Assembly (NCBI GenBank): GCA_963855995.1
Contig: OY979723.1
Span: 1,803,001 to 1,867,000, forward strand
Length of the DNA: 64,000 nucleotides
DNA from: Muricea muricata
Taxonomy: Eukaryota > Cnidaria > Anthozoa > Malacalcyonacea > Plexauridae
Reading direction: 5' to 3'
Position 1 is the first letter of the stretch. Each line of letters begins with the position of its first letter. Below are positions 1-64,000 of this stretch, piece after piece. Made by a program: the position numbers and the translations under genes. The notes beneath the pieces were generated by a model. The model was not told the origin of the DNA. It made no database searches and was given only the letters and a program-made list of their open reading frames with translations.

Positions 1-576
1 AGTGGCATTATTACGAAACTTATTTTTGTAAAACGTTCAATCCTACATGTTATTTTGTTTTGTTTTTAGAAATATCCAAATCCAAATGTTAGAGACGAAA
101 TTTCCAGGCGTTAAGGTATTGTTTCTTTAAAAAATATTGTCGACATTTACCATATTTTTACCTGTTTTTTGACTCGAAAATTGACTGCCAAACTCCTAGG
201 TATTCTATTTAATTATTTTGTTGAATGTATTTGATATCAATGTTATTTCAATCCAATTTTTTTCACTTAATTTGCTGTCTTCTCTTTTTCATTAACGAGA
301 AATATCTATTAAATCCTCTTTGATCCCTCAATAATAAGTATCTTGTTTTCTACTAACTTGCACATTACCACTACTTTCTATTACAATGTCGTGTCTTCTC
401 ATTCTTGTGGATTGTTGTTTTGTGGGTCTTGTCGTCCAGGATCGTTCATTCTTTTCTTTTCTTGTGCGTTTTTTTCACATCCCATCACCCTTTGCAATAG
501 TAGAAAGAATTAAATCATGAGATGATAGTTACGAGTAATTTATAAACTATAACATATTAAACAATTATAGGATGAG

Positions 577-688
577 GTTTTTGTGATATGCGGAATTATC
601 AATGTCGAGGTAAGAGTTATCAGCCGAGCCGAAGGCGAGTCAGATAACTCTTACCGAGAGATTGATAATTTTGCATATCACAAAAACC
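577..688. repeat. Foldback hairpin in the left arm
   Basis: The two halves (about 577-622 and 642-688) are imperfect reverse complements around a GC-richer loop of about 20 nt containing GCCGAGCCGAAGGCGAGTC. The mirror copy lies at about 12413-12523. The stem starts with TTTTTGTGATATGC. It is likely a non-autonomous foldback element; no target-site duplication was established. Confidence 0.7.
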
Positions 689-879
689 GAATCCGATAAT
701 TGCTTTATTATACATTTTAAGTCTTTTTCCTCGAGCAATTGACGCATTTCGCCCTCGGAAGAGCTTAAAAAGGAAGATGCCATAACATGAAACAGAAAAT
801 ATCGAAAAAATGTTGTTGCCATGCCAACCATTGATGCCAACGAATACCGCATACTGTAATAATCTGCACCGTAGGCTCA

Positions 880-932
880 ACATCCAGATAACTCAGTTAT
901 CTGCTAGCAGATAACTGAGTTATCTGCAGATT
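880..932. repeat. Short perfect palindrome, empty site of the right-arm MITE
   Basis: CAGATAACTCAGTTATCTG is followed by CTAGCAGATAACTGAG, making a compact dyad around GCTAGC. The mirrored position in the right arm (11951-12185) is split by a 225-bp insertion, so this arm preserves the uninterrupted target. CTGAG at 915-919 corresponds to the duplicated CTCAG on the other side. Confidence 0.75.
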
Positions 933-1657
933 GTGTGATAGTCGCATTTATCTGCATACAACTGATCAATCACAACGCATAAAACAACTGCAATGTATAA
1001 TAAAATAGTTTATTAATTAGGCCGGCCAAATTATTGTGTAAGCTGTTAATATGAAATTTTTTTATTAAAATGTCGAGAATCATTAGTAAATCGTGAACAA
1101 AACACAAAAGAAAATCATAGCCGTGAAGGAGTCTTTATTTTTCACACGCACACAACTTGCAGCTACCCTAATTTATGATTTTAAATCAAAATATCTCGAG
1201 AATTAAACAACACGTAAGGAATGTGTAAATTCTTAAAGCTCTTTCGAACAATAAAAATTAATATCTCGCACTAATCTCTCTCAAAAGCTCTCTCAAATTT
1301 ATTACCAATATCTCTTCAACTATTACTTTGCAGGTGAAATGTAACTTCTATCAAAACTAGCTTACTTCAAGTTGTTTGGGAATTAAGATTTTACGTGTCA
1401 ACGAGATCAAATATGAATCTAAGATGGCAGACAGCGCATTAAATTTCTATCTTTACGACCAACTCCCCAACGAAAGGCTTTAAATCGCTCGAAAGTCGAA
1501 TTTTGTTTTTTTATTGTTTAATGTAGTGAAAGATCCTGTGTGCTTTTTACAGCACTGCCAACACTAGCAACGTTAGTGCGAGATGTTAATTTTTATTAAA
1601 ACGAAAGCTGAACTGCTAAAGAAAATAGAAACGACAAGATAAAATCAAAAAACTTAC

Positions 1658-1747
1658 TTTCACTCTATCTTTGGATCTTCTTGGCTTCGGTTGTTCTCGT
1701 TTCATCATGCTGTTTATGGTTTCATCTGGTTGGCGCACTCTCTTCAT
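1658..1747 (-). other. Possible short coding exon (mirror of 10759-10848)
   Basis: On the minus strand an ATG at 1747 opens 30 codons of a basic, polar peptide (starting MKRVRQPDETINSMMKRE) that runs into GTAAGT, a strong splice-donor match, with the codon phase ending exactly at the donor. The 90 nt are identical in the right arm. The nearest acceptor-like AG is only about 40 nt downstream, which is short for an animal intron. I do not recognise the peptide. It could be a relic 5' exon or chance. Confidence 0.2.
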
Positions 1748-2749
1748 GGAACATCACGCCGGTCCAGTAGGTAACTAGCTCACTCGTGTCCAGTCAACCA
1801 ACATAAAATAAGGAGAAAATTAATGTTACAAAATATTTTAGAATATAGGACACTAAGCGTTAATTGAAATTGACTTTAACAAACCGTACATTGTGATAGT
1901 ATTTGCATCTTAACATCTGATGGAGACGGCTTGTGATTTACTTCTTATGTCGATGTGAATTCTTTCCCATCTTGTTGCGTCATTAGTTGATGGTTGTTGT
2001 ATTCACTTTTTACTTGGCATTCTTTGAAAAAAAAATTACGATGTTCAGAAAACTGTTTACAAGATAAGCAAAGAAAACTACGTTCACAAGCATTAGAGAG
2101 GACTAAGTAATTATAATAGGCGTGACAGGTCACAGAGGTTAGTCGACGAAGAAACTCATGGACAAATTCCCGGCATGATGATATTCCGATAGCAAGAAGT
2201 ACAGCAAGTGTAGAACGTGTACGTGTAAGCTTAAACTGTATGTATGCAACTCCAAGGAAAGCGCAACACAAAATGGCGGAATTTAAAGACATTTCTGGTG
2301 TCATTTCCAGTTCCCTAACTTTCGCGGACAAATATATTTATATATTTTTCTCAAATTTTTTTGAAGTAAATCTAGATGGATTTTGTGAATAAACAAATTG
2401 AAAAAAGTATTGCCCACGTTAGGAAACTAGAACGGGCGCCCAAGAATGCCCACAATTTCTCCAATCTGGATTATATTTATTGATTGCGCAAATGACTGAT
2501 AAAAAATAAGAGAGTAATAAAATACCAAATGGTTTCCTCTTCAAGATAGTGTCATACATGCGCGCGGCATTTCGGGATATTTGGGAAAACTCATGTTGAA
2601 GTTGAACCTAAGGCAACATGCCAAGTACATGGATGACGCTATCCTGCTCAGGAAACTATTTAGTAATTGTCTTACAAAATGATTACAGTGAAACACAAGT
2701 CAACGCCACGGCATTTAAATTTCTCGTGTAGGATTGTTTGATCCTGCAC

Positions 2750-2965
2750 AGTAATAGCCAAGTGGCGCAATCGTCAGAGCAAACGCCTATCACATGTGAG
2801 GTCGTGGGTTCAATCCTTACTTCAGACTCGTGACACCCATGTGAGGAGTTAGTCAGTCGTGGGTTTATCCCGGGTACTCCGGTTTGCGAATGTTGACTGG
2901 ATGGTTAAAATTGTAAAATATCAGTAATCACCGGAACACGGGTACTTAACTAAACTGCTGACGAT
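2750..2965 (+). mobile_element. tRNA-derived SINE
   Basis: Pol III internal promoter boxes are visible. The A box is TAGCCAAGTGG at 2755-2765, an exact fit to the TRGYNNARNGG pattern. The B box is GGTTCAATCC at 2807-2816, about 42 nt downstream. A T-arm-like stem (GTGGG/CTTAC with wobbles) encloses TTCAATC. The body continues through CCCGGGTACTCCGGTTT. The 3' end is set only approximately. The mirror copy in the other palindrome arm shows that the insertion predates the palindrome. Body fragments of the same family occur near 15985 and 58085. Confidence 0.75.
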
Positions 2966-3082
2966 GAGGCGGAACTCATAATGAATTAATGAAAATGTGT
3001 TTCACTGTAGTTATCATATAATGTAATTGCCAAGCTGAATGAATAATTCTCCAGTAACTACGTCATATGAATAATTTACAAT

Positions 3083-3370
3083 TATGAGAGTAGTGGGGGG
3101 GGGGGGCAGCATAAAGATTGAAGTAGTGTCAAGGAAGGGGTACTACCCTGACGGGTACTAGGCGAAGAAGTAGAGTAAACAGGAGGAAGAAAATTAAATT
3201 GGAGTAAATAAGGGGGATTGGGGTAAAGAAGGGGAGAAGCAGGATAAAGAAACCAGTGGAAGGGGGTGCTATCCTGGAAGGAGTACCCGGGAAAGAAGAG
3301 GGTGAACAGGAGGAAAAGTAGATTGGAGTACAGAAAGGGGAAATTAAACGGATCAGGAAATTCAGACTTG
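3083..3370 (+). repeat. Purine-rich low-complexity tract with a G run
   Basis: The tract begins with AGTAGTGGGGGG and contains two diverged direct copies of an approximately 120-nt segment (AGGAAGGGGTACTACC near 3132 and GAAGGAGTACCCGGG near 3277). The minus strand is open for 98 codons, but the peptide is Phe/Pro/Ser/Leu-rich low complexity and the same in the mirrored tract, so I do not call a gene. The G run differs in length between the arms. Confidence 0.6.
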
Positions 3371-4682
3371 CAATTCAAATGAAAGGCAGCTCATTGGTCA
3401 TGTAAACACTCGTTAAATCATGGTTCTCGCTTGCCTTTAGCTTGGAATCATCTTTGAATTTGAACTGAAAGTCTGAATTTGCATGTTTCTTGTATAGAGT
3501 GCAGTGTATCAGAACAGAAGAGGTTTTGAAGAAAAAGAAAGAAAGAATAAAAGTAAGTTAAAATTTGTAAAGAATAATGAAGAAACTATTGGTACAGCAC
3601 TTGATACATGATGATAATCATCATTATAAACTCTCTATTAATCCGGGGGGGGGGTATAATAGAGAATTTGCAATGATAGTAAGTATATTGTAATATTTGG
3701 GTTTTTACCACTAAATCCTCTTGAAAGTTCTTTTTGGCTGTGGCTTCTCTCATCACAGTTGTCTGTGCTTGTCTTGCAAAATCTCTGGAATATCTATAAC
3801 GTGAAGGTCAATATTTAAGATTAGAAAAATAGAAACCGTAAAATAGAAAGAAATTTAAATCGTGGCGAATACTTTTTACGGTCTTGCTGGCATGACAAAA
3901 AGAGAGTATAGATTTATAAGATCATGTTGATTTATCCTTTATCTGAACTATATTTAACTTAGATTTTAAAATAGATTTCACCCTGGTAAGCAGACCGAAT
4001 GGGTTTTCAAACAAGATAACATTTAATGACTAAAACGTGCACAGAATAGTTAGAGAATGCTTACATGTCGAATAAAAATCCAATACTTTTAATGTCCAAC
4101 TACACAATAGCGATTTTCGTTGCATTTCTAGACTGGAGAAGAAGACGACGCCATTTTGATTTTGATTTCTCCCGACAACGGCAGATTTGTCTTCGCAATT
4201 TTTTTCCATTTCTTCGTCGTTTTAGCTCCAATTTGCTCGTTGTGTTTCTTTCGTACCTTCCTCGCCATTTCCGTACAACCAATGGACATTTATACTCAAG
4301 ATTAAGACTGTATTGAGACTTTCAAAATGTTCGTCAGGAGACATAAAAATCGAAGCTTCTTCTTCGGGTTGCAGAAGCAAATGACGTCAGACGACCTTTG
4401 TCCGCCAGCAAATACCCGTATGTATAACATTCAATGATCTTTTTAGGAAGCTGAAAATCGGTTTTTATTGCGCGAACGAAGTGTTTTTGCCATTATTTCT
4501 TACTCAGGTCTTTCTTCTGCTGCTTTACTTCATGTTTACTTAGGTAACTTGCCAAAAGAAACGCCTGTAAGGGACAATTTTGCAATTTTTTTTATTTGGA
4601 TGCTGATGAACAAGGGAAGACTCGTTAAAGCTTTCATTGGCAAATATCTTTCCCTCCGTGGCCGAGAGGTAAAGACAACTGT

Positions 4683-5076
4683 CTTGACTTCGATTTTGGG
4701 TGGATCGAGGACCGGTCCAGTTCAACTGAGTTTGGTAAGAATTTAATTCTGATCGATGCTCGATCCACCCAAAACTGAAGTCAAAGCTGGGCGTGGAGTG
4801 CAGGAAAACACTAGGCAGTACCGCGAGGCCGAGGAGGCAAACGTTATTTTCCCAGCGTTGTTAACTAATATTTAAGCAAATTTCATTAACTTGACTGTTG
4901 GGGACAGACCTGTAGGGTTGGTGCATTGAAGACTTCTCGTCGTTATTTCCCTTCGTTCAAGAAGACAAGTTGTCTTCATCGAGAAATAACGACGAAAAGA
5001 CTTCAAGACACCACTAAACCACTACACTTTAAAGCTACAGTGTAGTGGTTTAGCTAGCTAAACCACTACACTGTGC
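4683..5076. repeat. Cluster of three nested hairpins (left arm)
   Basis: There are three dyads in a row. First, TTCGATTTTGGGTGGATCGA near 4688 pairs with TCGATCCACCCAAAACTGAA near 4766. Second, GAAGACTTCTCGTCGTTATT near 4927 pairs with AATAACGACGAAAAGACTTC near 4985. Third, CACTAAACCACTACAC near 5010 and an inner dyad around TTTAGCTAGCTAAA run to 5076. All are mirrored at about 7430-7820. They look like stacked foldback elements; I saw no coding signal. Confidence 0.75.
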
Positions 5077-5360
5077 CAATAATATATGGCTGACTTCTTC
5101 CTAACGCTTACGGTACGACCATGGATGCGCAAAGATGCGCAAACACATTAAAGCCTTGAAAGCAAGTGTTTTCTTTTAGGAAAGAATCAAGGACGACAAC
5201 GCTTACTAAATCAAAGCCGTCTAGTCATGTTTTAAGTACTTCAGCTGTTTAACGATCTTTTACCAGATCTTTGCAAGAGGAAAAGTAAAATTTTGCATCA
5301 TTATTATTAACTTTCCGTCAGTCGTTTCTTTCTTGATCGAGCATTATATGCCATTGTGTT

Positions 5361-5419
5361 CAGTGTCCTTGATATAGGAGCCATATACTTATGGCCTTGG
5401 GTTTAATTCCCAAACACTG
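5361..5419 (+). ncRNA. 59-nt tRNA-like cloverleaf, left-arm copy
   Basis: Four nested stems can be drawn. The outer stem is CAGTGT/ACACTG. A D-arm-like stem is TCCT/AGGA. An anticodon-arm-like stem is GCCAT/ATGGC with loop ATACTT. A T-arm-like stem is TTGGG/CCCAA with the seven-base loop TTTAATT. Flanking TGCCAT (5349-5354) and ATGGCA (5421-5426) can extend the outer stem. At 59 nt it is shorter than a standard tRNA of about 73 nt, lacks CCA and has a reduced acceptor stem. It is best read as a tRNA-derived relic or part of a SINE-like repeat. Expression is unknown. Confidence 0.45.
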
Positions 5420-5950
5420 AATGGCAGTGTTTTGCTCTTCCAATGAGATAACAAGATGGCACTGTAGAACGCGTGGTTTTATATAAGCTACGAGCGTCAA
5501 GATATCCTTGATAGGTAACTATTGATCCTACAATGGCACTTATGTTCACTGCCAATAGGAACGTTTTCAACTCACAGCTTGTACATAATGGCTTTTATAG
5601 GTTGTGTCACAAGGAAACTGCAGTTCGGTCGTAAAATCAACTTGTTTTCAAGGTTGCCGGGTTTTAAACATTACTGACACTGTTAATGTTGTAGCTCGGA
5701 ATTGTAAAACAACGGCGGCAATGCAGTTTTCTTGTGCCATAACCATATAAGCTACGACCGCCAAGCTTTATCCTTGATAGGAAAGAATTGATCCCACCAA
5801 CGACATTTGTATTCTCTACCGATAGGAACGTTTGAGACTTACAGCTTGTACATAACGCATTTTATCGGTGAGTCGTAAAACCAACCTGTTACTGCTCAGC
5901 AAACTACCATTTCCCTCGATCAACGATGGTCGATGAAGCTTGGCGCTCGA

Positions 5951-6524
5951 GTTGTTCAGCTAAGTTAAACGATCTTTTATGGCGAGGTCTTTTCAAGAAG
6001 GCATGAAGCATAGATGCGCAAACACTGTACAGCCTGTAAAGAATATGTCTTCTTTCGGGAAAGAGTCAAAGACGATAACGCTTATTAAATCAAAACTGTG
6101 TAGGCATGTTTTAAGTTGCTCAGCTATGTTTAACGATCTTTTATGACCAGGCCTTTGCAAGAAGGAAAGTCGAAGTTTGCATATACTATTGACTTTCCGT
6201 CGGTCGTTTCTTTCTTGATCGAGCTTTATATGTCATTGTGTTCAGTGTCCTTGATATAGGAGTCATGTATTTATGGCCTTGGGTTTGATTCCCAAACACT
6301 GCATGGCAGTCTTCAGCTCTTTCAAGTAATAAGATAACTTTGGAACAAGATGGCAATGCGTTATTTACTATATGCCTGGTCATGCTGTAAATAATCATGT
6401 AGTATATTCTACAAACCTTAACTCAGAACGTTGGCTGTCAGTTTCTATTCGTGGTTGCTTTGAAACATTGCAGATACTGCTAACCTGGCTATAACCTGTA
6501 AAATGCTTGGTTTTACACAACCTA
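5951..6524. repeat. Palindrome spacer, a diverged direct copy of the inner arm
   Basis: The 575 bp between the arms is not self-complementary. From about 5995 to 6345 it is a diverged direct repeat of about 5110-5460 in the left arm, with shared order: the ATGCGCAAACAC stretch, the GTTTAACGATCTTTTA stretch, a tRNA-like cloverleaf, then the CAAACACTG and GGCAGT stretches. A second, shorter direct repeat lies within the arm (about 5481-5610 and 5745-5870). The centre of the palindrome is therefore built from several generations of duplication. No gene is seen. Confidence 0.8.
6243..6301 (+). ncRNA. 59-nt tRNA-like cloverleaf, spacer copy
   Basis: This is a diverged direct copy of 5361-5419. 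Substitutions keep the stems: the anticodon-like stem is GTCAT/ATGGC, using a G-U wobble. The loops change (GTATTT and TTTGATT). GGTTTGATTCC fits a B box with one mismatch. The same four stems form, so the fold has been kept while the flanks drifted, although the sample is small. Confidence 0.45.
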
Positions 6525-7080
6525 CGAGCGCCAAGCTTCATCGACTATCGTTGATCGAGGGAACTGGTAGTTTGCTGAGCAGTAACAGGTTGGTTTTACG
6601 ACTCACCGATAAAATGCGTTATGTACAAGCTGTAAGTCTCAAACGTTCCTATCGGTAGAGAATACAAATGTCGTTGGTGGGATCAATTGTTTCCTATCAA
6701 GGATAAAGCTTGGCGGTCGTAGCTTATATAAATGATAAAACCACCCATTTTACAGGTTATGGCACAAGAAAACTGCATTGCCGCCGTTGTTTTACAATTC
6801 CGAGCTACAACATTAACAGTGTCAGTAATGTTTAAAACCCGGCAACCTTGAAAACAAGTTGATTTTACGACCGAACTGCAGTTTCCTTGTGGCACAACCT
6901 ATAAAATCCATTATGTACAAGCTGTGAGTTGGAAACGTTCCTATTGGCAGTGAACATAAGTGTCCATTGTAGGATCAATAGTTACCTATCAAGGATATCT
7001 TGACGCTCGTAGCTTATATAAAACCACGCGTTCTACAGTGCCATCTTGTTATCTCATTGGAAGAGCAAAACACTGCCATT

Positions 7081-7139
7081 CAGTGTTTGGGAATTAAACC
7101 CAAGGCCATAAGTATATGGCTCCTATATCAAGGACACTG
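7081..7139 (-). ncRNA. 59-nt tRNA-like cloverleaf, right-arm copy
   Basis: This is the mirror of 5361-5419, apparently identical over all 59 nt. It was copied with the palindrome arm. Confidence 0.45.
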
Positions 7140-7429
7140 AACACAATGGCATATAATGCTCGATCAAGAAAGAAACGACTGACGGAAAGTTAATAATAAT
7201 GATGCAAAATTTTACTTTTCCTCTTGCAAAGATCTGGTAAAAGATCGTTAAACATAGCTGAAGTACTTAAAACATGACTAGACGGCTTTGATTTAGTAAG
7301 CGTTGTCGTCCTTGATTCTTTCCTAAAAGAAAACACTTGCTTTCAAGGCTTTAATGTGTTTGCGCATCTTTGCGCATCCATGGTCGTACCGTAAGCGTTA
7401 GGAAGAAGTCAGCCATATATTATTGGCAC

Positions 7430-7820
7430 AGTGTAGTGGTTTAGCTAGCTAAACCACTACACTGTAGCTTTAAAGTGTAGTGGTTTAGTGGTGTCTTGAA
7501 GTCTTTTCGTCGTTATTTCTCGATGAAGACAACTTGTCTTCTTGAACGAAGGGAAATAACGACGAGAAGTCTTCAATGCACCAACCCTACAGGTCTGTCC
7601 CCAACAGTCAAGTTAATGAAATTTGCTTAAATATTAGTTAACAACACTAGGAAAATAACGTTTGCCTCCTTGGCCTCGCGGTACTGCCTAGTGTTTTCCT
7701 GCACTCCACGCCCAGCTTTGAATTCAGTTTTGGGTGGATCGAGCACCGATCAGAATTAAATTCTTACCAAACTCAGTTGAACTGGACCGGTCCTCGATCC
7801 ACCCAAAATCGAAGTCAAGA
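7430..7820. repeat. Cluster of three nested hairpins (right arm)
   Basis: This is the mirror of the hairpin cluster at 4683-5076, with only a few base differences. The GCTAGC-centred dyad lies near 7440-7462. Confidence 0.75.
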
Positions 7821-9129
7821 CAGTTGTCTTTACCTCTCGGCCACGGAGGGAAAGATATTTGCCAATGAAAGCTCTAACGAGTCTTCTCTTCTTCATCAGC
7901 ATCGAAATAAAAAAAAATGCAAAATTGTCCCTTACAGGCGTTTCTTTTGGCAAGTTACCTAACTAAACTGGAAGTAAAGTAGTAGAACAAAGACCTGAGT
8001 AAGAAATAATGGCAAAAACATTTCGTTCGCGCAATAAAAACTGATTTTCAGCTTCCTAAAAAGATCATTGAATGTTATACATACGGGTATTTGCTGGCGG
8101 ACAAAGGTCGTCTGACGTCATTTGCTTCTGCAACCCGAAGAAGAAGCTTCGATTTTTATGTCTCCTGACGAACATTTTGAAAGTCTCAATACAGTCTTAA
8201 TCTTGAGTATAAATGTCCATTGATTGTACGGAAATGGCGAGGAAGGTACGAAAGAAACACAACGAGCAAATTGGAGCTAAAACGACGAAGAAATGGAAAA
8301 AAATTGCGAAGACAAATCTGCCGTTGTCGGGAGAAATCAAAATCAAAATGGCGTCGTCTTCTTCTCCAGTCTAGAAATGCAACGAAAATCGCTATTGTGT
8401 AGTTGGACATTAAAAGTATTGGATTTTTATTCGACATGTAAGCATTCTCTAACTATTCTGTGCACGTTTTAGTCATTAAATGTTATCTTGTTTGAAAACC
8501 CATTCGGTCTGCTTACCAGGGTGAAATCTATTTTAAAATCTAAGTTAAATATAGTTCAGATAAAGGATAAATCAACATGATCTTATAAATCTATACTCTC
8601 TTTTTGTCATGCCAGCAAGACCGTAAAAAGTATTCGCCACGATTTAAATTTCTTTCTATTTTACGGTTTCTATTTTTCTAATCTTAAATATTGACCTTCA
8701 CGTTATAGATATTCCAGAGATTTTGCAAGACAAGCACAGACAACTGTGATGAGAGAAGCCACAGCCAAAAAGAACTTTCAAGAGGATTTAGTGGTAAAAA
8801 CCCAAATATTACAATATACTTACTATCATTGCAAATTCTCTATTATACCCCCCCCCCCCCGGATTAATAGAGAGTTTATAATGATGATTATCATCATGTA
8901 TCAAGTGCTGTACCAATAGTTTCTTCATTATTCTTTACAAATTTTAACTTACTTTTATTCTTTCTTTCTTTTTCTTCAAAACCTCTTCTGTTCTGATACA
9001 CTGCACTCTATACAAGAAACATGCAAATTCAGACTTTCAGTTCAAATTCAAAGATGATTCCAAGCTAAAGGCAAGCGAGAACCATGATTTAACGAGTGTT
9101 TACATGACCAATGAGCTGCCTTTCATTTG

Positions 9130-9420
9130 AATTGCAAGTCTGAATTTCCTGATCCGTTTAATTTCCCCTTTCTTTTCTCCAATCTACTTTTCCTCCTGTT
9201 CACCCTCTTCTTTCCCGGGTACTCCTTCCAGGATAGCACCCCCTTCCACTGGTTTCTTTATCCTGCTTCTCCCCTTCTTTACCCCAATCCCCCTTATTTA
9301 CTCCAATTTAATTTTCTTCCTCCTGTTTACTCTACTTCTTCGCCTAGTACCCGTCAGGGTAGTACCCCTTCCTTGACACTACTTCAATCTTTATGCTGCC
9401 CCCCCCCCCCCCACTACTCT
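9130..9420 (-). repeat. Pyrimidine-rich mirror of the 3083-3370 tract
   Basis: This is the reverse complement of 3083-3370, with a C run of about a dozen bases near 9400-9413. The open frame (105 codons on the plus strand) is compositional, not coding. Confidence 0.6.
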
Positions 9421-9554
9421 CATAATTGTAAGTTATTCATATGACGTAGTTACTGGAGAATTATTCATTCAGCTTGGCAATTACATTATATGATAACTAC
9501 AGTGAAACACATTTTCATTAATTCATTATGAGTTCCGCCTCATCGTCAGCAGTT

Positions 9555-9757
9555 TAGTTAAGTACCCGTGTTCCGGTGATTACTGATATTTTACAATTTT
9601 AACCATCCAGTCAACATTCGCAAACCGGAGTACCCGGAATAAACCCACGACTGACTAACTCCTCACATGGGTGTCACGAGTCTGAAGTAAGGATTGAACC
9701 CACGACCTCACATGTGATAGGCGTTTGCTCTGACGATTGCGCCACTTGGCTATTACT
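9555..9757 (-). mobile_element. tRNA-derived SINE, mirror copy
   Basis: This is the reverse complement of the SINE at 2750-2965, with the A box at 9742-9752 and the B box at 9691-9700 on the minus strand. Both boxes are intact. It was copied with the arm and is not an independent insertion. Confidence 0.75.
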
Positions 9758-10758
9758 GTGCAGGATCAAACAATCCTACACGAGAAATTTAAATGCCGTG
9801 GCGTTGACTTGTGTTTCACTGTCATCATTTTGTAAGACAATTACTAAATAGTTTCCTGAGCAGGATAGCGTCATCCATGTACTTGGCATGTTGCCTTAGG
9901 TTCAACTTCAACACGAGTTTTCCCAAATATCCCGAAATGCCGCGCGCATGTATGACACTATCTTGAAGAGGAAACCATTTGGTATTTTATTACTCTCTTA
10001 TTTTTTATCAGTCATTTGCGCAATCAATAAATATAATCCAGATTGGAGAAATTGTGGGCATTCTTGGGCGCCCGTTCTAGTTTCCTAACGTGGGCAATAC
10101 TTTTTTTAATTTGTTTATTCACAAAATCCATCTAGATTTACTTCAAAAAAATTTGAGAAAAATATATAAATATATTTGTCCGCGAAAGTTAGGGAACTGG
10201 AAATGACACCAGAAATGTCTTTAAATTCCGCCATTTTGTGTTGCGCTTTTCTTGGAGTTGCATACATACAGTTTAAGCTCACACGTACACGTTCTACACT
10301 TGCTGTATTTCTTGCTATCGGGGTATCATCATGCCGGGAATTTGTCCATGAGTTTCTTCGTCGACTAACCTCTGTGACCTGTCACGCCTATTATAATTAC
10401 TTAGTCCTCTCTAATGCTTGTGAACGTAGTTTTCTTTGCTTATCTTGTAAACAGTTTTCTGAACATCGTAATTTTTTTTTCAAAGAATGCCAAGTAAAAA
10501 GTGAATACAACAACCATCAACTAATGATGCAACAAGATGGGAAAGAATTCATATCGACATAAGAAGTAAATCACAAGCCGTCTCCATCAGATGTTAAGAT
10601 GCAAATACTATCACAATGTACGGTTTGTTAAAGTCAATTCAATTAAAGCTTAGTGTCCTATATTCTAAAATATTTTGTAACATTAATTTTCTCCTTATTT
10701 TATGTTGGTTGACTGGACACGAGTGAGCTAGTTACCAACTGGACCGCCTTGATGCTCC

Positions 10759-10848
10759 ATGAAGAGAGTGCGCCAACCAGATGAAACCATAAACAGCATG
10801 ATGAAACGAGAACAACCGAAGCCAAGAAGATCCAAAGATAGAGTGAAA
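10759..10848 (+). other. Possible short coding exon with splice donor
   Basis: An ATG at 10759 opens 30 codons ending in GTG AAA directly before GTAAGT (10849). The peptide is basic and not recognised. A polypyrimidine-like stretch and TAG at 10881-10889 would give a 41-nt intron, then ten more codons to a TAA that overlaps AATAAA. The intron is suspiciously short. It is the mirror of 1658-1747. It could be a decayed first exon carried by the palindrome. Confidence 0.2.
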
Positions 10849-11507
10849 GTAAGTTTTTTTATTTTATCTTGTCGTTTCCATTTTTTTAGCAGTTCAGCTT
10901 TTGTTTCAATAAAAATTAACATCTCGCACTAACGTTGCTAGTGTCGGTAGTACTGTAAAAAGCACACAGGATCTTTCACTACCTGAAACAATAAAAAAAA
11001 ACAAAATTCGACTTTCGAGCGAATTAAAGCCTTTCGTTGGGGAGTTGGTCGTAAAGATAGAAATTTAATGCGCTGTCTGCCATCTTAGATTCATATTTGA
11101 TCTCGTTGACACGTAAAATCTTGATTCCCAAACAGCTTGAAGTAAGCTAGTTTTGATATAAGTTACATTTCACGTGCACAGTAATTCTCAAAGAGATATC
11201 GGCAATAAATTTGAGAGAGCTTTTGAGAGAGATTAGTGCGAGATATTAATTTTTATTGTTCGAAAGAGCTTTAAGAATTTACACATTCCTTACGTGTTGT
11301 TTAATTCTCGAGATATTTTAATCTAAATTCATAAATTAGGGTAGCTGCAAGTTGTGTGCGTGTGAGAAATAAAGACTCCTTCACGGCTATGATTTTCTTT
11401 TGTGTTTTGCTCACGATTTATTAATGATTCTCGAGATTTTAATAAAAAAATTTCATATTAACAGCTTACACAATAATTTGGCCGGCCTAATTAATACTAT
11501 TTTATAA

Positions 11508-11875
11508 TATACTGAGTGTCAAAGTTCATTTATTCCTGTTTCTTATTGGTTAAGAACGTATCACGTGATAGTGGAGAAATTCTATTGTCTCCCTGGCAAC
11601 GTAGCTAAGCGGTGGACATTACTTTTATTCACCGGTAGACAACAAATCCACAAAGCCTCACGTAGCCATGTCAGGTAAAAGGTAATCCTTTTTACACATG
11701 TTTGATTGATTTGTGGTACTTTTCTTCTCTTTTGGCACTCAGTATATAATAAAATACTTATTGACTGAGACCTCGGGAAAGCAGTATGTTTTGTGGACCC
11801 TCGACATCGACAGTCTCTGGTCCACAAAACATACTGTTTCCCTCGGTCTCAGTCAATAAGTGTTAATTACTATAC
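11508..11875. mobile_element. 358-bp insertion with TATAC target duplication
   Basis: TATAC at 11508-11512 and again at 11871-11875 bracket 358 bp that are absent from the left arm, where the site reads uninterrupted near 985-1015. The insert length plus the 5-bp duplication explains exactly the 363-bp step in the pairing sum. The insert ends in a long hairpin (about 11757-11799 with 11818-11860; stem contains CTTATTGACTGAGACCTCGG). No terminal inverted repeat is evident at the left end. The family is unknown; it is non-autonomous with no coding capacity. Confidence 0.8.
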
Positions 11876-11950
11876 ATTGCAGTTGTTTTATGCGTTGTGA
11901 TTGGTCAGTTGTATGCAGATAAATGCGACTATCACACAATCTGCAGATAA

Positions 11951-12185
11951 CTCAGTCATACAATAAGAATACATAGAAGGGCCACTCAGCAGTGCAACAT
12001 GTCACACTATGTTTATGCAGTTTACTGGCTGCCACCAGCCAGTTCAGCATTCCTATTGGCCAGAAAATGCAATTGACTGGCTGAGAAAATGCTAATAACG
12101 TGCGTAATGCGACATGCGCGGCTTCAAAAACTCCAAAGGCTCCGACGCGAGTGGCCCTTCTATGTATTCTTATTCTATGGCTCAG
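11951..12185. mobile_element. 225-bp MITE with CTCAG target duplication
   Basis: The element is 11956-12180, flanked by CTCAG at 11951-11955 and 12181-12185. Its terminal inverted repeats are about 31 bp: YCATASAATAAGAATACATA followed by GAAGGGCCACTC. The interior is unrelated. The left arm holds the uninterrupted site (880-932), and 225+5 bp accounts exactly for a 230-bp step in the pairing sum. It is a non-autonomous DNA element with a 5-bp target duplication; the superfamily is not assigned. Confidence 0.9.
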
Positions 12186-12544
12186 TTATCTGCTAGCAGA
12201 TAACTGAGTTATCTGCATGTTGAGCCTACGGTGCAGATTATTACAGTATGCGGTATTCGTTGGCATCAATGGTTGGCATGGCAACAACATTTTTTCGATA
12301 TTTTCTGTTTCATGTTATGGCATCTTGCTTTCTAAGCTCTTCCGAAGGCGAAATTCGTCAATTGCTCGAGGAAAAAGACTTACAATGTATAATAAAGCAA
12401 TTATCGGATTCGGTTTTTGTGATATGCAAAATTATCAATGTCTTGGTAAGAGTTATCTGACTCGCCTTCGGCTCGGCTGATAACTCTTACCTCGACATTG
12501 ATCATTTCGCATATCACAAAAACCTCATCCAATAAGTGCTTAAT

Positions 12545-12691
12545 ATGTTATAGTTTACTTATTAAGCTTTGTGGAAACACCACGTAAATTTATTATTGCA
12601 ATAATAAATTTACGTGGTGTTTCCACAAAGCTTAATAAGTATATTGTATTCACCATGCAAACGTACAAGAAACTTATCATGTTATAGTTTA
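12545..12691. mobile_element. 134-bp insertion carrying a perfect 84-bp palindrome
   Basis: ATGTTATAGTTTA occurs at 12545-12557 and again at 12679-12691; the left arm has only one copy (near 545-558). Between the copies, 12557-12640 is a perfect palindrome with no spacer, centred on TTGCAA, followed by 38 bp of unique sequence. The direct repeats look like a 13-bp target duplication or a replication-slippage footprint. Confidence 0.75.
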
Positions 12692-13237
12692 TAAATTATT
12701 CGTAACTATCATCTCATGACTTAATTCTTTCTACTATTGCAAAGGGTGATGGGATGTGAAAAAAACGCACAAGAAGAGAAAAGAATGAACGATCCTGGAC
12801 GGCAAGACCCACAAAACAACAATCCACAAGAATAAGAAGACACGACATTGTAATAGAAAGTAGTGGTAATGTGCAAGTTAGTAGAAAACAAGATACTTAT
12901 TATTGAGGGATCAAAGAGGATTTAATAGATATTTCTCGTTAATGAAAAAGAAAAGACAGCAAATTAAGTGAAAAAAATTGGATTGAAATAACATTGATAT
13001 CAAATACATTCAACAAAATAATTAAATAGAATATCTAGGAGTTTGGCAGTCAATTTTCGAGTCAAAAAACAGGTAAAAATATGGTAAATGTCGACAATAT
13101 TTTTTAAAGAAACAATACCTTAACGCCTGGAAATTTCGTCTCTAACATTTGGATTTGGATATTTCTAAAAACAAAACAAAATAACATGTAGGATTGAACG
13201 TTATTTTGTTTTCGTTAAGTTTCGTAATAATGCCACT

Positions 13238-13579
13238 AAATTATAGTTGATGCATTTTGTCACTATTCTTGGTTTGCACATGCCGTCATTTCGTGTGATT
13301 GGGCGCCATCTTGGTTGACTCTGCAGATTACTTCAGCTGTTTACAGCGAAACACTAGTGTCAATTTACTATTTCATCGTTAGTTTTAGCGTATTATGAAT
13401 GATACTTTAAAGATGTATGGCTCGATAGGATCAGATATAATGAATAGATACTTTGTGGTTGCCATGTGTTTCAAACGTCAACAAAGATGGCGTCGATTGT
13501 AAACGATCAATTCCGTCGTTCTACCTTTAAAGAATGTGTTCTCTGGTTAAAAAGCGAGAAAATGTGACTTGTATTCCAA
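13238..13579. other. Unique AT-rich DNA beyond the palindrome, with one tiny frame
   Basis: No match to the left side is visible because the window starts there. A 26-codon frame at 13487-13567 starts at AAGATGG (a good eukaryotic initiation context) and begins MASIVNDQFRRSTFKECVLW. It stops 12 bp before a foldback element. It could be the start of a truncated exon, but no donor is clear, so I do not call a gene. Confidence 0.3.
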
Positions 13580-13815
13580 TTCACCGTAGCAAAACAGATG
13601 GTGGCATGTCGATTTTACCAGAATTTAATGCGGGTATCAATCAAGAATACCAGTGAAATGATATTTAAGATAAGCTAATGGACGGAATTTTAACACAAGT
13701 GACAAAATAACCTATCTGTCTGTTCCTCAAACGAGGTTAATTTACCTTAAGTTTTTAAACGATTTCAGACCGCAAGGCATTCTGGTAAAATCAACACCCG
13801 CCATCTTTTTGCTAC
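13580..13815. mobile_element. Foldback element, copy 1
   Basis: The ends are inverted repeats: GTAGCAAAACAGATGG then CGATTTTACCAGAAT at the left, ATTCTGGTAAAATC then CGCCATCTTTTTGCTAC at the right. The interior also aligns with copy 2 at 19271-19511 (shared TTTTAACACAAGTG and AATAACCTAT). It is a dispersed non-autonomous element. The interior has no long open frame. Confidence 0.8.
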
Positions 13816-14317
13816 ATTAAATTCCCAAGGGAATATATCATTTCTTTGTTTCTTAGCTAATTTGGTTCATACATCCATGCAAATCAGTAGGATCATTATA
13901 TTTTTTTGTGCATTTTAAATTCCCATGGGAATACGGCATGCTTTGTTTCAATGGTGATGCGTCTGTTTATGGTAATTACTGCATAATGCGAATCCTCTTT
14001 GATTATTAATATGATAAGTATCTTGGTGCTTTCAGATTTGTTTTGGTAAGCAGGAACAATGAAGTCATTGTTTGTGTACACTAAAGCAAATTACGAAGGT
14101 GGTTTGAGAGCAGCTGCGAGGTACCATGCAAATGAAGGCGTTTCGGTTAAATAAGTGTGAGAATTACGGCATTAAAAATTGCATGTCATCTACACTTAAG
14201 GATATAAGTTGCCAAAAAAAAAACCAACTTTAGTGAATCTGTTGAGTTTCAATTGCTTTTTATTTTTGCCTAATTCTCATGCTTATTTGACCCAGCCTTG
14301 GACTTTGGTAAGTATCA
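13816..14317. other. AT-rich intergenic DNA
   Basis: It contains two near-identical motifs, AAATTCCCAAGGGAATA (13828) and AAATTCCCATGGGAATAC (about 13917), both partial dyads; a similar AATTCCCATGGGAATT lies near 15537. No gene or RNA is seen. Confidence 0.5.
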
Positions 14318-14559
14318 GGGGCCGGTTGTATCAAAGGCGTTTAGCTTAAACGGTGGATAAGTCAAAAATATGAAACACGTTTCCATGTTGTATAAACAAA
14401 CCAGCTGAAGTTATTTGACCTGAGAAGAACAATTATATATAAAACTAAATATTTATTCTATTTCAACTCATAATTTCGGTTCCGTACTAGGTGTAAAACT
14501 GATTTTTAAATTTCACTTATCCACCGTTTAAGCTAAACGCCTTTGATACAACCGGCCCC
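14318..14559. mobile_element. 242-bp MITE, GGGGCCGGTT family
   Basis: The terminal inverted repeats exceed 40 bp and begin GGGGCCGGTTGTATCAAAGG, with the exact reverse complement ending at 14559. The central part is AT-rich and non-coding. A strongly diverged relative with the same GGGCCGGTT ends lies at 39151-39396. Confidence 0.85.
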
Positions 14560-15393
14560 AGGTTTATATTTACTCCGGAACAGTTAACACAACGAAAAGC
14601 CCATGCCCATTCAGCTAAGGTTTTACGTTTGAAAATTCAATCAAAAACTCAGTCTAAGTGGGTTTAAGTAGCTAGAGATAACGTAATTTATCTTTTTATT
14701 TTGCTTTTTTGTTTATAACGTAATTTATTAGCTAAATGTATGGACTGCGAGGGTGTGCGCCGTGTGTAAGTTGCATGGGGTTAGGTTTATTAAAGGAATT
14801 AAAATTTTTGAAAGTATGCTTAAAAACCAAAATCTGTCGTCACTTCTAACAAAACAGTTAAGAGTAGGTTTCAACATCAACTAAATTGATCTATACTATT
14901 AACTAAGAAAAATGCGAATTAAGTTTTATATTTTGCAAGCAAATTTTAAATAGAATTCTCACCTGTTTTTATGTACGAGCTTTTTCTGTTTACGTTTGAT
15001 CTAAAATATCCAAATAAATTGCATTTAAAATGCATACTTTACCGAAATTTTAACTCTTTTAATTTTCGAAATTGGGTGGCAGTCGGGGTGGTGGTGGTGC
15101 ATGCGGGTTTATCAGCTGTGAGTGACTGTGCGATGGTGAGGAAAGTGAAGGTAACGAATGGAATGCAGGAGCTTAGAACTGAGGAAGACAGCTTAGAACT
15201 GAGGCAGGTAGGCAGTTGGTAGGATCAGCGGGGGGCACTTGACATTTTGGCTTTGGGAATCAAATTTGCATGCTAAGTACTTAAGTCACTAACGTTTGTT
15301 GTTTTAATTTGTTAGGTACGCGCGGCTGCTCTCTAGGGAAGATCAACTTAGCAATTGTATTAGCACTTGCAAAGTTGGTCTTCTCTTTGCCGG
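14560..15393. other. AT-rich intergenic DNA
   Basis: No supported gene. An 83-codon open frame at 14971-15222 starts in AT-rich DNA and ends over a tandem duplication of GCTTAGAACTGAGG (about 15171 and 15192). It shows no domain and no codon signature. Confidence 0.5.
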
Positions 15394-15511
15394 CTACCCC
15401 GGCCAGTTCTCCGAGTGCTACTTCCACCGTGAATAAGTAGAAGTACTTGTACTACATGTATAAGTACTTCTACTTAGGTGGAAGTGGCACTTGGGGAGCT
15501 GGCCGGGGTAG
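15394..15511. repeat. Foldback hairpin of about 118 bp
   Basis: CTACCCCGGCCAGTTCTCCG at the left pairs imperfectly with the GGAGCTGGCCGGGGTAG end at the right. The inner stem AAGTAGAAGTACTTG/TAAGTACTTCTACTT closes a loop containing TACTACATGTA. It is a non-coding foldback element or hairpin. Confidence 0.8.
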
Positions 15512-15984
15512 GGGGATTTTTTTTATTCAATTTCTCAATTCCCATGGGAATTGAATTTTTAATTAAAAAGGGGTCACAAGTAAATTTTGTAAACAATTTA
15601 TTGAAAAAATTTGTAAAGATTACATACAATTTGAATAACAATAAAAAGAGATTAACTACCACACATTGTACTTATTAAAATAACAACAGAAGAAAACAGA
15701 ACATGGCAGAGAGAACAATAACACAAGTGAATGAACAAAGTCCTAAAAAACTTGGGTCTTTTCAACGTAAGTAAATGTTTATACTTCAAAATATATTATA
15801 ACAATGAAACAACTTGAAGTGATAAATTTTGAGAGTTTTGCAAAGGTTTACCCAGCATATAACGAGTTGTTTCACAATTACAAAGAAAAACATGTGGCTC
15901 AAAACATGCAACTGATAGAGATGACGAGAAGGCTTAACAAGTCTAAGTAGAAAGGTTTTCAAAAGTTAGTCACATTTTTATAAC

Positions 15985-16075
15985 CATATGTCAACTGTCA
16001 ACTCTCCCAGTGGGAAGAACCGGAGTACCCGGAGAAAACCCACGAGTTTTGGCGGAGCGTTGACCAACGCTTTTT
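15985..16075 (-). mobile_element. SINE body fragment
   Basis: The minus strand carries CGTGGGTTTTCTCCGGGTAC then TCCGGTTCTTCCC, the same motif found in the body of the SINE at 2750 (CCCGGGTACTCCGGTTT). No A or B box is visible here, so this is a 5'-truncated or decayed copy. Confidence 0.55.
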
Positions 16076-19000
16076 CAAATACAGCCAGCCTCACAGAAGA
16101 AAGGTATTTTTGTCAAAAGAAAAATATTATTTTTAATCAATTGTGCTTTTATAAGTCAGAAAAAATACATGCACGAATTACCAACGAATTTTGATGGCTT
16201 TGAGACATGTAACGTGGGCACATAATTCTTCCTAAAAATACTTTTTTGTACTCGAAACAACCCTTCAAAACGTCGAAAAACAACGAAGAAACGATTTTTT
16301 TATAAATTCCAAATTGACCAAGCTGTAATGTTCGGAGCCACATTTTTCTTATTGCGTTTCTAACCTGACAATGTGAAATGCACTAAACATTGCTACCTTT
16401 ATTTTTTTTTTAACAAAAAATTCAAAAATACATAGAATAAAAACCAAGCATTTTTAGAATATTGTGTGTAGCACGACATTTTTCAGAAACCAATCTCTTA
16501 CACTTTTCTTTGCATAACAGTGCATGCGATCTATTTTTCGCAAAAAAATACAAAGAAAGTCTCAGACATCTCATTTTTCTGGTGGGCACAAGAACAGAAG
16601 CTTTTTGTTCAAATTGTGATAATTTATTTGAGATAACTTTGGGCAAAATTCTATTTTTCATTGAAAACAGCCGAAAAATCAATGCTTTGGCTTTGCCCAG
16701 CAACTAATGAAGTCACTCGATAGTGAAGTTGCTTTATATACAATTGATAGTTTCAGTGTTAAAGAGACCAAAATAAAAGTAGAAATACATAACTTAGATT
16801 GATCTTGGATTGAAAAGTAAAAAATTTATTCGAAGAATCAATTTAAATTTAGTCTTTTTGGAAGGTACCATTGTCAGGTTAGGAACATATCTCTTTGAAG
16901 TATAAATTCATCTTTACTTACTTGTTGAAAAGACTATATTCAAGAGCCATGTAAATCTGTTTTCTTATATTATTATTACCACGCAAGTATTACAAAGTGG
17001 AATATTTGAAATGTAAACTTGAACTGAAGCAAAGGAAATGCACATACAAATTCAGAAATATTTCAATTGCCAAAATACAAATTCACCACAACCAAACAAT
17101 ATAAAAAGTTCCAGTAGGCAATATGTTGTAATTTTAATTAAGAAACTTATAAAGTAATAAATCATACAGGAAACACAAAAGAAATCATTTTCTCATCTTA
17201 CAGAATCGGTATTTTCAAAATCACTTTGCTATAGATCTGATGTATAAAATTGACGAGTTTCACAAGCCATTTACAACATTCGCATCTGTGTATGTCAGAT
17301 ATCTCGCCTTCAGCTTGGGTTTCTATATCCGATACAACCCGGTCACTTGTATTGTAAATAGTACAAATCAAAATTGTTATCAAATCAAAGTCTCAAACTA
17401 ATTTAAATTATTCTACTCCATATAATGCCAGACAGTTTTACTTTTTCTCAGGAAAGACCTTATGTTCAACAAGGTAAATTTGGCATGTTAATTAAGAAGT
17501 CTGTAAAATTTGAAATTGCATAGTATCAACTAAAAGCTTCATGTGACTTAAAACTTTTTCAAGTCGATGTAATACGAAGAACTCTGGTAAAGTATTTACT
17601 GTATCCAGGCATCAATAGAAAACTTTTAAAATTAAAAATTGTAGTTACTTATACTTATTATTGGCCAACATCTGTACTGCTTGTTTATCTAGAAAATCTG
17701 GCATACTGTCAATTTTTTTAGTCCAAGGAAACTTTTTTACTCTTAAATTCTTACATCCGCCACATCTTTTCTTTGCTAATAAAAAGAGCCCACAGAATTT
17801 ATTTGGCAAGTTGTGGTTTTCTTTTTCATTTAAGATATGTAATTAATTGATAAAGTTAAAGAACAACTGCATCAGTTCATCTCAATTCCAAACAAGTTCC
17901 ACTTTGTAAACAAAAGACAATATGCTATATAGCTTATTTTGTCCTTAATAAGTAGTTCATCTTAAAGTTTGAAAGTCAACATTCTAGTACAAAATCACAA
18001 AGTCTGTATCTAAGATAAATTACCAGTAGTATAAAATATTACAAAGTATTTTTTTAACTTTAAAGGGTCCAATATAACATTGAGAACTATTGTGATTTTC
18101 AAATGAACTTTCCAAACTTTCAAATGAACACTCAAAGCCAGCTTAAACAAAAGATGATTGAGATAGTAAACCAGGAAATAACATAGGTGTTGTAATTTTT
18201 TATCAAAAATATGATATAGTGCATATAACAGAAACATTTCAATTAAAAAGTAGAAATATATTTCCTGTGGTTAGTTTTAATTGCTATATATATTGAAATT
18301 TTAGTATAATAATGGATGTTTTTGTTTCTGGCAAAGTCACCTCAATCTCCTTATGTTTAACCAACATTACAAAGTCAAATAATGACAAACACGAATGATT
18401 AAACACAAATTTATATTTTAATGGGTAAAAATAAATATGTCCAAATTAGTATAATCATGCATATAGGTCTAGTAGGGTACCAATTTTTAGAAACAGAATT
18501 GTGTTGTTTAGAGGCATAACATATAAAATTGCTAGATTTGATATTTCAGTTTTTTAAGAAAGCCTTTTGTATGTGTTTTCATGAACTCTTGGGCCATAAT
18601 TCAATTGATTTGAACCAAATAAGATTCTAACTTTCTTTTAAAACACAGTTCATCATTATTTGACTTTTTCTAAGATTAAAATGCTTCTGGAGCACATGAG
18701 ATTCCACGGTATGTGTACCCACAAAATAATCGTCAAATTAGGTGAGAATGAAACCGTCATGTCCAAAATTATACCGTCCCAAATTGTCCCATATTCAATA
18801 TTGTACATGCAATATTCCAATACCTTTAACAATTTCATTTTTCATAATCTTCCAGTTGTTGAGAGGAGGTTAAGCATTTTGTCGATCTACAAACAAATTT
18901 CAAAGAATTCTATTGAAGATAGATAACTGAAATGGTAAACAAACTGCAAAAGATAACAATGCAAGTGGTTGTGTAAAAACTAAAGACCACGTAAAGTCGG

Positions 19001-19127
19001 CCATTCTGTACAGTGTTTGGATTTGACAGTTTGAATTTTAATTGCCTCAAGAAAAGTCTAAAAGGCATTAAAAACACAACATTCCTTGTTCTTTTTTAAC
19101 CTCCCGACCTTGCACGACTCCCACATC
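16076..19127. other. 3 kb of AT-rich DNA without recognisable genes
   Basis: All open frames here are under 100 codons, overlap on both strands and lack recognisable domains. No tRNA, SINE or long repeat stood out. Frames at 16422-16703 (minus) and 16462-16707 (plus) are the same sequence read on both strands. Confidence 0.5.
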
Positions 19128-19670
19128 CTGCTCCGTCTCCTCCTATCCACCTCCCACCCTCAAGGCCCTGTCACACGGTGCAATTTTTCTTGCACTTGTA
19201 ACTGCTCCGTCTCCTTCTCTATCCACCTCTTACCCTTAAGGCCCTGTCACACGGTGCACTTTTCCTTGCATTCACCGTAGCAAAAAAGATGGCGACATGT
19301 CGATTTTACCAGAATGCATTGCAGGTATCAAGAAAGAATACGTGGGAAAAGATGACAAGAAACAAAGCTACTGGATTGAAATTTTAACACAAGTGTGAAA
19401 ATAACCTATTGTCTTCTGTCTGTTCTTCAAAAGACGTTAATTTGCCTTTTTAAACAATTTCAGACTGCCATGCAATCTGGTAAAATCGACATTTGCCATC
19501 TTTTTTGCTACAGGGAAAATCTACTCTTAAGTAAATTTGTGACAAATGTTTGGTACGTTAAAAAACCCCAGCAAACTGTGATGGAAACTTGCATTTGCCA
19601 ATTTTACATCTCCCAATAGTAGAATTGCATTTCAAGTTGCAAGAAAAATTGCATTGTGACAGGACCTTTA
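19128..19670. mobile_element. Nested MITEs: CCTGTCACA element with foldback copy 2 inside
   Basis: The outer element has ends GGCCCTGTCACACGGTGCAA (from 19164) and TTGCATTGTGACAGG (to about 19665), with TTTTTCTTGCA/TGCAAGAAAAA continuing the inverted repeat. Its left end is tandemly duplicated: 19128-19194 and 19203-19270 are direct copies of about 70 bp. Inside, 19271-19511 is a second copy of the foldback element at 13580-13815, starting TTCACCGTAGCAAAAAAGAT and ending with its inverted counterpart. Confidence 0.75.
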
Positions 19671-20000
19671 TTCTCCAGTGTTCCCGCCAACCTGCTCCCA
19701 CCATTAGATGGAAAGTCCTTTTTTCACTACATTTTAGTAATTAGGCTACCCCCCTCCTCTCACAAGTCTGTAATCGCCTGACGAAATCAATTGGTCGACA
19801 GTCCAAGGCATGTTTTGTAATCGAAATTCACAAAATTAAAATTAAATTGCCTTTTTTCAATAAATTTGAACCAGAACCAACTCTATACATAGAACTGTCT
19901 CAGCATACTTTCTTCGACAATCTCAACAATTCAAGACCTCATTCAGTTTCTATAGCGGATTTCATGGTATTATTATCGAACCAACTTCAACTGAAAACGG

Positions 20001-23000
20001 TAGCCTTAATTTTACATGCGACCATAGCCATGCTTGGAAAGCACAAACTTACAATACTCGAAAATTGTACTTATTTCCAGTCTGATCTCTCAAAAATCGA
20101 TCTCTATGCACAATCTAAGTACTTTGCTACAAATAATGATAGAAAATAAAGCATATTACCTTAAAACAAAGTTAGGATGCATGAAAATTTAGAGGACCTT
20201 CAAGGAGCAAAATCTTCGAGCTAGAGAAAAATTTTGAAAAAATAGTATTCGGAAAATCTTCGAGCAGCGTCGGAAACCGACGAATTCCGAGGAACGCCGA
20301 AACTACCACTTTGTGTCGACATGCTCCGAGCATAGACAATCTAATGAATGGACTGGAAACGCAAGCTAAAGTTTACGCGACATCCGTGATACGCTTTACT
20401 TTGGAACCCTGTAACTTCACTTTAAATACATTTCAGGACTCCGTATTTACATATTTTAAACAAGAACAGAGATGTGAATGGAACTATCGGCTTTTAAAAC
20501 TTTTCAGAGAGATAAACGAGGCGGAAAATCACCATTTAATGTTTCCGTAAACCTTTTTCAACAACAACAATGGCGACATTTCTGCAGTCAAAAAGAATGC
20601 AAACATTCAGCGTTGGGTTTTAGCTTTGTTATATCCATAAAGAGTTTTAAAAGTCGATAGTTCCTTAGAGATTGCCGTTCTTGTTTAAAATATGTAAATA
20701 GAAAGTCCTGAAGTATATTTAAAGTGAAGTAACAGGGTTCCAAAGTATAGCATATCAGGCCGTATCACGGATGTCGCGTCAGCAACATTGACACTTTAGC
20801 TTGCGTTTCCAGTCCATTCTATTGATTGTCTATGCTCCGAGCAAGTTCCTTGTTCCTGATTCAGAAGAAGCTGTATCACAGGTCAGATATATACAGATAG
20901 GGAACTCGCACTCAATAACCTCTGCTAATAATAATAATTTTTGTGTCCCCGTGCTCACGTCATTCCACGCGCCACGCAAATTGCTCTGGCAAGTGTCGTT
21001 CGTCGTGTTTTCAGTCAAAAGCATAGGAAAAACGCCGTTCGAAAGTACAAAAATGAATATTTTTGCGAAGTTCCTTCACCGATCTTCATTTTGTATGTAT
21101 GTAGATATTTCAGTAGAATTTGCGTTTGATTCTTGTGTAGAAATTTCTAAATTTCCTTAAAAGTAGGAATAAACCAGAAAATGACGGAAACACGCTCTCA
21201 AAACTTCACCGCGACACATCGCTGGAATTTGTCGTTTTAAAGCATTTTGCATGAGAATCTTTGCACGTAAAACCTTCTTGCGGTTTAGATGTTCTAGCAT
21301 GCACGTTTAAATGCGTGTTTTGTTGACACATTTCGCTAGAAATTGAGTTTAAACGCCGTGTTTAGGTCGGCTCACGCGGTTTGTGCCAGCGGTATCACCC
21401 ATGAGCGCTGCACCGACTTCTGACACCGAAAAAAAAAAATTAAAAAAAAAAAAAAACAGAAACGGGGCGAATTTAAAACTCCGCCTCGCCTACGGCAGGC
21501 GGAGTAATGAATTTATCATCTGCCCCATTTTTCCGCGCCACCGGTGGTTGTTTTCCGCTTCCGCTTTGTTTTAAACGCTCTATACCACATCCTGAAAAAA
21601 GCATTACGAATTTGCGTTCTTATTTATTTAAGAAGTACTGTGTGGTCACGTACAATAACGCTCTTAAAACAAACAGAATAGTTGCTCGTACTTATGCAGA
21701 GTGTCTCAAGCGAATATTATGTCAATATTATCTCGGAAACAACGGACATTTGTTTCCAAAGCGTTTCAGGAAACTGGAACGAAACTTATTTCGTTAACAT
21801 TTGCACGTTTTAAATGCTTATGATTATCACCAAATGCAGCTTTGACTCGCACGTGGTTAAATACTGCCTTCTTCTTTTGATTCGCAAAGCATTAATGAGA
21901 CGTAGAACTGCAGAAATAAAAAAATGCAATTTTTCCCGCTGTTTTCATTCGACTCATATTCTATCCTTTCTTCTAAATATTTTACAAAAAATGTGTCATT
22001 AAAAAGCTAGAAGCCGGATCTTTCTTGATATAAAAAAATAATAGGGTATACGACTTATTTTTTGAGAGACCCTGCATGTACAAGCAAGTTAGGCATTTGA
22101 TTCGTATATATTTGCTCAATTCTTCTTCAAATCTTATAAAAATGGCAGTGTTCACAAGCCAAAAAGCCAGGTCTCTTCCTCTGTAAAATCCAGCGCTTTG
22201 GAATATTCCAAGTTCCATTACTTTTCTAGTACAGCAGTAGAATAACAGGTGCATGTGTTTGCTATCAAATGTGTTTAATTGCCATAAATGCCTCGAAGTT
22301 CTTTGGAAAAGTCATTATTTCCCACACCTACTTTCTGGCAAGAAAAGAGAAGCACATCTTCTGCACTTGCTTAAAGGAGCTTACTTTTTAGCACTTCGAG
22401 AGAGCACTTCAGCTTGTCTTTTAAGCTGAGGAACACTTAAAGTATGACTAGTGTATTACAGATGCAGCTGATCCCTTTTGTGTTCTTGGTTATTTATTTG
22501 AACATACGAACGCAAGCAAATTTTTGCTGAAGCTCCCTGAGGCGATCCAACAGCTCTTTATTTTTATTATCGTCGAATTACACGAATGTTCAAGAGGAAT
22601 CTAGAGAATATTAGCGTATATATCTAGAACTGTTATACGTCCAGTGCTGACATGCTGAATGTCATCAAATTGTTTAATTTCCTGTGAGTTTTGCCGTCTT
22701 AGAAGCACCATAAGCCGCTCATAAGAATTCATAAATATAGGGAAAGATCTATTCGCTTACTGTAAAAATAATAGAAAACTGTATTCTTTCGATGCATGCA
22801 TCCAATTCAAAAAAGGTTTTTCTTCGCAAATGTAAAACTTTAACCTAAGAATCTGAGCTCACAAAAAGGAATGAGAGCACACGTGCAATTTTCAAGCTTC
22901 GTAGTTCTATATTGCAGGCACATGTGACTGGACTGTTCTCATAAAAAGATATTAAATTTACCACGTCTCTTACAAACGACCCCTATACATGATTGTTGAA

Positions 23001-23183
23001 CTGACTAAATGCTGCTCCAATTGTACTTTGCTTACTTTAGAGTTTAAGGTTTAAAATTCAAGGTTTGCAAACAAAAACGTTTTTTTGAATTAGCTATACA
23101 AAGATTTTAAGCAACGAGTTCCCCACCATGAAGCTAATAATTTTCTCCATAACTAATTTACAGAATTTTCTATCACTGAAAAT
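20001..23183 (+). repeat. Long inverted repeat, left copy (pairs with 60832-64000)
   Basis: Pairing coordinates sum to 84001 at the outer part, 84014 after a 13-bp indel near 20930 (extra TAATAATAATA-type sequence here) and 84016 after a homopolymer difference near 21430. All conceptual peptides outside the indel are the same in both copies, so divergence is very low. The inner boundary is sharp at about 23183, after TCACTGAAAAT. The true outer end cannot be seen because the partner runs off the window. No coding gene is recognised inside. It contains a foldback element (20322-20843) and A-runs near 21428-21455. Confidence 0.95.
20322..20843. mobile_element. Foldback element with arms of about 200 bp
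   Basis: The ends are TGCTCCGAGCATAGACAATC (20322) and its reverse complement ending at 20843. The arms stay alignable for about 200 bp (shared CGCGACATCCGTGATACG, GGAACCCTGTAACTTCACTT and CATATTTTAAACAAGAAC). The right arm carries a small extra segment near 20755-20790. The loop is about 130 bp. It is a long-TIR foldback element without coding capacity. Confidence 0.8.
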
Positions 23184-24204
23184 TTTGATAAAAATGTTGC
23201 TTTTGAAAGCTGACATTTATGCAGCCCCTCATAATAATAGGTGTAATCACTAGGGCTGACAGCCGGTCTATTACGTTATTTTATTCCATGCTAGCTAGAG
23301 AAGCAATCTGATTCCAGCAAATTCCAGCTTTCTCGTACTGCTCTGGTTTCAAGCCCATATTGACTTAATTGGTCTTACTTTATCAGTGTTGAGTGATATT
23401 CACTCTTGGAACTATCATTAATATTTGTAGTGAACTTATATGAAATTAATAAATCTTTGACGCTTTTTAACACACAAGACCTTTATCTCTACGGTATTAC
23501 GGTATGAAAGACAAGAATATTTTTAAAAAATCTTCAAAGTATTGCTTTGATATATTGGCAGCTTTGATTCTTACATAGAAAGACAATCAACATATGAAAG
23601 ACGTGAAACATTAATCCAATTTGTGTTTCCAATCCTTTTAAAGCGTCGATTTTATTCAACAGCGTCTCAAAAGTGATTTTAAACGTTTGTACAAGGTTCG
23701 TGCATTGTACAACGTTCTTGTGTTGGTTGTTTTCAATTTTTACAACCTGTAGAATGACTAGAATGGTATGTAACTGCTTTTCCATCAGTATAACCTTGAC
23801 ATGTTGAAACAATGAAATTAATTCTACTGAGTGAGGAATGCGCAAGGTCTTTAATTAAAAACCTGCTTCGAAAGCTTTGTGTTTTCTAACTCGATAGACA
23901 TGTCAAGTTGTTGTAACCCGTGTGCGTTTATGATAAAATAACACCAACTGTCAACGCCAAATGGAAAACATATTGTATTTACAATAAAAGCAAGCAAGGG
24001 GATTAAATCGATTTCATTAAGTCAGATGCGTTTGTCTTGTCTGCAAGAGAGAGCGAGAGCAGCCAATTAAACCTACGATTTAAGGTATTGTTGCACGTTG
24101 TATTCATTGTATTTCATTGCACGTTGTATTTTTAGCAATCTATAATATACAAGAGCTTCATTTTCCTATTAACGCGGACAAACCAAAAAACACTGTTTTA
24201 TATA
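23184..24204. other. AT-rich DNA between the inverted repeat and the minisatellite
   Basis: An open frame on the minus strand at 23534-23845 (103 codons) starts at TTG, and its first internal ATG is well inside. The peptide has a few transposase-like hydrophobic and charged alternations but no motif I can name. No other feature is seen. Confidence 0.4.
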
Positions 24205-24700
24205 GCCATGTTTAAAGGTTAGCAAATCAGCAAACATTGTTTCCTAGCCATGTTTCCTGAAGGTGGACAAATCAGCAAACATTATTTCCTAGCCATGTTT
24301 CCTGAAGGTGGACAAACCAGGAAACATTGCTTCCTAGCCATGTTTCTTGAAGGTGGACAAACCAGGAAACATTGTTTCCTAGCCGTGTTTCCTGAAGGTG
24401 GACAAACCAGGAAACATTGTTTTCTAGCCGTGTTTCCTGAAGGTGGACAAACCAGGAAACATTGCTTCCTAGCCATGTTTCTTGAAGGTGGACAAACCAG
24501 GAAACATTGTTTCCTAGCCGTGTTTCCTGAAGGTGGACAAACCAGGAAACATTGTTTCCTAGCCATGTTTCTTGAAGGTGGACAAACCAGGAAACATTGT
24601 CTCCTAGCCATGTTTTCTGAAGTTGGACAAATCAGCAGCAAACATTGTTTCCTAGCCAAGTTTCCTGAAGTTGGGTAAACCAGGAAACATTGTTTCTTAG
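24205..24700. repeat. 45-bp minisatellite, about 11 copies
   Basis: The unit is about 45 bp (CCATGTTTCCTGAAGGTGGA then CAAACCAGGAAACATTG and a short link). Because 45 is a multiple of three and the unit lacks stops in one frame on each strand, both strands show open frames of about 140 codons (24250-24678 plus; 24282-24704 minus) made of repeated 15-residue units. Outer units are more diverged than inner ones, and the ninth carries a 3-bp insertion. I treat this as a minisatellite, not a gene. Confidence 0.9.
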
Positions 24701-25361
24701 CCACAAACTCGAAAGCATTCTAGGATATCTGTTCAAAATTTTTAGAGCGACTAAGCATCGCGAAGCTAACTAACCGTGAGTTAAATTACAAATAGTATAG
24801 CTTTGTGGTAGGCTTGGGTTATCTATCTACATCTATAAAAACAAACTTTGCTGGACCATTATCACACCAACACACGGGCCTACGAGCCCAAGAAACAACG
24901 TCCCTGACCATGCTTTCTAAAGATAAGAAACCGGGGGACACTTCCTCCAAGCAATGTTCCATGAAGATAAGGAAAATGACGAAACGCTACAGAGATTTTG
25001 AAGGTGGCAAAACCTCCCAACAAAACATTCGTCCGAAACACCATTTTATTATTGTTGGATAAATAACTTCGGGACAAACTATTCAACTATATTTTAATTA
25101 CCCACACTAGGCTTACTGCCATGTTTGGGCATTTTGCTTTTAAAGGTTAAAATCGTGTAAACAATATTTGCAAGGCAATTACCGCATATTTATTACCGAC
25201 GGAAATACATTAGTTACTAAGGAAACGGTTGAAAACTTGACGAGTGCGCGCAAGGCCTGATGGACCAGATTCTACCTTAGGACTCCACATCTAGACTTAT
25301 CGAGGCTGGCCCTGTTACTAATAGCGAACTGCGATAACAAGCAACGACGAAGCAAACGGGT
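24701..25361. other. Intergenic DNA upstream of the filamin exon
   Basis: An 85-codon frame at 24805-25062 has no recognisable domain. Short stretches (GACCATGCTTTCTAAAGATA, CAATGTTCCATGAAGATAAG) resemble degenerate minisatellite units. Non-coding 5' exons of the filamin-type gene could lie here, but I cannot place one. Confidence 0.4.
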
Positions 25362-25638
25362 GTAATACTGAGGTCATGGCTAAAGGGGATGAACGAGAGG
25401 TAGGTTTTCAAAATGGCGGATGTTTTTTAAAATTTTTAAAGCGAGAACAAATCAACAACCAGACGTTTATAGCATTCCTAAATTGGGATTAGGTTCAGGG
25501 TAAGGTTAGGGTGAGCCTTGGGAATGATATAAATGTTAGGTTGTTAATTCGTTCTCGTTTTAAGAATCTTGAAAAACAGCCGCCATCTTGAAAACCTACC
25601 TCTCGTCTATCCCCTTTAGCCATGACCGTAATACTGAG
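25362..25638. mobile_element. MITE of about 255 bp with an 11-bp target duplication
   Basis: GTAATACTGAG occurs at 25362-25372 and 25628-25638. Between the copies, the inverted ends start GTCATGGCTAAAGGGGATGA and stay complementary for about 46 bp, including CGCCAT near the inner edge. The core contains TTAGGTTCAGGGTAAGGTTA then GGGTGAG, reminiscent of degenerate telomere repeats. The element lies 38 bp upstream of the filamin-type exon start codon. Confidence 0.85.
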
Positions 25639-25676
25639 CTATGCATCTTAAACGCGTCTTTTTTTTCAGGTAAAAA

Positions 25677-26037
25677 ATGTCGGGACATTACGTTGGTCAA
25701 AAATGCGAATGTCAGTTCGAGTTCCCGGGTTTGTCTGACGTCAGCAAGTTACGTGTGTCGGTTCAGAGGCCTGGATCGAAAACTGAGGAAACTCTCGAGG
25801 TCACCAAAGGTCCTGGTGAATCCGTCTTAGTCTCCTTTATCCCCGAAGTTCCCGGAGAGCATCAGCTGAGCATGCTGGTCTCAGGTCGCCATGTCAGCGG
25901 TAGTCCGTTCCCAATCCCCGTGACCGAGAGTCCTGCTGCTACGGTTACAGGAAACCCAATGTCTTTAGCGTTAGAGCTGCCTGGGGTCAATCTCCCAGCG
26001 GATTTTGAGCACTTGACAGCCAAGCTACAGAGACCAG
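25677..26037 (+). CDS. Filamin-type Ig repeat exon, orphan gene fragment
   Basis: The frame encodes about 120 residues before a splice donor (CCAG then GTAAAT at 26038). Residues about 10-82 look like a filamin/ABP280 repeat: the hallmark strand pattern VSFIPEVPGEHQLSMLVSGR is followed by HVSGSPFPIPV. Residues 92-120 restart the same module (the PGVNLPADF and RPG stretch parallels the start of the first). A pyrimidine-rich tract ending in CAG at about 25669 can serve as acceptor. The in-frame TAA just upstream of ATG 25677 supports this start, so the acceptor would join a 5' UTR exon. In animals such repeats occur in filamins and in TRIM-type proteins, where they bind protein partners. No continuing exon is visible in the 220 bp before the next gene, so this is probably a fragment. 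Unspliced, the frame runs on to a stop at 26081. Confidence 0.65.
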
Positions 26038-26257
26038 GTAAATTTGGTTGCGAGTTTTCCTGGCGTGATAATTTTTCTTAACAATTTTCGACGCAGACAA
26101 TCTGGTTCCACAGACACAATGTTCCCTATCAATGTGCTGGGAAACATTTTTGTAAGAAACATTGTTTTTTATCAATGTTTTGTCGTTTTTCCAAGAGTAG
26201 GCAAACTTTTACGTACGTTGAGAATTACCGTTGCATTACTTATCGAAGAAATCAAAC

Positions 26258-27245
26258 ATGGACGGGGAGAATCTGTTGACACGATTTGACGAGATGGTTA
26301 AGAAATTCAGACAAGAATTTAGCGAGATTGTCGAGAGCGAAATAGCGAAGATCAAAGCGGAATTTGAAGCTTACAAAGCAGAGAAGGAAAAAATCGAAGC
26401 CGTGAATGTGAGAGATGATGATCTTATTAATCTAAACGTCGGTGGGACTAAGCTAACTACGACCAGATCGACCTTATGTCAGGTAGAAGATTCCTTGCTG
26501 GCTGCTTTGTTTAGCGGACGATGGGAAGATAATATTAAAGCGAGATCAAGATGGCGCCGTATTCTTCGACTTCAATCCGCAACATTTTATTTTGGTTTTG
26601 GACTATCTTCGAGTGAAGAAAATTGAAACGCCAGAGAATCCTCCACCACTTCCCAAAGTGCCTGAAGATCAGGAGGAAAGTTTCAACAGCCTTGTGCAGT
26701 ATCTTGGTTTGAGCAACGAAATTATTACACCGTCTAAAATTATGCCAAGCGAGAAATTCAATTCGTGAAGCCCTGGAGTCAGTCTTCAGGAAGGCGGCCT
26801 GGTTGCTGTTCATGATCAAACCTTAGCGGATGAATATGTACTCGGACAAAATGTGTACAGCGAAGCGACTGTGAATCTGAAGTTAAAGTTAGAGACTTTT
26901 GAAAACAACTGGTGGACCTTTGTTGGTGTAGCCGAAGATAATACAACACGTCCAATACCCTTAGACCGCTTTTCATACCAGTGGTCTGGTTCATATGGAT
27001 GGGTTCTCGGGCAGGGGGGTGGTCACATGTGGAAAAACGCATCATTTACGATAGACGAAACTTTAATGAATGTTTCAAAGCAAGGTGATACGGTGAGACT
27101 GGTCTTGGATTGCGAGGCAGGCAAGCTTTCATTACATTTACCTACTGGTCAGAAATTTCACATGGATATACCAAAGGGGAAAACCTGGAGACTGAATGTA
27201 ACTTGTCATTTTCTAAATGATAAAATACGCATTCTAGAAGATTAA
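26258..27245 (+). pseudogene. BTB (T1/KCTD-type) plus SPRY-like protein, disrupted copy
   Basis: This copy aligns along its full length with the intact gene at 34317-35303, from MDGENLL to KIRILED. It has an N-terminal charged helix, a BTB core with LINLNVGGTKLTTTRSTL, then a C-terminal half with WSGSYGW and VLDCEAGKLSLHLPTGQKF. Two lesions break it: an extra A at about 26537-26539 (AAAG against AAG in the other copy) shifts the frame after FSGRWEDNIK, and a TGC to TGA change at 26766-26768 stops the downstream frame in the linker. The first lesion removes most of the BTB domain from any product. The C-terminal frame from 26853 to 27245 is still open. Upstream homology to the other copy starts near 26210, and downstream homology continues beyond 27900, so a whole segment was duplicated. 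Reading errors could explain one lesion but hardly both. Confidence 0.9.
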
Positions 27246-27960
27246 TGTGCCACAACTGGCTTGCAACAGTGTGTTGACGACAAGTTTGTTGCATGTTGTC
27301 TACAGACTTGTTGCAAGTTGATTGCCAAAACTTGTTATCCACAGGCTTGCTGCAAGTTGTTTCAACGAGTTGTAACAAATCTGCAAATGACAAGTTGCAA
27401 TAAGCTTAATTTCAACTTAATAAAACTGACAAGTTTGTTGCAACTTCTTGACAAGCTGCAACAAGGTGGTAAAATTAACACCTTGCAACAATATTTTTGT
27501 CTGCGTATAACTGTAGATATCTATAAAGTCATGCAGGTAGTGCAGTCAAAACCACACAGAAACATAGGATGTTTTGAGAACTTTACACTCTATTGTTATG
27601 AATTATTATGATTAATTAGTTAACAATCTTAAGTTATTTGTTAAGTCTTAAATAACTTATATAATATCCAACCTTTATTATGTTGTCAACTCCATTATTT
27701 TGATGGGTTTTCTTGTCATGAATAAAACCTATGAACTCCTGTCCAGCTGTTTGTCGTCTTTTCTAATGGCAGGACATATTTCCCAAATCTCACCATCAAT
27801 ACCAAATGGTCTGTATAGGAGTAATACAGACTCCACTGGGCACCCATTTGAATTTAATTTCTTCGCCTAAACTCCAAACCTTTTGTCACTTAGCATTGCG
27901 CAGTGTTAAAGCCAGAGTTGTGTTATTTCATCATGCATAAGTCTTTGTCATTATGCTGTC
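27246..27960. repeat. Duplicated 3' flank with TTGCAAGTTG-type repeats
   Basis: It is homologous to 35304-36033 behind the third gene copy. The first 250 bp are packed with direct and inverted variants of GACAAGTTGCAACAAG, CTTGTTGCAAGTTG and TTGCAACTT, which can fold back on one another. AATAAA-type signals occur near 27420 and 27721 and could serve the upstream gene copy. The 116-codon frame at 27261-27611 comes from this repeat and is not a gene. Confidence 0.8.
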
Positions 27961-27962
27961 CA

Positions 27963-28077
27963 CCGTAAACCTCTGATTATAAGCCCCCCCCGTATATAAG
28001 TCCCCTCCGTGTATAAGCCCATCAAAAAAGGCTTACGAACTTGTATAAACCCAGGGCTTATAATCGAAGGTTTACGG
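27963..28077. mobile_element. 115-bp MITE, CCGTAAACC family, TA target
   Basis: The terminal inverted repeats are CCGTAAACCTCTGATTATAA and TTATAATCGAAGGTTTACGG. It is followed by TA at 28078-28079 and preceded by CA, a likely mutated TA. The paralogous segment behind the third BTB copy has the empty site GTCTATTTCATTC at 36031-36043, which fixes the insertion point and the TA target. The element at 57563-57734 has matching ends. Confidence 0.9.
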
Positions 28078-28434
28078 TATTTCATTCAATTGGATGCAAT
28101 GTTTAGAAGTTACCCAATGAGACATCTTACTAACCCCCATTGGAAATTCCGTGTGTTTTGCTCCGTTTAATCTCGCTTCTTGCACGATTTTCTCGCCCTT
28201 AGCTCATAACTAATTAATGGTAGAAGTCCCTAACGACAAGAGTGTACACGTACATTACGTTGCTATAGACTTGGGAAGGACACAATAGAAAATTCTAAAA
28301 GCTCTTTTCAAAATTAGCATTTCTGCTTTGTTTGAGCAGCTGCTTTCGTTTAAGTTTTCGGGTCGTTTTGCGGGTCAACCGCCAAATCGGGCGATCTTGA
28401 GGGGGGGGGGGGGGAGATTGTATATTTGTATAAT
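28078..28434. other. Remainder of the duplicated flank and a G run
   Basis: Homology with about 36130-36200 (GTTTAGAAGT..ACCCAATG, CATTGGAAATT) continues to about 28155, then stops. A run of G (about 28397-28412) lies just before the 78-bp array. No gene is seen. Confidence 0.5.
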
Positions 28435-28730
28435 CACCAAATACTTCCAACTGTTGGTTGTCAGTGTAGGTAGTGCTCTTGAAATACACGTCCTTTAGGA
28501 GTAGATTCCCACTAGCATTTAAAACTTCAAACCGTTGGTTCTCAGTGTAGGTAGTGGTCTTGAAATACACGTCTCTGTGGTAGATTCTCGCTAGTCTATA
28601 CTTCAAACTGTTGGTTCTCAGTGTAGGTAGTGATCTTGAAATACACGTTCTTTGTGGTAGATTCTCACTAGTCTAAACTTCAAGCTGTTGGTTCTCGGTG
28701 TAGTATGGTGTAGGCAGTGGTCTTAAAAAA
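28435..28730. repeat. 78-bp tandem repeat, about 4 copies
   Basis: The unit begins CTGTTGGTTCTCAGTGTAGG and contains GAAATACACG then GTGGTAGATTCTC. Unit starts are at about 28451, 28531, 28608 and 28685, a spacing of 77-80 bp. The same unit is found upstream of the third BTB copy (33829-34110) and as a single diverged copy at 58710-58785. The array ends about 400 bp before the second BTB gene. Confidence 0.85.
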
Positions 28731-29125
28731 ACAAAACCATTAAAATGACATTCAACTTCTGTAAAGTTACGAGTAATGACCCCGAAGACCCCTCAATTGC
28801 CTCAAACTCCAACTTGAAACTTCTCTAAACGACTCCAAACAGATTTCGCAATATTCTCTTCCAAGAAATAGAACTGCTACTTTCGATTACGAAAGGGAAA
28901 GCTAGCTACTTCAGTCGTTTAATAAGATCATTTAACTTCTTTTACGAAGTCAAGAATCATCATTCATGCATTTCGTAAAATCTGATTGTTTAAAACTATA
29001 ATTGCAGTGATTCCGAGACGAAGATTAACGAAACGCTTTGAGGTTCAACGAGATTGTTGACAGCGAGCGAGCAAATTTATAGCGGAAGTTAGCAAAAACT
29101 CGAAGAACGAAAATTACTCGCCAAT
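28731..29125. other. Upstream region of the second BTB copy
   Basis: It contains CGAGATTGTTGACAGCGAGC and AAATTTATAGCGGAAG, which align with the coiled-helix codons of the other copies (about 34381-34425) but carry a stop. No promoter element stands out. The remaining sequence is unclassified. Confidence 0.5.
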
Positions 29126-29989
29126 ATGAACAACGATGATATCATAAATCTAAATGTCGGTGGAAAAAAATTAACTACACTGCGCTCAACGTTATGTCAG
29201 GTCGAAGATTCTTTGCTGGCTGCTTTGTTCAGCGGACGATGGGAAGATAATATCAAGCGAGATCAAGACGGCGCCGTCTTCTTCGACTTCAATCCACAAT
29301 ATTTCATTTTGATTTTGGACTATCTTCGCGCGAAGACAATTGCAACACCAGAAAACCCACCACCACTGCCAAAAGTGCCTGAAGATCAGGAGGAAAGTTT
29401 CTACAGTCTTGTGCAGTATCTTGGTTTGACGAAGGAGATCAGTATGGCCAACGAGATCACGAGAACTCCGCAAAGCGAAAGATTCAGTTTGTGCAGGCGT
29501 AGCCATGGAATTAGTCTTGAAGAAGGAAGGAAGGTTGCTGTTTGCGATGAAACTGGAGATGAATATGTTCTGGGAGAAAACGTTTACAATGAAGGAACTG
29601 TGAATCTGAAGTTGGAGTTACAGGCACATTATCAAAAGGTGTTTGTTGGTATAACGGAAGGGGACCCCAAGCTACTGTCTCAAAACATGAAAGCTTTGTC
29701 CACCAAGAAACGAAACCTTTCGTGTCGATGGCCTGGCTCTTATGGATGGGAATTCTATCCCGATTGTACCACACTGTACCAAGACGGGTCACGTACAAGC
29801 CCACAGAATAAGTTTCTAAGACTACGGAAACCATACACGGTAAAATTAGTCCTGGAATGCGAGGAAGGGAAGCTGTCATTTACTTTTGAAAGGGGGGGTT
29901 TTAACATTGATATACCGAAGAGAAAAATGTGGAGACTGACTGTAACTTTGTATAATGCAAATCAGAGAATACGCATTATGGATGATTAA
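29126..29989 (+). CDS. BTB (T1/KCTD-type) plus SPRY-like protein, N-terminally shortened
   Basis: The product is 287 residues in a single exon. Residues about 5-102 form a T1/KCTD-type BTB domain (IINLNVGGKKLTTLRSTLCQ, later FFDFNPQYFILILDYLR), a fold that makes tetramers or pentamers and in many family members recruits CUL3. A proline-rich linker (PENPPPLPKVPED) follows. Residues about 150-285 resemble a SPRY/B30.2 module: FVGITEGD, WPGSYGWEF, and LVLECEEGKLSFTFERGGF near the end. The start at 29126 is the first ATG of the frame. Upstream DNA (29030-29125) is recognisably the decayed charged helix of the sister genes but contains an in-frame TAG, so the coiled N-terminus is lost. Compared with the copy at 34317 it has many substitutions in the SPRY-like half and fewer in the BTB half. 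The partner is unknown. Confidence 0.85.
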   Translation: MNNDDIINLNVGGKKLTTLRSTLCQVEDSLLAALFSGRWEDNIKRDQDGAVFFDFNPQYFILILDYLRAKTIATPENPPPLPKVPEDQEESFYSLVQYLGLTKEISMANEITRTPQSERFSLCRRSHGISLEEGRKVAVCDETGDEYVLGENVYNEGTVNLKLELQAHYQKVFVGITEGDPKLLSQNMKALSTKKRNLSCRWPGSYGWEFYPDCTTLYQDGSRTSPQNKFLRLRKPYTVKLVLECEEGKLSFTFERGGFNIDIPKRKMWRLTVTLYNANQRIRIMDD

Positions 29990-30531
29990 CAAGCAACAAC
30001 TCTATAGTTTTGGCTCTGGTTACCACAGGTGAATAGAAAGTAAACTTGATTAATTCATAAAGAATATAAAATATAATCTACAGAAATATATAGTCTGCAA
30101 AATTATAGTCCACATAACGCTAACTTGTGTAACTTAGTTTAGTACATTGTCTCACAATAATTAATTTATACTAGGTTACCCATAGGGTAGGGAATGCTGC
30201 CTTGCCGTTGTCGGAAAAAAAACACGCAAGAACGTCATCTTAATGAAATTTTATTTACACCTAACATCAAATATTTTATAATAACAATATAGTAAAATGT
30301 AACATAGCCCAATAACAAAAACTATCTAAGAATGAACGAGCGCAACAAAACCAAACGCAACTATACAAGTCAATGTTTAAAAATTGCTCGATATGAGTGT
30401 TCAGGAGTATCAACAGAATGTTAATGTTCATTGAATTTCAACTGTCTTTTGCGGTGACTGCGACTATATTTCGCTTTTTGTTGTAAAAAACCTTAGCGTT
30501 GACTGTTAACAGGATCTCCATCCACGTATCA
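29990..30531. other. Region between convergent genes
   Basis: It holds the 3' side of the BTB gene (plus) and the 3' side of the RPA-like gene (minus). On the minus strand an AATAAA (complement of 30250-30255) is a plausible polyadenylation signal for the RPA-like transcript. On the plus strand no canonical AATAAA was seen within about 100 bp of the BTB stop. Confidence 0.5.
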
Positions 30532-31472
30532 TCATCGATTGTGCCGACAATTTATGTTATCTAAACTGTTTTCTTGTTCATAAATTGTTACAAGTTGTTT
30601 CAGTTTATCGTCGAATAATAGTAAACTTACATCTTTATCGTTCTCATCTTTGAAAATAACTTTAGCAGTAAATCGTTGCCTGCACTTATCTTTTAACTGG
30701 CCCAAACCACATTCTGAACATTTCACGACCATCTTGCCAGGAGCCGTAGCGACTTTAACATCGCATCTATTGCAGGAGAGAAATTTGTTGATGGACTCCA
30801 CACCTTCCGCCGGGCATTTCCCAAATTGCAGGTTTCCCTGGAGATTCACCTCATCTTTCGCTCAACAGTAGAGGTAGATTCCTTTATTTCGGACTTTCTG
30901 TTCATAGTTAAATATTTGTTGCCCTCGTATTCTTTGACCACTGCCCTTGAAATTATATAATGTGACCCTGATTGTATTTTCTCGATGTCACCTTCCCATA
31001 ATACTGCACGAACAGAAGCAGTATTGTCAGTGAATATTGCTTCTTGCTTCCTCAATGTTTTTCTGTTCTTTGGAATTGTCTCCTCGAACCCTTGAAATGA
31101 TACTCTACCTCTAACATTGACTATGGCGTCGGAGCTACCATCAACAATTGACGCAACGTCAATAATTGCAGAGGAAACTTGATCATTCACCAGTCGTAAC
31201 CGTTGAATGTCGAAGTCGACTGCATTGTCAGTCAGATATTCAATTCTTGATCTTTTATTAATCAGAATTTCGTCGTCGTTGTTACGTACATTTCTTTTTA
31301 GCTGGAATCTCGTCAATTTTATTGGCGACGAAGACTCGAATTTCGATTTGAGATTGGCGTGTTTTTCAGGGGAAAAACAAACTGCTCGATATGAGCGATG
31401 CCTAGTTTGTAGTTCCATATCAAAATATAAATTCTTGCGCTGGCTCTGTTTGATTGGTGATAAGTTGTGCAT
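30532..31472 (-). pseudogene. RPA-like OB-fold single-stranded-DNA-binding protein gene with frameshift
   Basis: Two minus-strand frames overlap by a few bases and read as one protein. The first (ATG at 31472, stop at 30846-30848) gives 208 residues: a conserved-looking start (YRAVCFSPEKHANLKSKFES), then an OB-fold-like stretch at about 95-195 (VNVRGRVSFQGF, ASVRAVLWEGDI, GSHYIISRAVVKEYEGNKYL). The second frame has no ATG start of its own and continues to 30532 with a zinc-ribbon OB domain: CNRC and CSEC pairs spaced by 15 residues, then FTAKVIFKDEND. This order parallels the DNA-binding domains of replication protein A large subunit, although the protein is much shorter than RPA1. The shift lies inside AGCGAAAGATGAGG near 30848-30862; an A-run length error or a real mutation would explain it. 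It is probably a lineage-specific or transposon-associated family. If the shift is a sequencing error, this is an intact gene of about 313 codons. Confidence 0.7.
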
Positions 31473-32214
31473 GAAGGCTATTATTGGTTGACCTTAAAAG
31501 ACAGAGAAAGAATTGAAGCATACGAAAGATACAAACTGACTAGAATATTATTTCTCAAAACTGGACTATCATTTTTCAAACGTTCAGTTGCGAATAGCTT
31601 TCTTCGTTTTGCGCAGATCATGGTCAGATCAAATAAGCATTTAATTGTTTTTACCACTTCAAAGCGTACTGTGTATGTAACTGAACTGATAACAGCGTAG
31701 TGCTATTTGTCAAATATATATTAGTAGGGCGGATAAGCGCACAATCTGTATATAATCATGTATTTTGTGAAAAAGCACGATATTTTGACGGAATGTGTAG
31801 ATTTTTATACAACTATGAACATCAAATCTGGAGCCATCATTGAAACAAACGCTGAAAGCCAAAAAATTTCATTACTGATCTTAAAATTTCAAGGTAGCTC
31901 ATAGACACAATGAGTTGTATGACGGAAAAGTAGGCAAAAAAACTGTCTATGAAACATTAAAGGCCGTATGCAAATTGGGTACAGGCATTAATTAAGGATG
32001 CAGAAATCTTTTTCTCGAAATACGAGAGTTTGCGCGACGTTTTGAACGGCTTCGAGCACATCTTCTGAAATTTTAAACGGCAATGTAACACTCAATAAAT
32101 GTCCCGTCAATGAAATCAAAATTGGCCCCAAGCATTGAAGTTTCATGCTTGATTTCAAGTTTGATTGAGACAGAAGACTAATAATGCATTATTAAATTCT
32201 TTTAAAGATCACTT
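31473..32214. other. Upstream region of the RPA-like gene
   Basis: No gene is supported. The plus-strand frame at 31467-31700 (77 codons) lies mostly upstream of the RPA-like start and has no recognisable domain. The promoter of the RPA-like gene should lie here on the minus strand, but no clear TATA box was identified. Confidence 0.4.
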
Positions 32215-32960
32215 TGATTTTACAAATTGCTGGAGTGAAATGGCCGGCATGGTGGTATAAAAATTTTGAATCCATTTCAATCTGATCACAGTTTGGCATT
32301 CTCAACTTAAACCACCGTCAATAGCCGATTAAATCGCATGTTTAAATTAGTGACAACTCTTCATTATTTGATTCAGATAGAAGACCATAATGCAATAATA
32401 CGAGCTTTTAAAAGATATCACTTTGAGTTTACAAATTGCTGGCGTGACATGGCCGTCATTGTGGCATAGAAATTTCAAATTTTAAATCTATTTCAATCTG
32501 ACCACAGTTTGGCACTTTATTTATTAACTTAATAGGGTTAACATAAATGCCTCAATCAAATGCTCACAGAACGATTTCAAAACAATTTAAAGTCTTTTAA
32601 AGATCGCCTTGAGTTTACAAATTGCTGGCGTGAAATGGCCGGCATGGTGGCATAAAAATTTTAAATCCATTTCAATGTGATCACAGTTTTGCATTCTTAA
32701 CTCAAACCACAGCTGATTAAATCGCATGTTTAGTGACAATTCTTCATTATTTGAATTAGACAGAAGACCATAATGCATTAATACGAGCTTTTAAAAGATC
32801 ACTTTGACTTCATAAATTGCTGGCGTGAATGGCCGGCATGGTGGCATAAAAATTTTAAATCCATTACAATCTGATCACAGTTTGGCATTTTCAACTCAAA
32901 CCGCCGTCGATACCCGATTAAATCGTATGTTTAGTGAAGAATCTTTATTATTTTGTTTAA
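32215..32960. repeat. Tandem repeat of about 195 bp, four copies
   Basis: Each unit contains ACAAATTGCTGGCGTGAAAT then GGCCGGCATGGTGGCATAAA, TTTCAATCTGATCACAGTTT, and GATTAAATCGCATGTTTAGTG. AAATTGCTGG occurs at about 32224, 32432, 32619 and 32814 (spacing 187-208 bp). The copies differ by substitutions and short indels. The repeat is non-coding. Confidence 0.85.
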
Positions 32961-33091
32961 ACAGGAGACAATAATGCATGAATATGACTTGAATGACAGA
33001 GCAACATTAGTTGTCCGAAATTATATTCTACACAGTTAGCCACCTCCAGGCTCCACGCCAGGAAATTTTTTCTTGATACACATCAACAGAC

Positions 33092-33328
33092 CAGGCCCGC
33101 CGAGAGGGGGGGAGGCAGGGGGGGAATTTGCCCCGGGCCCCAACCAATGAAGGGCCCCCAAAACGAAGAAGTGAAGCAGGTATATAAATTGTACAGGGAA
33201 CGGTGCTTGAAAAACTGGATGCACTTTAAAATCTGTGGTAACATTGATGAAAGTTTTACGTGGTGACGTCATAAGGCCCCACTCAAAATTTTTGCCCCAG
33301 GCCCCACGCATTGTCTCAGCGGCCCTGC
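33092..33328. mobile_element. MITE of about 237 bp, CAGGGCCGCTGAGA type ends
   Basis: The left end CAGGCCCGCCGAGAG and right end CTCAGCGGCCCTG are imperfect inverted repeats. A second inner pair (AATTTGCCCCGGGCCCC with GGCCCCACTCAAAATTTTTG then CCCCAGGCCCC) extends the foldback. The interior is non-coding. Confidence 0.7.
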
Positions 33329-33828
33329 AACAGACGCAACGTATGCTAATATAAAACAAATTGCAACGCGCATCGTATGAAAATATTAATAGCTCATGAA
33401 GACATGAATATACGCATACCCTAGTAGCACACGGGCAGTGTTCAATCATATCGCTATAGTGTATAATCCCTCTATACCATATAATATGTAGATAACATAA
33501 GTAAATATTGTTGATATATCAACATAATCATGAAAAACTCACCAGAAAACCGTCGAAAATTCTCCCCAGAAAACTTCCTTTGCCTTCGTGAAAGTATTAA
33601 GGAAAGACCAAACAGTGACAACGCACGTGCATTTCAAGGCGACAGACCGCGCTGCAGTGTGGTAAAAACCTACTGGTACCATAATGCAACGCGCTAAAGG
33701 TAAAATCCAGATTTTTACCCACATATATAAATTAGGATTGCTGCCTTGCTCGCTCGCTTCAGGCTCGCTCGTTGCGGCAGCAATAAAATAGGTATGATAG
33801 ATTTGTTTTTTTTCGAGTTGTTTTTTAA
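33329..33828. other. Intergenic DNA
   Basis: Frames on the minus strand (33036-33449, partly inside the MITE, and 33539-33835) show no domain and begin at doubtful starts. CTTGCTCGCTCGCTTCAGGC then TCGCTCG near 33743-33768 is a small CTCG-rich motif. Nothing else is seen. Confidence 0.4.
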
Positions 33829-34110
33829 ACTTCAAACTGTTGGTTCTCTGTGTGGGTAGTAATCTTAAAATACACGTCCTTTGTGATAGATCCTCGCTAG
33901 TTTAAACTTCAAACTGTCGATTCTCAGTGCAGGTAGTGATCTTGAGATACACGTCCTTTGTGGTAGATTCTCACTATAGTCTAAACTTCTCAGTGTAGGT
34001 AGTTGGTGTTGAAAGACGCGCGACACGTCTTTTGTGGTCGATTCTCACTGGTCTAAATTTCGAACTGTACTTATTGGTTCTCAGTGTAGGTCCTGTCTAA
34101 AAGTGGTCTG
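33829..34110. repeat. 78-bp repeat array, diverged copies
   Basis: About three and a half units of the repeat seen at 28435-28730 lie here, starting CTTCAAACTGTTGGTTCTCT and with several indels. The array ends about 200 bp upstream of the intact BTB gene. Confidence 0.8.
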
Positions 34111-34316
34111 AATAGTGACTTAACATGCACTGTATTAAAACTTAACACCTAAGCATTTGCATAACCCGGAAGAAATTTCACAATTATATTTCATTCCCGG
34201 AAATAGGACGCTTTCACTTACGAAAGCCAAACAAACTGGTTCCATCGTTTGGGTGCTTTGCCTTCTTATACGTAGGTTGAAAATTACCGTTGCTTTACTT
34301 ATTGAAGAAATCAAAC

Positions 34317-35303
34317 ATGGATGGGGAGAATCTGTTGACAAGATTTGACGAGATGGTTAAGAAATTCAGACATGAATTTAGCGAGATTGCAGAGAGCGAA
34401 AGAGCAAAGATCAAAGCGGAAATTGAAGCTTACAAAGCAGAGAAGGAAAGAATCGAAGCCGTGAATGTGAGAGATGATGATCTTATCAATTTAAACGTCG
34501 GTGGGACAAAGATAACTACGACCAGATCAACGTTATGTCAGGTAGAAGATTCCTTGCTGGCTGCCATGTTCAGCGGGCGATGGGAAGATAATATTAAGCG
34601 AGATCAAGATGGCGCCGTATTCTTCGACTTCAATCCGCAACATTTTATTTTGGTTTTGGACTATCTTCGAGTGAAGAAAATTAAAACGCCAGAGAATCCT
34701 CCACCACTGCCCAAAGTACCTGAAGATCAGGAGGAAAGTTTCAACAGCCTTGTGCAGTATCTTGGTTTGAGCAATGAAATCATTACACCGTCTAAAATTA
34801 TGCCAAGCGAGAAATTCAATTCGTGCAGCCCTGGAGTCAGTCTTCAGGAAGGTGGCCTGGTTGCTGTTCATGATCAAACCTCAGCGGATGAATATGCACT
34901 CGGAGAAAATGTGTACAGCGAAGGGACTGTGAATCTGAAGTTAAAGTTGGAGACTTTTAAAGACAACAGCTGGACCTTTGTTGGTGTAGCCCAAGAAGAT
35001 ATTACACGTCCACTAGATTTAGACCACACTTCATGCACGTGGTCTGGTTCATATGGATGGTCTCTCGGGTGGAGCGGTGGTCGAGTGTGGAAAAACGCGT
35101 CAAGTACGACAGACCAAACTTTAATGAATGTTGCAAAGCAAGGTGATACGGTGGAACTGGTCTTGGATTGTGAGGCAGGCAAGCTTTCATTACATTTACC
35201 TACTGGTCAGAAATTTGACATGGATATACCAAAGGGGAAAACCTGGAGACTCAATGTAACTCTTTTTTATCCAAATGATAAAATACGCATTCTAGAGGAT
35301 TAG
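34317..35303 (+). CDS. BTB (T1/KCTD-type) plus SPRY-like protein, intact copy
   Basis: This is a single-exon gene of 328 residues. Residues 1-50 are a highly charged predicted helix or coiled coil (FDEMVKKFRHEFSEIAESER onward). Residues about 55-152 are a T1/KCTD-type BTB domain (LINLNVGGTKITTTRSTL, FSGRWEDNIKRDQDGAVFFD, HFILVLDYLRVKK). A proline-rich linker at 125-137 and an acidic segment follow. Residues about 195-326 look like a SPRY/B30.2-type beta sandwich: FVGVAQED, WSGSYGWSLGW, then GDTVELVLDCEAGKLSLHLP and WRLNVTLFYPNDKIRI. BTB domains of this class oligomerise and often serve as CUL3 adaptors; a SPRY domain would select the target. That role is inference. ATG 34317 is the first in frame and has the same context (AAACATGGA) as the disrupted sister copy. 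AATAAA at 35491 is a candidate polyadenylation signal. Confidence 0.9.
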   Translation: MDGENLLTRFDEMVKKFRHEFSEIAESERAKIKAEIEAYKAEKERIEAVNVRDDDLINLNVGGTKITTTRSTLCQVEDSLLAAMFSGRWEDNIKRDQDGAVFFDFNPQHFILVLDYLRVKKIKTPENPPPLPKVPEDQEESFNSLVQYLGLSNEIITPSKIMPSEKFNSCSPGVSLQEGGLVAVHDQTSADEYALGENVYSEGTVNLKLKLETFKDNSWTFVGVAQEDITRPLDLDHTSCTWSGSYGWSLGWSGGRVWKNASSTTDQTLMNVAKQGDTVELVLDCEAGKLSLHLPTGQKFDMDIPKGKTWRLNVTLFYPNDKIRILED

Positions 35304-36210
35304 TGTGCCACAACTGGCTTGCCACAGTGTGTTGACAACAAGTCAGTTGCAAGTTGTCAACAGACTTGTTGCAAGTTGATTGCCAAAACTTGTTATCTGC
35401 AGGCTTGCTGCAAGTTGCTTCAACAAGTCTGCAAATGACAAGTTGCAATAAGCAGCAATAAGCCTGACTTGAATAGACTTGTTGCAACTTAATAAAATTG
35501 ACAAGTTTGTTGCAACTTGTTGACAAGTTGCAACAAGCCGGTAAAATTAACACCTTGCAACAATATTTTTGGCTGCGTATAACTGTAGATATCTATAAAG
35601 TCACGCAGGTAGTGCAGTCAAAACCACACAGAAACATAGGATGCTTTGAGAACTTTACACTCTATTGTTATGAATAATTATGATTAATTAGTTAACAATC
35701 TTAAGTTATTTGTTAAGTCTTATAAATAACTTATATAATATCCAACCTTTATTATGTTGTCAACACCATTATTTTGATGTTTCCTTGTCTTGTATAAAGA
35801 CTGTAAACTCTGTCCCCAGCATGTTTGTCGTCTTTTCTCATGGCGGGACATATTTCCCAAGTCTCACCATGAATACCAAATGGTCTGTATAGGAGTGATA
35901 CAAACTCCACTGGGCACCCATTTTCTATTTAATTTCTTCCCCTAGAATCCAGACTTTTGTCACTTAGCATTTTGCAGTGTTAAAGCAAGAGATGCACTAA
36001 ACATGCATAAGTTTTTTTTGTCATTATGCTGTCTATTTCATTCGTTATTTAAAAATTATTTCAACCAATTTTACAACATGTTTTGAATGCTTTAGAAGAT
36101 TCCCTTCATGACCCCTTAGGACATAAAAAGTTTATCAACCCTGTTGGATGTAATGTTTAGAAGTGACCCAATGTGATATCTTACTAACCTCCATTGGAAA
36201 TTGGCCCCCA
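35304..36210. repeat. Duplicated 3' flank of the third BTB copy
   Basis: It is homologous to 27246-28155. It contains the same TTGCAAGTTG-type foldback-prone repeats (35304-35570) and an uninterrupted site for the MITE found at 27963. It keeps about 85 bp (36045-36130) that the other flank has lost. Homology ends after CCATTGGAAATT near 36202. No gene is seen. Confidence 0.85.
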
Positions 36211-39150
36211 CCTGGATACTAATTTTCTTCTATTTTTTTATAAATTCCTTCAGTTGCCCCCATAGTAAGTTTAAAAAAACAACTTTATCATTAAGGGAGG
36301 GGGGTCAACCCAAATCACTTGCTAATTTATTCGTAAATTTGTACATACTTTTTCAGTGGTTTGATTCAGGAAACCATTAAACAATGAACTCAACATCTTC
36401 GGTATTAAAATTTAAATTTTTAAAATTCACTTTTTGAATTATATGAACCCGCACAAATGAAGGTCAGCGGCGTTTAGTTAATGACGTCATTACAAGGCGA
36501 TGGCAATGAACTCCATATGAATCTGGACAGTCATCCGGCCTCTGAAAAATGAGGCCCCTGATAGGGTTTTATTGGTTTTAGGATTATTTGGGTATTTTAC
36601 AAAGGATTACGGATTATTTGAATCCGAAAAGAGATTATGGATTATTTAGACTAGTAGATATATTGATTATCATAGTTTTGTCAATTAATATTTTTAGTGA
36701 AAACCCTTGACAGGGCTCAAAATATTTCAAACATTTAAAGAAATGTAAAACATTTTCCGTATTAACAGACAGTTATATCAACACGAATGGGAATTAGAAA
36801 AACGAGAAATTGTCATGTTCATGAGATGTATATACACTCAAAAGACTGTCGTCTCGATTATTAAGTTGCGAAAAGTATTAAACAAAGCCCCAAGCGAAGA
36901 ATGTCAGATTGGAAGTGCTAGCTACAGCTCTTAATGTTTAGTTAAATTCTTCCATTTAATTCCCTTTACAGTTTGTATGTTGGCTAGGAGTGTACACTGA
37001 AAGAATTAGACAGCTCGGCCTTGTGGTACGCCGGGTATTTGCGAGGGTGATCATCCAGATTTCGCGAGTTCTGCGCGACAAATTTCTTTTCAAAATCGAC
37101 TAGATTTCTGTATGTTTCCTTCTCGCATTTTTAATCAACCAATTATTCTCACGTGCAATTGCAGTCGCCTGAAAAAAGGCATGCACAGTTTTGAACCGCT
37201 CCGCTAAAAACGTTATCTCCGCGCTTTCTGAACAGTGCTGTTTGTCCATGTCAACTTTTTGCCCATATCATTTCAAAACGTAACTGGTTTGAACCATACG
37301 GGGTAAAAGCAAAAATATTTTTAAACTTTTTTGATGATTCCCTGCGTATAAAAAGTCAATTCCCAGGGGAGCCCTTAACTGGCTTCGCTGACATTGTTGA
37401 AAGCCAGTTGTCGTCTCACTGACGGCACTGCTTTGTACTATCAAAACCGACTTGAAAATGATATTCAAGGAGTTTGTCTTCTTTCCTCGTTCAAATAAAC
37501 TGAATATATGTCACAGCTAGAAGCTATTACAGGTTTATTAGCGTATTACCATCCTGGCGAATTATTGTACTATGGCCTCAATATTATAATAATTTAGTTT
37601 TCGCCTGTTGAAATCTCAGTGCCGGTGCTTGCTTTATATTTCTTTTTTTGTTCATTTTTGGTGATTTTTGATAGTCGAGTGGTGATATTCAACTATCTAG
37701 GTACAATTTACCGTTAAAAGCAGATCTTTTGAAGAAGTTTTGGAAAATATGGAGTGATTTTGAGCGAGAAAAATGTGCTTGGTTTATAGTTTGAAAATAA
37801 ATTATCATAATTTCTATAACAGTGATCAGTGACGTTTTACTCTTTAACCAATCAGGTACAGAATGACCAGTTTTACGCCAATCAGAGGTGGGCATGATTT
37901 ACCCGCCATCGTAGCACTGCTGGAGGCCCCGAAGTCAGTTTTTTTCGATGCCCCGACGAGAAAGGTGCTTTGGAAGCTTAGCGTCAAAAAGTATTCAACA
38001 AATTATACAAAAACTTCAAGTTCATATCAAAGGATGTCGCCATTAGGTAGAGAAGGTATAAATTCATGTTTTCCCCGTATTTTTGTACATATTTATTGTA
38101 AGCCGACGGAATTCTTAAACGTTCGTCAAAGGCGCCGGTCGAAATGTAGTTTGTCAGTTGTGCTCTTTTTTTGTTGTAGATTTCAGAAAGGCAACATTGT
38201 TTTAAGCAGAAAAGGTAAATGTTTGACGATTTTTTTCAACTTTTTGGCTCGTTTTGACCTCGAAATCCCGTGTGAAGTTATGTCGGCCTCTTTTTGCTGA
38301 CCCAAGCAAGTTTAGTCGCTTTATATAAGCCTTGGAGTATTTCTAAAGAATTTTAGCATTGATTTGGAAGCAATTTGTTCTCATTTTTTTCTGTACTTAA
38401 ACAAAAAAGCGTATTTGATCCAAATATCGTTTGCTAATTTTGCAATTCCTTGCTGTTTTAGACTTTCGGACACTCGAACCGTTCGCTGTCAAGTTACGGT
38501 CAACTTTATCTACAAACAGGTAGAGAATCTTAAGTATTTCTTTGCGTTTTGTGCCATGCATGTTTCCTTCTATTTTGACTTCGAATCTTTCATGAAACCT
38601 TTGAAGTCTTGCCGCCGTGCTTTGGCGTTTAGCCTGAATTCTACTTGAACTTTGTGGCAAAGCTGGTTCATTTACTTCGCTAATTTGAACTATAGAAACC
38701 TATTTAAGCCAATATCGACATTCTTGAGGATTTTTTATCGATTTCGAGTCAAAAACCTTCTAAAAAAGCTCGCTGACCTTAACTTGTTTACGAGTTTCTA
38801 TGAGACAGTCAGTCGGCTGTGGAAATTAAAAGTGACAAAGGCAAAGTTTTTAGGCGGCGAGAATCACCAGAGGTTTCATAAAAAATATTTTTAGTATTGC
38901 TAGAATGAGCTTTTAAACGCTTTAGAACGCCAAACGTTATCAATATTAAATTTTGCACGTGGAGTTTATACTTGCTATGCAATGTGTGTCTGTCTCTGTA
39001 TGTAAAAAATATACAAAAGCGCAGAATTTTTGGCAGATAATAAAGTACGGATAATCAGCGCTCAAATTAAAGAGGAAAACTTGAAATTTCAGCAGAAAAA
39101 ACGTCAGAATTTTGCCTTGAAATGAAAGCTTGAAATTTTATGAAAGAAAC
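36211..39150. other. AT-rich DNA without recognisable genes
   Basis: Local features are a cluster of GGATTATTTG and GGATTACGGATTATTT repeats (36575-36670) and several short frames, the longest at 37863-38300 (145 codons), which has no ATG context or domain I recognise. A cluster of frames at 37860-38900 on the plus strand could be a decayed mobile element, but no diagnostic motif was found. Confidence 0.4.
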
Positions 39151-39396
39151 CTGGGCCGGTTCTTCGAAGCCTGCTTAAAGCCTTAAACTGTGGTTAACCT
39201 CACAATAGAAACCAAGTTTATAGATTCATTCAACAACCAAACTAAAACTTTTGAACCTTAATAGAATGATTATGCTTACAACTACATATTTACTGCAAAA
39301 TATTTAAGTTAGCTGTTTAACGAGTGATGTAAGAGTGTTATTTAATTTTGACTTATACACCGTTTCCGCTAAACTGGCTTTGAACAACCGGCCCCA
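39151..39396. mobile_element. Diverged MITE, GGGCCGGTT family
   Basis: GGGCCGGTTCTTCGAAGCCT at the left and AACTGGCTTTGAACAACCGG then CCCC at the right are imperfect inverted repeats. The next segments (TTAAACTGTGGTTAA and ACTTATACACCGTTTCCGCT) continue the imperfect stem. It shares terminal motif and size with 14318-14559. Confidence 0.7.
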
Positions 39397-41269
39397 GCCC
39401 CAGAAAAGTATTCTCATATATTTTGAGTTGGACCCACTGAGCAATACTAGTGTTGGACCATTTAATTTGGGCGCTGATACAGACCAGACAATTCATGATC
39501 AGGGACAGATTTTCATGGAGTGGGGGCATGGAAAATTTTAGGACAGGGGTGCCGGGGCAACATATACTGTTTTTTTACTTGAAATACAATGTCAATGCCG
39601 GTCAAAAGACTGGTGTAACTTGCACTTTTTTAGAGGGAAGGGGGTGCAAAAAAATCTGTGGGATCACCCCCTCCCCCAATAAAATCTGTTCCTGGTAGTC
39701 TAATAGCTGAAAGAGCATTTGTGTTGATCTTACCATAATGCTGTACAAATATGTGCTGTGCATTAAAAACCAACCATGCTCAACTTATTTTCTGTCACAT
39801 TAACCCTTGTGCATAAAAAAGCTAGGGAGCAGATATTTTTGAATTCAGCACAATGTTTGCATGCAAATTATGGTAAAATCAATTAGCATTGGGTTGTTCC
39901 TAAAAAAGATCCATAACCCACCAACAGAGGAAATTTCTGCAACCAAGAGAGGGGGAGGGGGGATTGTCTAAAGAATGTCTTAAATTTGTACAGGATGCAT
40001 AGGGAGGGAGGGGGCATTGTGAATTTTCACTGTGGGGGGGGGGGGAGAATCTTTTTTGGAACAACCTATTGTCAACTGGTTATGGATTCTCATCTAGTTG
40101 AGGATTTTGTCATCTACAAATTGATTTATTGTCTTGAAGTATCGTTTAACGTTATGGCGGTTAAATATGGCGGCCACCGACTATTGAGCAATGATGGCGG
40201 AAAAGATAAGATACCTTGAGCAGAGCTCTAGATTATACATAACGGGAGTAATAGTTACACAGGCACTGAATTTCAGCAAATTTTGATTTTGGCATACATT
40301 CACAGAAAGGCAGTAAAAAAATTCATTATATCAGGATACACCATTTTGGGTGATTTTAAACCTTGAAATGTACGTGTAACAGCTTGGTATCCCTGAATAT
40401 TATATTTTAATAGCAGCCCAGTCAGGGGGTACATATTGGAGGGAGGGGGTGACACACCCCGTTGGAATTTTAAATCTATCCTAGTCTATGTATACTATGT
40501 ACTCCTGTCATGTAATGTGCTCTGTAGTGAATGACAGCTTAAGACATACAGATTTTTTGGAATTGCTATACTTTGGCAAATAGATTTTGTCTCTAAATTG
40601 TCTTTTCTGTTCTAAAAAATTGTGTTGCTATACTTATTATAAATGAGAAAATTTTTATATTCCTAAGGCTATATAAGTTTGGGATGATTTTGTACATACA
40701 TTGTTATAGCCGAATAGTTGCGTAATTGCTTATGGTATACTTATATTGGTTTCAGATTGCAATCCTGCTGCTTGAGTGACCTGGGATTATATATTTCCTA
40801 CTTTGTAAACCAAAAAGTTTCAATATTTGAGTTAGTTTACAAATTAAAGTTAACAGATTTCAGTTCAACTTTTTTAATTAATCCAAAATTGCATGTAACA
40901 ATTGAAGCATTAGAAAATGAATTAACAGCCATTCTCCTCACACACTCCTACAATAGAGATTGATGTTACACTTTATACACAAAATTGTATGTAAATAGTG
41001 CCTAAATATGGGGGGAAGGGCAGATCAAACCCATGTTAAACCTTGTTGGAATGTATTGCTGGTAATTTGTGAAAGAATTAATGCACCTAATCGATGTTGC
41101 CACCTTCTGTTCCTGCAAGTATACAGTACCATTTTGTGCTCAATGGATCATCATATTTCACTTTGACGTGCCTGGAAAGCAATAAATAAATCAAGAATTA
41201 ATTGTAAGATTAACATAGTTTGCTGAATCATCATTGGGCGTCACCTTTGTTACCTATATACTGTCCACC
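39397..41269. other. Intergenic DNA with purine-rich patches
   Basis: GGGGGAGG-type patches lie at 39948-39965, 40003-40018 and a G run at 40036-40047. ATGGCGG occurs three times at 40154-40200, none leading to a supported frame. The frames here show no domains. Confidence 0.4.
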
Positions 41270-43290
41270 AAATATACTAATGAAGTTACTCAGGTTATTC
41301 GTTACCAATTAAGTCATTGTTGCTTGAGCATGTGGTCATCAATGGTTCACTGGTTTTAAGTTATGCCGATCTAGTACATCAAGTTCCTGGATGCTACCAA
41401 AATATACTATTGAGGTTAATCAAGTTATTAGTCACCAATAAAGTTGTCATTTAGTTATTAATTGACACATTTGATCAATTATACTCAGTTACCAGGTTCT
41501 AAACTAAACTATGTAGTCACCAATGGTACACTGGTGTAAAGTTGTGCCGGTCAAGTACATCAAAGATTCATGAAATTGGATGCTACCAAAATATACTATT
41601 GAGGTTAATCAAGTTATTAGTCACCAATAAAGTTGTCATTTAGTTATTAATTGACACATTTGATCAATTATACTTAGTTACCAGGTTCTAAACTAAACTA
41701 TGTAGTCACCAATGGTACACTGGTGTAAAGTTGTGCCAATCAAGTACATCAAAGATTCATGAAATTGGATGCTACCAAAATATACTATTGAGGTTAATCA
41801 ATTTATTGGTCACCAATTAAGTTGTTATTTCTGTAATTAATTACCAAATTCAATCAATTATACTTAGTTACCAAGCTCTTAACTCGTTGAACTAAAGTAC
41901 ATGGTCACCAATGGAACTTCACTGGTTTAAAGTTGCTCTGATTGCCAAGCAAGATTTTTGTCAAACATATTACTGGATCAACCAAATGTATTATTGAAGT
42001 GAATCAAGTTATTAGTCACCGATGAAGTTGTTATTTCAATTATTAATTAATATATTACATCAATTATACTTAGTTACCAGGCTCCTAACTATGTGGTCGC
42101 TAATGGTTTAAAGTCACTCCGATCATTGTAGAATATCAAAGCTTCATGCATTAAAATGGATGCTAAATTGGAAGAATATTTCTTAAACATGTTGGACCTG
42201 TAATGGATTATCTCCTAGTACCTAGATCTCTTTCTTATAACTTATTTATAATACTGCCATTAAGTTATATGGCTACTAACAAAACATGATAATACATAAC
42301 CTGCAATATGATTTACCATTACACTGATACCAGCACAATACAACAGTGTATATTTACCATACACTAACCACTGTTACCATATTTCATTATGATATTAATA
42401 AACATAATATGTCAAATATACCATTGCAGTTAAGCTAAAGCTATTAGTCACCAGTCAGGTTGTTATTTCAGTAGGTTTAGTTACCAGGCTTGATTTACTT
42501 ATTGAACTAAAGTATGCAAGCCATGGTCATCATTGGACTAACCAAATATACCTTTGAAGCTAGTCAAGTTATTAGTCACTAATTAAGTTGATATTTCAGT
42601 GATTAATTACCACATTCGATCAATTACACTTAGTAACCAGGCTATTAACTTATCGAACTAAACTGTGTGTTACCAGTGGCTCACTGGCTTAAAGTTATGC
42701 AGATCCATTACATCAATTAAAATGGATAGTACCGGTACCAAAATGTACTATTGAAGTTAATCAAGTTATTAGTCACCAAAGAATTAAGTTCTTATTTCAG
42801 TAATTAATTACCAAATTCAATCAAATATACTAAGTTACCATGCTCTTGACTTATTGAAGTAAAGTACGTGGTCACCAATGGAACTTCACTGGTTCAAAGT
42901 TACCGTACTCGTATCATCATGCAAGATTTTTTGCTACACATATAGGATCAACCAAATATACTCTAATAATTGAAGTTAATCAAGTTATTAGTCATCAGTT
43001 ACCATATTCAATTAATATATACTTAGTTACCAAGCTCTTAACTTATTGATCTAAACTATGTGGTCACCAATGATCCAGGTTAACTCCACCATCTAGGACG
43101 TCAAAGCTAAATTAAACTGGATGCTACCATGCAAGATTCTTTCTCAAACATGTTGGACCAGGAATGGATTATTTTGCCAGTAACAAAATGTAAAGCTCTT
43201 TCTTATTTACAGCTACCATTCAGTTATATAGCTACCGTAAAGACATAATAAAAGTTACCATGATACCAACAGGATAAGACAGTGTGCTAC
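41270..43290. repeat. 190-bp tandem repeat, about ten diverged copies
   Basis: The unit contains GAGGTTAATCAAGTTATTAG then TCACCAATAAAGTTG, ATCAATTATACTTAGTTACC, and CACCAATGGTACACTGG. The three best units start at 41412, 41602 and 41791 (spacing 189-190 bp). Later units drift and lose parts. The block is AT-rich and non-coding, with short motifs GTCACC and GTTACC recurring several times per unit. Confidence 0.85.
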
Positions 43291-43719
43291 CAGTACTTGC
43301 ACACAAGCTGTAACCATAACTATTGGATTATGATATGTAATAAACAAGGTAATTTCTCAACAATGATATTTCTCCATTACCGTCGAAACATTTTGCTAGC
43401 CTTCAAGGAAAGTCCTGCAATGGATCTTAACTGGAACAATGGAAAATCTGCACTGGCTCAACATCCTGAAAATTTATATACAACCAGTCCTGAATAAATG
43501 CTCAAAATGTTCTGTAAAATTCCCACACTTTTCTTTCAGATATGTGCTTGCAGTGACCATCTGAAACTACATGATTTAAAACTACACATGTACATAGGGC
43601 AGTAAATATTCTATTAACGCATGCTTGATTTTAACAGAATTATACAAGGCAAGGACTATATATAGCCAAAGTATACACCCAGGTGATTACATTGAAGCAG
43701 CAGAGCAGTATATTATACT
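43291..43719. other. Spacer between tandem arrays
   Basis: No repeat periodicity or gene was identified. A 71-codon frame at 43282-43497 has no domain. Confidence 0.4.
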
Positions 43720-44846
43720 AAACCTGCATCAGTATATAAACCTCAGTGTGAGAGGGTGGTATATAAATCTCTGTACTACATATCTTTACAATTGTGAAGT
43801 ATCACGAAACCTGACATGCATTCATTGTAAGCTGATAGACCAGAGCTGTATATAAACCTCTGTGTTACAGGGTGGTATATAAATCCCTGTACTCTATTTA
43901 TTCACTGCTGAGCAGTATAATAATAAATGCATTCAACATAATAATATTGTTACACCAGAGCTGTATATAAACCTCTGTGTTACGGGGTGGTATATAAATC
44001 CCTGTACTCTATTTATTCACAGCCGAGCAGTATAATAATAAATGCATACAACATATGTTGGTACACCGGAGCTGTATATAAACCTCTGCGTTACGGGTTG
44101 GTATATAAATCCCTGTACTCTATCTCATCACAGCTGAGCAATAATAAATGCATTCAACATATGTTGTTACACCAGAGCTGTATATAAACCTCTTTGTTAC
44201 AGGGTGGTATATAAATCCCTGTACTCTTATTTATTCACAGCTAAGCAGTATAATAATAAATGCATTCAACAATTGTCAACATATGTTATTACACCAGAGC
44301 TGTATATAAACCTCTGAGTTATGGGGTGGTATATAAATCCCTGTACTCCATTTATTCACAGCTGAGCAGTATAATAATAAATGCATACAACATATGTTGT
44401 TACACCAGAGCTGTATATAAACCTCTGTGTTACAGGGTGGTATATAAATCCCTGTACTCTATTTACTCACAGCTGAGCAGTATAATAAATGCATTCAACA
44501 TATGTTGTTACACCAGAGCTGTACATAAACCTCTGCGTTACAGGGTGGTATGTAAATCCCTGTACTCCATTTATTCACACAGCTGAGTAGTATAATAATA
44601 AATGCATTCATTATATGCTGTTACACCAGAGCTGTATATAAACCTCTGTGTTACAGGGTGATATATAAATCCCTGTACTCTATTTATTCACAGCTGAGCA
44701 GTATAATAAATGCATTCAACATATGTTGTTACACCAGAGCTGTATATAAACCTCTGTGTTACAGGGTGGTATATAAATCCCTGTGCTCTATTTATTCACA
44801 GCTGAGCAGTATAATAATAAATGCATTCTACTGCTCAGCTGTGAAT
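43720..44846 (+). repeat. 112-bp tandem array with two TATATAAA motifs per unit
   Basis: CAGAGCTGTATATAAACCTC starts units at about 43841, 43956, 44067, 44173, 44294, 44406, 44514, 44627 and 44734 (spacing 106-121 bp), with a partial unit before. Each full unit has two small dyads around TATATAAA: CAGAG/CTCTG and ACAGGG/CCCTGT. It also has TTCACAGCTGAGCAG and an AT-rich link. The array stops at a perfect 18-bp inverted repeat: ATTCACAGCTGAGCAGTA (44794-44811) and its complement at 44829-44846. Open frames of 66-108 codons are phase accidents. Confidence 0.9.
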
Positions 44847-45117
44847 ATCAAATTACTAGCAAATGTAGGTGACTGGTTTGTTGAAAACACCATATCAAAC
44901 ATGATTGCAAATAAACATAAAATTAATAAAAAAATTAACTAAATGACTTAAAAAAAAATTTATAATAATATGAAATAAAACATATTTATAAAAAGAAAAC
45001 AAGATTGTTCAATACTTGAACAAGATCGTGTGCAGCATATAAAATTTAATATATAAAATATATCTCAAAATTATAATTTTTAATTTCAAGATATATTGAA
45101 TATTGAATTTAAATATA

Positions 45118-45217
45118 TGCATGCTTGTGTGTGTGTACATATATAGTGTATATATATAGTGTATATATATATAGTGTATATATATATAGTGTATATATAG
45201 TATATATATAGTATATA

Positions 45218-45283
<66 letters not shown>

Positions 45284-45328
45284 TTATATATTTATATATA
45301 TATATATAGCCCATGCATATATGTATAG

Positions 45329-45359
<31 letters not shown>

Positions 45360-45472
45360 ATATATATGCAGTGCATATATATAGTACAGTGTGAATATTA
45401 TGTATATATATACAGACATAATATATATTATATATATTATAATATATATTAAAATATGCATAATGTATTACA
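45118..45472. repeat. TA-rich microsatellite
   Basis: Long TA runs are interspersed with GTGTATATATA and similar units. The minus-strand frame of 150 codons here (Ile/Tyr only in long stretches) is purely compositional. Confidence 0.95.
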
Positions 45473-45639
45473 TAACTCCATGATATATATTTCCTATATG
45501 AAATATATAGTTATAAATCTTAAGTATATTTAAAATTTTGCAATCATGATACATATATGGTGTTTTTTCATACTAATCATCTATGATTTGCCACATTTAC
45601 GCATTTTAGCCCAACGATATATGACATTGAAATATTTAC

Positions 45640-46230
45640 ATTCATAATGAGCTGTATACAAATCTGTTACAGGAAAGTACATAAATCCCTGAATTATGAT
45701 ACATACAGAGCTATGGTACATAGCACATAAATAACAGGCCTTGCATTTACTACATGTGATTGTGAATGCACCACAGAGCAGAAAATACTGTTAAAATCTC
45801 TGTACCGCCGGTAATAAGTAGAATAGGCACCATATAAATCCCTGGGCAGGTATATATTTAGTATAATGCATGTGTACACAGAGGGTACATAGCACATAAA
45901 TAACAGGCCTTGCATTTAATATATGTGAATGCACGACAGAGCTTATTATATAAACCTCAGCTGTGTGTCACTGGATAGTATCAGGGCACCATACAAAGCC
46001 CTGGACTGCTAGACAGGTATATTTATGAAGTATAATGCACACATAAAGTACATAGCATACAAATAACAGGTCTAGCTGTATTTGACATATGTGAATGCAG
46101 AGCTTATTATATAACCCTTAGCTGTATTACTGCATTGGTAGTATGAGGACCATATCAAGCCCTGGAGTTGGACAGGTTATATTTGTGACCTATCATTCAC
46201 ATAGATACATAGCACGGAGAAATAATTATA
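45640..46230. repeat. Tandem repeat of about 167 bp, related to the 112-bp array
   Basis: GTACATAGCACATAAATAAC then AGGCCTTGCATTTA recurs at about 45717, 45886 and 46051 (spacing 165-169 bp). Units also carry AGAGCTTATTATATAAACCT and CAGGGCACCATACAAAGCCC, which resemble the two dyads of the 112-bp array, so the two families are probably related. Confidence 0.75.
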
Positions 46231-46839
46231 TCAGTTTGAAAGCACAATATTCAATAACATTTGTTCATGCGTAAAACTGTTTTAGCAAATATTTTTTATA
46301 AACATGGAATTCAAAATCTCTGCATGATAGGATTCATATCTTGCAAAATTAATTACTATTATCTAACGATTATAGGAAGTTAGGAACATATACATTCAAA
46401 CCACTTACATGTCTTGATGTAATTTAAATGCTCCTCGCTACACTTATGTCGCTAACGTAAGAAATATTGTGTTTAGGGTAAGGAAATAATAGTAAACGTG
46501 CCAGCGAACGACGAACAAGGACTCCACAAAGTAGACCATCGAAGTATATCAGTGCCACGGAAATGAGCGAATTATGTGTGGTATCACGTGTCAGAAAATA
46601 GCGCTAAAATAAATTATACAATGTTAAGATAAATTATAACATTTACCACGGTATTTATGTTAATTACTTAATTTTAAACCTCATTGTTCATGTTCTTTAC
46701 ACTATATACATACAGTATCTACATATCAACGAGCTAGCATATGCGTAATATATATGTCGTACAAGATGAAAAAAAAATATAAATTGTGATATTGGAAGCA
46801 AGAAAGATTAAAACCAAATATGAACAATCAAACTGAGAA
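46231..46839. other. AT-rich spacer between arrays
   Basis: No periodicity, gene or RNA was identified. Confidence 0.4.
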
Positions 46840-49800
46840 GACAGATAAGATGGAGAGAATAGAGGAATTTGAAATTGTTAGAAAAACTAGAGGTAGAAGG
46901 CAAGCACGCTTGAAATTGCAAGATAAAAGTTGGAAGATCTTTAAAGTACCACTAGAGAGATGAAAATATGGAAAGTAGAACAGAAGATTTTGAAATTGTT
47001 GACCACAGCAGAAGCAGGACTGAAATTACATAATAAAAGTAGGAAGATGTTGAAAGAAGAACAGGATAATTTGAGATTGTTGGGTAGTAACAGCAGAACT
47101 GAAACATTGGAAAATAATCGTAGGAAGATGTCGAAGGTAACAACAGAAAGATGAAAATATATTTTGAAAATCGCAATACAACTTCTGGAAAGGAATCAGG
47201 GCCGAATATGAAGAAGCAGCCTGAAAAGATGGAAAGAAGCTGAAAAAGATAGAAAGGGAATAGAAGAGTTGGAAATCATTGAGAAGACTACAGCTAGATG
47301 GGGAATGTTGCAATAAGAAGATGAAAAATAGATTGAAAATTGTGAGAAAAGACTACTGGAAACAAGGTCGGGACCGAATATAAAGATACAAGAAAAAGAA
47401 TCGAAGAATTGGAAATCGTTTAGAAGACTGCAGCTAAAAGACTGAAATTGAAAAATAAAAGTCGGGAGATGAGGAACGTTGCAATAAAAAGATGAAAGTA
47501 GATTAAACATTGTAAGAGAAGAGTAGTGGAAACAAAGTTAGAACCGAATATAAAGAAGCAAGAAGAAGAATCGAAGAATTGGAAATCGTTGAGAAGACTA
47601 CAGCTAAAAGACTGAAATTGAAAGATAAAAGCAGGAAGATGGGGAATGTTGCAATATCAAGATGAAAATTGATTGAACATTGTGAGAGAAGACTACTGGA
47701 AACAAATCAGATTCGAATATAAAGAACCAAGAAGAAGAATCAAAGAATTGGAAATTGTTGAGAAGACTACAGCTAAAAGACTGAAATTGAAAGATAAAAG
47801 CAGAAAGATGAGGAATGTTACAATGTCGAGATGAAAATTGATTCAACGTTGTGAGAGAAGACTACTGGAAACAAAGTTAGAACCGAATATAAGGAAACAA
47901 GAAGAGGAATCACAGAATTGGAAATCGTTGAGAAGACTACAGCTAAAAGACTGAAATTGAAAGATAAAAGCAGGAAGATGGGGAATGTTGCAATATCAAG
48001 GTGAAAATTGATTAAACATTGTGAGAGAAGACTACTGGAAACAAAGTTAGAACCGAATATAAGGAAACAAGAAGAGGAATCGCAGAATTGGAAATCGTTG
48101 AGAAGACTACAGCTAAAAGACTGAAATTGAAAGATAAAAGCAGGAAGATGGGGAATGTTGCAATATCAAGGTGAAAATTGATTAAACATTGTGAGAGAAG
48201 ACTACTGGAAACAAAGTCAGAACCGAATGTAAAGAAACAAGAAGAAGAATCAAAGAATTGGAAATCGTTAAGTCTTCTACAGCTAAAAGACTGAAATTGA
48301 AAGATAAAAGCAGGAAGATGGGAAATGTTGCAATAACAAGATGAAAAATAAATTAAACATTGTGAGAGAAGCTAGACTACTGGAAACAAGGTTAGAACCG
48401 AATATAAAGAAACAAGAAGAAGAATCGAAGAATTAGAAATCGTTGAAAAGACTACAGCTGAAAGACTGAAATTGAAAGATAAAAGCAGGAAGATGAGACA
48501 CGTTGCAATAAGAAGATGCATGAAAAATAGATCGAACATTGTGAGAGAAGAATACTAATAGAAAAAAGGTTAGAACCCAATATAAAGAAGCAAGATGAGA
48601 AGATGAGAAAATGCAAGAAGAATCAAAGAATTGGAAATTGTTGAGAAGCCTATAGTAGAAAACGGACTGAAATGGGAAGATGAAAGTTGGAAGGTGTTTG
48701 CAGATGAAATAATGAAACGGAATGATAAAAAAGACGTAAAGAAAAATAGAAGAATTGGACGTTGTTGAGAAGATTACAGTAGAAAGTAGAAAAGGAGCAA
48801 TAAAAGATGAATATGTATTGAAAATGGTAAGAAAACCACTAGAAGCAAGGTTAACAGTGAATGTAAAGAAACAAATTGAGAAGATAAAGATGAATTCGAA
48901 ATCGTTGAGACGACTACAGCAAAAAGATTGGAAGATAAAAGCACAAACATGAGGAGAGAAGCAACATGAAGATGAAAAACATACTGAAAATTGTCGCAGA
49001 GAGACTGGGAAGGAAACAAGTTTAGAAGCAAATATAAAGAAGCAAGCTGAGAGAATGGAAAAACGAATAGAAAAACTGGAAATTGTTGAGAATACCATAG
49101 TAGAAAGCGAACTGAAATGAAAAAATAAAAGTTGAGAGGTGTTGATGAGATAGATGAAATAAAGAGATGGAAAGAAGAATAGAAAAAATTGGAAGCTGTA
49201 TAGAAGATAAAGTAGAAAGATGAAAAATAAAAACACGGTGAATATTTATTAAAAATTGCAAGAAGACCACTGGAAGCAAGGTTAGCAGTGAATGGTAAAG
49301 AAGCAAATTGAGAAGACGAAAAAGATAGAAAGACTAGAACAAAAGAATTGGAAATCGTTCAGAAGTCTAGAGCAGAAGCAGAAGGACTTTCATTGCAAGA
49401 TAGAAGTAGGAAGATGATGAAAGTTGCAATAACAAGATAAAAATAGAATGAAAATTGTGAGAGATGACTGCTTGAAGTAAGGTCAGACCAAATATAAAGA
49501 AACAAGCTAAGAATATGAATGGAAGGATTAGAAGTTGTCGAAAAGATTATAGTAGAAAGATAAAAGTAGAAAAGTAGCAATAAAAAGATGAATAAATAGG
49601 GAAATTTTGAGAAGACCATTACAGAAAAAGTTCGAAGTGAATGTAAAAGAGCAAATTGAGAAAATGAAAAAGATGGAAAGAGGAATAGAAGAATTGGAAT
49701 GGAACTGAAATTGGAAGATAAGTGGGAAGTGTGGAACGTAGCGAGAGGAATAAGAAAACGTTTGAAAAATGAGAAAACGTTTGGAAACAAGCTTAGAACC

Positions 49801-51700
49801 GAGGATAAAACAAGCCAAGAAGTTAGAAAATATAGAAGAAAAATAGAAGAATAAGGAAATTGTTGAGAAGACTGTAGTAGAAGAACTGAAATAAGTAACA
49901 ACAGAGAGATAAATAGATGGGAAAGATAGAAAGAGTAACAGAAGAATTGGAAGTTGTGGAGAAGACTGTAGTAGAAGCAAGCTTGAAATAGGAAGATGAA
50001 ACATCAAAATGTGGGAAGAATAAATGTTGGAATTACCACTGTAAACAAGATTTGAACCGAATATGAAGCAAGCTGAGAATATAAGTAAATATAGAAAGAA
50101 GAATTGGAATTGTATAGAATTGGGTAGATGGAGAACTGGAATAGAAAGATAAAAGAAGCAAAATGTGGAAAGGTAGAAACAAATAGACGAGCAATATATG
50201 TTGAAAATTGTGAGAAGAATACTGGAAACAAGATTTAAATCGACTATGAAGAAGCAAGCGGAGAAGATGAAAAAATATGGAAAGACAAACAGAAGAATGT
50301 GGAATTGCTGAAATTAAAAGACTGTAGAAGAGGGAGAACTGCAATAGGAAAACAAACGAAGCAAATGTGGAAAGGTCGAAAGAGAAAGACGAAAAATATA
50401 TATAAAATTGTGAGAAGACCAGTGGAACCAGGGCTAAAAGCGAATATAAAGAAGCAAACTGAGAAGATAAAAAAAGATGGAAAGAGAAGAGTTGATAATT
50501 GTTGAGTAGACTATAGTAGAAGCAGAACTGGAACTAAGACTGGAATTAGAAGATAAAAGACGCAAAATGTGGAAAGGTCAAAACAAAAAGACGAAAAATA
50601 TATTGAAAATTACAAGAAGACAACTGAAAACAAGTTTAGAAGCAAATATGAAAAGCAAGTTGAGAAGATAAGAAAAGATAGAAGAACAGAAGCCTTGAAA
50701 ATTGCTGAGAAGACTATATATAGTAGAGGGAGGACTGGAATAGGAAGTTAAGTTAAATGTGGAAAAGTACCAGCAGAAAGACGAAAAATATAATGTTGAA
50801 AATTGTGAAAATACCACTAGAATCAAGATTGGAACCAACTGTGAAGAAGCAAGTTTTATATAAACTTTTGATACACGTCCTCGTTTCATCTAGACCATCA
50901 CTTATTGACTATACTTAAAAGTTATTTACATGAGTATTTATACAGTTCTTTTGGGTATTTTACATTAGTAACACAACAATACTAAATTAAATCTAATCGA
51001 GTATTCATTAATGTAATAAACTCGAAACAAGTTTAGTGTCAAAACAAGTGAATACGAAGAAGCGAGCTGAGAAGATAAGATAAAAAGAAAAATAGAAGAA
51101 TTAAAGACTATAGTAGAGGACGGACTGGAATAGGAAGACAAAAGCAGCAAAATGTGGAAAGGTCAAAACAGAAAGACGAAAAATACATGTTGAAAATTGC
51201 GAGACGGCCACTGAAAACAAGGCGTGAACTGAACTAAGAAGCAAGCTTAGAAGATAAGAAAGGATAGAAAGAACATTTAGAATTGTATAGACTATAGTAG
51301 TAGAGGTACAGATAGTATAGTGGAACAGAGAGATAAAAGAAGCAAAAAGTGGCAATGTAGCAACAGAAAGACGAGAAAGATATTTCAATCGACTATGAAG
51401 AAGAAAGCAGATCAAATAAGAAAAGATGGAAAGAGGAATGGAAGATTGGAAATAGCTGAGAAAACTAGAGTAGAAGCAGGATCGAAATAAAAACAAAATT
51501 CTAACCGAATATGAAAAAGCAAGCCGAGAAGATAAGATGGGAAGACAAACAGAAGAATTGGAAATGCTGAGAAGACCATAGTAGAAGTAGGACTGAAATA
51601 GGAAGATAAAAACAGCAAAATGTGTATAGGTTGACACAGAAAGATAAAAATATATTGTGGCAAGATAACTACCAGATGTAGATAACAGAAGATACATGAA
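46840..51700. repeat. 170-bp purine-rich satellite array
   Basis: GAATTGGAAATCGTTGAGAA recurs near 47409, 47579, 47749, 47918, 48088, 48258 and 48432, a very regular spacing of 169-174 bp. The best-preserved units are 47400-48560. To the right the units become longer and more diverged but keep GAGAAGACTAC, AAGAAGCAAGC and GAAAGATAAAAG motifs. The plus strand is strongly purine-rich, which leaves long Phe/Ser/Leu frames on the minus strand (for example 48433-49236, 267 codons); these are compositional and not genes. Confidence 0.9.
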
Positions 51701-54700
51701 GCAAAGTTGAAATCAAAGACAAATAAAACAAGTCAGGAGGGCGTTCCAATTTTGATATTTGGTGATTTAATGATGCTAGAAAGAGATGAAGAAGATGAAT
51801 ATTGTCCAACGAAGAAGATGATGATAACGAGAGGTGACAAGGATCAAAATAATGAATGTTAGACATCGTGAAGAAGATCGAGGATTCCAGAAGTAAAGTT
51901 GAAATTGATGATGAATGCTACAGGCCTAAAGATCACTCTACTTTTTATATTTGATGATAGAAATGACGACACTGTTGAATGAAGAATGTTAGATATTTTG
52001 AAGAAGTATCAGAAGCAAGGTTGTGAAATCGAAGAGCAATTAAACAAGCTGGAAGATCATTGCAATTCTGATATTTGATGATAACAAGAGATGGCACACA
52101 CGAAATTGTGGAAAGAGGGGATTAAAAAGGTTCGACGGATATTTTGGAGAAGATACCAGGATCGAAGTTGAAATCAAGGATGAAAAAATCAAGCCTGAAG
52201 ATCGCTCCGATTTTGATCTTTGATGAAGTTAGCTAGAAATGAGAAGGACGAGAATTGTTGACAGGAAAAGATAAAGAATACTGGATATTTTAGAGAAGAA
52301 TCAAGTTAAAATTAAAGATGAGTAAATTAAGCCTGAAGATCGCTCCAATTTTGACATTTGATGATGCCTGCAATAGATGACCAAGACGAAAATTGTTGTT
52401 GAACGATGAGGATGAAGTGTGGTGGATATTTTGGAGATCGTACCAGAAGTAATGTTGAAGTCAAAGATGAATAAAACAAGACTGAAGATCATTCCCATTT
52501 TTATAGTTGATTATGATGGCAAGAGATGACAAAGGCAAGAAGATGAAGAATGTAAGATATTTTGAAGAAGACACAAAAAAGAAAGTTGAAATTGAAGAGG
52601 AATAAAACAAGCTTCCAGGTCACTCTAATTTTGATACTTGATGAAGTTAGCTAGAAAGTAGAAAGACGAGAATTGTTCACAGAAGAAGATGAAGAATGGT
52701 GGATATTTTAGAGAAGATACCAGAATCAAGTTAAAATTAAATATAAATAAATTAAGCCTGAAGATCGCTCCAATTTTGATATTTGATGATGCCAGCAATA
52801 GATGACCCAGACGCGAAAATTGTTGTTGAACGAAGAGGATGAAGTATGGTGGATATTTTGGAGATCGTACCAGAAGTAATGTTGAAGTCAAAGATGAATA
52901 AAACAAGAATGAAGATCATTCCCATTTTGATAGTTGATTATGATGGCAAGAGATGACAAAGGCCGGAAGATGAAGATATCAGATATTTGAAGAGGACACA
53001 AAAAACAAAGTTGAAATTAAAGAGGAATAAAACAAGCTTCAAGATCACTCCAATTTTGATATTTGATGAAGTTAGCTAGAAATGAGAAAGACGAAAATTG
53101 TTGACAGAAGAAGGTAAAGAGTGGTGGATATTTCAGAGAAGATACCAGAATAAAGTTAAAATTAAAGATGAATAAATCAAGCCTGAAGATCGCTCCAAGT
53201 GGAATAAAACAAGCTTCAAGATCACTCCAATTTTAATATTTGATGAAGTTAGCTAGAAATGAGAAAGACGAAAATTGTTGACAGAAGAAGATAAAGAGTG
53301 GTGGATATTTCAGAGAAGATACCAGAACAAAGTTAAAATTAAAGATGAATAAATCAAGCCTGAAGATCGCTCCAATTCTGATATTTGATGATGCCAGCAA
53401 TAGATGACCAAGACGAAAATTGTTGTTCAACGATGAGGATGAAATGTGGTGGATATTTTGGAGATCGTACCAGAAGTAATGTTGTAATCAAAGATGAATA
53501 AAACAAGACTGAAGATCATTCCCATTTTTATAGTTGATTATGATGGCAAGAGATGACAAAGGCAAGAAGATGAAGAATGCAAGATATTTTGAGGAAGACA
53601 CAAAAAGCAAAGTTGAAATTCAAGAGGGATAAAACAAGCTTCCAGGTCACTCTAATTTTGATACTTGATGAAGTTAGCTAGAAATCAGAAGGACGAGAAT
53701 TGTTCACAGAAGAAGATGAAGAACGGTGGATATTTTAGAGAAGATACCAGAATCAAGTTAAAATTAAATATAAATTTAAGCCTGAAGATTGCTCCAATTT
53801 TGATATTTGATGATGCCAGCAATAGATGACCCAGACGCGAAAATTGTTGTTGAACGAAGAGGATGAAGTATGGTGGATATTTTTGAGATCGTACCAGAAG
53901 TAATGTTGAAGTCAAAGATGTATAAAACAAGAATGAAGATCATTCCCATTTTGATAGTTGATTATGATGGCAAGAGATGACAAAGGCCGGAAGATGAAGA
54001 TGTCAGATATTTGAAGAAGACACAAAAAACAAAGTTGAAATTAAAGAGGAATAAAACAAGCTTCAAGATCACTCCAATTTTGATATTTGATGAAGTTAGC
54101 TAGAAATGAGAAAGACGAAAATTGTTGACAGAAGAAGATGAAGAATGGTGGATATTTTAGAGAAGATATCAGAATAAAGTTAAAATTGAAGATGAATAAA
54201 TCAAGCCTGAAGATCGCTCCAATTCTGGTATTTGATGATGCCAGCAATAGATGACCCAGACGAAAATTGTTGTTGAACGAAGAGGATGAAATATGGTGGA
54301 TATTTTGGAGATCGTACCAGAAGTAATGTTGAAATCAAAGATGAATAAAACAAGACTGAAGATCATTTCCATTTTGATAGTTGATTATGATGGCAAGAGA
54401 TGACAAAGGCCAGAAGATGAAGAATGTAGATATTTTAGAGAAGATACCAGAATCAAGTTTAAATTAAAGATGAATAAAACAAGAGGGAATGAAGAATATT
54501 AGACATTGTGGAGAAGATCGATGATGCCAGAAGCAAAGTTTAAGTTTGAAAACGAATAAAAGAAACCTAAAAGATCACTCCAATGTTGATATTTAATAAT
54601 GAGAGAAATGAGAAAGACGATAATGTTAGGTTGAAAAAAGAAGATAAGAAATGTCAGATATCTTGGAGCAGATACCAGAAGCAAGGTTTATAATCGAAAA

Positions 54701-55250
54701 GTAATAACGCAAGCTTGAAGATCACACTAGTTTTGATACTTGACGTTGGCAAGAGATGACACAGACGAAATTATGGAAAGAGCAGAAAGTTGGGTGGATA
54801 TTTTGGAGAAGATACCAGAATCAATGTTGAAACCAAACTTAAAGAAAACAGGCCTAAAGATTACTCCAGTCTTAATATTTGATGATGATATCAACAGATG
54901 ACGAAGACGAGAATTGCAGAGCGAAGAAGATGAAGATTAGTGGCCGGATATTTATGAAGAGGTACTAGAATAAACGTTGAAATCAAAGACGAATAAAACA
55001 AGCCTGATGATTTGCACTTACATTTGACGATATCGAGAGATAACAAAGATCAAAAATGTTAAAATAGGAAGATTAAGAAAAAAGCAAGGAAACTTGAGAG
55101 TCACTCCCATTTTTATATTTCATGATAGCAACAGCTGACAAAGACGAAAAATTGTTAAAAGAAGAAGATAAAGAATAATGGATATTTTGGAGATGATATC
55201 AGAAGCAAAGGAAATGGAAGATGGAATCTTAATACAATTTCAATATGTAA
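51701..55250. repeat. 140-bp satellite with three-monomer higher-order repeats
   Basis: Monomers of about 140 bp carry CACTCCAATTTTGATATTTG then ATGA. Three monomer types alternate. Type A contains GCCTGAAGATCGCTCCAATT. Type B contains TTGATTATGATGGCAAGAGA. Type C contains GAAGTTAGCTAGAAA. Type B occurs at about 52513, 52939, 53539, 53964 and 54387 (spacing 426, 600, 425, 423). The 600-bp interval contains an extra truncated C-type monomer (53190-53220). Higher-order periodicity is clear from about 52190 to 54480; outside that, monomers are more diverged. No coding potential. Confidence 0.9.
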
Positions 55251-56514
55251 TCAATCAAATGAAAAAAAAAATTATGCAATTGAAAAAAAAAAGATTAGAT
55301 ATTAGGCAGAAATATTTTAGTAAATCTATTGTAAAGATGTGAAATTAGAAATCAGGGTTTGGATTGATACCAATTTTAATATATCCAACGTTAACGCTGA
55401 AACAAATTGTGGAAATACTGGACATGCAAAGAGAGCGAGAGAGATGATCCCCAGAGCTTATCGAAAAAAAAAACAGAAATCGAAGATTACGAAGAAAGCT
55501 TGAGAATACCATTAATCAACTAATATAGGAAGACGAAACACATAACGAGACTGGTCCCAGATAACAAGAACGAGATACTTCCCGTCCTGCTAATTTTCTA
55601 ATGCTTCTAATAAAAATATTTTCACGGAAAAGTTTTCAAATTTCTAAACGTTTTCGGATTTCATAGATTTTCAAATTAGAGAAATTTCAAAATTCATGTG
55701 TGCAAAGTCGGATCAAAACGTCTCAGGTAACCATTGCGGATTTTTACAAATTGTCAACTGGTAATGCGATGGCGAAGATGGAGAACGAATAAGCCATTCT
55801 TATATCTGGTTATCTTGCACTGGTCGAGGGAGTCATATGGAAGCACCTATCTAATATGTACTTGTCATGTGTGCATGCATGTGAAGGCGTGACTATGTTT
55901 GATTTTGGCCGATGTAAAATTCAGTTTTTCGTTGTACAATTCTGGTGGTCATACATTAGCATGTAGCGTGCCATGTTAAAGTGCGTGGAGTCGTGCTAAT
56001 GTTAGCAATTAAAGTTGAATAACTGCCAACGCAAGTACTTAGGAAAATTGTTAAACGCTTAAGTCAAGATATTCACTAGTCAGCGCTGTTTTTTTGTTAC
56101 AATGACTACTTAATTATGAAGTTGCAGACAGAAACTAATGATTAAGCAAAACGTATAAGAGGATATTGGTAAAATGTGTACAATACAACGAGCTAGTACA
56201 GCATTTTTAAGTACGTCATGTTACCAGAAAATTTAAATGATTGTTTCATGGTATAATATCGCTGGTTTATAAATTTAATGTTGTACATAAAAATTACCAC
56301 AAAAAATTGAAAAAAAGGAAAATGCAGTTATTCAGCTTTAATTTAGGCGTATATATTTATTGAAAGCAGTATGCTTTGTAACATTCCTTGTGGTAGAAAG
56401 GAAGTAGAAGAAAATATAGTTTTAGTAGAAATTAAGTAGTGTTGCTCGAGTTTTGGCACTGGTGGAAGTCGTGTGGTCACAGGAGATTGGTTGATTCGAT
56501 CGACGCACGAGATT
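55251..56514. other. AT-rich DNA right of the satellite block
   Basis: No gene or periodic repeat was identified beyond a decayed continuation of satellite-like purine-rich sequence to about 55560. Confidence 0.4.
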
Positions 56515-56632
56515 GGAGGATTGGAACAACACAGGATATTAGTGGATTCGAACAACGCAGGATACTAGTGGATTGGAACAACGCAGGATACTAGTGGATT
56601 GGAACAACACAGGAGACTATAGTGGATTTGAT
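56515..56632. repeat. Short tandem repeat of about 27 bp, four to five copies
   Basis: The unit is GGAACAACGCAGGATACTAG followed by TGGATT. Copies differ by single bases, and the last contains GAGACTATAG. Confidence 0.85.
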
Positions 56633-56784
56633 GGATGCTGGTAAAGGTAGGGTATTGCATGCGGGGGCCCCTATAGGTTAAGTTAGGTTTGCATATGTCT
56701 ATCTTTCCTCTAGGTCTGCTCCTGTGGCCTGAAGACGTCGTGCTGTGATTTCTATTATATTTAATTTTCTATTTTTAATTGGAT

Positions 56785-56923
56785 CGTTCCAGGAAATATC
56801 CATTTCTATATCTCCTCACGGAGGAATTTAACACATTACCCTGCGCTGCACACTGCAGTTCGATGTAGCCAACATGTCGTCGTTCTCTGCGTGAAGCACA
56901 TGGCCGGATATTTCCTGGAGCAA
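56785..56923. mobile_element. MITE of about 139 bp, TCCAGGAAATATCC ends
   Basis: GTTCCAGGAAATATCCA at the left pairs with GGATATTTCCTGGAGCAAC at the right. The interior includes CCCTGCGCTGCACACTGCAG and is non-coding. Confidence 0.7.
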
Positions 56924-57560
56924 CCCCACAGTAGTTTATATTTCTACAATATGCTATTTCTTTACAGTACTATAGGATTATATTTTGACCACCAGAATTA
57001 TCAAAGAAGTGCAAAATTTAACATAATGTTTAAAATTTGCACCTCTTTGAAACGGTTATAGAATCAGTACTGATTGCAGCTGATTTATTCAGCTACTAAG
57101 TAGATAATTTTCAAAAGCAAGATTACCCTGACATCAGAAGAATCGTTGAAGTAAAGTCTCGGCTGTGAGGAAAAGTCAAACAACCGAACCAAATAAGAAA
57201 GCAAATAACGTCAATTTGTTGAAAACGCCACGTATCATAGAAAGTAAAAATAAAATAACAAGTAAAAATTAAAGTAAAATATCAAACAGATAGGAAAATC
57301 AGTTAGGGTAGATTAAATAGCGAGATTAAATTTTAAATATTAGAGTTAACCGTAATTATTAAAGTATATGCTAATTAAAATATACTAAACATAATCTTAA
57401 CATATAGTTTTTATTCTATTATTCAAGTGGTGTTTTCACAAAGTTATCAGTATTGTTATACGATACTACAATACAAACATTTTTTAAGTTATATTTAAAA
57501 TGCATGGGCATAGATTGCTTTTGGAAATTTGTGATATTAGACGCAATAGCTTGTAAATAA
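56924..57560. other. AT-rich DNA
   Basis: A small dyad, CAAAGAAGTGCAAAATTT with AAATTTGCACCTCTTTG (about 57001-57049), is the only structure seen. Confidence 0.4.
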
Positions 57561-57562
57561 TA

Positions 57563-57734
57563 CCCTAAATCCTCTATCTACTATGGCTCTATGCAAGAAT
57601 TCCAAAAATAAGTTGTCTTTTTCTCAAAAGAATATGACAATAATGCAATGCGCTTTTGTTCAATTGGGACCTTCCCCCTTCGTTTGAACTATGGCTTCAA
57701 AGAAGAGGCAAGATTTAATATAGAGGGTTTACGG
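57563..57734. mobile_element. 172-bp MITE, CCGTAAACC family, TA target
   Basis: It is flanked by TA at 57561-57562 and 57735-57736. The ends CCCTAAATCCTCTATCTA and AATATAGAGGGTTTACGG are inverted repeats. The terminal motif matches the element at 27963-28077, but the interior differs. Confidence 0.8.
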
Positions 57735-57736
57735 TA

Positions 57737-58709
57737 AATCAGAAGTTAGCATTAGCGTTAATTATTTCAAACATAGATAAGGATGTATAGAAAAACAGTT
57801 CTTTTTAAACTGCTACATTTTTAATGGCAAGGTTAGCGTCAAGTCATAAGCTCAGTGTTTGTACTTGTTAAGGTCCCTGGCCGCATTGGGACGAGAAACG
57901 CTAAGTGGCAGTGTTTATGCTTGAAGATATTTACTATGAAAGATCTTCAATGTAATTTAGTTTAGGCTGACTAGTGCGAATGACCATTTGCTATGCAGCT
58001 ATGGTTAACATTGAGTAAGGTTGCTGTGACTATTAGAGCAGCACACCTTATTCATTTCGATCCTATAATCAATACGCATGTATTATGACTGCAAGAGGGT
58101 TTTTCTCCGGGAACTCCGGTTTCCCTCTGAAGTTCAATTTCTTGTTTGGACAAAGGTCTGTTTTTTATTTTTTCTCAGTACAATTTGAATCTTAGCATGA
58201 TTGATATTGATGGATCAAAAAAACAAAACAAAAAAAAAAAGAGTGACCATGTTTGGGAGTTGTAATGCTCATTGGGTTAGAATCCCAATTCACTCTTTAA
58301 TTAATTAAATATTTCAGAATATGGCGACGTTCAGGTCAGATGCCATTAGGCACCGAAAAATTTGAGTATTAAGAGCACTTCTTAAATTAATCTTTACATG
58401 TTGTAATTCATATAGTAGGATTAGTGTAAAAATCATGAATTCTTCGCTTTAGTTTCAAGCAAAAATATAGAAACGGTGCGACATAATCAAGTTAACAGAT
58501 ATTGAACTTGCAAGATATAAAAAGTGACTTTATGCTGACCTTTAATTAATATGGGTGTTACCGGCTACTGAACATGCTTAGAAAGATTAAGAGATTGACT
58601 ATCCGCTGGATAGCGCTATTCGCATTTCGTGAAACCGAATATAGGTCCAAAAAGGCCGTAACAAAGACTAAGATTGCAATTTTGAATATTTTTTCTAGTC
58701 TGACCAGTC
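57737..58709. other. Intergenic DNA with a SINE-body trace
   Basis: GGGTTTTTCTCCGGGAACTC then CGGTTTCCCTCTGA (about 58095-58128) matches the body motif of the SINE at 2750. GGGTTAGAATCCC near 58275 resembles a T-arm, but no cloverleaf could be completed. No gene is seen. Confidence 0.45.
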
Positions 58710-58785
58710 GAAACTTCAAACTGTTGGCTGTTAGCTCTGACAATAGATGGTGGTCTCGAAATACACTTGCTTAGTGTTAGATTCC
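58710..58785. repeat. Single diverged copy of the 78-bp repeat
   Basis: CTTCAAACTGTTGGCTGTTA, then GGTGGTCTCGAAATACACTT and GTTAGATTCCGA align with the unit at 28435-28730. Confidence 0.7.
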
Positions 58786-58829
58786 GAACAAACTCTAGAA
58801 GTTACTTTAATATACCAATTCCATAGGTT

Positions 58830-58893
58830 GGCAAGAGAGAGAGAGAGAGAGAAAGAACCCAAGAGTCTATAAGGGTATAAAAAGAGAGAGAGA
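58830..58893. repeat. GA microsatellite
   Basis: Two runs of GA dinucleotides (GAGAGAGAGAGAGAGAGA and AAGAGAGAGAGAG) are separated by about 20 bp. Confidence 0.9.
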
Positions 58894-59787
58894 GTGTTAT
58901 CTTTCTAGTACAAACCAATAACAAGATAGGAGACTTCTTTTACGTCAAGGAAATCTTCAGACGCACTTACGATTAGGAAATGCCAAAAATGGTAAAATTA
59001 TCCTACACGAATCTATACATGTAATTCGTTCGCTCATTTATAATAAATAAGTGCCCTTACATATGAAGTTTTAGGTTTAAAAATTTCTTCTAAACATTAC
59101 ATGCACTGTGTTAACTACATGTGATCAACAAAGCAAAGTGTAAATTGTTGGCTAAAAATCAATCACTTTTTTTGTATAAATACCAAATCTATAATTACGT
59201 CAGTTCTGGAAGATTCGACTGCGCATGTTCACGGCACAATGGCCAATAATCACCTCTTCTCTTGACCTACAGTTAGTTCTTTTTCTATCTGGACACATTA
59301 CGAGGCTCGATGTTAGCTAGGTAATAGAGGAATGTTCTCTTTTGACCAGGTCACAAAAGTTAGAAAACTCTCATGCAAATTTCGCTTTGCTGTCATCAAC
59401 TCCCATGCATGTCCTCGTTCTTGTGAATTGGACCACATCAGTTGAATCATCACATTCATTTCATGCGAAACCATACGCAATCCAGTGCTTAACATTAAAT
59501 AATGTAACTATTACAGTGAGAACTTTGCTTAACTGTAATATGCATTTCAAAAGAAATAACAACTGATTAAAAAATAATTGCTTTTTTGTTAATCCTTTAT
59601 TTGTTTTCTGAATAGCGTTGAGGTCAACCATTGACATACAAGTGACATTACCTGAATTAGAGGCAATTTTTGTCGCTATTTTCGATCATTTACTTTTAAT
59701 GACAAATGGAGTTAGACTAAGAATTAGATAGAAGGCGAATGGACGTTAAACTATGCAGCTTGTCTCCCAACTCGTCTTGCAATTTTG
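58894..59787. other. Intergenic DNA without supported genes
   Basis: Short frames at 59313-59566 lie on both strands of the same DNA and show no domain. No tRNA or repeat was identified. Confidence 0.4.
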
Positions 59788-59885
59788 TTGCGACGCAGGT
59801 TGCCAGCGTTGCGAGAGGCATTGCACGAAGTAGAATCACGTTCTACTTTTCGCAACGATTGCCGCAACGCTGCAACGCATTTTGT
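59788..59885. repeat. Diverged foldback hairpin, GCGTTGCG-rich
   Basis: The left half TTGCCAGCGTTGCGAGAGGC and right half CGATTGCCGCAACGCTGCAA are imperfect complements around AGTAGAATCACGTTCTACT. The short frames here on both strands are a by-product of the hairpin. Confidence 0.65.
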
Positions 59886-60831
59886 AGCCATGCGTGGCAC
59901 TGTGTAACACGTATATCCCTCTTGCAACTTTTCTCGCAACATGTCTGTTCAGCAGCCAATAAAAACTCGCTATCCATAAATAGATCTCAGCCTCAAAATC
60001 AAAGATGGCGACCACGTTATCGTTCCAGTCTTATATAGAGCTCACTTCTTTCGTGATACCTCCACGTCGCTTGACTGTTTCCAAACTCCTTCAGACCATG
60101 CATATTCTCAGTCATCCTAAGCATATTATTCTCCCAGATTGTTTATAAACTTTTCTAGAAATATTATCTTAAGGAATGACCGACATTCAAATGCCAAAAC
60201 TCTAGGTGTAGCACAGCAAATAATATCTGTATAATGAAAAATATTTTCCAGTTCTTTCTGTGAATATGTTCTACCGTTTCGTTGGAGGGGGGGGGGGGAA
60301 ATTTCCCCAGGGTTGTCCTACTAACCTTTCCAGTCTGCCACCTATCGCTGAGCGACCTAAAGCACGCTCAAATTAAGACCTGGTTTTAGGGACAAATTCC
60401 AATGTTTATAACTGGTTTTGTTAGTTCGAGTATACGAGCTTTCAAACATTCGGGGACAACCCTTCCGGTCTGGAAACCAGCTTCTCAAATTCAACGTCAC
60501 TCGCAGCAATTAATGGCTCTCCGAGATGCCAGGAATTAATTAAAGCTACTTATGACAGTCTGACAGACTGCAGCGTTTGTAGTACACATTGGCTGGACTC
60601 GGTAACGCCTGTTCCGCAGCTTCTCCCAAAGCATCGCTCGTTGCTTGCCATACGCTCGCAAATTCCAACGCAGTCAACATCGAGAGCGCAACGCCTGAAG
60701 AATTTCATATTGAGGAGAGTTCAAAGACAAAGGTAACAATATAGAGATATTTATCTGGTTCACCGAGCTGTATAATTATTTTTATCTGTCTATATAACGT
60801 TGTCTGTTCGTCACAGAATAGATATGCCTCG
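59886..60831. other. Intergenic DNA up to the inverted-repeat boundary
   Basis: It contains a G run near 60286-60298 and a small dyad GACAGTCTGACAGACTG (60555). No gene is seen. The boundary with the long inverted repeat is at about 60832. Confidence 0.4.
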
Positions 60832-63800
60832 ATTTTCAGTGATAGAAAATTCTGTAAATTAGTTATGGAGAAAATTATTAGCTTCATGGTGGGGAACTCG
60901 TTGCTTAAAATCTTTGTATAGCTAATTCAAAAAAACGTTTTTGTTTGCAAACCTTGAATTTTAAACCTTAAACTCTAAAGTAAGCAAAGTACAATTGGAG
61001 CAGCATTTAGTCAGTTCAACAATCATGTATAGGGGTCGTTTGTAAGAGACGTGGTAAATTTAATATCTTTTTATGAGAACAGTCCAGTCACATGTGCCTG
61101 CAATATAGAACTACGAAGCTTGAAAATTGCACGTGTGCTCTCATTCCTTTTTGTGAGCTCAGATTCTTAGGTTAAAGTTTTACATTTGCGAAGAAAAACC
61201 TTTTTTGAATTGGATGCATGCATCGAAAGAATACAGTTTTCTATTATTTTTACAGTAAGCGAATAGATCTTTCCCTATATTTATGAATTCTTATGAGCGG
61301 CTTATGGTGCTTCTAAGACGGCAAAACTCACAGGAAATTAAACAATTTGATGACATTCAGCATGTCAGCACTGGACGGTATAACAGTTCTAGATATATAC
61401 GCTAATATTCTCTAGATTCCTCTTGAACATTCGTGTAATTCGACGATAATAAAAATAAAGAGCTGTTGGATCGCCTCAGGGAGCTTCAGCAAAAATTTGC
61501 TTGCGTTCGTATGTTCAAATAAATAACCAAGAACACAAAAGGGATCAGCTGCATCTGTAATACACTAGTCATACTTTAAGTGTTCCTCAGCTTAAAAGAC
61601 AAGCTGAAGTGCTCTCTCGAAGTGCTAAAAAGTAAGCTCCTTTAAGCAAGTGCAGAAGATGTGCTTCTCTTTTCTTGCCAGAAAGTAGGTGTGGGAAATA
61701 ATGACTTTTCCAAAGAACTTCGAGGCATTTATGGCAATTAAACACATTTGATAGCAAACACATGCACCTGTTATTCTACTGCTGTACTAGAAAAGTAATG
61801 GAACTTGGAATATTCCAAAGCGCTGGATTTTACAGAGGAAGAGACCTGGCTTTTTGGCTTGTGAACACTGCCATTTTTATAAGATTTGAAGAAGAATTGA
61901 GCAAATATATACGAATCAAATGCCTAACTTGCTTGTACATGCAGGGTCTCTCAAAAAATAAGTCGTATACCCTATTATTTTTTTATATCAAGAAAGATCC
62001 GGCTTCTAGCTTTTTAATGACACATTTTTTGTAAAATATTTAGAAGAAAGGATAGAATATGAGTCGAATGAAAACAGCGGGAAAAATTGCATTTTTTTAT
62101 TTCTGCAGTTCTACGTCTCATTAATGCTTTGCGAATCAAAAGAAGAAGGCAGTATTTAACCACGTGCGAGTCAAAGCTGCATTTGGTGATAATCATAAGC
62201 ATTTAAAACGTGCAAATGTTAACGAAATAAGTTTCGTTCCAGTTTCCTGAAACGCTTTGGAAACAAATGTCCGTTGTTTCCGAGATAATATTGACATAAT
62301 ATTCGCTTGAGACACTCTGCATAAGTACGAGCAACTATTCTGTTTGTTTTAAGAGCGTTATTGTACGTGACCACACAGTACTTCTTAAATAAATAAGAAC
62401 GCAAATTCGTAATGCTTTTTTCAGGATGTGGTATAGAGCGTTTAAAACAAAGCGGAAGCGGAAAACAACCACCGGTGGCGCGGAAAAATGGGGCAGATGA
62501 TAAATTCATTACTCCGCCTGCCGTAGGCGAGGCGGAGTTTTAAATTCGCCCCGTTTCTGTTTTTTTTTTTTTTTTTATTTTTTTTCGGTGTCAGAAGTCG
62601 GTGCAGCGCTCATGGGTGATACCGCTGGCACAAACCGCGTGAGCCGACCTAAACACGGCGTTTAAACTCAATTTCTAGCGAAATGTGTCAACAAAACACG
62701 CATTTAAACGTGCATGCTAGAACATCTAAACCGCAAGAAGGTTTTACGTGCAAAGATTCTCATGCAAAATGCTTTAAAACGACAAATTCCAGCGATGTGT
62801 CGCGGTGAAGTTTTGAGAGCGTGTTTCCGTCATTTTCTGGTTTATTCCTACTTTTAAGGAAATTTAGAAATTTCTACACAAGAATCAAACGCAAATTCTA
62901 CTGAAATATCTACATACATACAAAATGAAGATCGGTGAAGGAACTTCGCAAAAATATTCATTTTTGTACTTTCGAACGGCGTTTTTCCTATGCTTTTGAC
63001 TGAAAACACGACGAACGACACTTGCCAGAGCAATTTGCGTGGCGCGTGGAATGACGTGAGCACGGGGACACAAAAATTGAGGTTATTGAGTGCGAGTTCC
63101 CTATCTGTATATATCTGATCTGTGATACAGCTTCTTCTGAATCAGGAACAAGGAACTTGCTCGGAGCATAGACAATCAATAGAATGGACTGGAAACGCAA
63201 GCTAAAGTGTCAATGTTGCTGACGCGACATCCGTGATACGGCCTGATATGCTATACTTTGGAACCCTGTTACTTCACTTTAAATATACTTCAGGACTTTC
63301 TATTTACATATTTTAAACAAGAACGGCAATCTCTAAGGAACTATCGACTTTTAAAACTCTTTATGGATATAACAAAGCTAAAACCCAACGCTGAATGTTT
63401 GCATTCTTTTTGACTGCAGAAATGTCGCCATTGTTGTTGTTGAAAAAGGTTTACGGAAACATTAAATGGTGATTTTCCGCCTCGTTTATCTCTCTGAAAA
63501 GTTTTAAAAGCCGATAGTTCCATTCACATCTCTGTTCTTGTTTAAAATATGTAAATACGGAGTCCTGAAATGTATTTAAAGTGAAGTTACAGGGTTCCAA
63601 AGTAAAGCGTATCACGGATGTCGCGTAAACTTTAGCTTGCGTTTCCAGTCCATTCATTAGATTGTCTATGCTCGGAGCATGTCGACACAAAGTGGTAGTT
63701 TCGGCGTTCCTCGGAATTCGTCGGTTTCCGACGCTGCTCGAAGATTTTCCGAATACTATTTTTTCAAAATTTTTCTCTAGCTCGAAGATTTTGCTCCTTG

Positions 63801-64000
63801 AAGGTCCTCTAAATTTTCATGCATCCTAACTTTGTTTTAAGGTAATATGCTTTATTTTCTATCATTATTTGTAGCAAAGTACTTAGATTGTGCATAGAGA
63901 TCGATTTTTGAGAGATCAGACTGGAAATAAGTACAATTTTCGAGTATTGTAAGTTTGTGCTTTCCAAGCATGGCTATGGTCGCATGTAAAATTAAGGCTA
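60832..64000 (-). repeat. Long inverted repeat, right copy (continues past the window)
   Basis: This is the reverse complement of 20001-23183, almost unchanged. It lacks a 13-bp segment present near 20930 and differs slightly in A/T-run length near 62560. It contains the mirrored foldback element at 63158-63679. Because matching is still perfect at 64000, the repeat extends outside the window. Confidence 0.95.

What the first reader, a model, noticed from the sequence alone, without database searches (positions are those of the whole stretch)
5361..7139. Repeated 59-nt tRNA-like cloverleaf at the palindrome centre
Three copies (5361-5419, 6243-6301, 7081-7139 minus) fold by eye into acceptor-, D-, anticodon- and T-like arms in 59 nt. 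The diverged spacer copy keeps every stem, using a G-U pair in the anticodon-like stem, while its loops change. The T-arm resembles a Pol III B box. It may be an undescribed miniature tRNA-like element or the head of a tRNA-derived repeat.
Basis: partly seen in the sequence, partly recalled or inferred. Interest (0 to 1): 0.7.

Follow-up and report, generated by a model that had tools for sequence, protein, structure and literature searches.

The report
Conserved mini tRNA-like fold in palindromes
A 59-letter sequence that folds like a shrunken transfer RNA is repeated more than a thousand times in this genome, near the centres of palindromic repeats where these were read, and its fold has been preserved while its sequence changed, so it probably does something for those repeats.

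Summary
In detail: three 59-nt copies lie at the stated places; the arm copies are identical and the spacer copy differs at 4 sites with every stem kept. Patterns find 1,194-1,575 copies in this 453-Mb genome; 66 of 100 listed form inward-facing pairs. The copies read at length lie in palindromic repeats without long ORFs. Diverged copies show that the fold is constrained: compensatory double changes in two stems, 21 of 26 distinct rows fully paired (null 14.9), all six gapped copies varying the anticodon-like loop length, and near-invariant acceptor, D-loop TGA and T loop. The geometry (almost no linkers, small D arm, 17-nt T arm) resembles mascRNA/menRNA rather than a standard tRNA. No tRNA or mascRNA model accepts it, and 12 of 12 copies read with flanks lie in longer homologous blocks, so it is not a SINE head. 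Best reading: a tRNA-mimic module in the repeat's RNA, perhaps recruiting tRNA-processing enzymes. A folded single-strand DNA signal is the main rival; transcription is untested. A second, weaker mini-cloverleaf lies at 58240-58296.

The parts
5361..5419 (+). mini-cloverleaf, left-arm copy
6243..6301 (+). mini-cloverleaf, diverged spacer copy (55 of 59)
7081..7139 (-). mini-cloverleaf, right-arm copy (identical to left arm)
5339..5437 (+). longer structure: cloverleaf on two further helices (GAGCA/TGCTC and TGCCATT/AATGGCA in this copy)
   Evidence: mirrored at 7063-7161 (-) and spacer equivalent 6221-6319 (+), both by offset
996..5949 (+). left inner palindrome arm (97.8% to 6525-11509)
6525..11509 (-). 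right inner palindrome arm
12679..20877 (-). right outer arm; its partner runs from window 555 leftwards to about 7.6 kb before the window start (99.4%)
21481..21508 (+). end of the repeat shared by several other copies, with hairpin CTCCGCCT...AGGCGGAG

Best explanation
[not shown]
For: 1,575 places (<=3 mismatches to a 35-place pattern, reversed-pattern control 0) and 1,194 exact places of a 23-mer of the 3' part (control 0). Of the 100 copies listed, 36 neighbouring pairs lie within 3 kb: 33 converge, 3 are same-strand (-/-), 0 diverge. Outside the finding pattern, mean pairwise identity among 14 copies is 1.00 (positions 1-6) and 0.94 (42-59) against 0.43-0.80 in flanks. Against a palindrome about 22% diverged over window 3982-5463, gaps counted (L082), the 59-mer is 94.9% identical; 1 of 2692 windows is better for one arm of L082 and 0 for the other. 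Covariation: pair 9/16 is U-A, U-G, C-G or A-U; 24/31 is U-A or C-G; 21/34 is U-G, U-A or C-G. Monte Carlo on 26 distinct rows: 21 fully paired, null 14.9, none of 20,000 as high; double changes kept 3 against 0.15, P 1e-4. 43 of 50 rows of alignment A4 are fully paired over 19 pairs. In all 6 gapped copies both halves of the third stem still pair and the loop changes length. T loop TTT[A/G]ATT in 34 of 34; D-loop TGA in 34 of 34; third loop most variable, 18% of cells. mascRNA/menRNA arm lengths and lack of linkers: PMC11693755.
Against: No RNA evidence of any kind. Rfam tRNA 14.4 bits (cut-off 29), aligning only acceptor and T arm; tRNA-Sec 13.4 bits (cut-off 47) for the spacer copy; mascRNA-menRNA RF01684 gives no match in the genome (68 of 43,627 candidates scored). 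The control with partners slid by -1 has 4 both-side cells against 3 for the true structure, though only 38% of its cells pair. D stem (6.4%) and third stem (5.0%) change letters about as often as D-loop positions 13-15 (6.9%), and the 3' side of the T stem (7.1%) more often than the T loop (2.5%): the constraint shows in the kind of change, not in a slow rate. Elbow bases are invariant, so they carry no covariation. Strand preference is weak: 9 G-U against 2 A-C pair types in the 59-mer (P 0.03), 16 against 8 in the longer structure (P 0.08). Outer helices continue the acceptor stem, unlike a free tRNA 3' end. Some copies break the third stem (L086, L087, L103, L106/L108, both L123 copies), one the D stem (L119), some the acceptor (L069, L107/L109). 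Of 8 copies folded singly 5 give the full fold and L091, L106, L086 a variant. Set 1 alone showed no double change. Acceptor and T stem show only one-sided changes.
Confidence: 0.5

Rival explanations
1. The fold acts as single-stranded DNA: a branched hairpin next to the palindrome centre, recognised by a replication or transposition protein during copying of the repeat.
For: The repeat is packed with near-perfect hairpins. Other patches near the centre, among them hairpins, are about as conserved as the 59-mer (4890-4948, 4999-5079). Both strands of the arm copy fold. The strand test is weak.
Against: G-U rather than A-C pairs prevail in the 59-mer (9 against 2 types). Loop bases that matter in tRNA T loops are conserved while the third loop is free. 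The minus strand of the spacer copy folds poorly, z -1.5.
Confidence: 0.25
2. Stems are kept by a mutation process, not by function: template switching in hairpins or gene conversion between copies restores complementarity.
For: Palindrome arms are alike within an element, 96.5-99.4% in the three compared, while the aligned block of another subfamily is about 78% alike.
Against: Does not explain near-invariant loops (TGA, TTTRATT) beside a free third loop, double changes in a 3-bp stem, or persisting G-U pairs.
Confidence: 0.12
3. It is a Pol III unit or tRNA-derived SINE head.
For: A box 10 of 11, B box 10 of 11, T arm 5 bp with 7-nt loop. Rfam tRNA aligns acceptor and T arm at 14.4 bits. TTTT within 25-27 nt downstream in 24 of 46 copies. 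With very relaxed settings ARAGORN calls the spacer 59-mer an mt-tRNA-Met and the arm copy with flanks a tRNA-Tyr, but it then also calls up to 53 others in 2.2 kb.
Against: No independent dispersal in 12 of 12 copies; boxes only 30 nt apart (start to start); C56 replaced by T; no TTTT in 22 of 46 copies; ARAGORN at normal settings finds none in 60 loci. By contrast 2756-2826 has A and B boxes 44-52 nt apart.
Confidence: 0.07
4. Chance fold in one young repeat, seen three times by duplication.
For: In 50 copies from the window and 16 loci of the young element only three further substitutions occur; a loose descriptor is met by chance in 238 of 956 shuffled windows.
Against: Covariation and placement of indels among diverged copies; strict descriptor absent from 1251 shuffles.
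Confidence: 0.02

Closest known systems
mascRNA / menRNA (tRNA-like RNAs of MALAT1 and MEN-beta; Rfam RF01684)
   Same: Similar size; four arms with almost no linkers; T arm 17 nt; small D arm; third arm with compact loop; candidate elbow bases in D and T loops (PMC11693755, part 1 of 2 of the text read; arm lengths here).
   Different: Six-pair acceptor; D-loop GA instead of GG and T-loop U56 instead of C56; no RF01684 match; acceptor continued by outer helices; no A-rich tract directly upstream (that feature of MALAT1 is recalled); many copies inside palindromic repeats.
Transfer RNA (Rfam RF00005)
   Same: Order of arms; T arm 5 bp with 7-nt loop, purine at 57 and A at 58.
   Different: No 8-9 linker, one-base variable region, six-base instead of seven-base third loop, 3-bp D arm, score 14.4 below the cut-off 29.
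tRNA-derived SINEs
   Same: Repetitive; A- and B-box-like stretches.
   Different: Not a unit of dispersal of its own in 12 of 12 copies.
Foldback / long-TIR DNA transposons (recalled)
   Same: The host repeat is a long inverted repeat without long ORFs.
   Different: Arms of about 14 kb around an asymmetric spacer; no transposase domain in the four ORFs tested and no target-site duplication established here.

Membership tests
tRNA (RF00005) | Score above the family's cut-off | tested here: not met
   14.4 bits against 29; no match in the window at the cut-off
tRNA (RF00005) | 7-nt anticodon loop on 5-bp stem | tested here: not met
   5 bp with a 6-nt loop, 5-11 nt in the six gapped copies
tRNA (RF00005) | T arm 5 bp with 7-nt loop TTCRANN | tested here: inconclusive
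   5 bp and 7 nt met; C56 is T in 34 of 34
mascRNA-menRNA (RF01684) | Match to the covariance model | tested here: not met
   0 matches in own genome, 68 of 43,627 candidates scored; not listed at E<=10 around two copies
mascRNA-menRNA (RF01684) | Cloverleaf without linker residues, short D arm, 17-nt T arm | tested here: met
   compared; two single-base linkers (A19, C36) remain
mascRNA-menRNA (RF01684) | Cut by RNase P and RNase Z, CCA added | not testable with these tools
   no RNA data
tRNA-derived SINE | Dispersed as a unit starting with the tRNA-like head | tested here: not met
   12 of 12 copies read with 435 nt lie inside longer homologous blocks
Pol III type 2 gene | A box, B box and T-run terminator | tested here: inconclusive
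   boxes 10 of 11 each; TTTT downstream in 24 of 46 copies

The most novel reading that the evidence does not exclude
A family of giant palindromic repeats without long ORFs carries its own mascRNA-like miniature tRNA mimic, cut out of or guiding the repeat's RNA by tRNA-processing enzymes, with an A-U elbow pair in place of G19-C56.
Probability: 0.3. Interest if true: 0.85.

Novelty: new variant of a known kind. Interest (0 to 1): 0.72.

Why it matters
Linker-less tRNA mimics are known to me mainly from vertebrate lncRNAs (recalled). A mimic with more than a thousand copies would give a rich natural alignment for the rules of such folds, and would suggest that a mobile repeat uses the tRNA-processing system. 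It also gives a handle on how very long palindromes without long ORFs spread and keep their two arms alike.

Tried and rejected
Chance fold: rejected. Ordinary tRNA or known RNA family: no match at a cut-off. SINE head: rejected. Assembly turnaround as source of the palindromes: inner arms differ by 2.2% in the window, 3.5% on C13 and 3.4% in L082, and another subfamily keeps the layout, so not a plain artefact; the C13 copy is exactly inverted over 3178 nt at its ends including flank, unexplained. Ribozyme: only Hammerhead_1 at 19 bits in the flank of L123, below its cut-off 34. RNA against DNA by strand asymmetry: inconclusive. Presence elsewhere: 0 exact matches of one 23-mer in IMG/VR and in bacterial and archaeal genomes; no collection of animal genomes is held. 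Literature searches (nine of ten) listed no paper that by title or abstract start deals with such a palindrome family or mini-tRNA repeat; beyond listings I saw only passages of PMC10236652 and part 1 of 2 of PMC11693755.

Full report
What is there. The three copies exist as described: 5361-5419 (+), 6243-6301 (+), 7081-7139 (-); arm copies identical, spacer copy 55 of 59. Both sequences fold alike: stems 1-6/54-59, 7-9/16-18, 20-25/30-35, 37-41/49-53. The four spacer changes fall in the third stem (two, both to G-U) and in loops (two). Random placement of four changes would keep every pair in about 8% of cases, so the three copies alone are weak evidence. In the alignment of the two blocks the 59-mer is no better conserved than the 50 nt just upstream.

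The host repeat. The window lies at G000:C8:1803001-1867000 of a 453-Mb genome. ORFs outside the repeat match BTB and filamin domains, and SPRY below its cut-off, so I take it for an animal (inference). The palindrome spans about 28.5 kb or more (window -7632 to 20877); several other copies share an end at 21508. Stop-to-stop ORFs of the palindrome inside the window reach 134 aa and the four tested match no Pfam family at its cut-off. The 16 loci of 10 kb taken around further copies match the window over nearly all their length at 98.3-99.6%. A second palindrome, C3:40379800-40385800 (L082), is 74% identical to window 3982-5278 in a local alignment and about 78% over 3982-5463, yet its own arms are 96.6% alike; it holds the 59-mer on either side of its centre, and its longest ORF is 154 aa. 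A third, shorter pair (L123) keeps the same order of hairpins on the one side that was read; its arms are only 83% alike over 323 nt. So this is an old family with a recurring layout, whose arms are alike in the younger members.

Copies of the 59-mer. A 35-place pattern (<=3 mismatches) finds 1,575 places, a 23-mer of the 3' part 1,194; both controls are 0. Among the 100 listed, neighbours within 3 kb are 33 converging, 3 same-strand and 0 diverging pairs, so 66 of 100 copies are in converging pairs. 12 of 12 copies read with 435 nt sit in longer homologous blocks.

Test of the fold. Two sets of copies were read. Set 1: 32 of the 100 places listed, picked outside the young palindrome, plus the two window sequences; found by positions 7-41, so 1-6 and 42-59 are free. 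Set 2: 40 of the first 47 places that are absent from the list (7 in triplet clusters passed over); found by positions 37-59, so 1-36 are free; by this choice each has some change in 7-36, but of no chosen kind. Set 1 alone shows only one-sided changes: five pairs change to another standard type, one of them also breaks once, the closing pair 25/30 varies, and there is no double change. Set 2: 34 ungapped rows, 26 distinct; 6 gapped rows kept apart. On 50 rows (16 of set 1's 34, the rest being duplicates or close to them, and the 34 of set 2; 42 distinct) 99.1% of cells pair over 19 pairs; none of 500 shuffles reaches the covariation score and 9 of 500 reach the number of pairs with double changes; slid structures pair 31.5-49.7% of cells, but the slide by -1 has 4 both-side cells against 3. 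RNAalifold recovers the fold with 18 pairs and a small covariation term of -0.43. Pair 9/16 appears as U-A, U-G, C-G and A-U; 24/31 as U-A and C-G; 21/34 as U-G, U-A and C-G. A Monte Carlo that moves each row's changes to random paired positions gives 14.9 fully paired rows against 21 of 26 seen (none of 20,000) and 0.15 double changes against 3 (P 1e-4). In set 2, 8 of 272 stem pairs are broken while 45 of 476 loop and linker letters are changed; 43 of the 50 rows are fully paired. The closing pair 25/30 is not conserved (23 of 42 unpaired), so the third arm is 5 bp with a 6-nt loop. Breaks are real: L069, L086, L087, L103, L106/L108, L119, L107/L109 and L123.

In the 6 gapped rows the halves of the third stem still pair and the loop has 5-11 nt; L118 has a further base in the linker (the aligner put some gaps inside the stem, equivalent placements lie in the loop). 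A rough count puts 5 of 6 distinct events in loop slots, P 0.001, with events and slots counted by hand.

Loops. Set 1: T loop TTTAATT 28, TTTGATT 6 of 34. Set 2: D loop starts TGA in 34 of 34; third loop differs from consensus in 18% of cells, acceptor 5' side in none. Stems are not slow as such: D stem 6.4%, third stem 5.0%, D-loop 13-15 6.9%, T-stem 3' side 7.1%, T loop 2.5%. The pattern fits a tRNA-like elbow: T54-A58 and R57 kept, with A12-U44 able to replace G19-C56 (tRNA numbering recalled). As these bases do not vary, the elbow is a proposal.

Beyond 59 nt. Two outer helices also pair (87.8% and 91.4% of cells; U16-A106 becomes A-U in 4 of 46 rows), with many more mismatches than the core (46 rows: 17 of set 1, 29 of the 34 ungapped set-2 rows, leaving out L098, L099, L100, L108, L112). 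The core is thus the head of a structure at 5339-5437. That differs from a free tRNA end, though leader-trailer pairing of precursors would look similar (recalled). TTTT follows within 25-27 nt in 24 of 46 rows.

Comparison with the known. Rfam tRNA aligns acceptor and T arm only, 14.4 bits, below its cut-off. mascRNA-menRNA (RF01684) has no match in the genome. Yet arm lengths resemble mascRNA: acceptor 7, D arm 11, third arm 15, T arm 17 nt, no linkers against 6, 12, 16, 17 here with two single-base linkers. I file it as working like a mini tRNA mimic, not as a member.

Mechanism. Shown: repeat context, converging pairs, constrained fold. Inferred: RNA as the active form (G-U over A-C, 9 to 2, P 0.03, but 16 to 8, P 0.08, in the larger structure), tRNA-like shape, recruitment of tRNA-processing or tRNA-binding proteins. 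Other patches near the centre, among them hairpins, are about as conserved, so the 59-mer is one module of a larger structured region.

Second mini-cloverleaf. A covariance model built from the 50 rows (R1), run on the window and seven other held loci, finds, besides known copies and one weak hit at 32745 (E 0.56), 58241-58295 (+) at 20.7 bits, E 0.0007-0.0012, and a third copy in the L082 spacer (39 bits) that no longer folds as a cloverleaf (z -0.1). The 58-kb structure (z -2.9; -4.0 with flanks) follows an A-rich tract. It has nine further places in the genome: two at 99%, six at 77-80% over query 1-213 to 1-225 of 241, one partial. It may be an independent case or the end of a SINE; it was not resolved.

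What the check changed: the T-run was first called not conserved; counting showed 24 of 46, so the Pol III row is now inconclusive and that rival went from 0.05 to 0.07.

Noticed in passing
window 58240-58296 (+): A second linker-less mini-cloverleaf (7-bp acceptor, T arm with 7-nt loop) directly after an A-rich tract 58217-58240 and below a U-rich stretch 58161-58176, a layout like the MALAT1 3' end (recalled); nine further places in the genome. A SINE-core-like CTCCGGTTTCC at 58114-58124 (recalled motif) makes a SINE tail an alternative for the A tract.
   Followed up: partly
window 2756-2826 (+), mirrored near 9681-9751 (-): tRNA-derived head with A box and B box (GGTTCAATCCT) 44-52 nt apart and Rfam tRNA 13.4 bits (below the cut-off 29), followed by a SINE-core-like CCCGGGTACTCCGGTTT (recalled motif): probably a SINE carried in both palindrome arms.
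   Followed up: partly
window 4657-4670: CGTGGCCGAGAGGT resembles a tRNA-Ser/Leu A box (recalled) and is conserved in the L082 palindrome.
   Followed up: no
G000:C13:2948240-2979717 (L045, L046): Left and right ends of this palindrome are exact reverse complements over 3178 nt, including 884 nt of flank beyond the shared repeat end: recent conversion or copying past the element end, or an assembly effect.
   Followed up: partly
window 21508-23183 and 60832-62508: 1.67-kb flanks of two facing palindromes are 99.9% alike in inverted orientation, around 37.6 kb of other sequence.
   Followed up: no
window 4919-5074: Hairpins (TTGAAGACTTC..., CTAAACCACTACACT...) near the palindrome centre are about as conserved between subfamilies as the 59-mer.
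   Followed up: partly
window 46000-56000: Long tract with strong purine skew and diverged tandem units (145-425 nt).
   Followed up: no
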